Assembly (NCBI GenBank): GCA_008477525.1
Contig: SPDT01000002.1
Coordinates: forward strand, 62,001 to 126,000
Direction: 5' to 3'
DNA: 64,000 bases
Origin: Hypomyces perniciosus
Lineage: Eukaryota; Ascomycota; Sordariomycetes; Hypocreales; Hypocreaceae
The position numbers and the translations under genes are program-made. This document shows positions 1 to 64,000 of this stretch, piece by piece (position 1 is the first letter of the stretch; each line of letters opens with the position of its first letter). The notes below the pieces were generated by a model. That model ran no database searches and had not been told where the DNA came from. It was given only the letters and a program-made list of their open reading frames with translations.

Positions 1-222
1 TTATCTTCAACGATAACAATTGAGCTAGGACCAGCTATCCCGCCTACCCTAGACTCAATACAATGGCCACAATGGCTATTGTGAAAAATCTGACTAAAAT
101 GGTTTCCTGTTTGTATGGCCATGAGTCGATTTGGCTGATTTCCTATATAAATAAATTTTGCGGAAAATAGGAATAGGGCCATGAACCCAATTCTGCCGCC
201 ACATTCCTATTATCTAGTCGGA
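1..222. other. Host sequence left of gypsy G1
   Basis: Moderately AT-rich sequence with no reading frame I can support. It ends in TCGGA (218-222), the left target-site copy for the gypsy element that follows. It resumes at 7910 with the same TCGGA, so 1-222 and 7910 onward were once contiguous. It contains TGG and CpG-bearing stretches and is clearly less RIP-eroded than the neighbouring repeats. Confidence 0.7.
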
Positions 223-631
223 TGTAACGATCCGGGTTGATTCTCAAGGGATAAACCGAGGTTCGTGGGTTTATGTTGACAGAGAGGTTAGGGATAAATA
301 CTAAGCAGGGTAACGTAATTATAATTCTATAGAACAGGCAGTTTTAGTAAATACAATTATTAACAACTATCTAAATAACTATATTAAATAAGTGATAAGC
401 TAGTTATATATATATATAAAGGAAATCTATATATAATCACTAATGTTCTGGTAAGTATTACTGTAATTATTATGATAGTATAGTAATCAAGTAAATAATT
501 ACACTTTTTAGTGTAGTAAGCGTTTAAGTGATCACTTTTAGCGCAGTAATCACTTTTTAGTGATTGGTCAGTATAACCGATATTCTCCTATACCCCTGTA
601 ACCTAGTCTTTAATATAATCGGGTCATAACA
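223..631 (-). repeat. G1 3' LTR (left)
   Basis: 409 bp, matching 7501-7909 end to end. On the plus strand it begins TGTAACGATCC and ends GTCATAACA. Differences from the right copy are mainly C-to-T and G-to-A changes, as expected from RIP. Confidence 0.93.
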
Positions 632-652
632 CAATATCCCCCTCCTATTAGT
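632..652 (-). other. G1 polypurine tract
   Basis: Immediately inside the 3' LTR, the minus strand carries an A/G run around AATAGGAGGGGGATAT. This is the expected position and composition of the plus-strand-synthesis primer of a minus-oriented LTR element. Confidence 0.7.
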
Positions 653-1249
653 TTTATCTTTAAGACCTATTTAATCCTTTCCCTTTTTTTATACGTGATA
701 TCCTTTTTCCTAACTATTTATTATATCTAACAGTTTATAGCCTACTTGTGCTAAATTGACTTTCCGTTATCGCAAACTTGCAGACTTAATTAATACTGAT
801 AGTTTTAACGTTATGCCTTATTCTTATTGTCTCTCGCGCGGCTTAAAGTATTATATAAGCGATCACTCTTTAAAATGCAGCGAGTGTATTCATATTAATT
901 ATCTATATAATAGTACAGGGGTTATATTAAGCTCTTATATATTTCCCTAAAGTCTTTCTTTTTAGTATTATAGCTAAGACTATTTCTTAGTGTCAAGCAT
1001 TATTTCTAAGTCGCAGCGTTTTAATTCCGTTAAAGAGTTGGCGGAAGAACTTTTATTACTTTGTTGTAAAGCCTTTTATAAAGCCTAGGCGGAAATAGAT
1101 AAGGCTTTAGATCGTTTAGAGCGCCTCTATTATTAGAAACAACAGCTGCAGACTAAGGGTAAAGAGATAGTTAAGTATAGGTTAGAATCTTTAGATAAAC
1201 TGGAAGATCTAGAGCGGCAGGAATTAAAAGTTCTTTTAAAGGTTTAGGA

Positions 1250-4200
1250 CTTTTAGGGTATTAATCTTCTCACTTTCAACACTTTATTAAACCCTTTATT
1301 AAAAGGCCTAGATTTTAATAGAATTACTGTAAAGTCATTTAAAAGTGCTTAAGGTGTTCTTTAAGTTCCTGAAAGTTATATTCTTCCTTATAGTTTTTCT
1401 ACTTTACTAAATACTAGCATTTATTAGCTTTTATTTTTATAGCTTTAATTTCTTTAACTTTATATTCTTTTTCAACTAATAAAACCTTAATTAAGTCTAT
1501 AATTAGTCTATTTTCTAATTTATTTTATAATACTTTCTTAAATAGTAAAATATAAAATACCAGGTAAATCTAGATACTATCTAATAGTATAAGTTTATAA
1601 GTGACTTTTAAAATAACCTTCTTAACTAAATAAAGTCCAAGTTTCTTAAAATCCAGTTTATTGTTTAGTCGCGTTATTTTAATATTTATAGTCTTTTTTC
1701 TTAGTAAGTAATAGTATAGGTAAACTATATCTCCCTCTTTAAAGATTAGTCCCTTTAATCTATATTTATTAGTATATTTCCTAGTTCTTTCCTATATAAA
1801 GTAAAAGTATACCTGCATTTTTTTATATAACTGCTTTATATCTTTAGCTTTAATTTATACTTTATTAATATATAGGCCTTTCCTTAGCACTCTATATATA
1901 TCTAGTATAAAGCTATAGTTAGTATATATAAAGTTAAGTCTCGTTAACTTTAAAATATCGCTATTATAAAACATTTATATAATTAATAGCTTCTCTACTT
2001 AATTGTTTTAATTAAAGTTAATATAACTTTTCAGATAAGCTTTAATAATCTAGTTAATATATTCTATCTAACTATTTATCTATAGGTAATATACAGTATT
2101 AAGCTTATAATTTATACTTAATTAATTTATAAGTGCTTATTAGAATTTAGACGCAAAGGTTAATCCTTAGTTAGAAATAATTTTAGCTAGAATTATATAG
2201 TTGGCTGTAATAAATTGCAAGAATATATAAGCTAGTGTCTCTGCATTTATTGCTTCTTTATATAAAAGGAAGTAAAAGTATTTAATAAATCAGTCTATAA
2301 TTACTAAAATACTATTATACTTAATCTTTAATTTTAATTTAATAGATAGTAATAGTTTAATAATAAAGTCTAATAAAATTAACTCTTATAGTTATTTTAA
2401 TACTAGTAAAGGTTAAAGTTTACTATATAGTTTATATTTCAAGGGTTTAACTATTTTATAAATTATACAGCAAGAAATAATATTTTATATTACTTTTTTA
2501 AGCCTTTAAAACTTAAAGTACTTTTGTATTTATTCGCAAGTTTTGCGAATACCTTTATATCTCTATACTGGGTATTAATAAACTTCTATAACTATATTCT
2601 TTTAAAGTTTATCTAAGATCTAGATCTTTCTATTTCATTATTAAATTCCTTTATTATTAAACTCTATATTTTCTAGGAATCTATTATTATTTTAAGTAGT
2701 ATAATGCTTTTTAATGCATTAACGTATAGTATTATTATTAAATACTTTATATATAGCTTAAAATGCTATTTATTAGTAATATCCTTTAAGGGTCTATTTT
2801 AAAATCTGCCTAGTATACTTGATCTTTCCCTGGTTATAATTGGCTTATCTGCTGAGCGCGTCTGCTTGTTTATTCTCGGATCCTTTCCAGTAAATTAGGA
2901 TATAGTCGAATTCTAAGAGGTATTCTATATAGCGGATCTATCTTCCAGAAAGTTATTAAACTGTCTTAAAGTATACAATATTCTTATAGTCAATATATAC
3001 CTTAACCTTATATATTCCTCCTAATAGGTAGTATCGCTATTCTTTAAATGCAAGAATAATAGCGAGGAATTCTTTATTGTATATCAGGTAATTCAGTTTT
3101 ACGCTATATAGTGCTTTAAAGTAAAAGGCAATAAGGTATAGCTTACTGTTTTTATCCTTTTAGCTAAATTAAGCTCTTACAGTAAAGTTAAAAGCATCTG
3201 TTTCGACTTTTATTTCCTTAAATAGGTTAAATATAATAAATACAGGTTCTTTTAAGATAAGCTGTTTAAGTTTATTAAAAGCTTCCTATATATCTAATAC
3301 CTATAAAAACTTTTAGTCCTTTTTAATAAGTTTATTAATAGTAGTTAGCGAGTCTTAAAAAGCTTTAGACTTCCTTGACTATTATAGGTATAGGCTAATC
3401 TTATACCGCTTATACTTTTAATAGATCTATATAAATTTCTTTAAAGGTAATAATATACTTTAGGAAAGTGACTTTTTATATATAGAATTTGCATTTCTCT
3501 AGTTCTATAAGTAGTTTAGTATCTTATAATATCTATAATACTTTATAGACATATACCTTATATTCTTTAAGGGTATCTAAGAAGATCAGGATATTATCCA
3601 GGTAAACAACTATAAAAATATTAAGGTATTCTTTTAATATATTATTAATTATCTTTTAGAATATCGCAGGGGCGTTAATAAGGCTAAAGGGTATAATTAA
3701 GTATTTAAATAAGCTGTACTTAGTTTAAAACGCAGTTATTTATTTATATCCTTCTTTAATTCAGATAAGGTTATAAGCGCCTTTAAGGTCTAGCGCTATA
3801 AACTACTTTTTCCTATATAGTCTATCCTATAATTCCGTAATTAATAGTAGTAGAGTTCTATCCTTAACAGTAGCTTTATTAAGCTATCAGTAGTCTATAA
3901 CTAACTATAGTTTACCTCCTTTCTTTAGTATAAATATAATAGGATAGCCTACTTCCAATAAAGAGGGTTAAATATATACTTTAGCTAATATATTATCTAA
4001 ATAGTCATATAGGCTTTTAAGCCCTTTTTCGTTTAGATTATAAATCTTATAGAAGGTGGTGCTCGCACTATCCTTAAGCTTAATCATATAATCCTATTAG
4101 CTGTATTCCGGTAGTTTTATGTTAAGTGTTTCTTTAAACAGCTTATTATACTTCTAGTATTCTTTAGGGATATTCTGCAGCTATTTTAATAATACTGCCG

Positions 4201-4800
4201 TTTTAAGGCTTTTTGTCTCAAGTATTTTATTAATATTATCGAATACTTTCTGTAAAAAGGCAATTATTCTTCAGATTTATTTATCCTTCCCTTTACTCTG
4301 TTTAAGTCTTATTTTTGGGTAGATTGTTTCTATAATTAAATTAAAGGTAACTTTTTTAGTTCCTTTCTTCAGTATACCCAGGGGTTCTATACAGGATTTC
4401 TGCCCTGCAGCTAAAACCTTTCCGATAGTTCCAATCACTAAAGGAGCTTCGTTATCGCGCCAATAAAGCTGGCCGTTCTCCCAGTCAATATTAAGGTTAT
4501 TGCATTTCAACCAAAGATAACCGAGAATGATGTCATACCCATCAATATTTGCTATATCGCAAAGAACCACTCCTTTATATCCAGCAATTTCAAGTTCGAG
4601 ATAATCAGTCTTTCGCTTAACCTATCTGTTATTATACATAAAGGCTCCTCCTACTTAACGAAGTTAATACAGTCTGGTTTTCTCTTTCTAAGGTAACTAT
4701 AGGCAATTTACAGTTATAGGTGCAATAAAATTGCCTATCGCTCCGCTGTCTATTAATATGCATAGCTGATATCCCTTAACTATTATCTTTAACTCAAGAC
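1250..4800 (-). pseudogene. G1 pol: protease, RT, RNase H, integrase (RIP-inactivated)
   Basis: The protease motif ILIDSGAIGNFI is intact, with Asp-Ser-Gly-Ala encoded at 4750-4739. An open stretch at 4277-4570 carries the downstream protease motif IILGYLWL. The RT active site reads YLDN at 3604-3593 (YLDD expected), so the second catalytic Asp is lost. RNase H begins with TDAF at 3201-3190 (TDAS-type expected). The integrase core is readable at about 2391-2130: a LLDF segment (first catalytic Asp), then IISNWG at about 2183-2143 where IISDRG is usual. Stops are TAG/TAA at Trp positions. It cannot produce a functional polyprotein. Domain limits are approximate because I read them by eye. Confidence 0.88.
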
Positions 4801-6200
4801 ATAGTAAATCTTTATTATTACTTTTATTATCTAATATTTCAAGAGATATAATTCATTGATTATCGCTCTATAGCCCTCTTACAGGTAACGTTAGTTATTT
4901 CCCGATTCTTCTCTTTTTGCGCAGATTTCGCAATTAATCGGGGTTCCTTAAAATAAATGCCACCTTCTCCTATTATAGGCGGTTCCTTTATAGGTAACGA
5001 AGTTAAACTGGTTTCAGTGCAGTTCTTTTATAATCTAATTAATCTCTCCATCTTTTAAAGTAGGTTTATACCCTATATACTTCCACATTCGCTATTCTTA
5101 GAGTTTTTCCTGTAGGTGGGTAGCGCACTTATCCTTCCAGCAGTATATATAGTCCAGCAACAAGTATAGGGTATCATTAACTCGTTATAAATGCCAATCT
5201 TGCAATTTATTTCACTTATATATAACACACTTTAAGCTATTGCACTCTAAATAATATTATCGATTACACTTAAACCTTCTATTATAGCGGAAGTGCTACT
5301 CTATTAATTTCTCTTAGCGGTAGATATAGTATCCTTTAGACTTATATCCTTTAAGCCTTTATAGCTGGCGATATTCCTCTGGGGTTTTAGTATTTTATTC
5401 GATAATAATAACCTTAAGGTCTCGATACTGTATAGTTATAATCTATTTTTCGAAAGCGTTGTAATCCTATACCTGTTCTATAAAGTGGAATAGGATTCTG
5501 ATCGGGAATGCGTTATATTTTACTTTCTCTCGAAAGTGTACTATACACCCATATACAATGCAAGTGACCCAGGATATAGCATAGTATTCTTCGTGGTTAG
5601 GGTCATTTGCGGCGTAGTCTCCCTGTCTGTGAATATATACAGGTTCCGCTCGTTTGGCTAGGGCAGTTAGAACTGATCTAATAGCCATTTCGTTATTGGC
5701 TCCGTCTTGCGCGTAAAGCTGTTTGTATAGGCGTAAATATATCCTATTTCGTTGTATGCTCGTGATAATTCTTTCGACTATGTGGAGGTGATACTCGTTT
5801 AAGTCGTTCCTGAGATTGCCGTTTGTTAGTAGCACATTTTCTGGTTCTGAAGGCATACCACTGTATAGTGACAGTCCGTATCGTGAAGGATCGTTCTTAT
5901 CTTCATTATCGGAGTCACTGCTGCTAATCTATCCTTCGTCGCCTGCAGTAATTTAATTAAGATATCAGTAGTCAATTACAGCAACTATTTATCTATCCAG
6001 GATACTATTATCCCTATCTAACTCTATATAGCTAAAGTCTAGGTTTTATTCTGTTAAACTATCTAGGTATAGTAAATACCTATTCGCTTTATCTTCTCTA
6101 AAAATATCTTTACAAGTCGAGGATCTAGGTTTTAACCAGTATCCCCTTTAATTTATTATAAATATCTTTTTAAATCGTTTTAAGTATTATCCACTTCTAT
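4800..6200 (-). pseudogene. G1 gag-pol linker with a 129-codon open stretch
   Basis: Between the zinc knuckle and the protease lies 1.4 kb of less eroded sequence. It includes an uninterrupted minus-strand frame at 5467-5856 that starts MPSEPENV. The frame continues leftward past Trp-to-stop changes in the same phase. A stretch near 5230-5060 has spaced Cys and His residues (form CWKDKCATHLQEK) similar to the Cys/His motif that fungal gypsy polyproteins carry between gag and protease. I take it as part of the polyprotein, not a separate gene. I do not recognise a named domain in the open stretch itself. Confidence 0.55.
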
Positions 6201-7480
6201 CTTTACTGGATTTATAAATAAGGCAGCTATTATTATAGTATATAGTCTAGCTAAATAATATATAATTAGTAGTTTTCGAAACTATATTGACTTTTTATCT
6301 AGGTTCTAGCGCAGGCTTTTAAGGTTTATTAATCTTTAGTTTTTATAGAGCTTTACAGTCCTTTAAAAAGTATCCTGGCTTATAATAGTTATAACAGACA
6401 GCCTTTGCCTTTCCCTTCTAAATAGTATTTAAGTCTATTTAACCAAATCTCCTATTATTAAAGCTAGCGATATATTTTTATTGCTTCTTGCCTTAATTTA
6501 TATATCCTTAATACTTATAAACTTATCTGGATTACTATTATCCTTTTTTTATATTTAAATATAGTTTATAAAGTAAATTATTTATATTTATATATTTCTT
6601 AATAAACTTAATAATGCCTTTATTTTAAAGGAATTTATAGGCTTCCTTTTTAACTTTTAGTTTAAGTCTATTATAAAAGCGCTTAATAAAAGCAGAATTT
6701 CCCTATTTAACCTTAAAAGTATAATTCTTAAAATATACAGTATAGTTAAAGTATCTTCCTTTCTAAATTAAGTTTATAAGTTTATTTTCTATAGTATATT
6801 CTTCACTAATATCGTTAAAGATATTCTTTAATTCTTCCTTAAAGCAATTATAACTAGCGAATATAGTTTATATTTGCTTATCAGTATTAGCTCTATTATT
6901 AAGGAAATCCCTCTAAGTAGGTTTAAACTACTTTAAGGCATTCCCTTTAAATTGTCTGGCGGCTAAAAGAACCTTATTAATCTTTATACTAAGGCTGGTT
7001 AAGAAGTAGGTGAAATAGTTACGTAGTTAAGTGAGAAATGGTTAAAGTGCTACAGTACTTTTATCGAAGTGTTTAAGGGGTTGCATCTTAAGCGATTCTC
7101 CTAAGTCCCTTAAAGGTCAGTTTCCTTTAAGGTTTGGTATAGGGTTTAGGTTAGGTGCAGGCAGCGCTTAATTCTATAAGTTTATAATAGTCGCTTGCTG
7201 TTAGTGAATTATTTGGTTAAGCCTAGCGTTTTCAGCAACTAAGTACTAATAGCGTTACTCCTATTCCACGCAATTGGCTTCTATATGTCGGAAGGCTTCT
7301 TCTATGTAAATGCAGAGTTATTCCGTTTTATTAACTTTATCCTCATCTTCGCTTCCACTTATATTGTTATCTCCGTCATCGTCCTGCCCCTGGCGAGGAG
7401 GTAGAATAGAGGGTAGAGTATTAGAAAAGGATACTGTAGCGGATATACTTGCGATATTGCTTAGGATTCTTAGTGGCCTT
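6200..7480 (-). pseudogene. G1 gag with CCHC zinc knuckle (RIP-inactivated)
   Basis: The minus-strand frame is readable through many TAG/TAA stops. It contains gag-like segments such as TYFTYFPTSL-type and LLAARQFKGNALK near 7010-6930. A zinc knuckle at about 6400-6366 now reads CYNYYKPGYF, where CYNCGKPGHF-type is expected. Both substituted Cys/His positions became Tyr, which is what TpG-to-TpA and CpA-to-TpA changes do. Retroviral-type gag packages the element RNA; this copy cannot. Confidence 0.75.
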
Positions 7481-7500
7481 CTGAATAAGAGTCGTTAACG

Positions 7501-7909
7501 TATAACGATCCAGGTTGATTCTTAAGGTATAAACTAAGGTTTATGGGTTTATGTTAATAGAGAGGTTAGGGATAAATACTAAGCAGGGTAATATAATTAC
7601 AATTCTGTAAATTAAGCGGTTCTAGTAAATGCAATTGTTAATAACTATCTAAATAACTATACTAAATAAGTGACAAGCCAGTTGTATATATATATAAAGG
7701 AAATCTATATATAATCACTGATGTTCCAGTAAGCGTTGCTGTAATCACTGCAATAGTATAGTGATCGAGTAAATGATTACACTTCTTGGTGTAGTGAGCG
7801 TTTGAGTGATCACTCTTAGCGCGGTGATCACTTCTTGGTGATTGGTCGGTGTAACCGATATTCTCCCGTGCCCCCGTGACCTGGTCTTCGACATGGTCGG
7901 GTCGTGACA
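7501..7909 (-). repeat. G1 5' LTR (right)
   Basis: 409 bp, the same length as the left LTR. It retains many CpG and CpA sites lost from the left copy, for example in its last 60 bases, so it has suffered less RIP. Small open frames within it (7662-7976, 7745-7933) are chance frames in the LTR. The priming site should lie just left of 7501; I could not match it to a tRNA. Confidence 0.93.
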
Positions 7910-8130
7910 TCGGAGGACTATTGTAGAAGACAAAGCTATTGTTTATACAATCACTTCTACACCAGCCGCACATCACTAGATATTCTATAGCTTTCTAGCT
8001 ATTAGTTTAGTTACAATTCAATTGTTTATCTATTATTAACCTAACTAGACTCTTAGTCGTTTCCTTATTGCTGCGTTGTATACAGCTTCCTAGAAGCCAT
8101 ATATAAATAAGGTTCAGTATAACCTTGTTA
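7910..8130. other. Host sequence right of G1
   Basis: This begins with the right TCGGA target copy and continues the sequence interrupted at 222. It is mildly AT-rich. No reading frame is supported. Confidence 0.6.
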
Positions 8131-9733
8131 TTTTAACAATTTTAATTAACCTTATAGTAACCTCTTTATTTATATATTTAATTCTACTATTAAGCTTATA
8201 AGTATTAATAAATATATACTTTAAAGTAATCCTTTAAGCGCGCAATTCCTTTTTATAGCCTATTTCTCTATATATCTTTATTATTAATATATTATTATTT
8301 TAGCCATAATAATAAATAAATACTTTAAACTGCCTTTTAACTTTACTATTAAAATTAAATAATATATTTATTATAGTTTAAGCTTTTTTTATATTAATAA
8401 TAAAGCTTTTATTTATTTACTATATTTATTTTTTAAAGTAAATAATTAATTGCTATTATAATTACCCTTTTTAATAGTTTTAAAGATTTTATTAAATATA
8501 GTAAAATAGTCTTTAAAATTTATATTTAACTAAATATTTTAAAGTAATTTAAGTTATATATATAAAAGTATATACTTTATAGTTAATCTATTTAATATTA
8601 TTAATTAATATATATTTTTATAATATATATTAGCTTTTTTAGCATTTTAGATTTAAATATTTTAATTGTAAATATTAAAGATATTTAAAATTATTTTGTA
8701 AAAGTAAAGGATCTTTTAAAGATTTATATATATACTTAGCGCATTACTTTTTTAAATTAAAAGTAATTTTAAGTATAAAAGTAATATAGTATAGTATTAA
8801 GTTAATACAATTATTTAAGAGATTAGTATAAGTAAATACAGGGTTATATTATAGGAAAATTAAATTATACTTTTTTTAAAGTTTATTATAATAATATTTT
8901 ATTTAAATGTTTTAAAATATAAAAAGCTATTATACTTTAAATATTATATATTAACCTTTTATAGCTTTACTTTTAATATTATATTTATATAAAAGCCTTT
9001 TATAATAATAATATCTTTTAATACAAGATCTTTAATTTATATACCTTTTATATTATGTATAAGCTTTTTAAGTTTATTTATCTTTTTTAAATAGTTTAAA
9101 AAATGGTATATTAACTTTAATTTTATTGTTTAATTTACTTAATATAAAGGTATTAGGTTTAAGTAGGTTTTTCTTGTTCATTAAATATATAATATTACAG
9201 TTATTTAAGAGTATATTAATAGAAAGTATATAAGCCTGTCTTTTAAGTATTAAAAAGATTTTTATATTTAGTTTAAAGGAATTAATTAAAGTTAGGTTAA
9301 TTAAAGCTGCAGTAAAGTTATTTAAATAATTACTTTTCCCTTTTTATATTTTATGTTTTAACTTTAAGTATATATTTATTTATTTATTTTTATTAATACC
9401 TTTATAAACCTCTTTAATTTATTTAACTATTTATTATTTTTACTGTAATAGGTTTATTGTTTTAGTTTATATATATAATACTATCTAGTAGTGCTTAAAT
9501 ATTTATTAATATTTACAGTTATAAGGGTATTTTTTAAATTAATATTCGATTTATCTAAAGCAGCCTTTTAAGGTAGTATATATACTAGGCTTTTTATTGC
9601 TATATAAGTAATTAAATATAATATAAAAGTTGTAAGTATATTTTATAAAAGATAAGATATTATTTATAATTTAGCCTTTTTTTAGTAAATTTATTATATT
9701 TACTTGTAATTTAAGTAAATATAAAATACCTAT
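8131..9733 (-). repeat. Unidentified RIP-eroded repeat, left half
   Basis: Very AT-rich and TpA-rich sequence. A minus-strand frame is unusually legible at roughly 9470-9000, with stops almost only TAG/TAA, which suggests an eroded mobile-element protein. I could not recognise the family. The sequence is interrupted by copia A at 9734 and appears to continue at 28452, because the copia target duplication CCTAT / CTTAT flanks the gap. Confidence 0.45.
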
Positions 9734-9996
9734 TGTGGCGGAGCGCGGCACAGCTATGTAGAGCATAGAGAGATGGGAAACGAAGCTTAATTCTATGAAA
9801 GAGAATATGCCGTAGTGGCCTCGCTATATATACACATAGCTAACACAAAGAAGAAGCTGTGTGCAGCGCTGTAAGCGTCTGTATAGTCTGACACATCGCT
9901 TACGCGATATGTATATCAGCTCGTATCTGCTTTATAAGCAGATAAGAGCTCCTTAGCGCTGACAAGCGGTAGGGCCCCGGCCTACTTAACCCAATA
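9734..9996 (-). repeat. Copia A 3' LTR
   Basis: 263 bp, beginning TGTGGCGGAGCGCGG and ending CCCAATA on the plus strand. It matches 28191-28451, 47789-48066 and 54714-54993 directly and 61254-61517 inverted. It is the least mutated of the five LTR copies. Confidence 0.92.
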
Positions 9997-10012
9997 CACC
10001 CCCCAGTTAATG
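9997..10012 (-). other. Copia A polypurine tract
   Basis: The minus strand reads AACTGGGGGGTG directly before the 3' LTR. Copia B has the equivalent CCCCCTAGTT on the plus strand at about 48069-48078. Confidence 0.65.
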
Positions 10013-10297
10013 AGGCTATTCCTAATGCCTTATTGACTGCTACTCCAGCCTATCTATAGTGTTGTGACTGATTGGCCGCGCTCTTAAAGCCTCTTTTGCT
10101 TAGTCGGAAGCTCCTTGTTGTGAACATGCATCGATATTCTGTTGTAGAGGTGAAAGGAATGTGAGCGCTATAGCTATTGTTGTTCTGTGATAATAGGAAG
10201 TTGAATAATAAAGCTCCTAAGCAGGTGAATCGGTCCTGAATAGTTAGAATGGGTATATTAGCTGCCCCCCGGCCTTTATTCCTCGCTCTTCTTCTTT

Positions 10298-10370
10298 AGT
10301 CATCAACATCATCATTATCAACATTAACATCAACAATAACATCAACATTAACATCAACATCAACAGCAAT
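10298..10370 (+). repeat. Trinucleotide-like ATC/AAC repeat upstream of the AT-hook gene
   Basis: A run of imperfect ATCAAC / ATTAAC units fills the presumed 5' untranslated region, ending at the ATG at 10371. Copia B has the same tract as ATTATT/ATTAAT units (48370-48415), as RIP would produce. It follows a CT-rich stretch near 10284-10295. This layout is common upstream of fungal genes. Confidence 0.6.
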
Positions 10371-10914
10371 ATGGCCCCCGCTGTAAGTATTACGCTTCCG
10401 ACTGATTCCCTTTGCGCTGCGTGTTTGTTAGCTAACAGCGAAATCGCAGAAGAAGAATACCTCGTCGGTGAAGCGTGGTCGTGGTCGCCCCCCGAAGGTG
10501 GCTCGTCGCGGCGTTGGTCGCTTGGCTGGCCGAGCGGCCATGCCTGTTGCTGCTCCCGCTCCTGCGCCGGCTGGTCCGGCTCCTTCGCGTCTGAAGGCTC
10601 GCCTCGCTGCTGAAGACGCGCGCGCTCTTGCTGAGCTGTCTGGCTCTGCGTCTTCGTCTGCTTCTGCTGCTGCCTCTGCTTCTGCCTCTGCTATCGCCGC
10701 TGCCCCTGCTGCTGTGCTGTTGTCCCCTCCTTGTGAGGGTTGTCTAAAGTCGGCAATTGCCGGCAAGGGAGACTTCTCCCAGTGTGTTTCCGTCGCCCGC
10801 TCTCAGCGGTGCGCTGCTTGCTTTGGTGGTAATCACCGATGTGCCCTTGTGGCTGGCGGCCTACGGGCCAGAATTGACCGGTTTCCCGTGTTCTTGTGTA
10901 TTCCATTCCAGTGA
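10371..10914 (+). CDS. Copia-borne antisense gene: AT-hook plus Cys-rich protein
   Basis: The proposed gene is exon 1 10371-10382, a 67-nt intron 10383-10449 (GTAAGT donor, GCTAAC branch-like site, CAG acceptor) and exon 2 10450-10914, giving 158 residues. Residues 12-20 read KRGRGRPPK, a classical AT-hook (RGRP core) that binds the minor groove of AT-rich DNA. An Ala/Ser-rich low-complexity linker follows. Then comes a Cys module, C-x2-C-x13-C-x8-C-x2-C-x6-C, resembling a small zinc-binding domain seen in many uncharacterised fungal proteins. The gene runs opposite to the copia polyprotein, and its tail overlaps the last 54 bases of pol (10861-10914). The same gene with the same intron is present, RIP-ruined, in copia B. 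Function is unknown; nuclear DNA binding is inferred. The intron is predicted only from sequence. Confidence 0.6.
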
Positions 10915-13900
10915 CCGTATATCTGCTAAGTTCAACAGTGCTTTGAAGTGCTCGAAGCGCTGCCGTGGTAGGGCTTTGGTGAGCCTGTCAGCAGGTATAA
11001 GGTTAGTGGAAAGATAGGAAACTGTAAACGATCCTTTCTGGTATTCCTGCCGAAGCCACATATTTTGTATATCAACGTGACGCAGGCGAGTGCTAATTCG
11101 CGTGCTCTCTCTAATTATAAGACATATGGTTGGTTGATTGTTATAATTGATATTCCAATTAGCGCTAGGGTTAAATTTTATCTCCCAGAAAAGGCGATGC
11201 AAACCTATAGCCTCTTTCGCTATTTGGGTAAGGGTAAGCAGTTTAGCTTTTATTGTTGATGTGCTGATAGTGCTTTGGCGCGTTATATTCTATAGGATAG
11301 GGCTTAAGAAAAGCATAATAAAATACCCCTAAAATAATCTTTAAGTATTTATATTATTAGCGAAGGAAGTATCGCTTAAAGCGGTTAAGACCTATATTTC
11401 TCCTCTCCCTCTATACTAAAGAGCTAGGAAACGCTATATATATAAATAGCGGATTAGCTGGTTAACTGCTTTAAGGTGCTTTTTGCTGGGGTTAGTTAAA
11501 AACTATGATAAAGCCAAGGCGCTATAAGCTATATTAGGCTTTATTATAATAGCAGTATAGAGTACTGATCCTACTTTCTTTTAATATATTTTAATGGTTG
11601 CTTTTAAAGTTTACAATATACTTTTCCAGAGCTCTATAATAAATATTAGAATTATAGGAAGCTATATTTTTTTATTAAGCCTGAATTCTTTTGCAATTTT
11701 CTTAAAATAGGTTTTATAGGAAAGGTATATCCTATACTCTATATAGTTTTAAGTAATTTTAATCTTTAAAAACTATTATATATCTCCTTTACTATAAAGC
11801 TTATACTTTACTTTTAAAGTATTTAATAGCTTAATATAAAGAGTTTTATTGTTAGAATAATATATAATTAAGATATTATCTATATAGAATATAATAAAGA
11901 TCTTTTAAGCTTTATTATAGAAGAGACAGGGCTTTTTAAAGCTTAAGATTAACCTTTGCTGCCTTAAGGTCAAAGATAGTTTATTAAACTATAGCTTTGG
12001 CGAGTCTTTTAAGCTATATAAGGCTTTCGCGAGCTTTAGACAAATATTTAGCTGCTTAAAACCCTTAAGGAGTTTATATATAACTAGTTTCGAGTTTTTA
12101 TCTTTAAAGGCATTAAGAAAAGTATTCTTAATATTATACTACTTTAACTTAAAGTCAAATCTTACTGTAAAAGCAATAAATATATAGAAAGAACACGCTG
12201 CTAATATAGCCGTATATATACTCTCTATAGTAAAGCACTTTTATAAGTCCCTGCAAACTATAAAGCAAGCTTTATAGTATTCTAGATTTCTGTTTTAATT
12301 AAATTTATAAGTAAAAACTTAACGCACTAGTAGTGGCTTTATTAGTGCCTTTAAATATGATATTTTTTACTAGGTTCCTTTTATATATAAAGAGTTAATT
12401 TTATTATACGCAGTTTATTTAAACTTATCTTTAAATAAGTGTTTTATAAACTTTTTTTAATCTTTTAGCAATTTCATTAAGTCCTCCTAGTAAATAATTA
12501 ATTTATTAAAAGCTATACTTTTCTAGGAGGAAGATTTTTAGTTTATTACTATATTAAAAACAGTAAATACTATTTCTATACTCTTTAATTTATTACTTAT
12601 TAGCTTTTATTAATTAAGTAGCAGTTAATATAGCGTTAAATTAAAGAGCCTAGTAATTATTAAGTATATACCAGGCTTATTATCCTTAAAAGCAGTGCTT
12701 AAAGTATACGTTTTAATCCTATATACTAGGAGATACTTATTAGCCTTTCTTGCAGGTTACTTCCCTTAGAGTTTTAAGCTTTTATAAATATTAGCTACTG
12801 CTCTGCCGCTTAAAGGATTACTAGCTGGCATTTCCTTAAAGGTCTGCTCTTCTTTTATAAAAGTAGGCGAGTCTTTTATATACTAATCTGCTTCTAGCCT
12901 TAGCAGACTATCCTCTTTTATTAGGTTATATACCTTTAATATATAAGGCTGTTCTTCCGCTATATCCCTCTCTGTAAAGAGGGGTAAGTTATTTACTAAA
13001 GTATTGCCTAGGGTTCCTATTAATACACTAATATTATCTATAAAGTTTAACTATTCTAGGGTAGCCTTTAGTATTTAAAGACTAAAAGGTCTTTTTAAGT
13101 ATACTAATAGTTTACTTAAAGTATTTATTAAACTATCTTTAATACTCTATATCTCTATTACCCTTAAAGGTATACTCTCTTTTTCTATATTACTTATAAA
13201 GGTATTTTTTACTGTAAGAATATATATAAGGAAGAGTTTAAATTCCAGTTTATTTTCTTTAACCTTATTAAATAGTTTATTTAACTCAGCTATAGATAGT
13301 TTATCCGCAATCTCTTTATTACTATTAAAAAAACTAATTTTATTAAACTATATATTCCTTATAATAATTACCTTTACTAGGCAAAGTAACTAAATGCAAT
13401 ATATATTATTTACAGTATAGCCAATAAAATATCTAATTAGCCTTTTAGGCTTAATCTTAAATTCTCTCTTTTTCCAGCTAGCCTCGCAGTCTTTATTTAG
13501 TATATAGGCGCGGCAGCTGTATATATAAAGCCCGCTTTAATCTAGCTATAGGTCCGCGGAAGGCTCCCTTATTAAAAGGGGCATAAAATCGCGGAATTAT
13601 TACTTTAATTTATCGATAAATAATATTATATTAAGGCTGCGCATAAGACTTATATTAATAATATACGCTGCAGCTTTTGCGCTTTTAAGCTATAAGTTAG
13701 TTAAGAGACCTGCAGCTTCCAGTATTTTAATCGACTTATTTATAACTTCCTGTCCTGCCTGTTTTAAAATGCTATTTGGCTTATATATATAGAAAGGGGC
13801 AAGCTTTAGGATAATACCCTTTATATTAGCCTAGATCTAGAAGCGTAATAAGCTCTTAACTGCAATCACAGCTTTTTTATTATCTTGCCTAAGGAAGTAT

Positions 13901-15552
13901 ATAAAGACATTATATTGTGTTTTTACTATATTTATAAAATTAAATAAAGCACTAAAAATAGTTTCCTGTTTTTTATTTAGTAAAGGGCGTATATATAGCT
14001 ATATAGTATATTCTTCTTTAAGCATTAAAAGCCAGTTATCTTTATTATAGCCTTTAGGATAGTCTTAAAGATCTTAATATACTTTAAAGAATGGTTTTAG
14101 TGCTTGTCTATTAGACAGTCTGCGAGAAATAACCTGTTTCGCGTATATAAAAGCATAAGCCTTATATTCTATATATATAGTTCCCTTAATGCGCATATTC
14201 CTTATATTCTTTACAAGCGCTTTAAGCGCTTCTAGGCCTAAATATCCTAATTATAGATGCCAGAGCTGTTTAGAGTTATATTATAGTATTAGGGGATTAT
14301 ATATTAGTCTTCTCCTGCTTTTTAACGCTATATAAATACTATAATCTATATTAGGAAGAATAAAAAGAGCTGTCAAGCTGCTTAATATAGTATATTTAAG
14401 GATAGGGGCAATATAAAGCAATAAAGGCTTATATTAAAGAAATAAAAAATTATACTTATACTTTACCTTCCCTATAATAGTATTTAAACTGGCTATACTG
14501 GTGCAAAGCGTATTATCGCACCCTATTAGCTAAATCCCTGCTTTCTAAAACTTTAATAAAGATATAATATTAATATAAAATCCTTTAACTATAGCTATAT
14601 CTAAAAGCTTAATAAAGCGCGTTATCTTTTAATATAGATTATAAAGAGTATCCTTTAGTAAACAATAACCTCTTTTAATTATCAGATAGCTAGCTCCTTT
14701 TACTTTAATATAGTCCTCTTTTATATTTAAGATAAAAGAGCTGGGAATAAAGTAATTCCTACTATTTACTAGATAAATAGTACTATATATATTAAAAAGG
14801 GTATTTTAAAAGAGGTAGTAAAGTATATCCTATATATGAATATATATTAATACACTTATTAAATATACTATAAAGCTTATATCTTTTTTATTAATTAAAT
14901 CTAAAGAGATTAAGGCAGCTATAATAGTTAAAGCTATTCCTTTTTATATTAAAGCAGTAAAGTTAATACCCCTTTTACTAAGCTTTTTGCAGGTAACCTG
15001 CCATTTATCTTCTTATAGGCGCGCGCGAATCTTTATAGCCTATTTAAGCGTAAAAGTATATTTCCCTTTTTTATTAAGCTTTCTAGTAAATGCAGTATAT
15101 ACTTTACTGCAGTTATTTAAAGGCTAAGTATACCTTTAGGTCTATAAAGGCACTCTTTATTAATAAAAGGCTTTAAGTATATATTACTACTGCCTAATAT
15201 ATTATTAAAGCAGTTATTAAATATTATATAAAAGCTATAAATATAATTCTTTATATTTTTTAAAGTATTTAAAAAAAGCTATTTAAACTAATTAAAAAAA
15301 AACTTTTTATTTATTTTACTGCTTTTAATTAAGCTATTTATATAGTATAAGTAATAGGCAGTAAAGCTTAAAGTAAAGTATACTTTAATAGTTTTAAAGA
15401 AAACTATTTAAAAAGCTATTCCTATAACCTTTAAAAGCTTATACTTTACTGTACTTACATAAATATATACCTAGTAAATATACTATACTTCTAGCTTAAT
15501 ATTCCCGTGCTTTACTTTATATAGTATATATTAATAGGATAAGTGTATTTCC
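10861..15552 (-). pseudogene. Copia A pol: integrase, RT, RNase H (RIP-inactivated)
   Basis: The C-terminal 113 codons (10861-11202) are open and are a clear copia RNase H end: LRHVDIQNMWLRQE followed by ADRLTKALPRQRFEHF. Upstream, the RT active site reads YIDN at 11886-11875 (YVDD-type expected). The pre-integrase motif is readable at about 14275-14215 as LWHLWLGYLGLEALKAL once TAG is read as Trp. An integrase stretch NVFIYFLRQDNKKAV lies near 13920-13870. Stops are predominantly TAG/TAA. Sequence right of about 14.5 kb corresponds to the protease region and reaches the G2 insertion point. Confidence 0.88.
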
Positions 15553-15959
15553 TTTGTTGGGGGTAGCTGATATGCCCAACGCACCAGTATTTTTTCTTGT
15601 TAGCTTACCCGAGAAAGGTTGGCTGTTTATTTAAGCAGCTACTGGATTAGGAAAGTATAAAAGTATAAAGATATACAGATAGACCTAGTTTAATAAACAA
15701 TAACCTGTTTCCCCCTTTAATATATAACCTTACCTGTAAGAATATAGTCGCTAAGGTGTATAAAGGTAACTGTTAGTTGCTTTTGGCTGCCGGTATTATA
15801 ATTAAATGATCTATAGTATCTTTTTAGCCTTTATATTACTTAATCGCCGCTTTATAGTTCTGTTAAGAGCGCGGTTCCTGCGCTTGATACTAGTCGTTAT
15901 ATATAGGTATGTATATATATTGTATGTATATTTTAAAGTGCCAATTCCCCCTCGACAAA
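15553..15959 (+). repeat. G2 5' LTR
   Basis: 407 bp, equal in length to the 3' LTR at 27153-27559. It carries more RIP-type changes than the 3' copy. Its first 28 bases and last 20 bases are shared with the LTRs of the short element at 43690-46092. Confidence 0.92.
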
Positions 15960-15961
15960 AC

Positions 15962-15980
15962 TAATAACCGAGACAGGGGG
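15962..15980 (+). other. G2 primer-binding site
   Basis: Two bases after the LTR the sequence reads TAATAACCGAGACAGGGGG. The corresponding site of the short element reads TGGTAACTGAGATAGGGGG. The ancestral form therefore began TGG, complementary to a tRNA CCA end. I could not assign the tRNA. Confidence 0.55.
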
Positions 15981-15999
15981 AAATCTTAGGGATTATATC

Positions 16000-16990
16000 T
16001 TAAAAAGTAATTACTGAGGGTATTTCTATACTGCTACTAAGACTTACCTTTACTTAACTACTGATAGAATTATAGGCTGGCTTTACCTAGTCTCTATATA
16101 AATATAAGATAATCAGCTAAGGGAAATAGCCTAAAACCCCTTTTATAACCATTTAATATATATTAATATAATATTTAACTCTAAAAACGCAGGTTATCTA
16201 GTTGCAATTTCTAAAAAGATATCAGGATTAGTTAACCTAGGCGTAACGCGCTAAAATATAATAAAAGAGCGGAACCTTAAGAAACTACCAGTCAATAATA
16301 CCTGCTAATCGAGAGCTAAGATCTTAAAGAAAATTACTAAAAGACTAGTCGCTATAGTAAAAGCAAATATACAGGTAAAACAGTTAATACTATATAACCT
16401 AAGCCCCCCTAAACTATTAATACGCTATTGCAACCCCTATTTTACTTACTAGCAGGTAGGTTAATAGGTGGAACGGCTATAGGGGGCTGATAAGGGATAT
16501 ATTAATTATTTGATTTCCTAGTATAGAGACTTTATTTTAGTTTTATTAATATTCTTAGCCGGGTTTTTTTTAACTTTAAATAAAAGTACTATTTTTACTG
16601 CTTTTATAATCTCTAGTATATAGGCTATCTTTACCTATATTAAAGATATTTAAAGAAAATATAAGAACAATAATAACCTAATATCTTGCAACCAGTATTA
16701 ACGCAGGAAGCTATCCTTAAAAGACCAGCTAATTTCTTTATCCTAGACAGATAAACGCGACCCTTCTTTTTTATAAAAGAACTCCCTATATTAATAGAAT
16801 ATATCGCTACACCTTTATTACTAAAGGAATATATCCCTTTTTCAGCTAAAAGAAGAATACTCCTTTAAAGGCTAGTTATTTAAGTTAAATAACTTTAATC
16901 TGCAAAAGAAAGGGTATTCTTTTACTAAAGAACTATTTAATTAAAACTCTGATAATTTACTTTAACTTAAAGTAAAAGACTTTAAATTAA
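16000..16990 (+). other. G2 5' leader
   Basis: The first 100 bases after the priming site match the leader of the short element at 44002 onward (GGGGGAAATCT followed by GGGATTATAT). The rest is eroded and I see no reliable frame before gag becomes legible. Confidence 0.5.
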
Positions 16991-18300
16991 ACTAATAACC
17001 TCCTTTTACTAGGATATTAGATGCAATTTTATCTTTAACCCTTTAACCTAAAGAATTATTTAATTATACACTTAACCTAATATTAATAATATCTATATCT
17101 ATTATAATAGAATCTAAAGAAGGATTAGGCTCTTTAGCAGAAAAGGAGAAGTTACTATTTTAAAAGTTCCTTTTCTTTATTGAAGCCTTTAAGAATATCT
17201 AGAGTATAAAGTTACTGATAGGGATTAACCTTATAAGTAAATTTAATAGTAAGAATATATTTTAGTTTTTAAGAAACTATAAGTAAGAAATAGAAGATTA
17301 GGGAATTTTAATTAAGGATTAAGGGAGGTACCTGGAACTATTTATAAAAGTAAAGGAATAGAAAACAGTTTAGATTTTTATTAAAGAAAGCACTGACTAA
17401 AATAAAATAAAGAAAGAACTTTTATAATACTATAAGTAATAGGATAAAGATTAATTGGAATTATATACAGTACAACTCTAAAACCTTTATTGCTATAAAC
17501 CTATAAAAATATAGTCTATAATAGATTAGTTACTTTAATATTAATATTTCTATTAAAAGTTTAATAAGAAAAATTAAAGGACAGTAATACTATATTCCTA
17601 TAATATCGCGAAAGCAATACTACTAGAGCTGCTTTGGCTAATAATAGCTTTTAAAGGGATTAAAAAAATTAATAATTTTAAGGATCTAGTGTATACCAAG
17701 GTCTAGACGCTTTTCTATAATAAAATACTAGCAGAGCTTGATATTTAAAGAGCCTATTTTAAAAGTTTAATAAAGGACTATTTAAGACTAGGGACTTATT
17801 AGATTTATCTAAGTTGGAGTTAAGCCTAAAGATAAGAAAGCGAAAAGAAAAATAGCTTAAACCTATAGAATTAACTATAACTTTACAGCTTAAAGATTAA
17901 ATAAATACTTTATTTGAAAAATTTAATAAACTAGCAATTTAACTCTTTTAGCAGAAAGAAACAGCAATTAACCTAAAAGAAAGAGAATATTATTGCATTA
18001 CTACTAGTAGCAATAAACCTAAATAAAGACCTTTTACTTTAACAATTACTATTAATAATATTAATATAATAGACCCTTTATATAATAATATACTAAATAC
18101 TTTTTTTATTAATTACTTAAAGGCAGTTGCTAATATTAAATACTACTAGTATTATAAAGATAAAGACTATTTTCCTTAAAACTGCGTTAAGTTAGCCTAT
18201 AATAAAGGCTGCAGGTTTATAATATATAACCTAGCAGTAAAAATAGCTTAGGTAAACCCGCGGAAAACCCTAATCCCGCCTCGACTTATTATATTAATTA
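16990..18300 (+). pseudogene. G2 gag with zinc knuckle (RIP-inactivated)
   Basis: A plus-strand frame with TAG/TAA stops leads to a degenerate knuckle at 18138-18185, reading KYYWYYKDKDYFPWNC with TAG/TAA read as Trp. The C and H positions of a C-x2-C-x4-H-x4-C motif are now Tyr except the last Cys. The start of gag cannot be placed. Confidence 0.6.
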
Positions 18301-21300
18301 TAACTGTCAGGACTTATATATAAAAAATGCTAGCGCTTTAAATAGAATTGTTTAAAGCTTAAAATAAGGTTTCCTTAAGCCTATTACTTGCAAAAAAGAT
18401 AAAACCTGGCTTTTTCGACTGGGAACTGACTACTTATAAGGCTAAACTTTTTAGTACTGTCTATAATAAAATAGTATATAGGGAGATATTTAAGATTTAG
18501 GCACTATAAAAGTTAAATATAATTCCTGTAAAGGGACTAATAATAAATATTATATACTTTATAGGCAGAGATTAAATAATTGCTGAAAAAAGGGATAATA
18601 TATAAGTAAAAGGGGTCAAGAATTTTTCTATAAACCTAGCTAAGACAGCCTCCCTGGAAAAACCCTTAGATAAATATAACCAGGCCAGCTTAACCAAGGA
18701 ATTATTTAATTAGACTCTCCTCGCTAACCCTATAACTGGCAGGGGATAAAAGCGTGTTTGTATAATTAATGAGGCGGACGAGTAAGTTAAAGAGGAGCTG
18801 TTGCCGCTTTAGGTAGAAAAACCGATCGAGAAAGAGCAACTGCATTCAGACCCTATACCTGTAACCTTAAAGGCTACGCTGTCTAGACTGCAATACAATA
18901 AAAAAGGCGGAACTAAAGGCACTAAAAATAAAAAGGAATTACTAGGAGCAGAGTAAGCTAAAATAATAATCTAAGCAGCAATTCTGGACAATGCGATTAA
19001 GCTTAAGACTAGCACTCTTTTAAATATTATTCTAAAACTTGCGAATGCCTTAAAAGCAGACTTAATTGAGAAATTATAAAGGATTACTGAAATACAGTTT
19101 TATAGAAAAACTAACTTGACTATCTCTAAATATACCTTATATTAAGTAATATCTATCTCTATATATAAATATCCTTTAAAGGAAAAACTATTAAAAAGAT
19201 TAGATGCAATAGCTGTATATGTAAAACCAACTATATAAGTCGTTTAGTTGCTATAGGACTAACCTCCTGAAACTATAACCTCGCGACCTTTACTAGTAGA
19301 GGGATTACTAAATAAAGAGTTATTTAATCTTAAAGACTTAAACCTATTATTACCTTTAGAAATATACTTTTATAAGCTAAAGTAATTATATATAGCTATT
19401 AACTATAAAGCAAATTAGTTATAGAAGTCTATAATTTAGATTTATATAGTTTAAATAAAAAAGATCCTCTGCTACTTATAGGACTTACTGTAAATACAGG
19501 TATATTTAAGAGAGCCTAATAGTATATTTATTAAAGCACTTATAGATTTAAAGTTAAAGGGAAATATTATCTTTTATTAGCTGGCTATAAAATATAGTGT
19601 AATAATATACTCTTATAAAGTGGTTAATACTGCATTTAATAATAGGCAAGTAAATATATATAGTAAAACTATTATTTAGGTATATATAGGCAATGCCTGG
19701 ATAGCAGCCAGATTTTATATTATACCTAATAATATTTTAATGCCCTTTATCCTTAAGATACTATTTATTTAGGCTATACAGTTAACATTTAATTATATAC
19801 TAAAGAATAGGGATTTATATATAAAATATAAAATAGGGAATATTTAAAGTATTACTTTAGCTGCTAGAGCTATCTATTAGGAATATAAAATAGAGGCGTT
19901 ATATAACCTAAGGCTAAAATAAATGTTAACTTTATATCTAAGTATAAAGTTAATAAGGCGGAAGAAAGCAGTAAAAGAATTTAAAGGAGTAGAGGAATAA
20001 AGGAGAAAGTCCTAAAAGAAAGCGCGGAAGCGTAAGCGGATTAAAACTAATACTATATATAAAAAGAAGGGCATAAAAATCTATCTAGTAGACAATGCCC
20101 TATTTAATAGTTCTATTTCTACTGGGAGTCTTTATTGGAAATAGAAGAAGTAGGATAAAGTTAAAGACAATTTAGACCCCAATACCCCATTCGCTGAATA
20201 TATTATGCTAAAGTTCTTACTAATTGAAGCTGGGTTAAGACTTATACTAGACTGCCTAGCAGTAATCCTGAAAATAGTAGAAGGGAAACTGATAATATAA
20301 GAAACCGCGATCTTAATGCAGATCTTAAAAAATAGGGAAATAGCTCTTTCCTGGGATTTTACGGAATATAGAAAGCTGGACCCTGAAATTGCCCTACTAT
20401 AGACTATTTGTATAATAAAGTATAATATTTAGCAGAGCAGTAGTATCCTAATCCTTAAAGGTATAGAAAAGAAAGTAGTTAACCTGCTATAAATATATAT
20501 TAAAAAAGGTCTTTTAAAGGAAGGCTATAGGCTATATAGAAACCTGTTTTTCCTAGTATAGAAGAAAGACAGCGGCCTTCGCTTTATTAACTCTATTATA
20601 CAGATAAATAAAGTGACTATTAGGGATGCCTTTATTCCCTTAAATGCAGACTAATTTAGCAAAAACTTCGCGGGTTATATAATACTGTTATTACTAGACT
20701 TTTTCTTGGGCTATAATTAAATCCCTTTTAATAAGAAAAGCCGAGATATAACTATATTTGCAAGCCCTATTGGCCTTTTAAGATACTATACTTTTCTAAT
20801 AGGCGCCATAAATTTAGTAGCGCAATTTCAATATATTATTCTTTAAATACTATTTAATCTTGTACCTACAGTTTACCGACTATTCTTAGATAATATTGCA
20901 GTGCAAGGTTTAAAGTCTATGTATAGCAGTAAAAAAACAATACCTAAGGTTTAACGCTATATCTTAAAGCATCTATAAAACCTAAATAAAACCCTAATAA
21001 ATATTAAACTATTAGGATATATAATTTCGGCAGTGAAATCAGTCTTTTATTAGGAATCTGCTAAGTTAATAGGGTACCTGTATAGAATAGAAGGGCGCTA
21101 ACCAGCTATAGGCAAAATTATTAAAATTAAAGAATAAAAGAACTGTAAAACTATTAATAAAGTTTGATCTTTCCTTAGTCTAGTTAGCTACTATAGATAC
21201 TAGATTGAACATTTCGTGTAGATCACTAAGCCTTTAATAACCCTATTAAAGAAAGACGCCCCCTAAAAGTGGATTAAGGAATAATAGTAAGCTATAAATA

Positions 21301-23270
21301 AACTTAAAGAGCTTATTACTTCCGCCTTAATACTAGTGATATTAAATATAAGTAAAGGATATAAAGAGGTAATCTTTACAGTTAATGCTAGTATAGTAGG
21401 CTAAGGGGCTGTTTTAATATAGATTATGAAAAGGAAAAGATAACTAATTTAATATAAAAGTAGATACTGGCTTTTATTAGAAATAAAGTATAACGCTATA
21501 AAGAAAGAATGCAAAGCCTTACTCTAAGCCTTTAAAAGGCTATATATTTATATCTATAGGCTTCCATTTACACTAGAAATAAACGCTAAAGTAGTTATTA
21601 ATTAAATAAATAATGGAATTAATAATATCCCTAGCAGGTATATAACCCGATAAATTAGTTATATCCTTTTTTTTGACTTTACTGTTAAGTATATCCCTGG
21701 GAAAGAAAATATTATAGCGGACGCTTTATCCTATAAACCAGTAACTGCTATAAATAAGGCTAAAGCTAAAAAGAAAAGGGATTTAAAAGATTTTATAGAT
21801 ATATACTTAAGTATAATTTTATTTATACTGCTGGGGGAAGAGTATAGCGAGGAGTTTTAATAGATTGCGCAGTACCTTTAAATAATATAAAGACTATTTA
21901 ATCTTTTAGCTGTAAACTTTTAGCGATTTAAAAATAAAGCAAAAAGGTTTATTGTAAAAGACAGGAAGTTATAGGTAAAATTAATAAAACACTGCCGCTA
22001 ACCTGCACTTATCCTTAACAGCCTAACCTTAAAGAAAATAGCTATTTAGCAGTGCTACGCTAAAATAGGCTATAAAAGCTAAAAGGTAACTTTCCGGTTT
22101 TTAAAGGAAAGATACTAGTGGCTGCAGATATAGAACGATATATGTAAGGCAGTTATATTATGCCCCTAGTATTAAGGCTTTAATCTACACTGCTTTAAGG
22201 AGCCAGCTATCGCAATAAAACTAACCAGGCCTATAAAGAAGGTCCATTTTAATACTTAATATATCTTAAATAACTATAGATATATCTATTTATTTAAAGG
22301 AAGATATAACTTTTATAGATAAATAAAAGTAAAACCTATACCTACTTTATTATTAACAGTAATAATAAAGTTTATATTTAAATAGATATACTAATTTAGT
22401 ATAATAATTTAGGCTATTATAGATAAAGGACTAGAAATAAAAAAAAATACTTAAAGGTATTAATTAATCTAGGAGTTAAAATTATTTAGATATTAGTATA
22501 TAACCCTAAAGCTAACACTGCAGTAAAGGTCAGCTATTAAAGTTTAATATCAGCACTAGCAAAAATAGCTAAGCTCGATAAAAAGTGGTTTTAGAACTTG
22601 GATAAGGCGATTATAGCTAATAGATATATAGTGAAAAGCTTAACAGGGTACTCTGCATTTTACCTGTTATTTAGCTAGGAACTGATTTTTCCTTTAAAGG
22701 TAAAACTACCTACCTGGCAGCTAATTGACTGGGATAAAGTCTATATAATAGAAGATTAATTAATAGCGTGTATTTGTGTACTTGAAAGAAAAAAGGGAGA
22801 TATTAAGACAGCCTGGGAAAGAGTGACTGCGTTTCGCTAAATATTAGCTAAAAGGATAAATGCTAATAATTAGTATTTACTGCAGAAAGCGGCTAAACCA
22901 CTCTTCCCTAGCAACCTTATCTTACTCTATAATGCAAAGCATTAAAGGGACCTTTTAAGAGATACGAAACTAAGGATATATTAGCTAGGCCTATTTAGGA
23001 TTAAGTCTTAAGTAAATATAATAAGAGTATATAAACTAAAAACGTTAAATAAGGTCCTGTTTAATAAAATTTACTTAGGCGAATATTTAAAGAAGTTTAT
23101 AAAAAATAAATTTAGTTAATAGGTAATTAAAGATAATAAAAAGACTTTTATAGATTAAGACCTAAAGGTAAATAAAGACCTACTTAAAGATAAAGCGGTT
23201 AATATAGCGATAATTAAGGTTATTAATAACCAAAAACTTAAAAAGCTTTACAGTAACTCTTTAACTACTA
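18300..23270 (+). pseudogene. G2 pol: protease, RT, RNase H, integrase (RIP-inactivated)
   Basis: The protease region is around 19530-19800, with ALID (Asp at 19544-19546) followed by GNII. RT is legible from about 20150. It includes IRDAFIPLNAD, a LLDFFLGYNWIPF-type segment and VYRLFLDN at 20869-20895, where FLDD is expected. RNase H starts FTVNASIVG (21375 on; VDAS expected). The integrase second Asp and Glu segment reads AIIDKGLEIKK at about 22410-22440. The frame is the same over several kilobases once TAG is read as Trp, so RIP rather than indels did most of the damage. Confidence 0.88.
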
Positions 23271-24850
23271 AAGGAATATATAATTAATAAAATTAAATAG
23301 TCTATCTAAGAACTAGGGTATATACTTATAAATTAAAGGAAAAAAAGATATTTTAACTAAAATACAGTCCCCTATAACACTTTAAGGTAGCTATTCCTGG
23401 AATAAACCAGACAAGTTAGGACAATTACCTCTATATAAAGGATATATAGGGGAGGATAAGCAGTAATATTTTTAAAAAACAGCTGCTAGGTATTGTTTTT
23501 AAAGGGGAGGAGACAGCCGCTAATTAAAGTCTACTGCCTTACTTATAAAAAATATAACCTAGGTATACTATAAGGAAAAGAACTGCAAGATTAAATGATT
23601 TATTAACTATATTTCCCTATTAACTGCTTATTTTTTAATAGTAAAAGCTAAAATAAACTTCTAAACCTGCCAAATCGCTTAACTTTCTGCCTTTTTATTT
23701 CCTTTAAAATAAAGAAAGTCTTTTATAAAATAAAGGGCTATTAAAGGATTAAAATAGCTAGAGACTATTAGCCTAATAGAAGTAAGTGTCTAATCTTTCT
23801 TAAGGAAAGTAGTAGCTATACTTTAGTTACTTTATTAAAGCTAGTAACTAGGAAGATGTCGCTAAGTATAAGAAAAGGCCCTAGACTAGAGGCAATTTAA
23901 ATAGTCCCTTTATTAAAAACCTGGGATAAAGATATAGTTGTAAAAAGGGAATAAAATATATTCCTTAACAGTTATAACAGTAATAGACTAAATCCAAAGG
24001 CACCTTTAGCAGAACTAAGGATTACGCTATCTGTAAAACAATATAAATAAGGCCTTAATACACTCTATCCGCTTAAAAAGAGTATAAAAGAACCACCTAT
24101 AAATATATAAAATCTCTGCCAGGATATAGACAGGCTTAAAAAGCTTTTTTTTAATAGCGTATATAATATTCTAAAGATATAACTAAAAGCCTTTAAAAGT
24201 ATAGCGCTAAAAATATTCCTTAAAGGTATAACCTTTTATAAATAATAAAAGTAATGAGGATAATGTAAATAAAAGGGAGAAAGCAATCTTTAAATAGATT
24301 GGCAAATTTAACCGACTAATATTAATATTACTTATAATCTAAACAGTAAAACACTCTTAGATTTAAATAAAATTAAAATAAAGATACCGATTAAATAATA
24401 CCTATTTATTAAAGCTTTATTTAAGGTAGATAGCTAAGTAGAGAGATAAAGCTGGGTTTAACCTTTCTAGGATAAAGAAATCTCGCTAAAGGTTTTCTTG
24501 CCTATAATAGGTATATCGATAAGGTTAGTTATATTAAGCAACTAATAGCAGGCTTTTTTAGCGGGATCCTCTATAATTAAATAATAGCTAAAGAAAGATT
24601 AAGAGGAAAAGAAAAGAGAGAGAGAGAAAAGAAAATAAAAAATAAGCAAGTTATAAAGGCTACCTTAAAAGAACAGTAATTTACATATAATAAAGAAACC
24701 ACCCTATACACTAAACTATACACCTATACCTATAAAAAGACAAAAATAATATTATACTCTGCCTTTTTTCTTCTCTTTATCCACTTAAATACAATCCTAT
24801 CTCACTATAACTAAAATATTGCCTTTACTTTAAATCCCGCTTTAGAACCA
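23270..24850 (+). other. G2 sequence after integrase, no gene assigned
   Basis: AT-rich, eroded sequence downstream of the presumed pol stop. A GA-rich run (AGAGAGAGAGA-type) lies near 24615-24650. I see no conserved motif. Confidence 0.4.
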
Positions 24851-25129
24851 TTTAATTATACCTTTCTTCCTTCTCTACTACAATATCCTATTTAAAGAAA
24901 AACCTTTACCCTTTTACTTTATTTTTCTGGCCTATAAAAGATAAACTAAAAACTTTACTCCCTTACTATATCAGCTAAATATCCTTAAACCGCGCTAAAA
25001 ACTTCTTTAGGCCAAATAAACAAAACCTTACTATTAGTCCTATTATAAGTTAATATAGCCATTAACTATTATAGATCTACCTTTAACTTAACTAGTATAT
25101 TACCAGCTACCTATAATTACTAGTTAAAA

Positions 25130-26170
25130 TAATAATTACTTTAAGCTATATTTACTATAAGAATTTTATACTAATGCCTGACTTTAAAGTAAATAAATAG
25201 TAATTTTATATTAAAGATATTTATAACTTTTTATATAACTTTTCCTATAAAAGATAAGCGTTAAACTTTACTTTAAAGGCAATACTTTATATAATAGTAA
25301 AAGGATTAGTGATTATTAAAGCAGTTTAAGCTGAGATAATAGTATTTATAGATGCTTTTAAAGGTACCCCTGCCTTTAATCGAATAGTACTTTAAGCTTT
25401 TAATATTTTTAATAGACTATAGAACTTCTAATACTTTATTAAAGGATAATAAATTCTTATAGGGTTAATTTATTTCCCTAAGCACTAATATACTTACATT
25501 TTTAATAAATGCAGGTACCTTTACTATTTTAACTTTTATAGATATAACCGCGAGCGCTAAGCGCAGCAGTTCCTTGATTTATAGGCCTATATAGTTAAAA
25601 AAGCTGGATTTCCTTATTTATTTAGCTTTTATATAGTCCTGTATATAGAATAACCTGGAGCTAATAAATGTGGCTATTTAAGCCTGTTTTAGATCCAGTA
25701 AATGCTCTATAGACTTATTGGCATTAAATTAAGTTGACTGGCAGGACTTTTAAGCGGGATCTTTATCTCCTTTAGCCTTAAAAAGCACAGAACGACTAAC
25801 CTAAAGGGATTTAAACTTCTGCTTTAGGATTAATACTAGTACCTATACCCTAGCTATTCAGCTAAAAGCTATATAGACATTATTTAGGTTTTTCACTAAT
25901 CCTTAACAGTAAATAAACTTACTATTATAAATTCTAGGATAAATGTTAAAGATATCCTACCTTTTTTAATTAAATACTATTTAATTAAGTTAAATTAAAG
26001 CTAATAGGCTCCTCTTAAAATAACTTATAGGAGGAATATAATAAAGATTAATAGTTAGTGCTTAGCTGACCTGGGAGTACTAGTAAATAACCTTATAAAG
26101 GAGAATAGGTTAATCTATTATAATAATAGTCTTTCTCGACAATTAGTTGCCTTCTTACCTTTAAGCATCT
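25130..26170 (+). pseudogene. Extra legible frame (third ORF) in the 3' part of G2
   Basis: One plus-strand phase is readable for about 1 kb if TAG/TAA are taken as Trp/Gln. It includes FIDAFKGTPAFNRIVL near 25350 and SGIFISFSLKKHRTTNLKG near 25760-25810. A coherent frame at this place, after integrase, points to an additional protein (env-like, or captured). I do not recognise a family and see no signal peptide or fusion motif. It could also be the remains of another element inserted in G2. Confidence 0.4.
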
Positions 26171-26180
26171 AAAGAAGATT

Positions 26181-26540
26181 CTAATAACAGCAGCTAATAC
26201 CTAGAACGCAACTTCCTATACTAACAATACCTGCACCCTTAGCTATATAGCTAAGCCAGTCATAGTAAAGGAAAAAAAAAGTATTCTCCTTTACTTTATA
26301 AATAGTATTAATAGCGAAAAAACAAAACAATACTGCTAGCCCAGCAATATAAGCAGCGTCTCTTGCAAAAATAGTAGCAGGACTGGCGATTAAGAGTAGG
26401 TTAATGCATTTCTCAGTAACGCTATAACCTATAAGACCCCCGCTAACTGTACCAGCTATCGCTAATAATACTGAAACCTTGGATGTGGAGTCAGTTTCCT
26501 TTAAAGAAAGTAATAGCTCTTTTAACGCGTTAAAAGACAA
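26181..26540 (-). CDS. Uninterrupted 119-residue antisense ORF, membrane-like, in G2
   Basis: Starts MSFNALKELLLSLK and stays open for 119 codons in sequence that is otherwise full of RIP stops. It retains a Trp and several Cys. Three hydrophobic stretches are visible at about residues 23-40, 64-80 and 99-116, so an integral membrane protein is possible. It lies directly beyond the end of the plus-strand frame described above and is convergent with it. I do not recognise it. Chance openness in the antisense of a low-GC region remains possible. Confidence 0.3.
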   Translation of the reverse strand: MSFNALKELLLSLKETDSTSKVSVLLAIAGTVSGGLIGYSVTEKCINLLLIASPATIFARDAAYIAGLAVLFCFFAINTIYKVKENTFFFLYYDWLSYIAKGAGIVSIGSCVLGISCCY

Positions 26541-27140
26541 CTAAGACTTAAAAGATAAAAGAGTTTTAGGAGTTACTATTAAACTTAACTAGCGAGTAAT
26601 TAAAAATAATAAAAAAGCTCTTTTAAAACTAGGCGAAAGAGGGCAAGCTATAATAATAGCCTTTACAGCAGCAATAGGGAAAACTGCACTTTAATGTTCC
26701 TAGGTCTGGCGAATTACAGCCTTAAATATATACTGCAGCCTAACCCTACCGAGGCTAATAGATGAATCGGCTTAGGATAATATCCGAGAATAAGTTTATA
26801 CACCTATATAAATAATAGGATAACTAATATAAGATAAGCAGATAGCAGCTTAGAATGCCTAGTGATAAAGAGATTAATAAAAGGGGACTATTTAATTACA
26901 ATAATTCTAACAGGAAGGGAATGATTTAATATAGATTAGACAGGGAGGAATTAATAATATAAACAGCAGTAGTTTTGCTTTTAATTTTCTTTCCTTTTTT
27001 TTTTTTCTTTCTTTTAATAATACTTTTTCTGCTATTTTCCTATATTATTTACATTTTCTTTAAATGTTATTATACTGGTATTAAAGGGATTAATAGGAAA
27101 AGCGTTTTATTGAGATTCGCTACTTTTATTCGCGAATGCT
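26541..27140 (+). other. G2 3' untranslated region
   Basis: AT-rich with a pyrimidine-rich run near 26990-27030. No gene is seen. It ends at the polypurine tract. Confidence 0.4.
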
Positions 27141-27152
27141 TATAGGGAGGGT
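27141..27152 (+). other. G2 polypurine tract
   Basis: TATAGGGAGGGT immediately before the 3' LTR. The short element has the identical TATAGGGAGGGT at 45767-45778. Confidence 0.8.
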
Positions 27153-27559
27153 TTTATCAGGGGTAACTAATATGCCTAATACACTAGCATTTTTTCTTAT
27201 TAGCTTACCTAAAAAAGGTTGGCTGCTTATTTAAGCAGCTACTGGATTAAGAAAGCACAGGAGTATAAAGATATACAGATAGACCTAGTTTAATAAACAA
27301 TAACCTTTTTCCCCCTTTAATGTATAACCCCACCTGTAAGAATACAGTCGCTAAGGCGTATAAAGGTAACCGTTGGTTGCTTTTGGCTGCCGGCATTATA
27401 ATCAAATAATCCGCAGTATCTTTTTAGCCCCTATATTACTTAATCGCCGCTTTGTGGTTCTGTCAGGAGCGCGGTTCCCGCGCTCGATACCAGTCATTGT
27501 GTGTGGGTGTATATATGTGTTGTGTATGTGTTTTGGAGTGCCAATTCCCCTTCGACAAA
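27153..27559 (+). repeat. G2 3' LTR
   Basis: 407 bp. It retains more CpG and GT-rich sequence (GTGTGGGTGTATATATGTGT-type near 27500) than the 5' LTR. The 76-codon frame at 27373-27603 is a chance frame across the LTR edge. Confidence 0.92.
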
Positions 27560-28190
27560 TTCCTTATATATTATATCCTCGCAAAGAGCTAGTTAATCTT
27601 TAAGCTTTTTAATAATTTAGTAAATAGTAAATTTAATATTAAAGTCCCTATTATTTTTATAGGCTACTCTAGTAGCAGTAAAGGCTAAGGCTGCAGCTTT
27701 AAGGTTTACTAAGACTAAAGTATAAATACTAGAGTTAACTGTCTTCTAGATCTAATTCAAAATCGCATCGCTAGCCTTCCTTTTCTCTTTATTTAAAGTA
27801 ATATTAAACTAGTGCTTTTAAAGTATACTATTATAGTAAATAGAGATATCTGCCATAAAGGCATTAAGACTAAACTCTTATACTATACACTCCTTTACTT
27901 CTATTAAAGTAAATAGCTTAGTAGCAGGGAAATAGTTATTTAATTAATTAAGGAGATTAAGATTAATCTTATTCTAGACTTTAATAGTAGTTATATAGTT
28001 AGTTAAAATAGTAATCTATTTAATCTACTAAACTATTAATTCTAGCTTTATAAAAGCAATATCCCTTATATTATCTATTATAAAAGATAGCTTTAGCAGC
28101 TTAAAGGTAAAGGTAAAGGGTATAAAGAGAGATATAATATTAAAGTAAAAGTTTCTAGTAACTTTAATAGTTATTACCTAGGCTTATAAC
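27560..28190 (-). pseudogene. Copia A gag, 5' part (RIP-inactivated)
   Basis: This continues copia A right of the G2 insertion and matches copia B 54075-54713 and, inverted, copia C 61518-62150. Comparison of the three shows mostly C/T and G/A differences. By position, next to the 5' LTR, it should be gag. No zinc knuckle is legible. Confidence 0.6.
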
Positions 28191-28451
28191 TGTGGCGGAG
28201 CGCGGTACAGCTATATAGAGTATAAAGAGATAGGAAACGAAGCTTGATTCTATAAAAGAGAATATACTGTAGTGGCCTCGCTATATATATATAGCTAACA
28301 TAAAGAAGAAGCTATATATAGCGCTGTAAGCGTCTGTACAGTCTGATATATCGCTTACGCGATATATATATTAGCTTGTATCTGCTTTGTAAGCAGATAA
28401 GAGCTCCCTAGCGCTAATAAGCGGTAGGGCCCCGGCCTACTTAACCTAACA
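28191..28451 (-). repeat. Copia A 5' LTR
   Basis: 261 bp matching 9734-9996. It is more eroded than its partner. CTTAT, the right target copy, follows at 28452-28456. Confidence 0.92.
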
Positions 28452-29406
28452 CTTATTTATAGCTTTAAAAAAGTTAAAAATAGTATTATTCTTTTAAATA
28501 TTAATAATATTATACTTTACTGTTAATATATAAGCCTTAGACTATTTATTATATAAATTATATAGGTTAGCTTTTAAGCTTTAGGCCTCTTTAAAAACTG
28601 CTCTATAATTCCTTTAAGTATTTTCTTTAATATTTAAAGTATTTAAAGTTAAAGTCCCTTTTAATACTTTAAAAAGTATATATATAATAATAGCTATATA
28701 TATATTATTATTATTAAACTTATCTGCTTAAAGGTTAATTATACTTAAAGACAATGCATTATTTAAGGTTATAGTTATAATAGTTATCATAGGTTATTTC
28801 TTTTTTACTGTTTACTAAACAGTAAATACTTATTCCTTTATAAGTATTAGATTATAAATACTTAATAGAATAGTTTTTAATATTTATATATAGATACTAC
28901 TCTTTTTTATTTTTTTTATAGAGGATTAAATTTACTATACTTTTAGGATTATTATTTAATAAAGTGCTATAATTCTTTAATTTATAGCAGTATCTTTATT
29001 GCATATAATTTTAAAGCTAAGCTTTTTAATTATATTGGTTTATATAGGTTATTTAAAGAGTAGGAAGTGGTTATTTTTATAATTAAGGCAATAAGGATTT
29101 ATTTCATACTAGATCCTTTAACTGTTAATATAATATTTAAAGACTTTAATTTATTTTACTTAATCTTTTTTTATTTTTAGTTTAAATATAGTAGGCAGCT
29201 TATAGGAATCTTTATTAGTATTTATAATAATAGTAAAGTATACTTAAAAATAATGAAAAGTAAGTTTTTAGATATACTTTTATACTTTTTAAAAGCAATC
29301 TGGGCTTATAACTGTTATATAGATATAAATACTTTGCATTAAAGTATAAAATTATGGCTTAAATTATATAAAAGTATATACCTTAAAGGCCCTACTATAT
29401 ATATAT
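28452..29406. repeat. Unidentified RIP-eroded repeat, right half
   Basis: Probable continuation of 8131-9733 across the copia A insertion. Very AT-rich. No motif is recognised. Confidence 0.4.
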
Positions 29407-29730
29407 TATATAACCCCTGTAATTATATAATAAAGCGTTTAACTAATAATACTATATGCACTTTATCCTTATAGTAAGCTATAAGGATCACCAGTAACCT
29501 CTTTACAATACTTATACTCCCTATAGATTTCCTTTATATATATACAACTAGCTTATTACTTATTTAGTATAGGTATTTAAATAGTTGTTAATAAATTGCA
29601 TTTACAAGAACTGCCTATTTTATAGAATTGTAACTATATTACCCTGCTTAGTATTTATCTTTAACCTCCCTATTAATATAAACCCATGAACCTCGGTTTA
29701 TCCCTTAGGAATTAGACCCGGATCGTTATA
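29407..29730 (+). repeat. Solo LTR related to G1 (diverged)
   Basis: The last 210 bases (about 29521-29730) match the G1 LTR in inverted orientation: CTCGGTTTATCCCTTAGGA and CGGATCGTTATA correspond to the G1 terminus. The upstream part is more diverged. It starts TATATAACCCC where G1 has TGTTATGACCC, and is about 80 bp shorter. Flanks TATAT (29402-29406) and TATTT (29731-29735) could be a degraded target duplication. No internal gypsy sequence adjoins it, so it is probably a recombined solo LTR. Confidence 0.6.
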
Positions 29731-30570
29731 TATTTGCATGTATCTAAGAAAGGTTATAATAGTTTTATATTAATAGTAGCATTATATAAAGCCTAGCCTA
29801 AAAACCGATACTCTCTAATAGTTATATCTAGCTTATAAACTTATACAAAAATAAAGGAAACAATAACCATTTTTATTGTTTAAAGCAAATATAACACAGC
29901 TACTAACAGGACTAATTATCTCTATGCAGGCCTTTATACAGGGATTATAGATCTAGATACCTAAACTTTACTCGATATTAAATACCCGGTTTCAATAGTT
30001 TTCTGTTTTAAAGTAACCCTGCAAATAACAAAAAGATTAGCTGTATAGATATATTTACAAAGCTGTCAGCTATACAACCAACTATATCTACCAAATAAAC
30101 AGGTCTAAACTAGCTAACGCTTTACCCACTCTAATAACAATAATACTTAAAGAGTTAATAATCTGAACAGCCTATAATTTAGTATATATAGTTGATGCTA
30201 GGTTATTAATATTAAAAGTCGGATCATTGCTAAAGGTAATAAAAGGGAATAGCGCTGGCGCTTTAGGATATCTTAGCAGTACAGAGACTTAGCTTAAACT
30301 ATTATAATAATTATGTTTTTGGCGCCAGAGAATTAATACAGGTATAAAGCCGGTAACTACTATAGTGCCTAGAAAAAAGTAACAGTAAACCTATAATAAA
30401 ATGCATATTACCCTATAACACTATATAAACTTCAAATCGCTATTGCGCAGCTACATAAAGGTCAATTAAAGATTTATGTAATTAAATTGAATTCTATAAG
30501 TCTAATTTACCTAAAAGAATATTCTTAATATTTAGTATACTATCTATTTGCGTTAATAACAGCTTAGAGT
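29731..30570 (-). pseudogene. Possible RIP-damaged gene, hydrophobic product
   Basis: Less AT-rich than its surroundings. A minus-strand phase from about 30290 to 29770 is legible with stops mainly TAG/TAA at likely Trp/Gln positions. It has many hydrophobic residues, for example YPKAPALFPFITF and SSCVIFALNN. A TTTGCAG acceptor-like site lies near 30015. This could be a membrane-protein gene or an unknown element. I do not recognise the family and cannot fix its ends. Confidence 0.25.
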
Positions 30571-30640
30571 CGGCAGGTCATCGACAATACTAACCTGATG
30601 CATAATAGGCTAAAAGGGGTGGAAAGGTAATAATTATAGG

Positions 30641-30665
30641 AAGGAAAGGAAAGGAAAGGAAAGGA
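30641..30665. repeat. AAGGA microsatellite
   Basis: Five tandem AAGGA units just beyond the C-terminal end of the Tc1-type transposase. Confidence 0.8.
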
Positions 30666-31052
30666 TATGCTTTTTTGCGTATTATAACTGTCTTAACAGT
30701 TTATCTTCAAACAGCTCCCAAACTTCAACCACTACTTCAATAAGCCTCTATAATAACTAGTTATTTATTAGTATATTGGAAAGTTCAAGGTATATGTTGA
30801 AAATTCTTTCTTTTAACAGCTTCTAGAGATTTTCGATTAGGTTAAAGTTAGTTAAGTAAAGGGGACAGTTAATAAATAATACTCCATTTTCCCTAGCCTA
30901 TTCCTTAAACCACGTTTATACAATATAAGCTTTATAAGTTAAGGCATTATCTTAAATGAACTAATATCCTAGTTCTATAATTATTAGCAGGTTTTCTTTT
31001 AAACATTTAAGGATTCGGCGACTTGTTATGCCGCCGCGTACTACATTGAGGT

Positions 31053-31313
31053 ATCAGAGACCCTCTTTAGGGTAGATGGATCGGGCAAAGGGCTGCGACC
31101 TTAGGGAAGAGTAAAGGAGGTTAAAGAGCAGTCACTTAAAGGAGAAATAGGTGCTAATAAGCAGCTAATAAGCTAGAAACTAATAGTTAAGTATAATAGC
31201 AGTAGTTTATTAGTCTTTAAAGTTTTATATCTTTAAAAACTATAGTTACTTTTATATATATATTCTAGCCTATATAATATTATAAAAGCTTTAAAGCTTT
31301 TAATCTTTTAATA
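31053..31313 (-). repeat. X1 3' LTR
   Basis: About 261 bp. Its outer part (31053-31140) is only mildly eroded (GGGTAGATGGATCGGGCAAA) while its inner part is strongly eroded. The opposite pattern holds in the 5' LTR. Confidence 0.9.
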
Positions 31314-31330
31314 AACTGCCCCCCTTTTTA
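31314..31330 (-). other. X1 polypurine tract
   Basis: The minus strand reads AAAAAGGGGGGCAGTT directly before the 3' LTR. X2 and X3 have AAAAGGGGGGGCAGCC (46902-46917) and AAAAAGGGAGGCAGCC (57088-57103). Confidence 0.75.
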
Positions 31331-33500
31331 TAGTATTAACTTTAATATTAGCGAGAACTTTATATTTAACTAGCTTTTTTTTAGCTTTTAATATACTATT
31401 ATTATATTAAATAATAACTGTTTTTTATATAAATGCTTTTTTTAAGCCTTAAACTCAAATATTTTAATATATATTTAATAGCTTGAAACTTGTTTAACTT
31501 TATAATTTAAAAGTATACTTTTATACAATTAAACAAAAGGTAATAAAAAAGTTTTATATAATATATTAATTCTTTACTATTAATATATAAATAATTTATT
31601 TTCTTTTTCTTTTTTTAATTTACTATTATATATATAATATATATTTTTACTTTATTTTTCTTTTTATTTATAACTTTACTTTTTATTTACTTTTCTTTTT
31701 TTCTTTTGTTTCTCTCTCTCTCTGTTAGCCCTTTTCTTTATATAGCTGCTTTTCCTATAAATATTCTTTCTTTTTGCCTCTTTTTACTAGTTAATTTATT
31801 ATATAATAGTAGTTGTCTTTTTTAAATTTAGCCTATAATTATAAATTTCCTTTTTCCTTTTATAATAAATATTATTATTCTATAAATTTTATATAATTAA
31901 TACTTTACTATAACTTTCTATTTAATATACTTATAGCCTAGTTTTGAAAAAATAATAATCCTATAATATTTAAGAACTTTAATATAATAAGCCTATTTTT
32001 ATTTATAGTTAATATTACTTTAGCTATATGTTTATTAAAATACCCTCCCTTTAAAATTACTATACTTTTACTAGTAGAATATTATAAAGCTGCTAGTAAT
32101 TTAATATAATAAGTTTTTTAATATATATAATACTATTAGCTAGTATTAATTTACAATAAATGCCTTACTTATATTATTATTATTTTAACCTTTTAATTAA
32201 ATAAAATATAAAATTAAGAAAAAAACTGCTTTAATACTATAATAATAAATATAAATTTTATATAATTAAAAAGTAAAACTTTTTATATTAATTTATATTA
32301 TATTAACTAATTTTAAGAAATATCTTTATTATTTTTTAAATATAAATTATATAACTTAATTGCCTATTAGTTTATTAATACTATTAAAGTATTAATTTAG
32401 TGTTTTTAAAAATCTTTAATTAATAGAATAAATACTTTACTATTACTTTTTTATTATATAATAGAAGCTAATAAAAAACTAGTTAATAATAGTATTACGA
32501 TAAGTTTAATATAAAAAGAACTTTATATTAATATAGTAAAAGTTTAGTTGAGTTAAAAAGTAAAAAGAAAAAAACTTTATAGTAAATAAATAAGATTACT
32601 GCTAAAATTCAAAGCGCTTAAACCTTTAAATTACGTTTAATTAAATAAACTCTTTTATTACTATTACTACTATTATATATACTTTTATTTTAGTATATAT
32701 TTCTTTATTTATAATATACAGTTTTTAATTACTTACTATATGATATATTAATATATTAGAACTCCTATCTTCCTTTAAATATATCCTATTATAATAAAGA
32801 ATTAGAATATAATATTATTTAAAAGTAAAGAGAATTAGCTATTATTTAATAATAGTATTATTATTTATTTACTATAAAATATATATTATATATATTTATT
32901 TTCTATTTTTAATTAACTAGTTAAAACTATATAATACTTTACTTCTTTTACTTTTATAATATTTAATAGTAATAGCTAGTTAATTATTAATAAATTAATA
33001 CTTATACTTTTAAATTAATTTAATATTAATAAAATTAGTTCTTTTTTATTAAATATGATTAATCTTTAAATAATCTTTCTATTTAATGAAATATAAATCC
33101 TATATTCCTTTATATTTATAATTAATTATTCCTTTAACTTTAAATGTCTTTCAGCGCTTAAAGGGTAATTTCTTAACTTAAAAGGTTTTCTTTTACAGCT
33201 ATAATATAATTTATCATTTAAAGTATTAAAAATATTATAAACCTTAATAAAAGATAAAAAATAAAGCTAATATATTAATCTATTTATTCTAATTTAGTGT
33301 TTAATTTAGTAAAGATTGATATACTTTTTAGCGAGTTTTGTATTAAATTATTAAAGTTTTAAGTATTTTATAGATAATAATACTTAATCGCTTATAGTAA
33401 ATTTCTTTCAAAGTCAATAAATATTATATTACTTTTTATATTCCTTTTAGCTTTATTATAAAGTTTATTTAATTATTTTGTAAATTACTTAAAGGCTTTT
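31331..33500 (-). pseudogene. X1 3' interior (integrase C-terminal part and 3' UTR)
   Basis: Extreme AT-rich sequence. The 31700-31730 stretch has a TCTCTCTC run on the plus strand. It is colinear with X2 46235-46917, X3 54994-57103 (inverted) and X4 58376-60310. By position it follows the integrase core; no motif is legible in its last 2 kb. Confidence 0.5.
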
Positions 33501-36330
33501 TAGCTTTATAATAATATTAGTATAATATTTATAATAAATTAATTTATTATAATTTCAAGTATTAAGTTTATAGTTAAATAGTAAAAAAGCTAATAAATAG
33601 TTAATTATAGAATATTTAATACTATTATATATAAATTAAATAAAAGATAATTTTTATAGCTAATTATTTTATTATTTACTATAAAAAAATATAAATAATA
33701 CTTTAAGGCTTAATTCTGCTATTTAGTTTAACTATTAGTTTATAAGTAAACGGTACTATTAAATTGCTATTTATAAGTAAATCAGTAATAAAAACTTTAC
33801 TAAAATCTAGATTTAAATAATTAATTTTTATTAAAGATAATTCTTTATAGTATTATAAAAATTAAATAAATATATTTTATAAAAAGGTTAGTAATTTTAT
33901 TATTTATAATATATATTATTATAAATATATATAAGGTATATTTTATATATTAGTTAATAATAATAAAAGTTATATTATATAAATATTTACTTTTATAGTT
34001 TAGGATTTCCAGTAAATCTATAAAAAAGTTTATGGAAATCTCTTTAAAAAGTCTTTTTAATATTAATAATAAAGTAAATTAGGTATATAGTGAATAGGTT
34101 TTTGCCTCTATTATTTAATAAATGTAATATATAGATATATAATGCTTAATATCTCGCTTTATGCCTTATTAATAATAGGTTAGTATAATATATTTTAAAG
34201 TATAACTAATTCTATAATATTTAGCAGTTAAACTATTATAAAATAAGATTAAAATCTTAATATAAAAGCCTATTAATATATAGACTTTACATTAATAATA
34301 AACTAGCTAATTATTATTAATAACCTAGTTATTATTATAAAATATATTAACTACTCTTTAACTTTAAACCTTTAACTAAATAACGTAATCTCTTTATTAA
34401 ATTTATAAAATAGCAAAATATAAAGACTTTTATAGTTTTAATAGTAAAATTACTGTAGTCTACTATACAACCTATAAACTAGCAGCGATTATAACTTTAG
34501 CTACTATATTTTATAAATAGGCTAGCTGCTAAATAGCATTTAATCCCTATCCTTTAACTTAAAGCGACACTAAAGTAATACTTTTATTTATAAGTAATTT
34601 TATATATTTTTAATTACTATAATATATTACTGCAGATCTTTTCAATTTATATAGGCTATTAATTTCTATACTATAAAAATACTATAAAATTATTAATATA
34701 TAGCTTTACTGTAATTCTTTAATTTTAATAGGATTATAAAAATTAAAGTATTAAAATAAAGTATTAGCAAGGTTTAACTTCTTTAATTTATATTTAATAT
34801 AAAAATTAAATAAAGTTAATATATTAAAAGCCTTGACTTGTTAGGATAAAGGCTTTTATTTATCTATAAAGTCATAGTAATTAAAATAATTTATTATAAC
34901 TTAAATCTTTATATTTATATAAGCTAACTAATATCTTTATATTTAAAAAGCCTTTGTAATATTAAAAGATTTAATATTAAGGGTATAATAATATAATTCA
35001 AACTATTTAGCTTTTCAATATATATATTATACAGTATTAAATATTTTATTAATATTAAATTAATATTGCCTTCATTATATTATTTAGTATATTTATGTTA
35101 TATAAATCAATACCTTTAAATTATAATATATTAAAATAAATTTCTTTATAAATTTCTTTAAGCTATTAAAAAGGTTTAAAAGCGCTAAACTTTAACTATA
35201 AAAAACCTTTTTGCGTTTTATAAATAAAATCTATTAAACGTACTATAATGTTACTATAATTCTTAATAAAGTAATAGTAAAGCTTTAGAAATCTTAGCAA
35301 TATAAAGATATTATAAATACTTTTAAGTATTAACTATTTAATAATAGTTTAAATATATAATTGTTTTATTTTAATTTTATGAAATATAATAATATATTTA
35401 ATAATATTAATATATAGCGATATATTTTATAGCTTTTTAAAAACGTAATTAATATATTATATACTTTTTAAAAGTATAGCTATAGATTAATATATTTATT
35501 AAAATATATAATATAAATAAAATTAATTAGATTTTGTAGTATATTATTAATATATTGTTAAAAAGTTATAAAGGAATTTATAAAGTTATATTATATAATA
35601 TTATAGTTTAAGTATTTATATTAATAGTAAAATATTATCTTTTATTTGGCTGTTTTACAGATAAGTATTTAATAATATATAACTTTTAAATTAAGTTTAG
35701 TAAAGATTTTAATATATAAAAGTATGTTAAAATCTTTAAAGATTAATAGTAAAAGAGTCTAGTTTTTGCAAGTTATTTTATTTAAAATATAGAAATTAAT
35801 ATATATTTATAGTTTACTGCCTCTTTTAGTGTAAAGATTATAAAAGCACTTACAGGATTAATAAACTATTAAATCTATATATTTTACAATAATTTTTCTA
35901 AATATTTATAAAAAGCTTTTAACTCTTTAAATGCTAAGTTATAGATAAAACTCTATAAAGGCATTTTTTTATCTTTTAATTTAATAGTATATTATTAATG
36001 TATTAATATATAAACAGCCTTTTTCATAAAGAAGATATTAATAGGATTATAGTATATAGGAAGCAATTTTAAATATAAGGCTAATTTATAGCCTTTTGAG
36101 GAAATAGCTTTATTTAAGTTAAAAGATAATAAGTTTTTTAAAGCTTTTAACTGAACTTATAGCTTTTTGTTAATTACTAATATAAAAACTATTTAAGCTT
36201 TTTAATAGTTTATTATAGCTGCTTTTTAAAGGCTATTAAAGTAATAAAATCGTTAGTTAAAGGATAATTTTATTAACTATATTTTTATAAAAAGGTAGGA
36301 TTAACTTTTTAAAATTAAGGTTTTTTTAAA
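33500..36330 (-). pseudogene. X1 pol: RT, RNase H, integrase (RIP-inactivated)
   Basis: The RT entry region is legible near 36080-35880: LPIYYNPINIFFMKKA followed by WSFIYNLAFKELKAFYKYLE, matching the fungal gypsy pattern that precedes the RT fingers. The RT active site near 35500 reads IIYFNKYI, so both catalytic Asp are lost. The integrase core begins EISINFFIDLLEIL at 34042-34003, matching the usual ISMDFITDLPES. Trp-to-stop changes are dense. Confidence 0.75.
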
Positions 36331-37856
36331 ATGAAATCTTTTAAAATATTAGCAATAATGCAATAAAATAGCTACTTTTTCTCTATTCCTTAATTATTAA
36401 CTATCTTTATAAGTACATCTATATAGCTATAGGTTATAGCATAAATATTTAAGAAAATAATAGTAAGCTTTAAAGCCAGTAATAAACCCTTTAATTAATC
36501 CTTTTATTATAAAGAGATAATATAAATATTACTGTTAGGATTAAATAGGGTATTTATATACTGCTAGTAATTACTTAATTGCACTATCTTTAATTATTTT
36601 ATAAATAAATTTATATAGTGATTATATTCTTAAGCTTAATAAACTGCAGGTTTAGTATTTCTGCTAGTTAACAATAGTTAAATAAGGTTATTATACTTTT
36701 TAATAATATAATATTTACTATTATACTTTATATAATTAAAAGCTTAATATACAGTCTTATAATAAAGACTATTATATTTTTAATAAATTACTAAACTAAA
36801 AAGGTTTTTTTATTTTTTTTTAAACCTTTAAATACTTTAATTATTTAACTTTTTAAAGTATTAGCAGTATAATCCTAGTATAATCCCTATTAAATAATAA
36901 ATCTAGTCTTCTTATATTTTCTTTAAGATTAAAATTCTTATTAAAAGCTATTTATATTACCAATATAGTTATATATAAAAGTCTTAATAATTCTATTAAT
37001 ATAAATTAACTTTTGCCAAGTTATAGGGATTTTAAAGTAAAATATTTACTTATTTATTATAAAGAAAAATACTATAAAAATATATAAATTTTAAATTATA
37101 AAGGATTTATTTTAAAGAGGATACTTTTAATAATCTTAAATTAAAAAAAAATAACTAATAACTCTATTTAATAGCTTTATATAAGTAAAGAATCTATAAA
37201 GTTACTTTATAGTATTTAATTAAATTATTATAATTATTATTTTTAAACTATTAATAAAATTTATTTTAAATAATTAATTTAACTAATCTGCCTTTTTCTT
37301 TAAAATAATTAATTTATTATTATTATATATCTCTTTTTAAATAAAAAGTAGTATAAATACTTTTATAAGCTATTTAAAAAAAGTATAAAAGGATAATTTA
37401 AATTGCCTTTTAATAATAGTAAAATAAATTTATAATTGTACTTAAAACTTTCCTTTATAATAAAAAGCTTAAATTTATATTTTACTTTAATTGCTTTTAT
37501 AACATTATTTTAAACTAGCAGTATATAATAAGCTAATTATAGGTAATAAACCTTTAGTCTTTAAAAGTTTAAAAAAAATACTTTCCTTTTAAGAAAAAAT
37601 ATTTAAATATTTCCTTTTTAAATATATTTACTATTCATTTTTTATTTATTAAATATAAATATTAAATGCTTCTTTTGTAAATAAAATATTATTTAACAGG
37701 CTTAATTAATACTTTAAAAAAGTAATTTTTTTTTAAAGTCTTTATATTTAAAATATGGCCTTTTTTATTAAAAGTAAATTAATTATATATTATTAAAAGT
37801 ATTTTGAATTTTAATAGTTTTTTTTTACTTTTATTAAAAATAATAAAAGATTAATA
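36331..37856 (-). pseudogene. X1 gag region (RIP-inactivated)
   Basis: Sequence between RT and the 5' LTR, where gag and protease belong. It is too eroded to read a zinc knuckle or protease motif by eye. The call rests on position only. Confidence 0.4.
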
Positions 37857-38118
37857 TATTAAAAACCTTTTTTAAAGTAAATAAATTAAATAAAAGGCTA
37901 TAACTTTAAAGAAAAGTAAAGGAGGTTAAAAAACAGTTATTTAAAAGATAAATAAATATTAATAAATAAATAATAAGCTAGAAACTAATAGTTAAATATA
38001 GCAGCAGTAGTTTATTAATTTTTAAAGTTGTATATCTTTAAAGACTATAGTTACTTTTATATATGTATTCTGGCCTATATGATATTACAAGAGCTCTGGA
38101 GCTTCCGGTCTCCTGACA
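37857..38118 (-). repeat. X1 5' LTR
   Basis: 262 bp. The inner end is fully RIP-converted (TATTAAAAACCTTTTTTAAA where the 3' LTR has TATCAGAGACCCTCTTTAGG). The outer end is nearly unmutated (GGAGCTTCCGGTCTCCTGACA). Confidence 0.9.
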
Positions 38119-38852
38119 CTAGGTCGCTAAGCAAGGGCATTAAAGAAGTCCTCCTCCTATATGCAAATGCAGCCCAGAATATCTAAAAATAGCGTATTAG
38201 CTTAGCCTTTAAATAGAAATTCTCTTTCTCTAATCGGCTTTCCTATAGCTAGTCAGATCGTATTATAATTCGCGATTGAAATTGATATACTGGATAACAG
38301 AAAACCTACTATTGCCGCTCTCTATCGCCACAGGCAATTATAGTCTTATCTGAAAAGATCCAACGCCTCTATACAGCCGGTATATTCCTAATAAACTAAT
38401 GAGCAAAAGCAAGCCGTTTTTAAGCATTAATGGCATTCAATTTTAAGCGCTTAATGGCCGTCAAGTAATATATACCGTTTTTTTAAGGAAAGATATTAAA
38501 GTCTTTACACAACAGTCTAATCCTGCCTTAATAAGCAGTTCTTTATTTATAATAAAAAGGTCAGCGCCTATAATTCAAAATAATCGTCTTTTATCCCTTT
38601 TATTTAAAATAAGTGGCCGCCTAAAGCGTAAAAGACTTCTGCTACTTTATTAGTCTTAATACCGCGCTATAATACTCTACACGGCTCGTAGTAATACCCC
38701 CTCTTTTTCAGTAATCTTCTTTACAGAAAAGCCTGCTTTATAGAGGGTTGCAATTCTTGTCCTCTTATAAGGATTATAATGAATTTCTGGAGTATTTGGA
38801 GCCATATTGCGCATGTAACCGAAGTTTAAAAATAGAGTATGTGGGAAGTTAG

Positions 38853-38872
38853 AACGCGACGCGGGTCGCGTT
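38853..38872. repeat. GC-rich hairpin near the Tc1 end
   Basis: AACGCGAC and GTCGCGTT form an 8-bp inverted repeat around a 4-base loop. It lies about 40 bases upstream of the transposase ATG, where a transposon terminus or subterminal repeat would be. No partner copy was found at the other end. Confidence 0.5.
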
Positions 38873-39131
38873 ACGAAAATTACCGTTACTTTTTTCCCCC
38901 TCCTGTATATCCCCTAGGCGAAGTATCCAGGGTCTCCAGGCTTAGTACTACTGCATGGATCAGCGCATCCCCTTCCAAGATAAAAATGATTGACTTATCT
39001 TCGAGAATGAAGATATATCGCGTACCGCGGTCACGTAGTCAGCTTGTCCAACGCTGGGCTTTTTGGGCAGCTTCATTCTAGATCCGTTGATTTCTTCTGT
39101 CACGTCCCTGTCTTCGCCAGACTCCTTTACT

Positions 39132-39206
39132 GTTCGGCAATTGCTCCACAGGGTTCGGTAATTGCTCCATAGGGTTCGGTAATTGCTCCAGACAGGGTTC
39201 GGTATT
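39132..39206 (+). repeat. Tandem repeat, about 22-bp unit
   Basis: Three and a half copies of GTTCGGTAATTGCTCCA plus AGG-type spacers. Units differ by single bases (CAATT/TAATT) and by a 2-base insertion in the third. Confidence 0.85.
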
Positions 39207-39312
39207 TAGTATAACATCCGTTTCTGTAACTAGCCACTTGTTTATCTAGCTCTAGGAGATTTGAAGCATAGGCTGAAGCAATCAACATTCTGCTTTATGC
39301 CCTAAACAGCAA

Positions 39313-39358
39313 CTAATTATTTTACCTGCAAATATCTAATTATTTTACCTGCAAATAT
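39313..39358 (+). repeat. Perfect 23-bp tandem duplication
   Basis: CTAATTATTTTACCTGCAAATAT-type unit twice in direct succession without mismatches. Confidence 0.9.
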
Positions 39359-39852
39359 CAATCTGAAGTATAAGTAATAACTAATAATCGAATCCTCCTA
39401 ATATCCAGGGTTAAGATTAAATAGCAAGCTGTCTAGACAGCAATATATCCCTAGACTAAGACAATTGACCTAGGCAATAATGATATGTTGGCCTAACAAA
39501 AGAGGAGCCAAATAACGGAAAACTGGTGTTACAATCAAAATTACTTGGTGCTAATTTATGTAGGTTGGCTGTTGTTATTCACAAGCTGGCGTGTGCTATA
39601 GCAAGCAAACGACAGGCAGTAAGAGTTTGTCAGCAACGGACTAAGCGCTCGGCAAATGACAGGACAAACCTCGTCCATATTACCATGTTACTTAATGTAC
39701 CTTCTCTTTTAAGACTAAATGCCAAGATCTTACTTTTTGACGCAATTGTTCAGATGATGCAACATTGATAAGAGAGACATGGGTTTACTAGTTTAACACT
39801 ATGAAACATATGCTCAAAAGGATGAACTATTAAGCTCAGACCACGCGAAGAT

Positions 39853-39861
39853 GTATATATA
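39853..39861 (+). promoter_or_regulatory. TATA-like box of the solute-binding-like gene
   Basis: TATATATAAG about 100 bases upstream of the ATG at 39957, a plausible distance for a fungal core promoter with a short leader. Confidence 0.45.
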
Positions 39862-39956
39862 AGAGAAGGACGGGATCACCAACTTACTTAGTTCATCAGG
39901 CTACTCATTCAGTCTTCACATCCTCATAAATCAGACTTAACTGCACACAGTTCCAG

Positions 39957-41126
39957 ATGTCTCTGCTTCTCACGGGCGTCACCGCCCTCCTCATAGGGCA
40001 AGTCTTTGCCGCCAATGCAACTCCGCCTTTCAATAGCGCTCCCCGAATCGAGACCCGTTCCTTGGACGAGATTTACCAAGCCGCTCTTAAAGAAGGGGGC
40101 GTTGTGACTTTGTGGCACGGCGGCGACGAGAAACAACAAGTTAACTACATCAAAGAACCCTTCGAAAAACGATTCCCGGGAATCACACTTAACCTCACAG
40201 TTGATCTGTCTAAGTATATCGACAGTAGAATTAACGAGCAGCTTGCCTCTAGCAATGTCTATGTGGATGCCGTCCATCTTCAGACTCTCCATGACTTCCC
40301 GCGATGGGCTGAGCAGGGTGCCTTACTAAGCTACGCTCCAAAAGGCTTTGATAAAGTCTATCTACCCTTTAAAGATACAGTATCGGCTTATTGGTGTGGT
40401 TATAATGTGGTGGCTTGGTCTTTGCTTTGGAACTCGAATAAGTTGCCTGACGTTAAGATCAATTCTTTCCAGGATTTCCTGAAGCCTGAGTTGAAGAACA
40501 AGCTTGTCTTGACCTACCCTAATGACGATGATGCAGTTCTTTTTGCTTTCCATCTTATGTAAGAAACTTACTTCATGACCTTTTATATGCTAGTATAGTA
40601 TAATGATAGCAAGGCTAACCCATACATCTTCAACAGCCTGCAGACATATGGAACAAAATGGTTTGATGACCTCCTCAAACAGAACCCACGCTGGGTCCGC
40701 GGCGCCGCAACCCCCCGCACTCTTCTCTCCAGAGAAAACACCACCGAAGCCATCACATTTATTAGCGGTAGCGGACTTTCGCAGCCGAAGCCCCTTAGCA
40801 TCGGTTTCCCTACTGATGCCCCATTCGTTTCCTGGCCTCAGACTGGTGCTATCCTGAAGGGTGCACCGCACCCAGAGGGCGCAAAGCTGCTGCAAAACTA
40901 CCTCCTTAGCCCGGAGTACCAAAAGTTGCGGAACTGGAGCGTTCGAGAGGACGTGAAGACAGTTCAGAGTTCTGTGTTCTCTGATATCTGGCACACACCT
41001 AATACCAACCCTATGGCGTTTCCCCGATTCATGCAGGACCGCTCGACGGTTGAGAGATTGCGATTTTGGTTTGAGAGTCGCATTGGCACTGCTCAGGGAC
41101 TGAGCCCTCTGGAGGATGACATTTAG
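39957..41126 (+). CDS. Secreted bacterial-type solute-binding protein-like
   Basis: Exon 1 39957-40558, intron 40559-40609 (GTAAGA donor, TAG acceptor, 51 nt) and exon 2 40610-41126 give 372 residues. The intron restores one frame across ...FAFHL and KANPYIFNSL. Without it the frame stops at 40562. An N-terminal signal peptide is clear (SLLLTGVTALLIGQVFA). The mature part has the pattern of class II periplasmic binding proteins of the iron/extracellular solute type: GGVVTLWHGGDE near residue 45, FEKRFPGITLNLTVDLSKY, then LVLTYPNDDDAVLFAF and a C-terminal SIGFPTDAPFVSWPQTGAIL, SPEYQKLRNWSV. Fungi lack the matching ABC importer, so an extracellular or wall-associated ligand-binding role is inferred. 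Codons and GC are normal and no RIP is seen. Confidence 0.88.
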
Positions 41127-41231
41127 ATGAAAAAATGTCTGGGGTAATCTTATATTAAGGTTTCCTACATTATATTTTTCTGTTCGCGTACAAATGTTGA
41201 AATCGTGGATTAGAAGCAATGTATGCAATAC

Positions 41232-41311
41232 AATACAATTTCTTAACGCCCGGCGGCTAAGCCGAAAGGGCAACTTTAGCTGGTGTAGATGTGTGTTTCT
41301 CAAGTTTGCCA
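41232..41311 (+). repeat. 80-bp dispersed direct repeat, copy 1
   Basis: Matches 42060-42152 in the same orientation. It contains a hairpin-capable core GCCCGGCGGCTAAGCCGAAA with GGGC following, in which CGGC/GCCG and GCCC/GGGC pair. TGTGTGTTTCTCAAG follows in both copies. The two copies differ mainly by G/A and C/T (AGCTGGTGTAGATG versus AACTAGTATACATG). Confidence 0.75.
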
Positions 41312-41733
41312 CCGTTAGCTGAAGTCGTTACTTTTTCATAGTTCTCCGCCTGACTGGTATAAGTCGCTGTCACAGCACGTCGTATAGCCCGTCAGTAAGC
41401 CGCTAATAATCAATGTATTTTAAATATTAAACGATGAGTGGCGCGCATGGGATAAAGGGGCTAGGAGGTGGAATGCCGTAGGTGCGACATCATTGGCTTC
41501 TTCTGCTAGGCCATAATCCGCGATGCATGTCCACGATGATTTATGGGGAACACCATGGAGAATTTAACGCATAATCTCTAGTACTCACCCAACGAAATGT
41601 GACTGGTAGTCTTCTGTGATCCCTTTGGAGTCTCTGACGCTGAGCGGGCGACAAGACTGAGAGACAAGCAGATTAAAGTCTTGCTCTCAATCAACGTATA
41701 CATATAAGAAAGGTCCAGGAACCCCTGCTCTAT

Positions 41734-41925
41734 CTAGATAGGATGATCTTGTAACCACCCGGATTTTGCTCCGGTTGATACACCAATCATGACCCTATTA
41801 GCGTCATTCACTGCAAGCTCTTTCGCCTTGTATAATACTACGCTGGCTGTAATAAACAGGGCTGCACCATAAAGATGGTGTTTTGGAATTTTTCTATCAG
41901 TATAAATGTTACTTATCACATTCAA
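41734..41925 (-). CDS. Small ORF, 63 residues, one hydrophobic segment
   Basis: Starts MNVISNIYTDRKIPKH and has a single hydrophobic stretch (LYGAALFITASVVLY, residues 18-32). It lies in non-RIP sequence downstream of the solute-binding-like gene, opposite strand. I do not recognise it. It could be a small membrane protein or a chance frame. Confidence 0.2.
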   Translation of the reverse strand: MNVISNIYTDRKIPKHHLYGAALFITASVVLYKAKELAVNDANRVMIGVSTGAKSGWLQDHPI

Positions 41926-42059
41926 GTGGATCTATAGGTAGAGCTACGCCGCACTAAAGGCAAAGGGGTGTGTGGGAAGCTTTCCGAGTTCCATAAACTC
42001 CTAGCTAAGGGCCAATATCTAACATACGCACGCTTTAACTATCAACGCGTTAACTTTAT

Positions 42060-42152
42060 ACAATTTACAATTTATTTATTAACGCCCGGCGGCTTTAGCC
42101 GAAAGGGCAACTTTAACTAGTATACATGTGTGTTTCTCAAGCTTTGCCATGT
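42060..42152 (+). repeat. 80-bp dispersed direct repeat, copy 2
   Basis: Second copy of 41232-41311 with the same hairpin core (GCCCGGCGGCTTTAGCCGAA). It has more G-to-A changes and AT-rich sequence upstream. Confidence 0.75.
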
Positions 42153-42338
42153 ATCCTAAAGCCCATATAGTCTCCTTTTCCTGTTTATATTATTTTGCGC
42201 TCTTTATTTCTTGTGTTTTCTTGTACTTAGTAGTTCTATAAGCAAGCTGGCTTGGAGGCGATTCTATAAGTCTTTAACGTTTTATCTTTAGCGGCTGAAG
42301 CATTGCCTAGAGAATATGGTCACTTCGCGGAATGTAGT

Positions 42339-42479
42339 ATGGTCAGACCCTTTCTACCAGACATCCCACCAGGGGAAACCCCCCTCTCGCACTTACTTGG
42401 ATCCTTAGGAAGCAAAGACTTCCAGAAACTGGTCGAGGAAACAAACCTATACGGTCCCCCCTTAACTGAATTAGATTGA
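42339..42479 (+). CDS. Small ORF, 46 residues, possibly a gene fragment
   Basis: Starts MVRPFLPDIPPGETPLS and ends ETNLYGPPLTELD, followed by TGA. Composition is protein-like (Pro/Glu/Leu balanced, good codon variety) and unlike the AT-rich chance frames around it. It may be a remnant or exon of a larger gene. I do not recognise it. Confidence 0.3.
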   Translation: MVRPFLPDIPPGETPLSHLLGSLGSKDFQKLVEETNLYGPPLTELD

Positions 42480-42645
42480 CACCTTACAATTGACCCTTTT
42501 TCCTTTATAAATTGAAATGTAGCGAACGGCGGCCTTGAGCTACCGGCTCCTAACGTCCTATTGCCTAGATGTGGATTCGTGTAACTAGCTTACTTAGTGG
42601 ACGCAAATAATAAAACAAAAAAACAAACAAAGCGTTGCCTGCTGT

Positions 42646-43566
42646 TTATCCTACGAGGTGGTGAGTGTATGTTAAGTCGGTTATAAGGTGGGTTAAGGTG
42701 AGGGGTGTGCGGTTTATTCCCGCAGCTAATTAGTTAATATCTAGTCGGCCAGTAGCTATTGCGAAATGTATTGCTGCTTACACTGCTTCTAGGTTTAGCG
42801 TCTATTTATCGCTATCTGCCGGTAACTTTCCTTTTAAATAAACGGAGATGTTTCCTTTTTGTATTTCTGTGCATTAGATTATCTCTGTTCGTTGTATTGT
42901 CCACTTTCTGTATCGAAACAGGAAATAGTTAACCGTTTCTTTTTTTATCCGCATTCGTATTCATTTAACAATGCTGTATTAATCTGATAGAGGTATGCAT
43001 TCAATTTTGCTATACTTGTCCTGAGTTGGGCAAGTACCCTAGCTTCATGCTATAATAGGCGGTTGTAGAGCAGTTGCGTGTATTTTCCTGGTAGTGTTTT
43101 GTCTACTCTTTTAGAGTGCTTTCCGATATCTTCCGGTAAGCGTCTATCCTTTTACTGTTGTGAACGCGTAAGATTAAGTGTTGTCGATTGCAAGTATTGA
43201 TTTGTACTTGCAAGAAATACTTTATAGAGGTGACAATATGTCTACCTACATAAACCCTCTACCTTGCATCCCTTTAAATCCTATTCCGCTCTTTTTGCAG
43301 AGCACTGCTAGTTCGCAAGTTAATACTAGTTTACTGTTTAAGCTTACTTCTACAGCTAACCTAGAGATCCTATCCTTAATAGCTACCTTTAAAATCCTAT
43401 CCTGTTAATAGATTAATATACGCGTTTATCCTTTTAAATTATATAGAAAGTATTATATATAACTGCAGTCCATTTACCCAGTCTTCTATCACTTCTGTTA
43501 TATACTGTACCCTATAAATTGTTATCTGTTTCGCGCTGCTTTATGAGATCTCACTCGCAAGGCTAA
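42646..43566 (-). pseudogene. 3' end of a Tad-like LINE (non-LTR retrotransposon)
   Basis: The minus-strand reading gives the C-terminus of a fungal LINE ORF2. It has LPGKYTQLLYNRLLWHEA, then VLAQLRTSIAKLNAYLYQIN, then an ECG Cys motif, then KKETVNYFLFRY (pattern ETVEHFLFxC usual). It ends with SVYLKGKLPADSDK and FAIATGRLDIN and stops at 42646. A frame change lies near 42955-42990. Several TGG codons are TAG, so it is moderately RIP-damaged. The 5' side is cut by the family X LTR beginning at 43567. The preceding RNase H part is only vaguely readable. Confidence 0.75.
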
Positions 43567-43689
43567 TGTTAGGAGACCAGAAGCTCTAGAGCTCTCGTAA
43601 TGTTATATAAGCTGGAATATATATATAAAAGTAATTATAGTCTTTAAAGATATAGAACTTTAAAGACTAATAAACTACTATTATTATAT

Positions 43690-44001
43690 TTTGTTGGGAG
43701 TAACTGACATGCCTGTAACTAGCCCGATAAGGCCCGAGAGCTAGGCCCGACTAGGAAGGCTAGAAAATGGTCGGAAAACTAGTTAAATTAGGGAAAAAGG
43801 GGTATTAATAGCTGGAATTGCAGCTAAAATAGCTTTTTCCTTTCTTTCTCTTTATCTAGCACTAGGCTAACTATTACTGCAAATAATAATTACTTAAGTA
43901 GCTAATAGCTCTATAGCTTTTATATTAATCCTAGGGGCTGTCTTTATTAGTTTTTATATATTTATATATATATTTAAGAGTATAATTTCCTCCTCGACAA
44001 A
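43690..44001 (+). repeat. Short element 5' LTR
   Basis: 312 bp, colinear with 45779-46092. It includes GCCCGATAAGGCCCGAGAGC and ends TCCTCGACAAA. Confidence 0.9.
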
Positions 44002-44489
44002 ACTGGTAACTGAGATAGGGGGAAATCTCAGGGATTATATCCTAAAAAGTAATCGCTAAAGGCACTTTTAAGCTACTACTATAACCAGTAACCAGCTAGA
44101 CTAGAAAACCTTAAAACTATTATTTAATATTATAGGTTAGCCTTTTATTAAGGAAATAACCTACTTCTAGGATTAGGCAGGCTAATTAATATAAATGTCT
44201 GAAAACTAGGTTATATACTTGGATTATTCTATATAGGAGTTATTAATTAATTTAAGCTGAATTAGCTGAAAATCTAATAAAAAGAGCAGAATCTCTTAAC
44301 ACTGTTAGTTAATAATAATAGCCAATTAAAAATTAAAAGCTTAAGTTTTACCTTTTCCTTTTCTTTAAATTTAAGCTGGCTTGGCTAGCTGCCACTAGTC
44401 CTAATAAATCTGACCTTAACTAACCTATCAGCTTCGTTAAACCCTAGTTCCTAGCAGCCTAAACTACTATTCCCTTTTTCCTTAAACTT

Positions 44490-45420
44490 AAAGTAATTCT
44501 TTTTTTTTAGCTAGGCTAGCTGTTAAAGGTTTTAATAGCTTAACCCACTTTATTAAACCTTATTTTCCAGCAGCTTTTACTAGCTAATTAAGAATCCCTG
44601 CCTTTAAATTTAAGCCGGCCTGGCTAGCCGCTAGTTTTAACGAATCCGATATTAACTGACTTTGTAATATTATTAGACTTTAATTCTTAGCAGCCTTAGC
44701 TGTTATCTCGTTATCCTTTAAATTTAACGGAATTCCTTTCTTTCTTTTTAACTAGGCTAGCTGTTAAAGGTTTTATTAGAGTTTAAATTCTAATAGCTTT
44801 AACTAGCTAATTAAAAATCCTAGCCTTTAAATTCAGACTAATTAGGCTAGTTATTAGAGACTTTAATAAAATTAATATTAATTAAATAATTGATCTTATT
44901 AGATTTTAATTTCTAGTAGCTATAGCTGCAATTTCCTTTTTCCCTTAAATTTAACGGAATTATTTCTTTTCCTTTTAGCTGGCTATATTAGCTGCTATAG
45001 GTTTTAATAGATTAACTTTAATTGCTGTATTAGTCTTAACCTTAACAGCTATAGTTAACTAGTTAGGATTTCTATTCCTTTTAATTTAAACTAGCTTATT
45101 TAGCTGCTATAAACTTTAATAGAATCGATATTAATTAAATAATTGATTTTATTAAATTTTAATTTCTAGTAATTAAAGCTACTATTCCCTTTTTCTTTAA
45201 ATTTATAGGAATTCTTTTTTTCTTTTTAGCTAAACTAATTAACTACTGCTAGTTTTAATAATACTAACTTTAACTGACTTTTCAGCTTTATTAAACCTTA
45301 ATTCCTAGCAGCTTAAACTGCTGTTTCCATTTTCCTCGGATTTAAAGGAATTCCTTCTTTTCCTTTTAGCCAGCTATATTAGCTGCTATAGGTTTTAATA
45401 GACTAACCTTAATCGACTTA
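44490..45420 (+). repeat. Degenerate tandem repeats inside the short element
   Basis: A motif of the form TTTAAATTTAACGGAATTCC followed by a T/C-rich run and TTTTAGCTAGGCTAGCTGCT recurs near 44491, 44731, 44957, 45210 and 45349. Spacings are about 230-250 bp and then 140 bp. Each unit also has a GTTTTAATAGA..AACTTTAA segment. The units are too diverged to be recent duplications. Confidence 0.75.
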
Positions 45421-45778
45421 TTAGTCTTAACTTTAGCAGCTATACGCTAACTAGTAAGGATTTTTAATTTTTTTAATTTAAATTAGTTTAGCTAGCTACT
45501 ATAAGCTTTAATAGAATTAATATCAATTACAGGATTAATTTTATTAGAGATTCCCGGCTAGCTAGCTATTCCTTTAAAAAGACAGGAATCCTTACTTTCT
45601 TTCCTAGTTAACTAGGCTAGCTTATCCTAACTAAATTAAATAGTCCTTTAGGCTAGATTTCTTTTTTCAAATTCCACTTAATTTAGCTAACTTTATTTAT
45701 AGGGAGGTGGTTATATTGGTTTAGTTTTATTTAAAGGCGTAACTTCCTATCTAGGATAGAAAGTTATATAGGGAGGGT

Positions 45779-46092
45779 TTTGTTAAGAGTAACTGATATA
45801 CCTGTAACCAGCCCGATAAGGCCTGAGAGCTAGGCCTGACTAGGAAGGCTAGAAAATAATCGGAAAACTAGTTAAATTAAGGGAAAAGGGGTATTAATAG
45901 CTAGAATCGCAGCCAAGATAGCTTTTCCTTTCTTTCTCTTTATCCAGTACTAGGCTAACTATTACTGCAAATAATAATTACTTGAGTGGCTGATAGCTTT
46001 ATAGCTCTTATATTAGTCCTAAGGGCTTTCTTTTATTGGTTTTTGTATATATTTGTATATATATTTAGGAGTGTTATTTCCTCCTTAACAAA
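45779..46092 (+). repeat. Short element 3' LTR
   Basis: 314 bp, preceded by the polypurine tract TATAGGGAGGGT (45767-45778) and ending TTAACAAA. Confidence 0.9.
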
Positions 46093-46234
46093 ATCTTTAA
46101 CTCTTAGTTTTTAGTTTATTATTTATTTATTAATACCTATTTCTTTTTTAAATAATTACTTATTAACCTTTTTTACTGTTTTTTTAAGTTATAACCTTTT
46201 ATTTAATTTATTTACTTTAAAAAGGTTTTTACTA

Positions 46235-46917
46235 TATTAAAGTTTTTAAATATTGCAGGATTACTATTATTTTTTAAAATTAAGCTATAAATATATTAAA
46301 TAGAAAGTTATAGTAATGGATTGATTATAAAAAACTTATAAAATAATAATATTTATTATAAAAGGAAAAAGGAAAGTTATAGTTATAGGCTAAATTGAAA
46401 AAAAGAACTGCTATTACATAATAAATTAACTAGTAAACAGAAGTAAAAGGAAAGAATATTTATACAAAAAGCAGTTATATAGGGAAAAAGGCTAAAAGAG
46501 AAAGAGAGAAAAAAAAGAAAAAAAAAAGTAAAAAGTAAATAAAAAGTAAATTTATATATAAAAAGAAAAGAAAAGTAAAGTAAAAGATATATATAATATA
46601 TATAAAAGTAAATTAAAAAAAGAAAAAGAAAGTAAATTATTTATATATTAATTGTAAAGAGTTAATATATTATATAAAATTTCTTTATTATCTTTTAAAT
46701 TTCATTATACAAAAGTATACTTTTAAATTATAAAGTTAAAAGCTTTTTAAGCTATTAAATATATATAAAGTATTTAAGTTCAAGGCTTAAAGAAGCGCCT
46801 ATATAAGAAATAGTTATTATTTAATATAATAATAAAATATTAAAAGCTATAAAAGAGTTAATTAAATATAAAGTCTTTATTAATATTTAAATTAATACTA
46901 TAAAAGGGGGGGCAGCC
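46235..46917 (+). other. X2 3' interior and polypurine tract
   Basis: Non-coding, purine-rich on the plus strand (AAAGAAAAAAAAAAG-type near 46510). It matches X1 31314-31990 inverted and ends in the polypurine run before the LTR. Confidence 0.65.
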
Positions 46918-47179
46918 TATTAAAAGATTAAAAGCTTTAAAGCTTTTATAATATTATATAGGCTAGAATATATATATAAAAGTAACTATAGTCTTTAAAG
47001 ATATCGAACTTTAAAGATTAATAAAACTACTACTATTATATTTACTTATTAGTTTCTGGCTTATTAGCTGCTTATTAATACCTATTTTCTTTTCAGTAAC
47101 TGCTCTTTAACCTCCTTTACTTTTCCTTAAGGTCACAGCCCTTTACCTAATCTATTTGCCTTAAAAAGGGTCTTTAATA
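46918..47179 (+). repeat. Family X LTR shared by X2 and X3
   Basis: 262 bp, TATTAAAAGATT to GGTCTTTAATA. On the left a normal X polypurine tract precedes it. On the right it abuts mid-element X sequence (integrase core, matching X1 about 34030). Confidence 0.85.
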
Positions 47180-47788
47180 TTTTATTAAAAATTTACCAGA
47201 AATCCTAAACTATAAAAGTATATATTTATAGAATAGAATCTTTATTATTATTAATTACTATATAAAATATACTTTATATATATTAAGTATAGTATATATT
47301 ATAGGCAGTAAAGTTATTAATGTTTTTATAAAATATATATCGTTAATTTTTAAAATACTATAAAGAATTATCTTTAACAATCATTACTTATTTAAATTTA
47401 AATGCAAATAAAGTTTTTATTATATATTTATTTGTAAATAATAATTTAATATTACTTTTTACTTATAGACTAATAATTAAATTAAATAATAAAATTAAAC
47501 TTTAAAGTATTATTTATATTCTTGTTATAGTAAATAATAAAATAATTAATTATAAATACTATTATTTATATAATTAATATATAATACTATTAAATATTCT
47601 ATAACTAGTGATTTACTAGCTTTTTTCCTATTTAGCTATAAACTTAATACTTTAAGTTATAATAAACTAATATATTATAAATATTATACTAATATTATTA
47701 TAAAGGTTAAAGAGTTTTAAACTATTTATAAAATAGCTTACTAAACTTTATAATAAAGCTAAAAAAAATATAAAAAGTAATATAATAT

Positions 47789-48066
47789 TATAGCGGAGCG
47801 CAGTATAGTTATATAGAGTATAGAGAGATAGGAAACAAAGCTTGATTCTATAAAAGAGAATATACTATAGTGGCCTCGCTATATATATATATAGTTAATA
47901 TAAAGAAAAAGCTGTATGCAGGCGCTTTATAAGTGCCTGTATAGTCTAATATATCTTTTATGCGATATATAGATTAGCGTATATCTGCTAACAAAGCAGA
48001 TAAAAGCTCCTTAGCGCTGGCCTTAACGCTAATAAGCAGTAATGCCCTAGCCTATTTAACCTACTA
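47789..48066 (-). repeat. Copia B 3' LTR
   Basis: About 278 bp, starting TATAGCGGAGCGC (TGTGGCGGAGCGC in copy A). It has a small insertion (CAGGCGCTTTATAAGTGCC) relative to copy A, shared with the other LTR of copy B. Confidence 0.9.
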
Positions 48067-48416
48067 TACCCCCTAGTTAATAAGGCTATTCTTAATACCT
48101 TATTAACTGCTACTCTAGCCTATTTATAGTGTTATAACTGACTAGCTGCGCTTTTAAAGCCTCTTTTATTTAGTTAAAAGCTCTTTATTATAAATATATA
48201 TTGAGATTCTATTATAAAGGTAAAATGAATATAAGCGCTATAGCTATTATTATTTTATAATAATAGGAAGTTAAATAATAAATCTCTTTAAGCAGGTAAA
48301 TTGGTTTTGAATAGCTAGAATAGGTATATTAGCTGCCCTTTAGCTTTATTCTTTGCTTTTCTTCTTTAGTTATTATTACTATTATTATTAATATTAATAT
48401 TAACATTAATAGTAGT

Positions 48417-49400
48417 ATAGCTTTTACTGTAAATATTATATTTTTAATTAATTCCTTTCACACTATATATTTATTAGCTAATAGCGAAATTGCAGAAAAA
48501 AAAATACTTTACTGGTAAAGTATAGTTATAGTTGCCCCTTAAAAGTAGCTTATCCTAGTATTAGTTATTTAGCTGGCTAAGCAGCTATATTTATTACTGC
48601 TCCTGCCCTTACGCTAGCTTTTACTTTAGCTCCTACTCTTACGCCAGCTAGTCTGGCCTAGTTAAAGGATACTGCAGCTTTTACTGCTTTTAATGCGCGC
48701 TATACTGCTGCTATTATAGCTGCTTATAAAGCGCGCCTTACTATTAAGGCAGCTACTGCTTCTACTTTAGCCTTTACCTTTATTACTACTACTGCTACTT
48801 TAATAGCTACTTTTGCGGTTACTCCTGCTATAGCTGCTCCCGCAGCTGCTTTTACCTTTACCTTTACTATTACTGCTGCCCCTACTGCTATACTATTATC
48901 CCCTTTTTATAAAGGTTATCTAAAGTTAGCAATTACTGGTAAAAAAGACTTCTTTTAATATATTTCTATTGCCTACTTTTAATAATATACTGTTTACTTT
49001 AATAGTAATTACTAATATGCCTTTTAATAAACTCCTTTTTAATTTACCTATATTACTTTATTTAATTATATACTTTATAGTTATTTAATGCTTATATTAA
49101 TTATATATTAGCTCTTTTAAGCTGTAAAAAAGAGGATAATTAAATAAATAAATTTTCTTTTTTTTATATATTTGTAAGCTTATATAATTAGATAATAACC
49201 TAATATAAAAAGGCGTTATACTTTTAATTTAACCTATTAAAGGAGGAGAATTTGGTTTATATTGAAGAGGCTGTTACTTTAAATGGTCGTAATAATAATA
49301 ATAATACCTTTTATATATAAATGTATAAAGGCTAGAAAGCTTTTAAAGAATAGTTATTACAGTAATAAAATATACCTTTTATAATATATAGCCTATAGGC
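48417..49400 (+). pseudogene. RIP-ruined copy of the antisense AT-hook gene in copia B
   Basis: Homologous to 10371-10914 of copy A. The start codon is ATA. The intron donor (GTAAAT at 48429) and CAG acceptor survive. The AT-hook segment is changed by G-to-A transitions. The Ala-rich linker is longer by more than 100 bases and built from GCT/ACT triplets. The Cys module is recognisable near 48900-49020 with Cys codons now TAT. A further stretch of about 0.36 kb follows that copy A lacks. It stays readable in the same phase if TAG/TAA are taken as former sense codons, so the original protein may have been longer than the one in copy A. Confidence 0.6.
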
Positions 49401-52400
49401 TAAAATTAACTGGTTTCTTATATTTTTATATATTTTATTCCAGTAACTATATATTTATTAAGTTTAATAATACTTTAAAATATTTAAAGCACTGCTATAG
49501 TAAAGCTTTAATAAGCCTGTTAGTAGGTATAAGGTTGATAGAAAGATAAGAAACTGTAAATAATCTTTTTTAATATTTCTATTAATGCTATATATTTTAT
49601 ATATTAATATAATATAGGCAAGTATTAATTTATATACTTTTTTTAATTATAAAATATATAATTAATTAATTATTATAATTAATATTTTAATTAGCGCTAA
49701 GCTTAAATTTTATTTTTTAAAAAAAGTAATATAAATTTATAGCCTTTTTTGCTATTTAGGTAAAGGTAAGTAGTTTAGCTTTAATTATAGATATATTAAT
49801 AGTGCTTTAGCGCGTTATATTTTATAAGATAAGGTTTAAGAAAAGTATAATAAAATACCTTTAAAATAATCTCTAAGTATCTATATTATTAGTAAAAGAA
49901 GTATTACTTAAAGCAGTTAAAACCTATATTTCTCCTCTCCCTTTATATTAAAGAGCTAAGAAATACTATATATATAAATAGCGGATTAGCTAGTTCACTG
50001 CTTTAAAGTGCTCTTTACTAAGCTTAGTTAAAAACTATAATAAAGCCGAGGCGCTGTAAGCTATATTAGGCTTTATTATAATGACTATATAAAGCATTAA
50101 TCCGACTTTCTTTTAATATATCTTAATAGTTGCTTTTAAAGCTTGCGATATACTTTTCTAGAGCTCTGTAATAAATATTAAAATTATAAGAAGCTATATT
50201 CCTTTATTAAGCTTAAATTATTTCATAATTCTTTTAAAATAAGTCTTATAAGAAAAGTATATCCTATACTTTATATAGTTATAGGTAATCTTAATCTTTA
50301 AAAACTATTGTGCGTCTCTTTTACTATGAAGCTTATATTTTACTTTTAAAGTATTTAGTAATTTAGTATAAAGAGGTTTATTATTATAATAATATATAAT
50401 TAAAATACTATTTATATAGAATATAATAAACATTTTTTCAGCTTTATTATAAAAGAGATAAAGCTTTTTAAAGTTTAAGATCAACCTTTTTTGCCTTAAA
50501 GTTAAAGATAATTTATTAAACTATAGTTTTAGCGAGTCTCTTAAGCTATATAATGCTTTTGCAAGCTTTAGATAAATATTTGGCTGCTTAAAACCTTTAA
50601 AGAGCTTATATATAATTAGTTTTAAGTTTCTATCCTTTAAAGTATTAAGAAAAGTATTTTTAATATTATACTGCTTTAACTTAAAGTTAAATTTTACTAT
50701 AAAAGTAATAAATATATAAAAAGAACGCGCTATTAATATAACTGTATATATACTTTTTATAGTAAAGTGCTTTTATAAGTCCTTATAGACTATAAAATAA
50801 GCTTTATAGTATTTTAAATTTTTATTTTAATTGAATTTATAAGTAAAAACTTAATATATTAAAAGTGGCTTTATTATTGCTTTTAAGTATAGTATCTTTT
50901 ACTAGGTTCCTTTTATGCGCAGAGAGTTAATTTTATTATATACAGTTTACTTAAATTTATCTTTACGTAAATGTTTTATAAACTCTTTTTAGTCTTTTAG
51001 CAGTTTTATTAAATCCTTTTAATAAATAGTTAGTTTATTGAAAGTTATACTCTTTTAAGAGGAAGATTTATAGTCTATTACTATATTAAAAACAGTAAAT
51101 ACTATTTTTATACTTTTTAATTTATTATTTATTAACTTTTATTAATTAAATAATAGTTAATATAATATTAAATTAAAAAGCCTAGTAATTATTAAATATA
51201 TATGAGACTTATTATCTTTAAAAGCAGTATTTAAAGTATATATTTTAATCCTATATATTAAAAGGTATTTATTAACTTTTTTTACAAGTTATTTCCTTTA
51301 AAGCTTTAAGTTCCTGTAAGTATTAGCTATTACTTTACTATTAAAGGGATTATTAGCTAGTATTTCTTTAAAGGTCTATTCTTTTTTTATAAAAGTAGGT
51401 AAGTCTTTTATATACTAATTTACTTTTAGCTTTAATAGACTATCCTTTTTTATTAGGTTATATACCTGTAATATATAAGGCTATTTTTCTGCTATATCCC
51501 TCTTTATAGAGAGGGGTAAATTATTTATTAAAGTATTACTTAAGGTTCCTGTTAATGCATTAGTATTATTTATAGAGATTAACTGTTTTAAGGTAGCCTT
51601 TAATATTTAAAGACTAAAAGGTCCTTTCAAATGCATTAATAGTTTATTTAAAGTATTTATTAAGTAATCTTTAATACTTTATATCTCTATTACCTTTTAA
51701 GGTATATTCTTTTCTTTTATATTACCTATAAAAGTATTTTTTACTATAGGAATATATATAAAGAAAAGTTTAAATTCTAGTTTATTTTCTTTAATTTCAT
51801 TAAATAGTTTATTTAACTTAGCTATAAATAGCTTATTTATAATCTCTTTATTGCATTTAAAACAGCTAGTTTTATTAAACTATATATTCTTTATAATAAT
51901 TACTTTTTTTACCCAAGGGAATTAAATATAATATATATTATTTGCAGTATAGTTAATAAAATATTTAATTAGCCCTTTAAGCTTAGTTTTAAATTCTCTT
52001 TTTTTTCTGGCCAGCTTTACAGTCTTTATTAAATATATAGGCGCAGTAGCTATATATATAAAGCCTGCTTTAATCTGGCTATAGGTTTATAGAAAGCTTT
52101 TTTATTAGAAGGGGTATAAAGTTACGGAACTATTACTTTAATTTATCGATAAGTAATATTATATTAAGGCTATATATAGGATTTATATTAATAATATATA
52201 CTGCAGCTTTTATACTTTCTAGCTATAAATTAAGTAAGAGACCTATAGCTTTTAGTATTTTAATTAACTTATTTATAACTTCTTAACCTATCTATTTTAA
52301 AGCGCTATTTAGTTTATATATATAGGAAAGGGTAAGCTCTAAGATAATACCTTCTATATTAGCCTAAATCTAAAAGTATAATAAGCTCTTTACTGCAATT

Positions 52401-53900
52401 ACAGTTTTTTTATTATCCTACTTAAAAAAGTATATAAAGACATTATATTACGTCTTTACTGTATTTATAAAGTTAAATCAAGTATTGAAAACAGTTTCCT
52501 ATTCTTTATTTAATAAAAGGCATATATATAGCTATATAGTGTATTTTTCTTTAAGCATTAAAAGCCAGTTATCTTTATTATAGCCTTTAGGATAATCTTA
52601 AAGATCCCAGTATACTTTAAAAAATAATTTTAATACTTATCTATTAAATAGTCTGCGAAAGATAATTTATTTTATATATATAAAAGTATAAGCCTTATAT
52701 TCTATATATATAGTTCCTTTAATGCGCATATTCCTTGCATTCTTTATAAGCGCTTTAAGTGCTTCTAGGCCTAAATATCTTAATTATAGATACTAGAGCT
52801 GTTTACAGTTATATTATAGTATTAAAGGATTATATATTAGTCTTCCTTTACTTTTTAATACTATATAAATACTATAGTTTACGTTAAAAACAATAAAAAA
52901 AACTATTAAGCTGCTTAGTATAGTATATTTAAAGATAAAGGCAACATAAAGTAATTGGGGCTTATATTAAAGAAATAAAAGATTATACCTATACTTTACC
53001 TTCTTTATAATAGTGTTTAAAGTGGCTGTATTAATGTAAAGTATATTATTATACCCTATTAACTGAATCCTTGCTTCTTAAAGCTTTAATAAAAATATAA
53101 TATTAATATAAAATCCTTTAACTATAGCTATATTTAAAAGCTTAATAAAATGCGTTATTTTTTAATATAAATTATAAAGAGTATTTTTTATTAAATAATA
53201 ACTTTTTTTAATTATTAAATAGCTAGCTTTTCCTACTTTAATATAGTCTTTTTTTATATTTAAGATAAAAGAGCTAGGAATAAAGTAATTCCTACTATTT
53301 ATAAAATAAATAATATTATATATATTAAAAAAAGGTATTTTAAAAAAGGCAGTAAAGTATATTTTAGATATTAATATATATTAATATACTTTTTAAATAT
53401 ACTGCAAGGCTTATATTTTCTTTATTAATTAAGCTTAAAGAAATTAAAGCAGCTATAATAATTAAAGCTATTCCTCTTTATCTTAAAGTAATAAAGTTAA
53501 TACCCTTTTTACTAAGCTTTTTACAGGTAATTTACTATTTATTTTCTTATAAATATACATAAATCTCTATAGTTTATTTATATATAAAAGTATATTTCCT
53601 TTTTTTATTAAGCCTTTTAGTAAATATAGTATATACTTTACTATAATTGTTTAAAGGCTAAATATACCTTTTAGATTTATAAAGGCACTCTTTACTAATA
53701 AAAGGCTTTAAGCGTATATTACTACTGCCTAATATGTTATTAGAGCAGTTACTAAATATTATATAATAGCTATAAGTATAGTTCTCTATATTCTTTAAAG
53801 TATTTAAAAAAAGCTATTTAAGTTAATTAAAGGAAAAGACTTTATTTATTTTATTACTTTTAATGAAACTGTCTATATAATATAAGTAATAGGCAGTAAA
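49400..53900 (-). pseudogene. Copia B pol: integrase, RT, RNase H (RIP-inactivated)
   Basis: Colinear with copia A 10861-15500. The RT active site region at about 50425-50405 reads FYINSILII, having lost both catalytic Asp. The RNase H end near 49500-49700 matches copy A with many more stops. The pre-integrase segment lies near 52740-52800. Confidence 0.8.
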
Positions 53901-54713
53901 GTTTAAAGTAAAGTATACTTTAATAGTTTTAAAGAAAGCTATTTACAAAGCTGTTTTTATAACCTTTAAAAGCTTATACTTTACTGCACTTATATAAATA
54001 TATACTTAATAAGTATACTATACTTTTAGCCTAATATTCCTGCACTTTGCTTTATATAGTATATATTAATAGGATAAATATACTTTTTTTTATATTATAT
54101 CTTTATAAAGAGTTAAGTAGTCTTTAAACTTTTTAATAATTTAATAAATAATAAACTTATTATTAAAATCTTTATTATTATTATAGGCTTCTTTAATAGT
54201 AGTGAAGGCTAAGGCTGCAGCTTTAAAGTCTATTAAGATTAAAGTATAGATACTAAAGTTAATTGTTTTTTAAATTTAATTTAAAATTATATTACTAGCT
54301 TTCTTTTTTTTTTATTTAAAGTAATATTAAACTAATACTTTTTAAGTCTACTATTATAATAAATAAAGATATTTACTATAAAGGCATTAAAACTAAACTT
54401 TTATACTATATACTCCTTTACTTTTATTAAAGCAAATAGCCTAATAGCAGGGAAATAGTTTTTTAATTAATTAAAGAGATTAAGATTAATCCTATTTTAA
54501 ACTTTAATAGTAGTTATATAGTTAATTATAATAGTGATCTATTTAATCTATTAAACTATTAATTCTAGCTTTATAAAAGCAATATCCTTTATACTATTTA
54601 TTATAAAAGATAGCTTTAATAGTTTAAAGGTAAAGGTAAAGGGTATAAAGAGAAATATAATATTAAAGTAAAAGTTTCTAGTAACTTTAATTATTATTAC
54701 CTAGGCTTATAAC
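53900..54713 (-). pseudogene. Copia B gag region (RIP-inactivated)
   Basis: Uninterrupted equivalent of copia A 15400-15552 plus 27560-28190. It supplies the empty-site sequence for the G2 insertion near 54075-54090. Confidence 0.6.
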
Positions 54714-54993
54714 TATAATAAAGTGCAGTATAGCTATATAGAGTATAGAGAGATAGGAAATAAAGCTTGATTCTATAAAAGAGAATATACTGTAATAGCC
54801 TCGCTATATATCTATATATAGCTAATATAAAGAAGAAGCTGTGTGTAGGCGCTTTATAAGCGCCTATATAGTCTGATATATCTCTTATGCGATGTGTATA
54901 TTAGCTTGTATCTGCTGACAAAGTAGATAAGAGCTCCCTAGCGCCGGCCCTAGCGCTAACAAGCAGTAGTGCCCCGGCCTACTCAACCTAATA
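54714..54993 (-). repeat. Copia B 5' LTR
   Basis: 280 bp, starting TATAATAAAGTGC and ending CCTAATA. It retains GC-rich patches such as GCGCCGGCCCTAGCGC. Confidence 0.9.
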
Positions 54994-57103
54994 AATATTT
55001 ATTAACTTAAAAAGAAATTTACTATTAATAACTAGGTATTATGATTTATTAAATAGCTAAAACTTTAATAACCTAGTAAGAAACTTACAATGAAGTATTT
55101 TAATATTTACTAGATTAAATATTAAAGTAAAATAAATCAATTAATATATTGACTTTATTTTTTATTATTTATTAAAGTTTATCATATTTTTAATATTATA
55201 AATCTTAAACTATATTAAACCTATAAAAGAGAACCTTTTAAACTAATAAATTATACGTTTTGTAGTAAAGAGATATTTAAAACTAAAACTATTATTAATT
55301 ATAAAGATAAAAGAATATAGCCTTTATATTAAATTAAATAAAATAACACTTTAAAAATTAATAATATTTAATAAAATGAAAGTAATTTTATTAATATTAA
55401 ATTAATTTAAAAATATCAATAGCGATTTATATATAAATAATTAACTATTACTATTAAATATTATAAAGTTAAAAGGATTAAAGTATTATATAGTTTTAAT
55501 TAATTAATTAAAAATAGTAAATATACCTGTAAAAGTATATATTTTATGGTAAATAAATAGTAATATTATAATTAAATAACAGTCAATTTGTTTCATCTTT
55601 ATATAATACTTTGTTGCAATCTTTTATAATAATAAAATATATTTAAAGTAATTTATAGATTATAATATATTAGTTTATTATATAATAATTAATTAAAAAC
55701 TGCCTATTATAAATAAAAGAATATATAGTAAATTAAAAGTATATATAATAGCAGTAATAATAATAAAAAGGTTTATTTATTTGAAAGTAATTTAAAGATT
55801 TAAATGCTTTAAATTTTAATAGTAATATTATTTATTTACTATAGACTTTGTTCCTTTTACTCTTTAATTAAATTTAACTTTTACTATATTAATATACACT
55901 TCTTTTTATATTTAATTCATAATAGTGCTATTATAGATTAATTAATTATTAGCTACTATTATATAATAAAAAAGCAATATTAAACTATTTACTTTATTAA
56001 TACATAATTTTTAAAAATATTAAATAAATACTATTATAGTATTTATAAATTTATAGGCACTAAACTATATAAGTTATTCTTTAAGAAATAAGAAAAATAT
56101 TTTTTAGGAAAAGTTAATATTATATACGTTATTATAGGAAGTTTTGGTTTTTAATTGTATAAAATCTATATTTATTATTGTAATATTAAGGCAGTTTTTT
56201 TTAACGTTATATCCTATTTAATTAAAATATTAATATAATAATAGTATAAAGTAGGGTATTTATAGTAAATTAATAGTTATTAATAGTTATATTTATATTA
56301 AAATATATATTAAATTGAATTATTAGCGGCTATATAGTGTTTTATTAGTAAAGCCATAGTAATTTTAAAAGGAGTGTATTTTAATAGGAATATACTTAAA
56401 ATAATACTAATTATAAATAAAAACAGGCTTACTATATTAAGGTTCTCAGATATTATAAGATTGCTATTACTTTTTAAAACCAGGCTATAAATATATTAAA
56501 TAAGAAGTTATATTAAAGAATTAACTATAGAAAACTTGTAAAGCAGTAATATTTATTATAAAAGGAAAAAGAGAATTTAATATAATAGGCTAAATTTAAA
56601 AGAAAGAACTATTATTGTATAATAAGTTAGCTAGTACTATAAAGTAAAAGGGAGGAATATTTATAAAAGAAATAGCTATAAAGACAAAGAGAGAGAGATA
56701 AAAAGGGAAAAACAGGCAAAAAAAGGAAATAAAAATTAAAGTTATAGGTAAAAAGAAAAGAAAAGTAAAGTATATATAGTATAGATAGTAGTAAATTAAA
56801 AAAGAAAAATAAAGTAAATTATTAATATATTCATAGTAAAAGGTTAGTTTATTATATAGGACTTTTTTACTACCTTTTAATTTTAATTCTATAAAAATAT
56901 ACTTTTAAACTATAAAAGGTTAAAGATTTTTAACACTATTAGGTATATATTAAAGTATTTAAGTTTAAAGCTTAAAAAAAGTATTTATAGAGGAAATAGT
57001 TAGTATATAATATAGTAATAGGGTATAAGAAACTAGAAAAGAGCTAGTTAAATATAAGGTCCTCGCTAGTATTAAAGTTAATATTATAAAAAGGGAGGCA
57101 GCC

Positions 57104-57354
57104 TATTAAAAGACTTTAAAGCTCTTTTAGTATTATATAGGCTAGAATATATATATAAAAGCAACTATAGTCTTTAAATATATAGAACTTTAAAGACTAA
57201 TAAACTATTACTATTGTATTTAACAATTAGGTTCTAGTATATTATTTATTTATTAGTACCTATTTTCCCTTTAACTTCTATTTAACCTCCTTTACTTTTC
57301 CTTAAGGTCGCAGCTCCTCGCCTAATCTGTCTACGTTAAAAAAGGTCTATAATA
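57104..57354 (+). repeat. X3 3' LTR
   Basis: About 251 bp, preceded by the polypurine run AAAAAGGGAGGCAGCC and ending GGTCTATAATA. Confidence 0.85.
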
Positions 57355-58156
57355 TATACCTTTTCTTTATTAAATTAATAAAATCTCTAAAAGTTTACTC
57401 ATTTTTTATTGATATATTATAAATCTTTATAAAACAAGGAAAAACTATCTTTAAAAATACATCTATAATAAATATAATTTTAATATGGTCTTTATAATCG
57501 TATAAAAGATTAGTTTAGTTAGTTTAAATTTTATAAAGTAGTTTATTATACTTTTAATCTAGCTTTCTTTAAGAAATCTAATAATATATTTTTCTAGAGT
57601 AATAGTAAAGGCATTTAATTATCTTTAGGCCCCGAATTCAAGCATTTAAGTAATTTAAATTAATATAATGCAGGCTCCTTGGTCCTAGGTACCTTACCTT
57701 AATATATTATAGTTTTCTGTCTGCTATAGCCGGCAGCTTTAAATCCTTTAAAGTCCTTTTCTTCCTTCTCTTCTTCCTTATTGCAAGAAGCTGTTTCTAA
57801 GCTTTATTCCTTTCTTAACCTATACTTTAATACCTATTAATAGTAATATTATTCTATAATACCGATCTTTCTTTTACTTTTATATTTAAGCGTTATTAGA
57901 TTTATTAATATATTATATTAAACTCTTTTATTATTAAAAAGATAATAAAAGACTATATTTATTATAAATATTAAGTAATATAGTGCCTTTTTAATCCTTA
58001 GTATTCCTTTAATTCTATTAAGCTTTATTACTTGAACTTAAACTTATTTATAACTGTTTATAGCTATACTATATATAAGTCTCCTGCAATAGTATATTTA
58101 TTTAATCCTATTTCCTTAAAAGACTTAAATTAAGCTAAGTTATAAAAAATATATAT
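57355..58156. other. AT-rich sequence between X3 and X4, unassigned
   Basis: Eroded, with somewhat less AT-rich patches near 57640-57700 and 57720-57800. No motif, repeat match or frame I can support. Confidence 0.4.
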
Positions 58157-60310
58157 TATATGAAAGACACTCTTTAAGGCAGACAGATTAGGCAAGGGGC
58201 TGCGACTTTAGGGAAAAGTAAAGGAGGTTAAAGAGCAGTTACTTAAAGGAGAAATAGGTACTAATAAGCAAGTAATAAACTAGAAATTAATAGTGAAGTA
58301 TAATAGCAGTCATTTATTAATCTTTAAAGTTTTATATCTTTAAAGACTATAATTACTTTTATATATATTCTAGCTTAAAAAGTTTGTAAGTTTATAATTT
58401 AAAAGGATATTTTTTTATAATTAAATTTAAAGGGTAATAAAAAAGTCTTATATAATATATTAATTTTTTACTATTAATATATAAATAATTTATTTTCTTT
58501 TTTTTAATTTATTATTATATATACTATATATATCTTTTATTTTACTTTTCTTTTTATATATAACTTTACTTTTTATTTACCTTTTTCTTTTATAATAAAT
58601 ATTGCTATTTTATAAACTCTTTATAATTAATTTTTTACTATAACCTTTTATTTAATATATTTATAGCCTAACTGTAAAGAATAATAGTAATCTTATAATA
58701 TTTGAAAACTTTAATATAGTAAACCTATTTTTATATATAGCTAGTATTACTTTAACTGTATTTTTATTAAAAAACCCTCTTTTTAAAATTACAATACTTT
58801 TACTAGTAAAAGACTATAAAGCCGCTAATAATTGAATTTAATAAATATTTGAATATAAATGTTATTATTAGCTACTATTAATTTATTATAAATACCTTAC
58901 TTTATAGTATTATTATTTTAACCTTTTAATTAAATAAAATATAAAGTAAAAAAAGAAATGACTTTAATATTATAATAATAAATATAAATCTTATATAATT
59001 AAAAAGTAAAACTTCCTATATTCATTTATATTATATTAAATGCTTTTAACATATATTTTTATTATTTCTTAAATAATAAATTATATAACTTAATTGCCTA
59101 TTAGTTTATTAATACTATTAAAGTAGTAATTTAATATTTTTACAAGTCCTTTATTAAAAAAGTAAATACTTTATTATTACTTTTTTATTATATAATAGCA
59201 GCTAATGCAAACTTAATCTATAATAATATTACCACAAGTTTAATATAAAAAGAACTTTATATTAATACAGTAAAAGTTAAGTTTAATTAAAGAGCGAAAA
59301 GAAAAAGAGTTTATTGTAAATTAATAGTATTAAAATTTAAAGCGCTTTAACCTTTAAGTAACTTTTAATTAAATAAAATCTTTTACTATTATTACTGCTA
59401 TTATATATACTTTTATTTTAATATATATTCTGTTATTTATAATAAATAGTTTTTAGTTAATTATTATATAATATATTAATATATTGAAATTCTTATATTC
59501 CTTTAAATATATTCTATTACTATAAAAGATTATAATAAAGCGCTGTTTAAAAATAAAGAGTATTAACTATTATTTAATAGTAGTATTACTGTTTATTTAC
59601 TGTATAATATATACTATTATAAGTTTTTTCTTTTTCTTAATTAACTAGTTAAAACTATACCATACTTTACTCCTTTAAACTTTATAATATTTAATAATAA
59701 TAGCTAGTTATTTACTAGTAAATTGCTATTGATACTTTTAAATTAATTTACTATTAATAAAGTTACTTTTCTTTTATTAAACTTAATTAGTTTTTGAATA
59801 ACCTTTTTATTTAAATAAATACAAATATTATATTCCTTTATATTTATAATTAATAAGATTTTTGACTTTAAATATATTTTTAATGTTAAAGGGGTAATTT
59901 ATTAGTTTAAAAGGTTCTTTTTTATAGCTGTAATATAATTTAAGATATATAATATTTAAAATATTATAAATTTTAATAAAATATAAAAGATAAATGTAAT
60001 ATATTAGTATATTTATTTTAATTTAGTATTTAATTTAGTAAAAATTAATATATTTTTAGTAAGCTTTTTATTAAATTCTTAAAGTTTCAAGTATTTTATA
60101 TATAATAATACTTAATTTCTTATAGTAAATTTCTTTTTAAGTTAATAAATATTATATTACTTTTTATATTCCCTGTAGCTTTATTATAAAGTGTATTTAA
60201 CTATTTTATAGGTAGTTTAAAGCTTTTTTACCTTTATAATAGTATTAGTATCATATTTATAGTAGGTTAATTTATTTTAATTTAAAGTATTAACCTTATA
60301 GCTAAATAAT
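58157..60310 (-). mobile_element. Gypsy family X, copy X4 (truncated)
   Basis: An incomplete 3' LTR (58157-58375, lacking its first 40 or so bases) is joined directly to X interior. That interior is colinear with X1 from about 31480 to 33575. A deletion of about 0.2 kb therefore removed the LTR start and polypurine tract. The right end stops at about 60310 where a different repeat begins. Confidence 0.75.
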
Positions 60311-60505
60311 AATATTATGGTATAGAAAGGCAGGTTAGGGCAAATATTATTATTATACTGTAGAGAGCGAGAAAGCCCTAAAGCTTTATGGAAAGCTATA
60401 GCTAGGAACGTATTAGGGCCTGGTTATATAACCGGGGCTTATATAATAGGGCATCAATATCGCATTACAGTTAATGCTGTAATAGTACCCCCCCTTTTTA
60501 TTATG
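60311..60505 (-). repeat. Possible LTR end of another element, with polypurine tract
   Basis: A patch of higher GC (60340-60480, including GGGCCTGGTTATATAACCGG) is followed on the plus strand by TACCCCCCCTTTT (60494-60506). Read on the minus strand this is a polypurine tract followed by a putative LTR. No second copy is in the window, so this rests on composition and layout. Confidence 0.35.
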
Positions 60506-61253
60506 CTATTTAGCCGTAAATAGCTATATTGCTTATATAAATTGAAATTCCAGGTAATTTATTTTAATACTTTTAATATAAAGGTAAATAAGGCAAATTA
60601 TATAGTTTTTAGTGTTAGTAATATATAGTTTAATTATAGGCTTTAGCGCAGTATAGTTTTTAGTTAATGCTTTGTAGGTATTAGTTTCTTTCTAGCTATT
60701 TCTTCCTTTTCCTTTTTTATAATTCCTTTTAATGCCTATTGTAGTAAGCCTGGCTTTTTTAGGTTTCTTCTGTAAAAGTCTTATATTACCCTTTTTTAAC
60801 TTTATAGGTCCTTGGCTAGTTATTATATAGCGGTATAGTATTTCTATTTAATAAAGTAGTAGAATCTATTATTATTATAATAATCTAAAAGTGCTTTAAA
60901 CTCCTATTTCTTTTATATTTTATCTATATTATTTTCTCTTTTTAATATTTTACTTTAAATATTCTTTAACTTAGCTTTATTAATTATCTTTTACTTAAAA
61001 TACAGTAAAGTAGCTGTCTTAAATTATAAAAGGGAGTTATATAAAACTAAGAAAATCCTTATACTTTCTGGCAGGCTAATAGCGCAGGCTTATAAGTATA
61101 CCTTTATTATTATATAAGGCCCTGCCTATTTATTGTCTAGCTTCTTTATTAGCTAGTTAATCTTTATATTTTATATATTAATAAAGACTTTTTACTTAAT
61201 AGTATAGACTAGTAATGCCTCTTTCCGCGTATTTACATTTTCTTTATATCTTT
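60506..61253 (-). other. Interior of an unassigned eroded element
   Basis: AT-rich. Minus-strand phases are partly legible (KKPGLLQ, KGKEEIARKKLIP near 60770-60690) but I cannot assign a family. It is cut on the right by copia C at 61254. Confidence 0.3.
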
Positions 61254-61517
61254 TATTAGGTTAAGTAGGCTAGGGCCCTACCGTTTATTAGCGCTAGGGA
61301 GCTCTTATCTGCTATATAAGCAGATATAAGCTGATATATATATTGTATAAGCGATATATTAGACTATATAGGCGCTGTAAGTGCCTGTATACAGCTTCTT
61401 CTTTATGTTAGCTATGTATATATATAGCGAGGCCACTATAGTATATTCTCTTTTATAGAATTAAGCTTTATTTCCTATCTCTCTATACTTTATATAACTG
61501 TGCCGCGCTCTGCTACA
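61254..61517 (+). repeat. Copia C 5' LTR
   Basis: 264 bp, TATTAGGTTAAGTAGGC to GCGCTCTGCTACA. It is the inverted match of 9734-9996. Confidence 0.9.
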
Positions 61518-63226
61518 GTTATAAGCCTAGGTAATAACTATTAAAGCTACTAGAAACTTCTACTTTAATATTATATCTCTCCTTATACCCTTTACCTTTA
61601 CCTTTAAGCTGCTAAACCTATCTTTTATAATAAATAGTGTCAAGGATATTGCTTTTATAAAGCTAGAATTAATAGTTTAATAGATTAAATAGATTACTGT
61701 TTTAACTAACTATATAATTACTGCTAGGGTTTAGAATAGGATTAATTTTAATTTCCTTAATTAGCTAAATAACTATTTCTTTACTATTAGGCTATTTACT
61801 TTAATAAAAGTAAAGGAGTATATAATATAAGAGTTTAGTTTTAATGCCTCTATAGCAGATATCTTTATTTACTATAATAATATACTTTAAAAGTATTAGT
61901 TTAATATTACTTTAAATAAAGAGAAAAGGAAGGCTAGTAATGCAATTCTAAATTAAATTTAAAAAACAGTTAACTTTAGTATTTACACTTTAATTTTAAT
62001 AGACTTTAAAGCCGCAGCCTTAGCCTCTACTACTACTAAAGCAGCCTATAATAATAATAAAGACTTTAATATTAAATTACTATTTACTAAATCATTAAAA
62101 AGCTTAAAGATTAATTAGCTTTTCGCGAGGATATAATATATAAGGAAGTATATTTATTCTATTAATATATACTATATAAAGCAGAGTGCGGGAATATTAA
62201 GCTAAAAGTATAGTATATTTATTAAATATATATTTACGCGAGTGCAGTAAAGTATAAGCTTTTAAAGGTTAAAGGAATAGCTTCCTAAACAGCTTTCTTT
62301 AAAGCTATTAAAGTATACTTTACTTTAAGCTTTACTGCCTACTACTTATACTATATAGACAGCTTAATTAAAAGCAGTAAAATAAATAAAATCTTTTCTT
62401 TTAATGAACTTAAATAGCTTTTCTTAAATACTTTAAAGAATATAAAGACTTATATTTATAGCTTTTATATAACACTTAATAACTGCTTTAATAATATATT
62501 AGGCAGTAGTAATATATACTTAAAGCCTTTTATTAGTAAAGAGTGCCTTTATAGACCTAAAAGGTATACTTAGCCTTTAAATAACTGTAGTAAAGTATAT
62601 ACTGCATTTACTAAAAGGCTTAATAAAAAAAGGAAATATGCTTTTATACCTAAATAGGCTATAAAGATTCGCGCGCGCCTATAAAAAGATAAATAATAGG
62701 TTACCTGCAAAAAGCTTAGTAAAAGGGGTATTAACCTTATTGCCCTAGTATAGGGAGGAATAGCCTTAACTATTATAGCTGCCTTAATCTCCCTAGACTT
62801 AATTAATAAAAAAGATACAAGCCTTACAGTATACTTAACAAGTATATTAATATATACTAATATATAGGATATACTTTACTGCCTCTTTTAAAGTACCCTT
62901 TTTAATATATATAGTATTATTTATTTTATAAATAGCAGGAATTACTTTATTCCTAGCTCTTTTATTTTAAGTATAAAAGAGGATTACATTAAAGCAAAAA
63001 GAGCTAGCTATTTAATAATTAAAAGAGGTTATTATCTGTTAAAGGATACTCTTTATAATCTATATTAAAAAATAATGCGCTTTTTTAAGCTTTTAGATAT
63101 AACTGTAGTTAAAGGATTTTATATTAATATTATATTTTCATTAAAGTTTTGGAAAGTAGGGATTTAGCTAATAGGGTATAATAATACACTTTACACTAGT
63201 ATAGCCAGTTTGAACACTATTATAGG
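61518..63226 (+). pseudogene. Copia C gag and protease region (RIP-inactivated)
   Basis: The plus-strand frame is legible through TAG/TAA stops. Near 63095-63200 it reads LDITVVKGFYINIIFSLKF and GYNNTLYTSIASL, matching the copia segment between protease and the pre-integrase domain. This part would encode the capsid and protease of the element. Confidence 0.6.
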
Positions 63227-64000
63227 GCAGCTCGTCAGGGCTGACATGCCTGCTGTATCCAGGACCATGCTAATATCGGGGGGATTCCAATGAAAGACCC
63301 AGTTCGTTCAATTGATGAGTTTGGATAAGCGGACAGGCCAGTTGGGGCAGGATAAGATTACTTGTAAGGGGCAAAGGGTCTGCACCTAAAGGGCTGTGGC
63401 TTAGAAGTCTTATTGTAAGGCCAACCAAAAGAAAAGCTCTTGTAATATTCCGTAATACTGCTAGACAGATACGGGAGTTGGCGCTATCGTCAAGACTAGC
63501 TCCCATAAGATCTTGGTGACAAATCCAATACGAGCTAGCGGAGTTCAGAAAAATTCACCCCCTGGATTTGCATGCAAAGTCTGCTCGCCCTGAAAGAGAT
63601 CATCTTCCTGGTTCTCCGCCGGTTATACATAGTTTGGCCGGCCACATGCAATTATGAGCCGCCCTCTCATAGATAATCGGTAGGAATTTGCGTACGATAA
63701 GACAGATAAGTCGTGGAAGAGAGACCACAGAGTACTCGGAAGGCCATCCGATAATTGCTCGTAGTAGTACCGTACGAGTATATCGATGTACGAGTATCGA
63801 CAATCTGCCCACTAAAATCTCACTGATGAGGAGAGATAGGTAACACTTCGGATTAGCCGGTCCAAGCTAGGGGCCTCGGAGCGACTACGAGTTTAGTAGT
63901 TAACCTGAGAAAATTGCTTTAGCGATTACCGTACGAGGTAATGTTTAATAGCGCCACTGGTCCACTTATACTATAGTTCTTGTATTGGTGTTATCCACAT
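63227..64000. other. Non-repeat sequence at the right edge
   Basis: Ordinary composition with abundant CpG, no RIP signature. The minus-strand frames at 63270-63506 and 63600-63812 show no recognisable features. GTACGAG recurs at 63772, 63789 and 63931. I see no gene I can support. Confidence 0.5.

What the first reader, a model, noticed from the sequence alone, without database searches (positions are those of the whole stretch)
10371..10914. Copia element carrying an antisense, intron-containing AT-hook/Cys-rich gene
Directly seen: a plus-strand frame opposite to copia pol, between RNase H and the 3' LTR, with a consensus 67-nt intron, an AT-hook (RGRP) and six regularly spaced Cys. It recurs with the same intron in copia B, so it belongs to the family and is not a chance capture in one copy. 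An intron can persist in a retroelement only if the gene is transcribed opposite to the genomic RNA, which fits the orientation. Inference: an AT-hook protein made by the element could target or tolerate the AT-rich, RIP-mutated DNA in which these elements sit.
Basis: partly seen in the sequence, partly recalled or inferred. Interest (0 to 1): 0.88.

Follow-up and report, generated by a model that had tools for sequence, protein, structure and literature searches.

The report
Spliced antisense gene in fungal retrotransposon
A family of copy-and-paste mobile elements in a fungus, probably a relative of Trichoderma, carries an extra gene that runs backwards to the element's own genes, keeps its introns and may encode a DNA-binding protein; its function is not yet known.

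Summary
ATG 10371, the 67-nt intron 10383-10449, an AT-hook-like motif and six Cys are there. I counted 106 loci of it in the genome; 95 of 106 have a copia reverse transcriptase (RT) on the opposite strand 0.9-1.8 kb away. Of 12 copies picked by RT rank, 12 keep at least part of it. Four loci of other copia lineages showed none. The window copy has lost about 350 bp between 9-bp repeats, so the residues after RCAL and the stop at 10914 are a deletion fusion. Longer copies suggest four exons, three introns and about 240 residues. Against a context-matched null, non-synonymous change is depleted in this frame in 3 of 10 copies tested, and not in shifted frames. [quoted passage not shown] this is a variant: Ty1/copia, multi-exon, AT-hook-like. 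A role in AT-rich DNA is plausible but untested. No RNA evidence was available.

The parts
9734..9998 (-). 3' LTR of copia A (TG...CA; the element reads on the - strand)
   Evidence: ends read by eye
9999..10370 (+). presumed promoter and 5' UTR of the antisense gene (GTATATT at 10253, CT-rich stretch at 10288, CATCAAC repeats); role inferred from sequence only
10371..10382 (+). exon 1 (MAPA)
10383..10449 (+). intron 1, 67 nt
10450..10846 (+). exon 2, cut short by the deletion; holds the AT-hook-like motif (10471-10500), Ala/Pro/Ser linker and six-Cys module (10732-10842)
   Evidence: coordinates counted
10838..10846 (.). 9-bp repeat GATGTGCCC at the deletion junction; about 350 bp (intron 2 to exon 4) missing in this copy
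10847..10914 (+). frame extension across the deletion; not part of the gene in other copies
10838..15554 (-). pol/gag part of copia A (RVT_2 shown in homologous copy L009)
15555..27559 (.). foreign DNA that splits copia A; not examined further
27560..28451 (-). remaining part of copia A with 5' LTR (28191-28451)
48417..49366 (+). RIP-destroyed copy of the antisense gene in copia B (47793-54991); 67-nt intron still recognisable; end extrapolated from the L009 alignment

Best explanation
This Ty1/copia family carries an accessory gene between pol and the 3' LTR, on the strand opposite to gag-pol. Shown: a fixed place in the family, splice-site sequences, and a coding-type substitution pattern in some lightly mutated copies. 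Inferred: transcription from a promoter inside the element next to the 3' LTR; removal of three introns (67, 53-54 and 48 nt); a protein of about 240 residues with an AT-hook-like N-terminus, an Ala/Pro-rich linker, a six-Cys module (perhaps metal-binding) and a charged C-terminus. Introns survive transposition because the genomic RNA carries only their complement. Most likely role (about 0.3 on its own): a nuclear DNA- or chromatin-binding accessory protein that tethers the integration complex to AT-rich chromatin or regulates the element. The window copy is a truncated, presumably dead member. The confidence given is for a protein-coding, spliced antisense accessory gene, not for the role.
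For: Place: 95 of 106 loci with opposite-strand RT 0.9-1.8 kb away; part of the gene in 12 of 12 RT-picked copies. Splice sites: intron-1 donor GTAAGT 13 of 23, acceptor CAG 22 of 23; intron-2 donor GTAAGC 10 of 22, acceptor ending AG 20 of 22; intron-3 donor GTAAGT or GTAAGC 11 of 22. L009 against L034: introns 34/168 changed, AT-hook plus Cys part of exon 2 7/220, p=5.7e-8; outside CpA/TpG 21/121 vs 6/192, p=1.9e-5. Non-synonymous deficit in L034, L010, L013 (P 0.0046, 0.0024, 0 of 5000), none in 6 of 6 shifted-frame controls; pN/pS 0.19-0.38 in L034, L011, L010, L013.
Against: No RNA data. 7 of 10 copies gave no significant deficit (P 0.06-0.51), and all were compared with the same copy L009. 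Over all copies, exon 2 is hit more than the introns at RIP-type sites (0.364 vs 0.248). Exons 3+4 differ from introns only weakly (p=0.01 overall, 0.057-0.57-type values in subsets: 0.054 outside RIP sites, 0.43 at them, 0.57 for transversions). Intron-3 acceptor ends AG in 8 of 22 only, and an in-frame stop sits in exon 4 of 20 of 22 copies. The sense strand has longer stop-free stretches (275 codons in L009) than any unspliced antisense frame (164). AT_hook and DUF3716 scores are below cut-off.
Confidence: 0.72

Rival explanations
1. The region codes on the sense strand: the long stop-free stretch (275 codons in L009, 858-1682) is an extra sense gene, and the antisense frame is its mirror in GC-rich DNA.
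For: Stop-free sense stretches of 275 (L009), 280 (L011), 205 (L034) and 148 (window A) codons, longer than unspliced antisense frames in three of these four.
Against: 1-2-nt indels at 967/969, 1016 and 1022 in many copies break it. No non-synonymous deficit in 8 of 9 sense-frame tests; one of nine, L013, at P=0.017. The sharp contrast between intron 1 (13/67) and the AT-hook exon (2/93) in L034, p=0.0004, has no reason on the sense strand.
Confidence: 0.07
2. The antisense transcript acts as RNA: it pairs with genomic RNA, yields small RNAs and limits the element; the protein is secondary.
For: Proposed for plant antisense ORFs in PMC7264820 (read). The gene overlaps the 3' part of the genomic RNA.
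Against: Does not predict the non-synonymous deficit or exons more conserved than introns in L034. The two can be true together.
Confidence: 0.12
3. A host AT-hook/DUF3716-type gene was captured and rides along as a passenger with little use to the element.
For: Some fungal DUF3716 proteins have a GRGRPNKV-like N-terminus before the Cys domain (P0100, P0110), the same order. Weak PF12511 hits, E=0.029 and 0.16.
Against: 14.7 bits against a cut-off of 22. With Cys fixed, 24 of 200 shuffles score as high against 87 DUF3716 domains. None of the five host DUF3716 loci is a copia gene place. Depleted non-synonymous change speaks against a pure passenger.
Confidence: 0.12

Closest known systems
brtn of Boty-like elements, Botrytis cinerea (Zhao et al. 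2011; title seen in reference lists only)
   Same: Fungal LTR retrotransposon with an additional antisense gene.
   Different: Boty gag-pol carries a chromodomain (PMC4227169 passage), so it is of the gypsy kind, not copia. Sequence and introns of brtn were not seen here.
gene23 of maize Grande
   Same: Antisense between pol and 3' LTR, own promoter upstream, nuclear protein (PMC7264820).
   Different: Plant gypsy-type element; no AT-hook or introns mentioned in what I read.
TRP28 antisense ORFs of Retand
   Same: Antisense ORF in 97% of clusters, probably DNA-binding (PMC11963269 passages).
   Different: Plant gypsy lineage; TRP28 domain (PF04195), not an AT-hook/Cys module; 'intron' does not occur in that text.
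HBZ of HTLV-1
   Same: Antisense nuclear protein of a retroelement; HTLV has an antisense promoter in the 3' LTR.
   Different: Retroviral; the promoter here appears to lie inside the element beyond the LTR (inferred). That HBZ mRNA is spliced is recalled, from no call.
DUF3716 (PF12511) proteins
   Same: Six Cys in the order C2C-C-C2C-C; some with an N-terminal RGRP motif.
   Different: Different spacing; score below cut-off; no more alike than Cys-fixed shuffles.

Membership tests
Ty1/copia LTR retrotransposon | copia-type reverse transcriptase (RVT_2) | tested here: met
   L009 ORF, E=2.2e-21
Ty1/copia LTR retrotransposon | paired LTRs, TG...CA, short target duplication | tested here: met
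   LTR pairs found in 19 of 22 copies; exact 5-bp duplication found in 9 of 17
Ty1/copia LTR retrotransposon | integrase upstream of RT | tested here: inconclusive
   only a sub-threshold gag_pre-integrs match, E=0.0094
Antisense additional ORF between pol and 3' LTR (aORF-3R) | position and orientation | tested here: met
Antisense additional ORF between pol and 3' LTR (aORF-3R) | present in most copies of the family | tested here: met
   part of it in 12 of 12 RT-picked copies; 96 of 150 listed RT rows had a listed gene, from capped lists
Antisense additional ORF between pol and 3' LTR (aORF-3R) | transcribed, from its own promoter | not testable with these tools
   no RNA data
brtn | sequence homology | not tested
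   no brtn sequence at hand; primary paper not held
AT-hook (PF02178) | score over the curated cut-off | tested here: not met
   14.2 vs 17.4 bits, E=0.039; RGRP core with basic flanks is present by eye
DUF3716 (PF12511) | score over the curated cut-off | tested here: not met
   14.7 vs 22 bits; 12.4 for L011, none for the longer L009 protein; 24 of 200 Cys-fixed shuffles as high

The most novel reading that the evidence does not exclude
A Ty1/copia family encodes, in reverse and in four exons, its own AT-hook chromatin protein that steers new insertions into already RIP-mutated, AT-rich DNA, so that the element uses the graveyard made by the host's defence as a safe landing zone.
Probability: 0.18. 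Interest if true: 0.85.

Novelty: new variant of a known kind. Interest (0 to 1): 0.6.

Why it matters
Antisense accessory genes of LTR retrotransposons have no settled function (PMC7264820). A multi-exon one with an AT-hook-like motif, in a copia family whose copies sit mostly in AT-rich DNA, gives a concrete testable role: DNA binding or integration targeting. It also shows that introns can pass through reverse transcription when the gene is antisense. Annotation that masks repeats would tend to miss such genes (inference).

Tried and rejected
Chance open frame in GC-rich DNA: rejected because of the fixed place, splice sites and substitution pattern.

Indel lengths as coding proof: 51 of 61 exon-2 indels are multiples of 3, but so are 23 of 41 in the non-coding 5' region with its repeats, so slippage explains much of it.

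Selection in the Cys module alone: only 5 distinct transversions there, too few.

Protection of the gene from RIP: gene-chosen copies show low mutation there, but copies picked by RT show Cys 0.818 against RT 0.828, so much of it is choice of copies; LTR (0.475), AT-hook (0.545), linker (0.419) and 5' region (0.674) stay lower.

DUF3716 membership: not met; a first script for this failed, its pattern finding 0 of 120 domains. Structure: single-sequence model of the Cys module, mean pLDDT 59, no PDB match at E<=0.001; not informative. No PDB sequence match at E<=1. Relatives elsewhere: none, none in viral contigs. As a control, a host DUF3716 protein found 305 proteins, the named ones fungal, so fungi are in that database; one search was swamped by low-complexity words, one search scored only 38 candidates, and masked repeats may be missing, so the negative is weak.

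In print: ten searches. In the listings I saw no report of an AT-hook or intron-containing antisense gene in a copia element; I did not read most listed papers, and most subscription papers are not held.

Full report
What is there. On the + strand, ATG 10371, a 67-nt intron with fungal-type sites and an open frame to 10914 give 158 residues. The gene lies opposite to a copia element that reads on the - strand: 3' LTR 9734-9998, far end 28451, split by foreign DNA at 15555-27559. ORFs of the homologous copy L009 match the copia reverse transcriptase family RVT_2. The ATG is about 370 bp inside the LTR, behind a TATA-like box, a CT-rich stretch and CATCAAC repeats, which looks like a fungal promoter and leader (role inferred, recalled pattern).

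The window copy is truncated. In other copies the first 476 bases of the query and its last 77 match about 350 bp apart; the overlap is a 9-bp repeat. Longer copies go on after the six-Cys module: a second intron of 53-54 nt (donor GTAAGC in 10 of 22, acceptor ending AG in 20 of 22), exon 3, a third intron of 48 nt (donor GTAAGT or GTAAGC in 11 of 22, acceptor ending AG in only 8 of 22, AA in 14) and exon 4. Joined so, L009 reads about 240 residues with one internal stop; the divergent copy L034 reads through that place but has lost the ATG and has another stop later. The exon-4 stop is in 20 of 22 copies, so a shorter C-terminus cannot be excluded. Most of these splice-site and start differences are G-to-A, as RIP would give.

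It belongs to the family. Merging the 150 listed rows (of 215) of the protein search with 40 of the 63 rows of the DNA search gives 106 loci; 95 have an opposite-strand RT 0.9-1.8 kb away, median 1077 bp, and 5 have a same-strand RT within 4 kb. To avoid choosing by the gene I picked 12 copies by hand down the RT list: 12 of 12 align in the intron 2-exon 4 part and 11 of 12 in the AT-hook exon. Conversely 96 of 150 RT rows had a listed gene; the other 54 are not shown to lack it, since the gene list was cut, and copia B of the window is among them. Four loci on the 3' side of RT of other copia lineages showed no match and no six-Cys or RGRP pattern; whether the fetched 3-3.7 kb reach their LTRs was not checked.

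Is it coding? The copies are heavily hit by C-to-T change, most at CpA, as in repeat-induced point mutation, so most differences between copies say nothing about selection; over all copies exon 2 is even hit more than the introns at such sites (0.364 vs 0.248). First test, L009 against the divergent copy L034: introns 34/168 changed, AT-hook plus Cys part of exon 2 7/220 (p=5.7e-8), LTR 33/257, 5' region 27/290, exons 3+4 25/232. The intron contrast holds outside CpA/TpG sites (p=1.9e-5). Against the 5' region it is weaker (p=0.0066 overall, 0.17 outside those sites), and for exons 3+4 against introns weak (p=0.01 overall, 0.054 outside those sites). Second, substitutions redrawn at matched contexts: non-synonymous changes are fewer than expected in L034, L010 and L013 (P 0.0046, 0.0024, 0 of 5000); L011, L027, L028 and L012 lie at 0.06-0.09, L014, L019 and L016 at 0.20-0.51. 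Without the linker L034, L010 and L013 stay at 0.0036, 0.020 and 0.022, the other seven at 0.15-0.84. Frames shifted by 1 or 2 show no deficit in 6 of 6. Ten of 22 aligned copies were tested, all against L009, so the tests are not independent. Third, sense-strand frames show none in 8 of 9 tests; one is at P=0.017. The sense strand does hold longer stop-free stretches (275 codons in L009), but 1-2-nt indels between copies break them. I take the antisense gene as real, with exon 2 better supported than exons 3 and 4.

What the protein is like. AT-hook: 14.2 bits against a cut-off of 17.4. Six Cys: weak DUF3716 match, 14.7 against 22; profile comparison is no better than Cys-fixed shuffles (24 of 200 as high). 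Some fungal DUF3716 proteins begin with GRGRPNKV before their Cys domain, which makes descent from such a gene an idea, not a result. The model of the Cys module is poor. The best named hits of a host DUF3716 protein are Trichoderma proteins at 64-75% identity, so the genome is probably from near Trichoderma; this is inference.

Where the elements sit. Of 17 copies with two paired LTRs, 15 have both flanks below 35% GC; the exceptions are L021 and L028. L009 and L011 are barely mutated (49-50% GC) yet have flanks of 18-24% GC and exact 5-bp duplications, so they landed in DNA that was already AT-rich. Of 20 evenly spaced 500-bp samples, 1 is below 35% and one at 35%. This fits targeting, but also purging from genes and nesting. 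These 17 were chosen by gene match, which favours less mutated copies.

Known or new. [quoted passage not shown] PMC11963269, passages; PMC8365987 and PMC4227169, passages; Zhao et al. 2011, title only). What differs here is a Ty1/copia host, several introns and the AT-hook-like motif. Ten literature searches listed no such report in the held library. Hence: new variant of a known kind.

Noticed in passing
window 9734-11300 against 11300-15554: Copia A is a mosaic: CpA/TpG sites are hit 12% in the LTR-to-gene part (22/187) but 81% in pol/gag (383/473). In RT-picked copies only LTR, 5' region, AT-hook and linker stay lower than pol.
   Followed up: partly
window 61256-63230, - strand: A third piece of the same copia family, in reverse, with its LTR at 61256-61517.
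   Followed up: no
window 15555-27559: About 12 kb of foreign DNA nested in copia A; content not examined.
   Followed up: no
L029-L033: Five host loci match DUF3716 over its cut-off; the best has fungal relatives, Trichoderma first.
   Followed up: partly
L035, L050: Copia elements of other lineages with open pol frames lie in stretches of normal GC (0.51 and 0.45) and showed no antisense gene; two cases only.
   Followed up: partly
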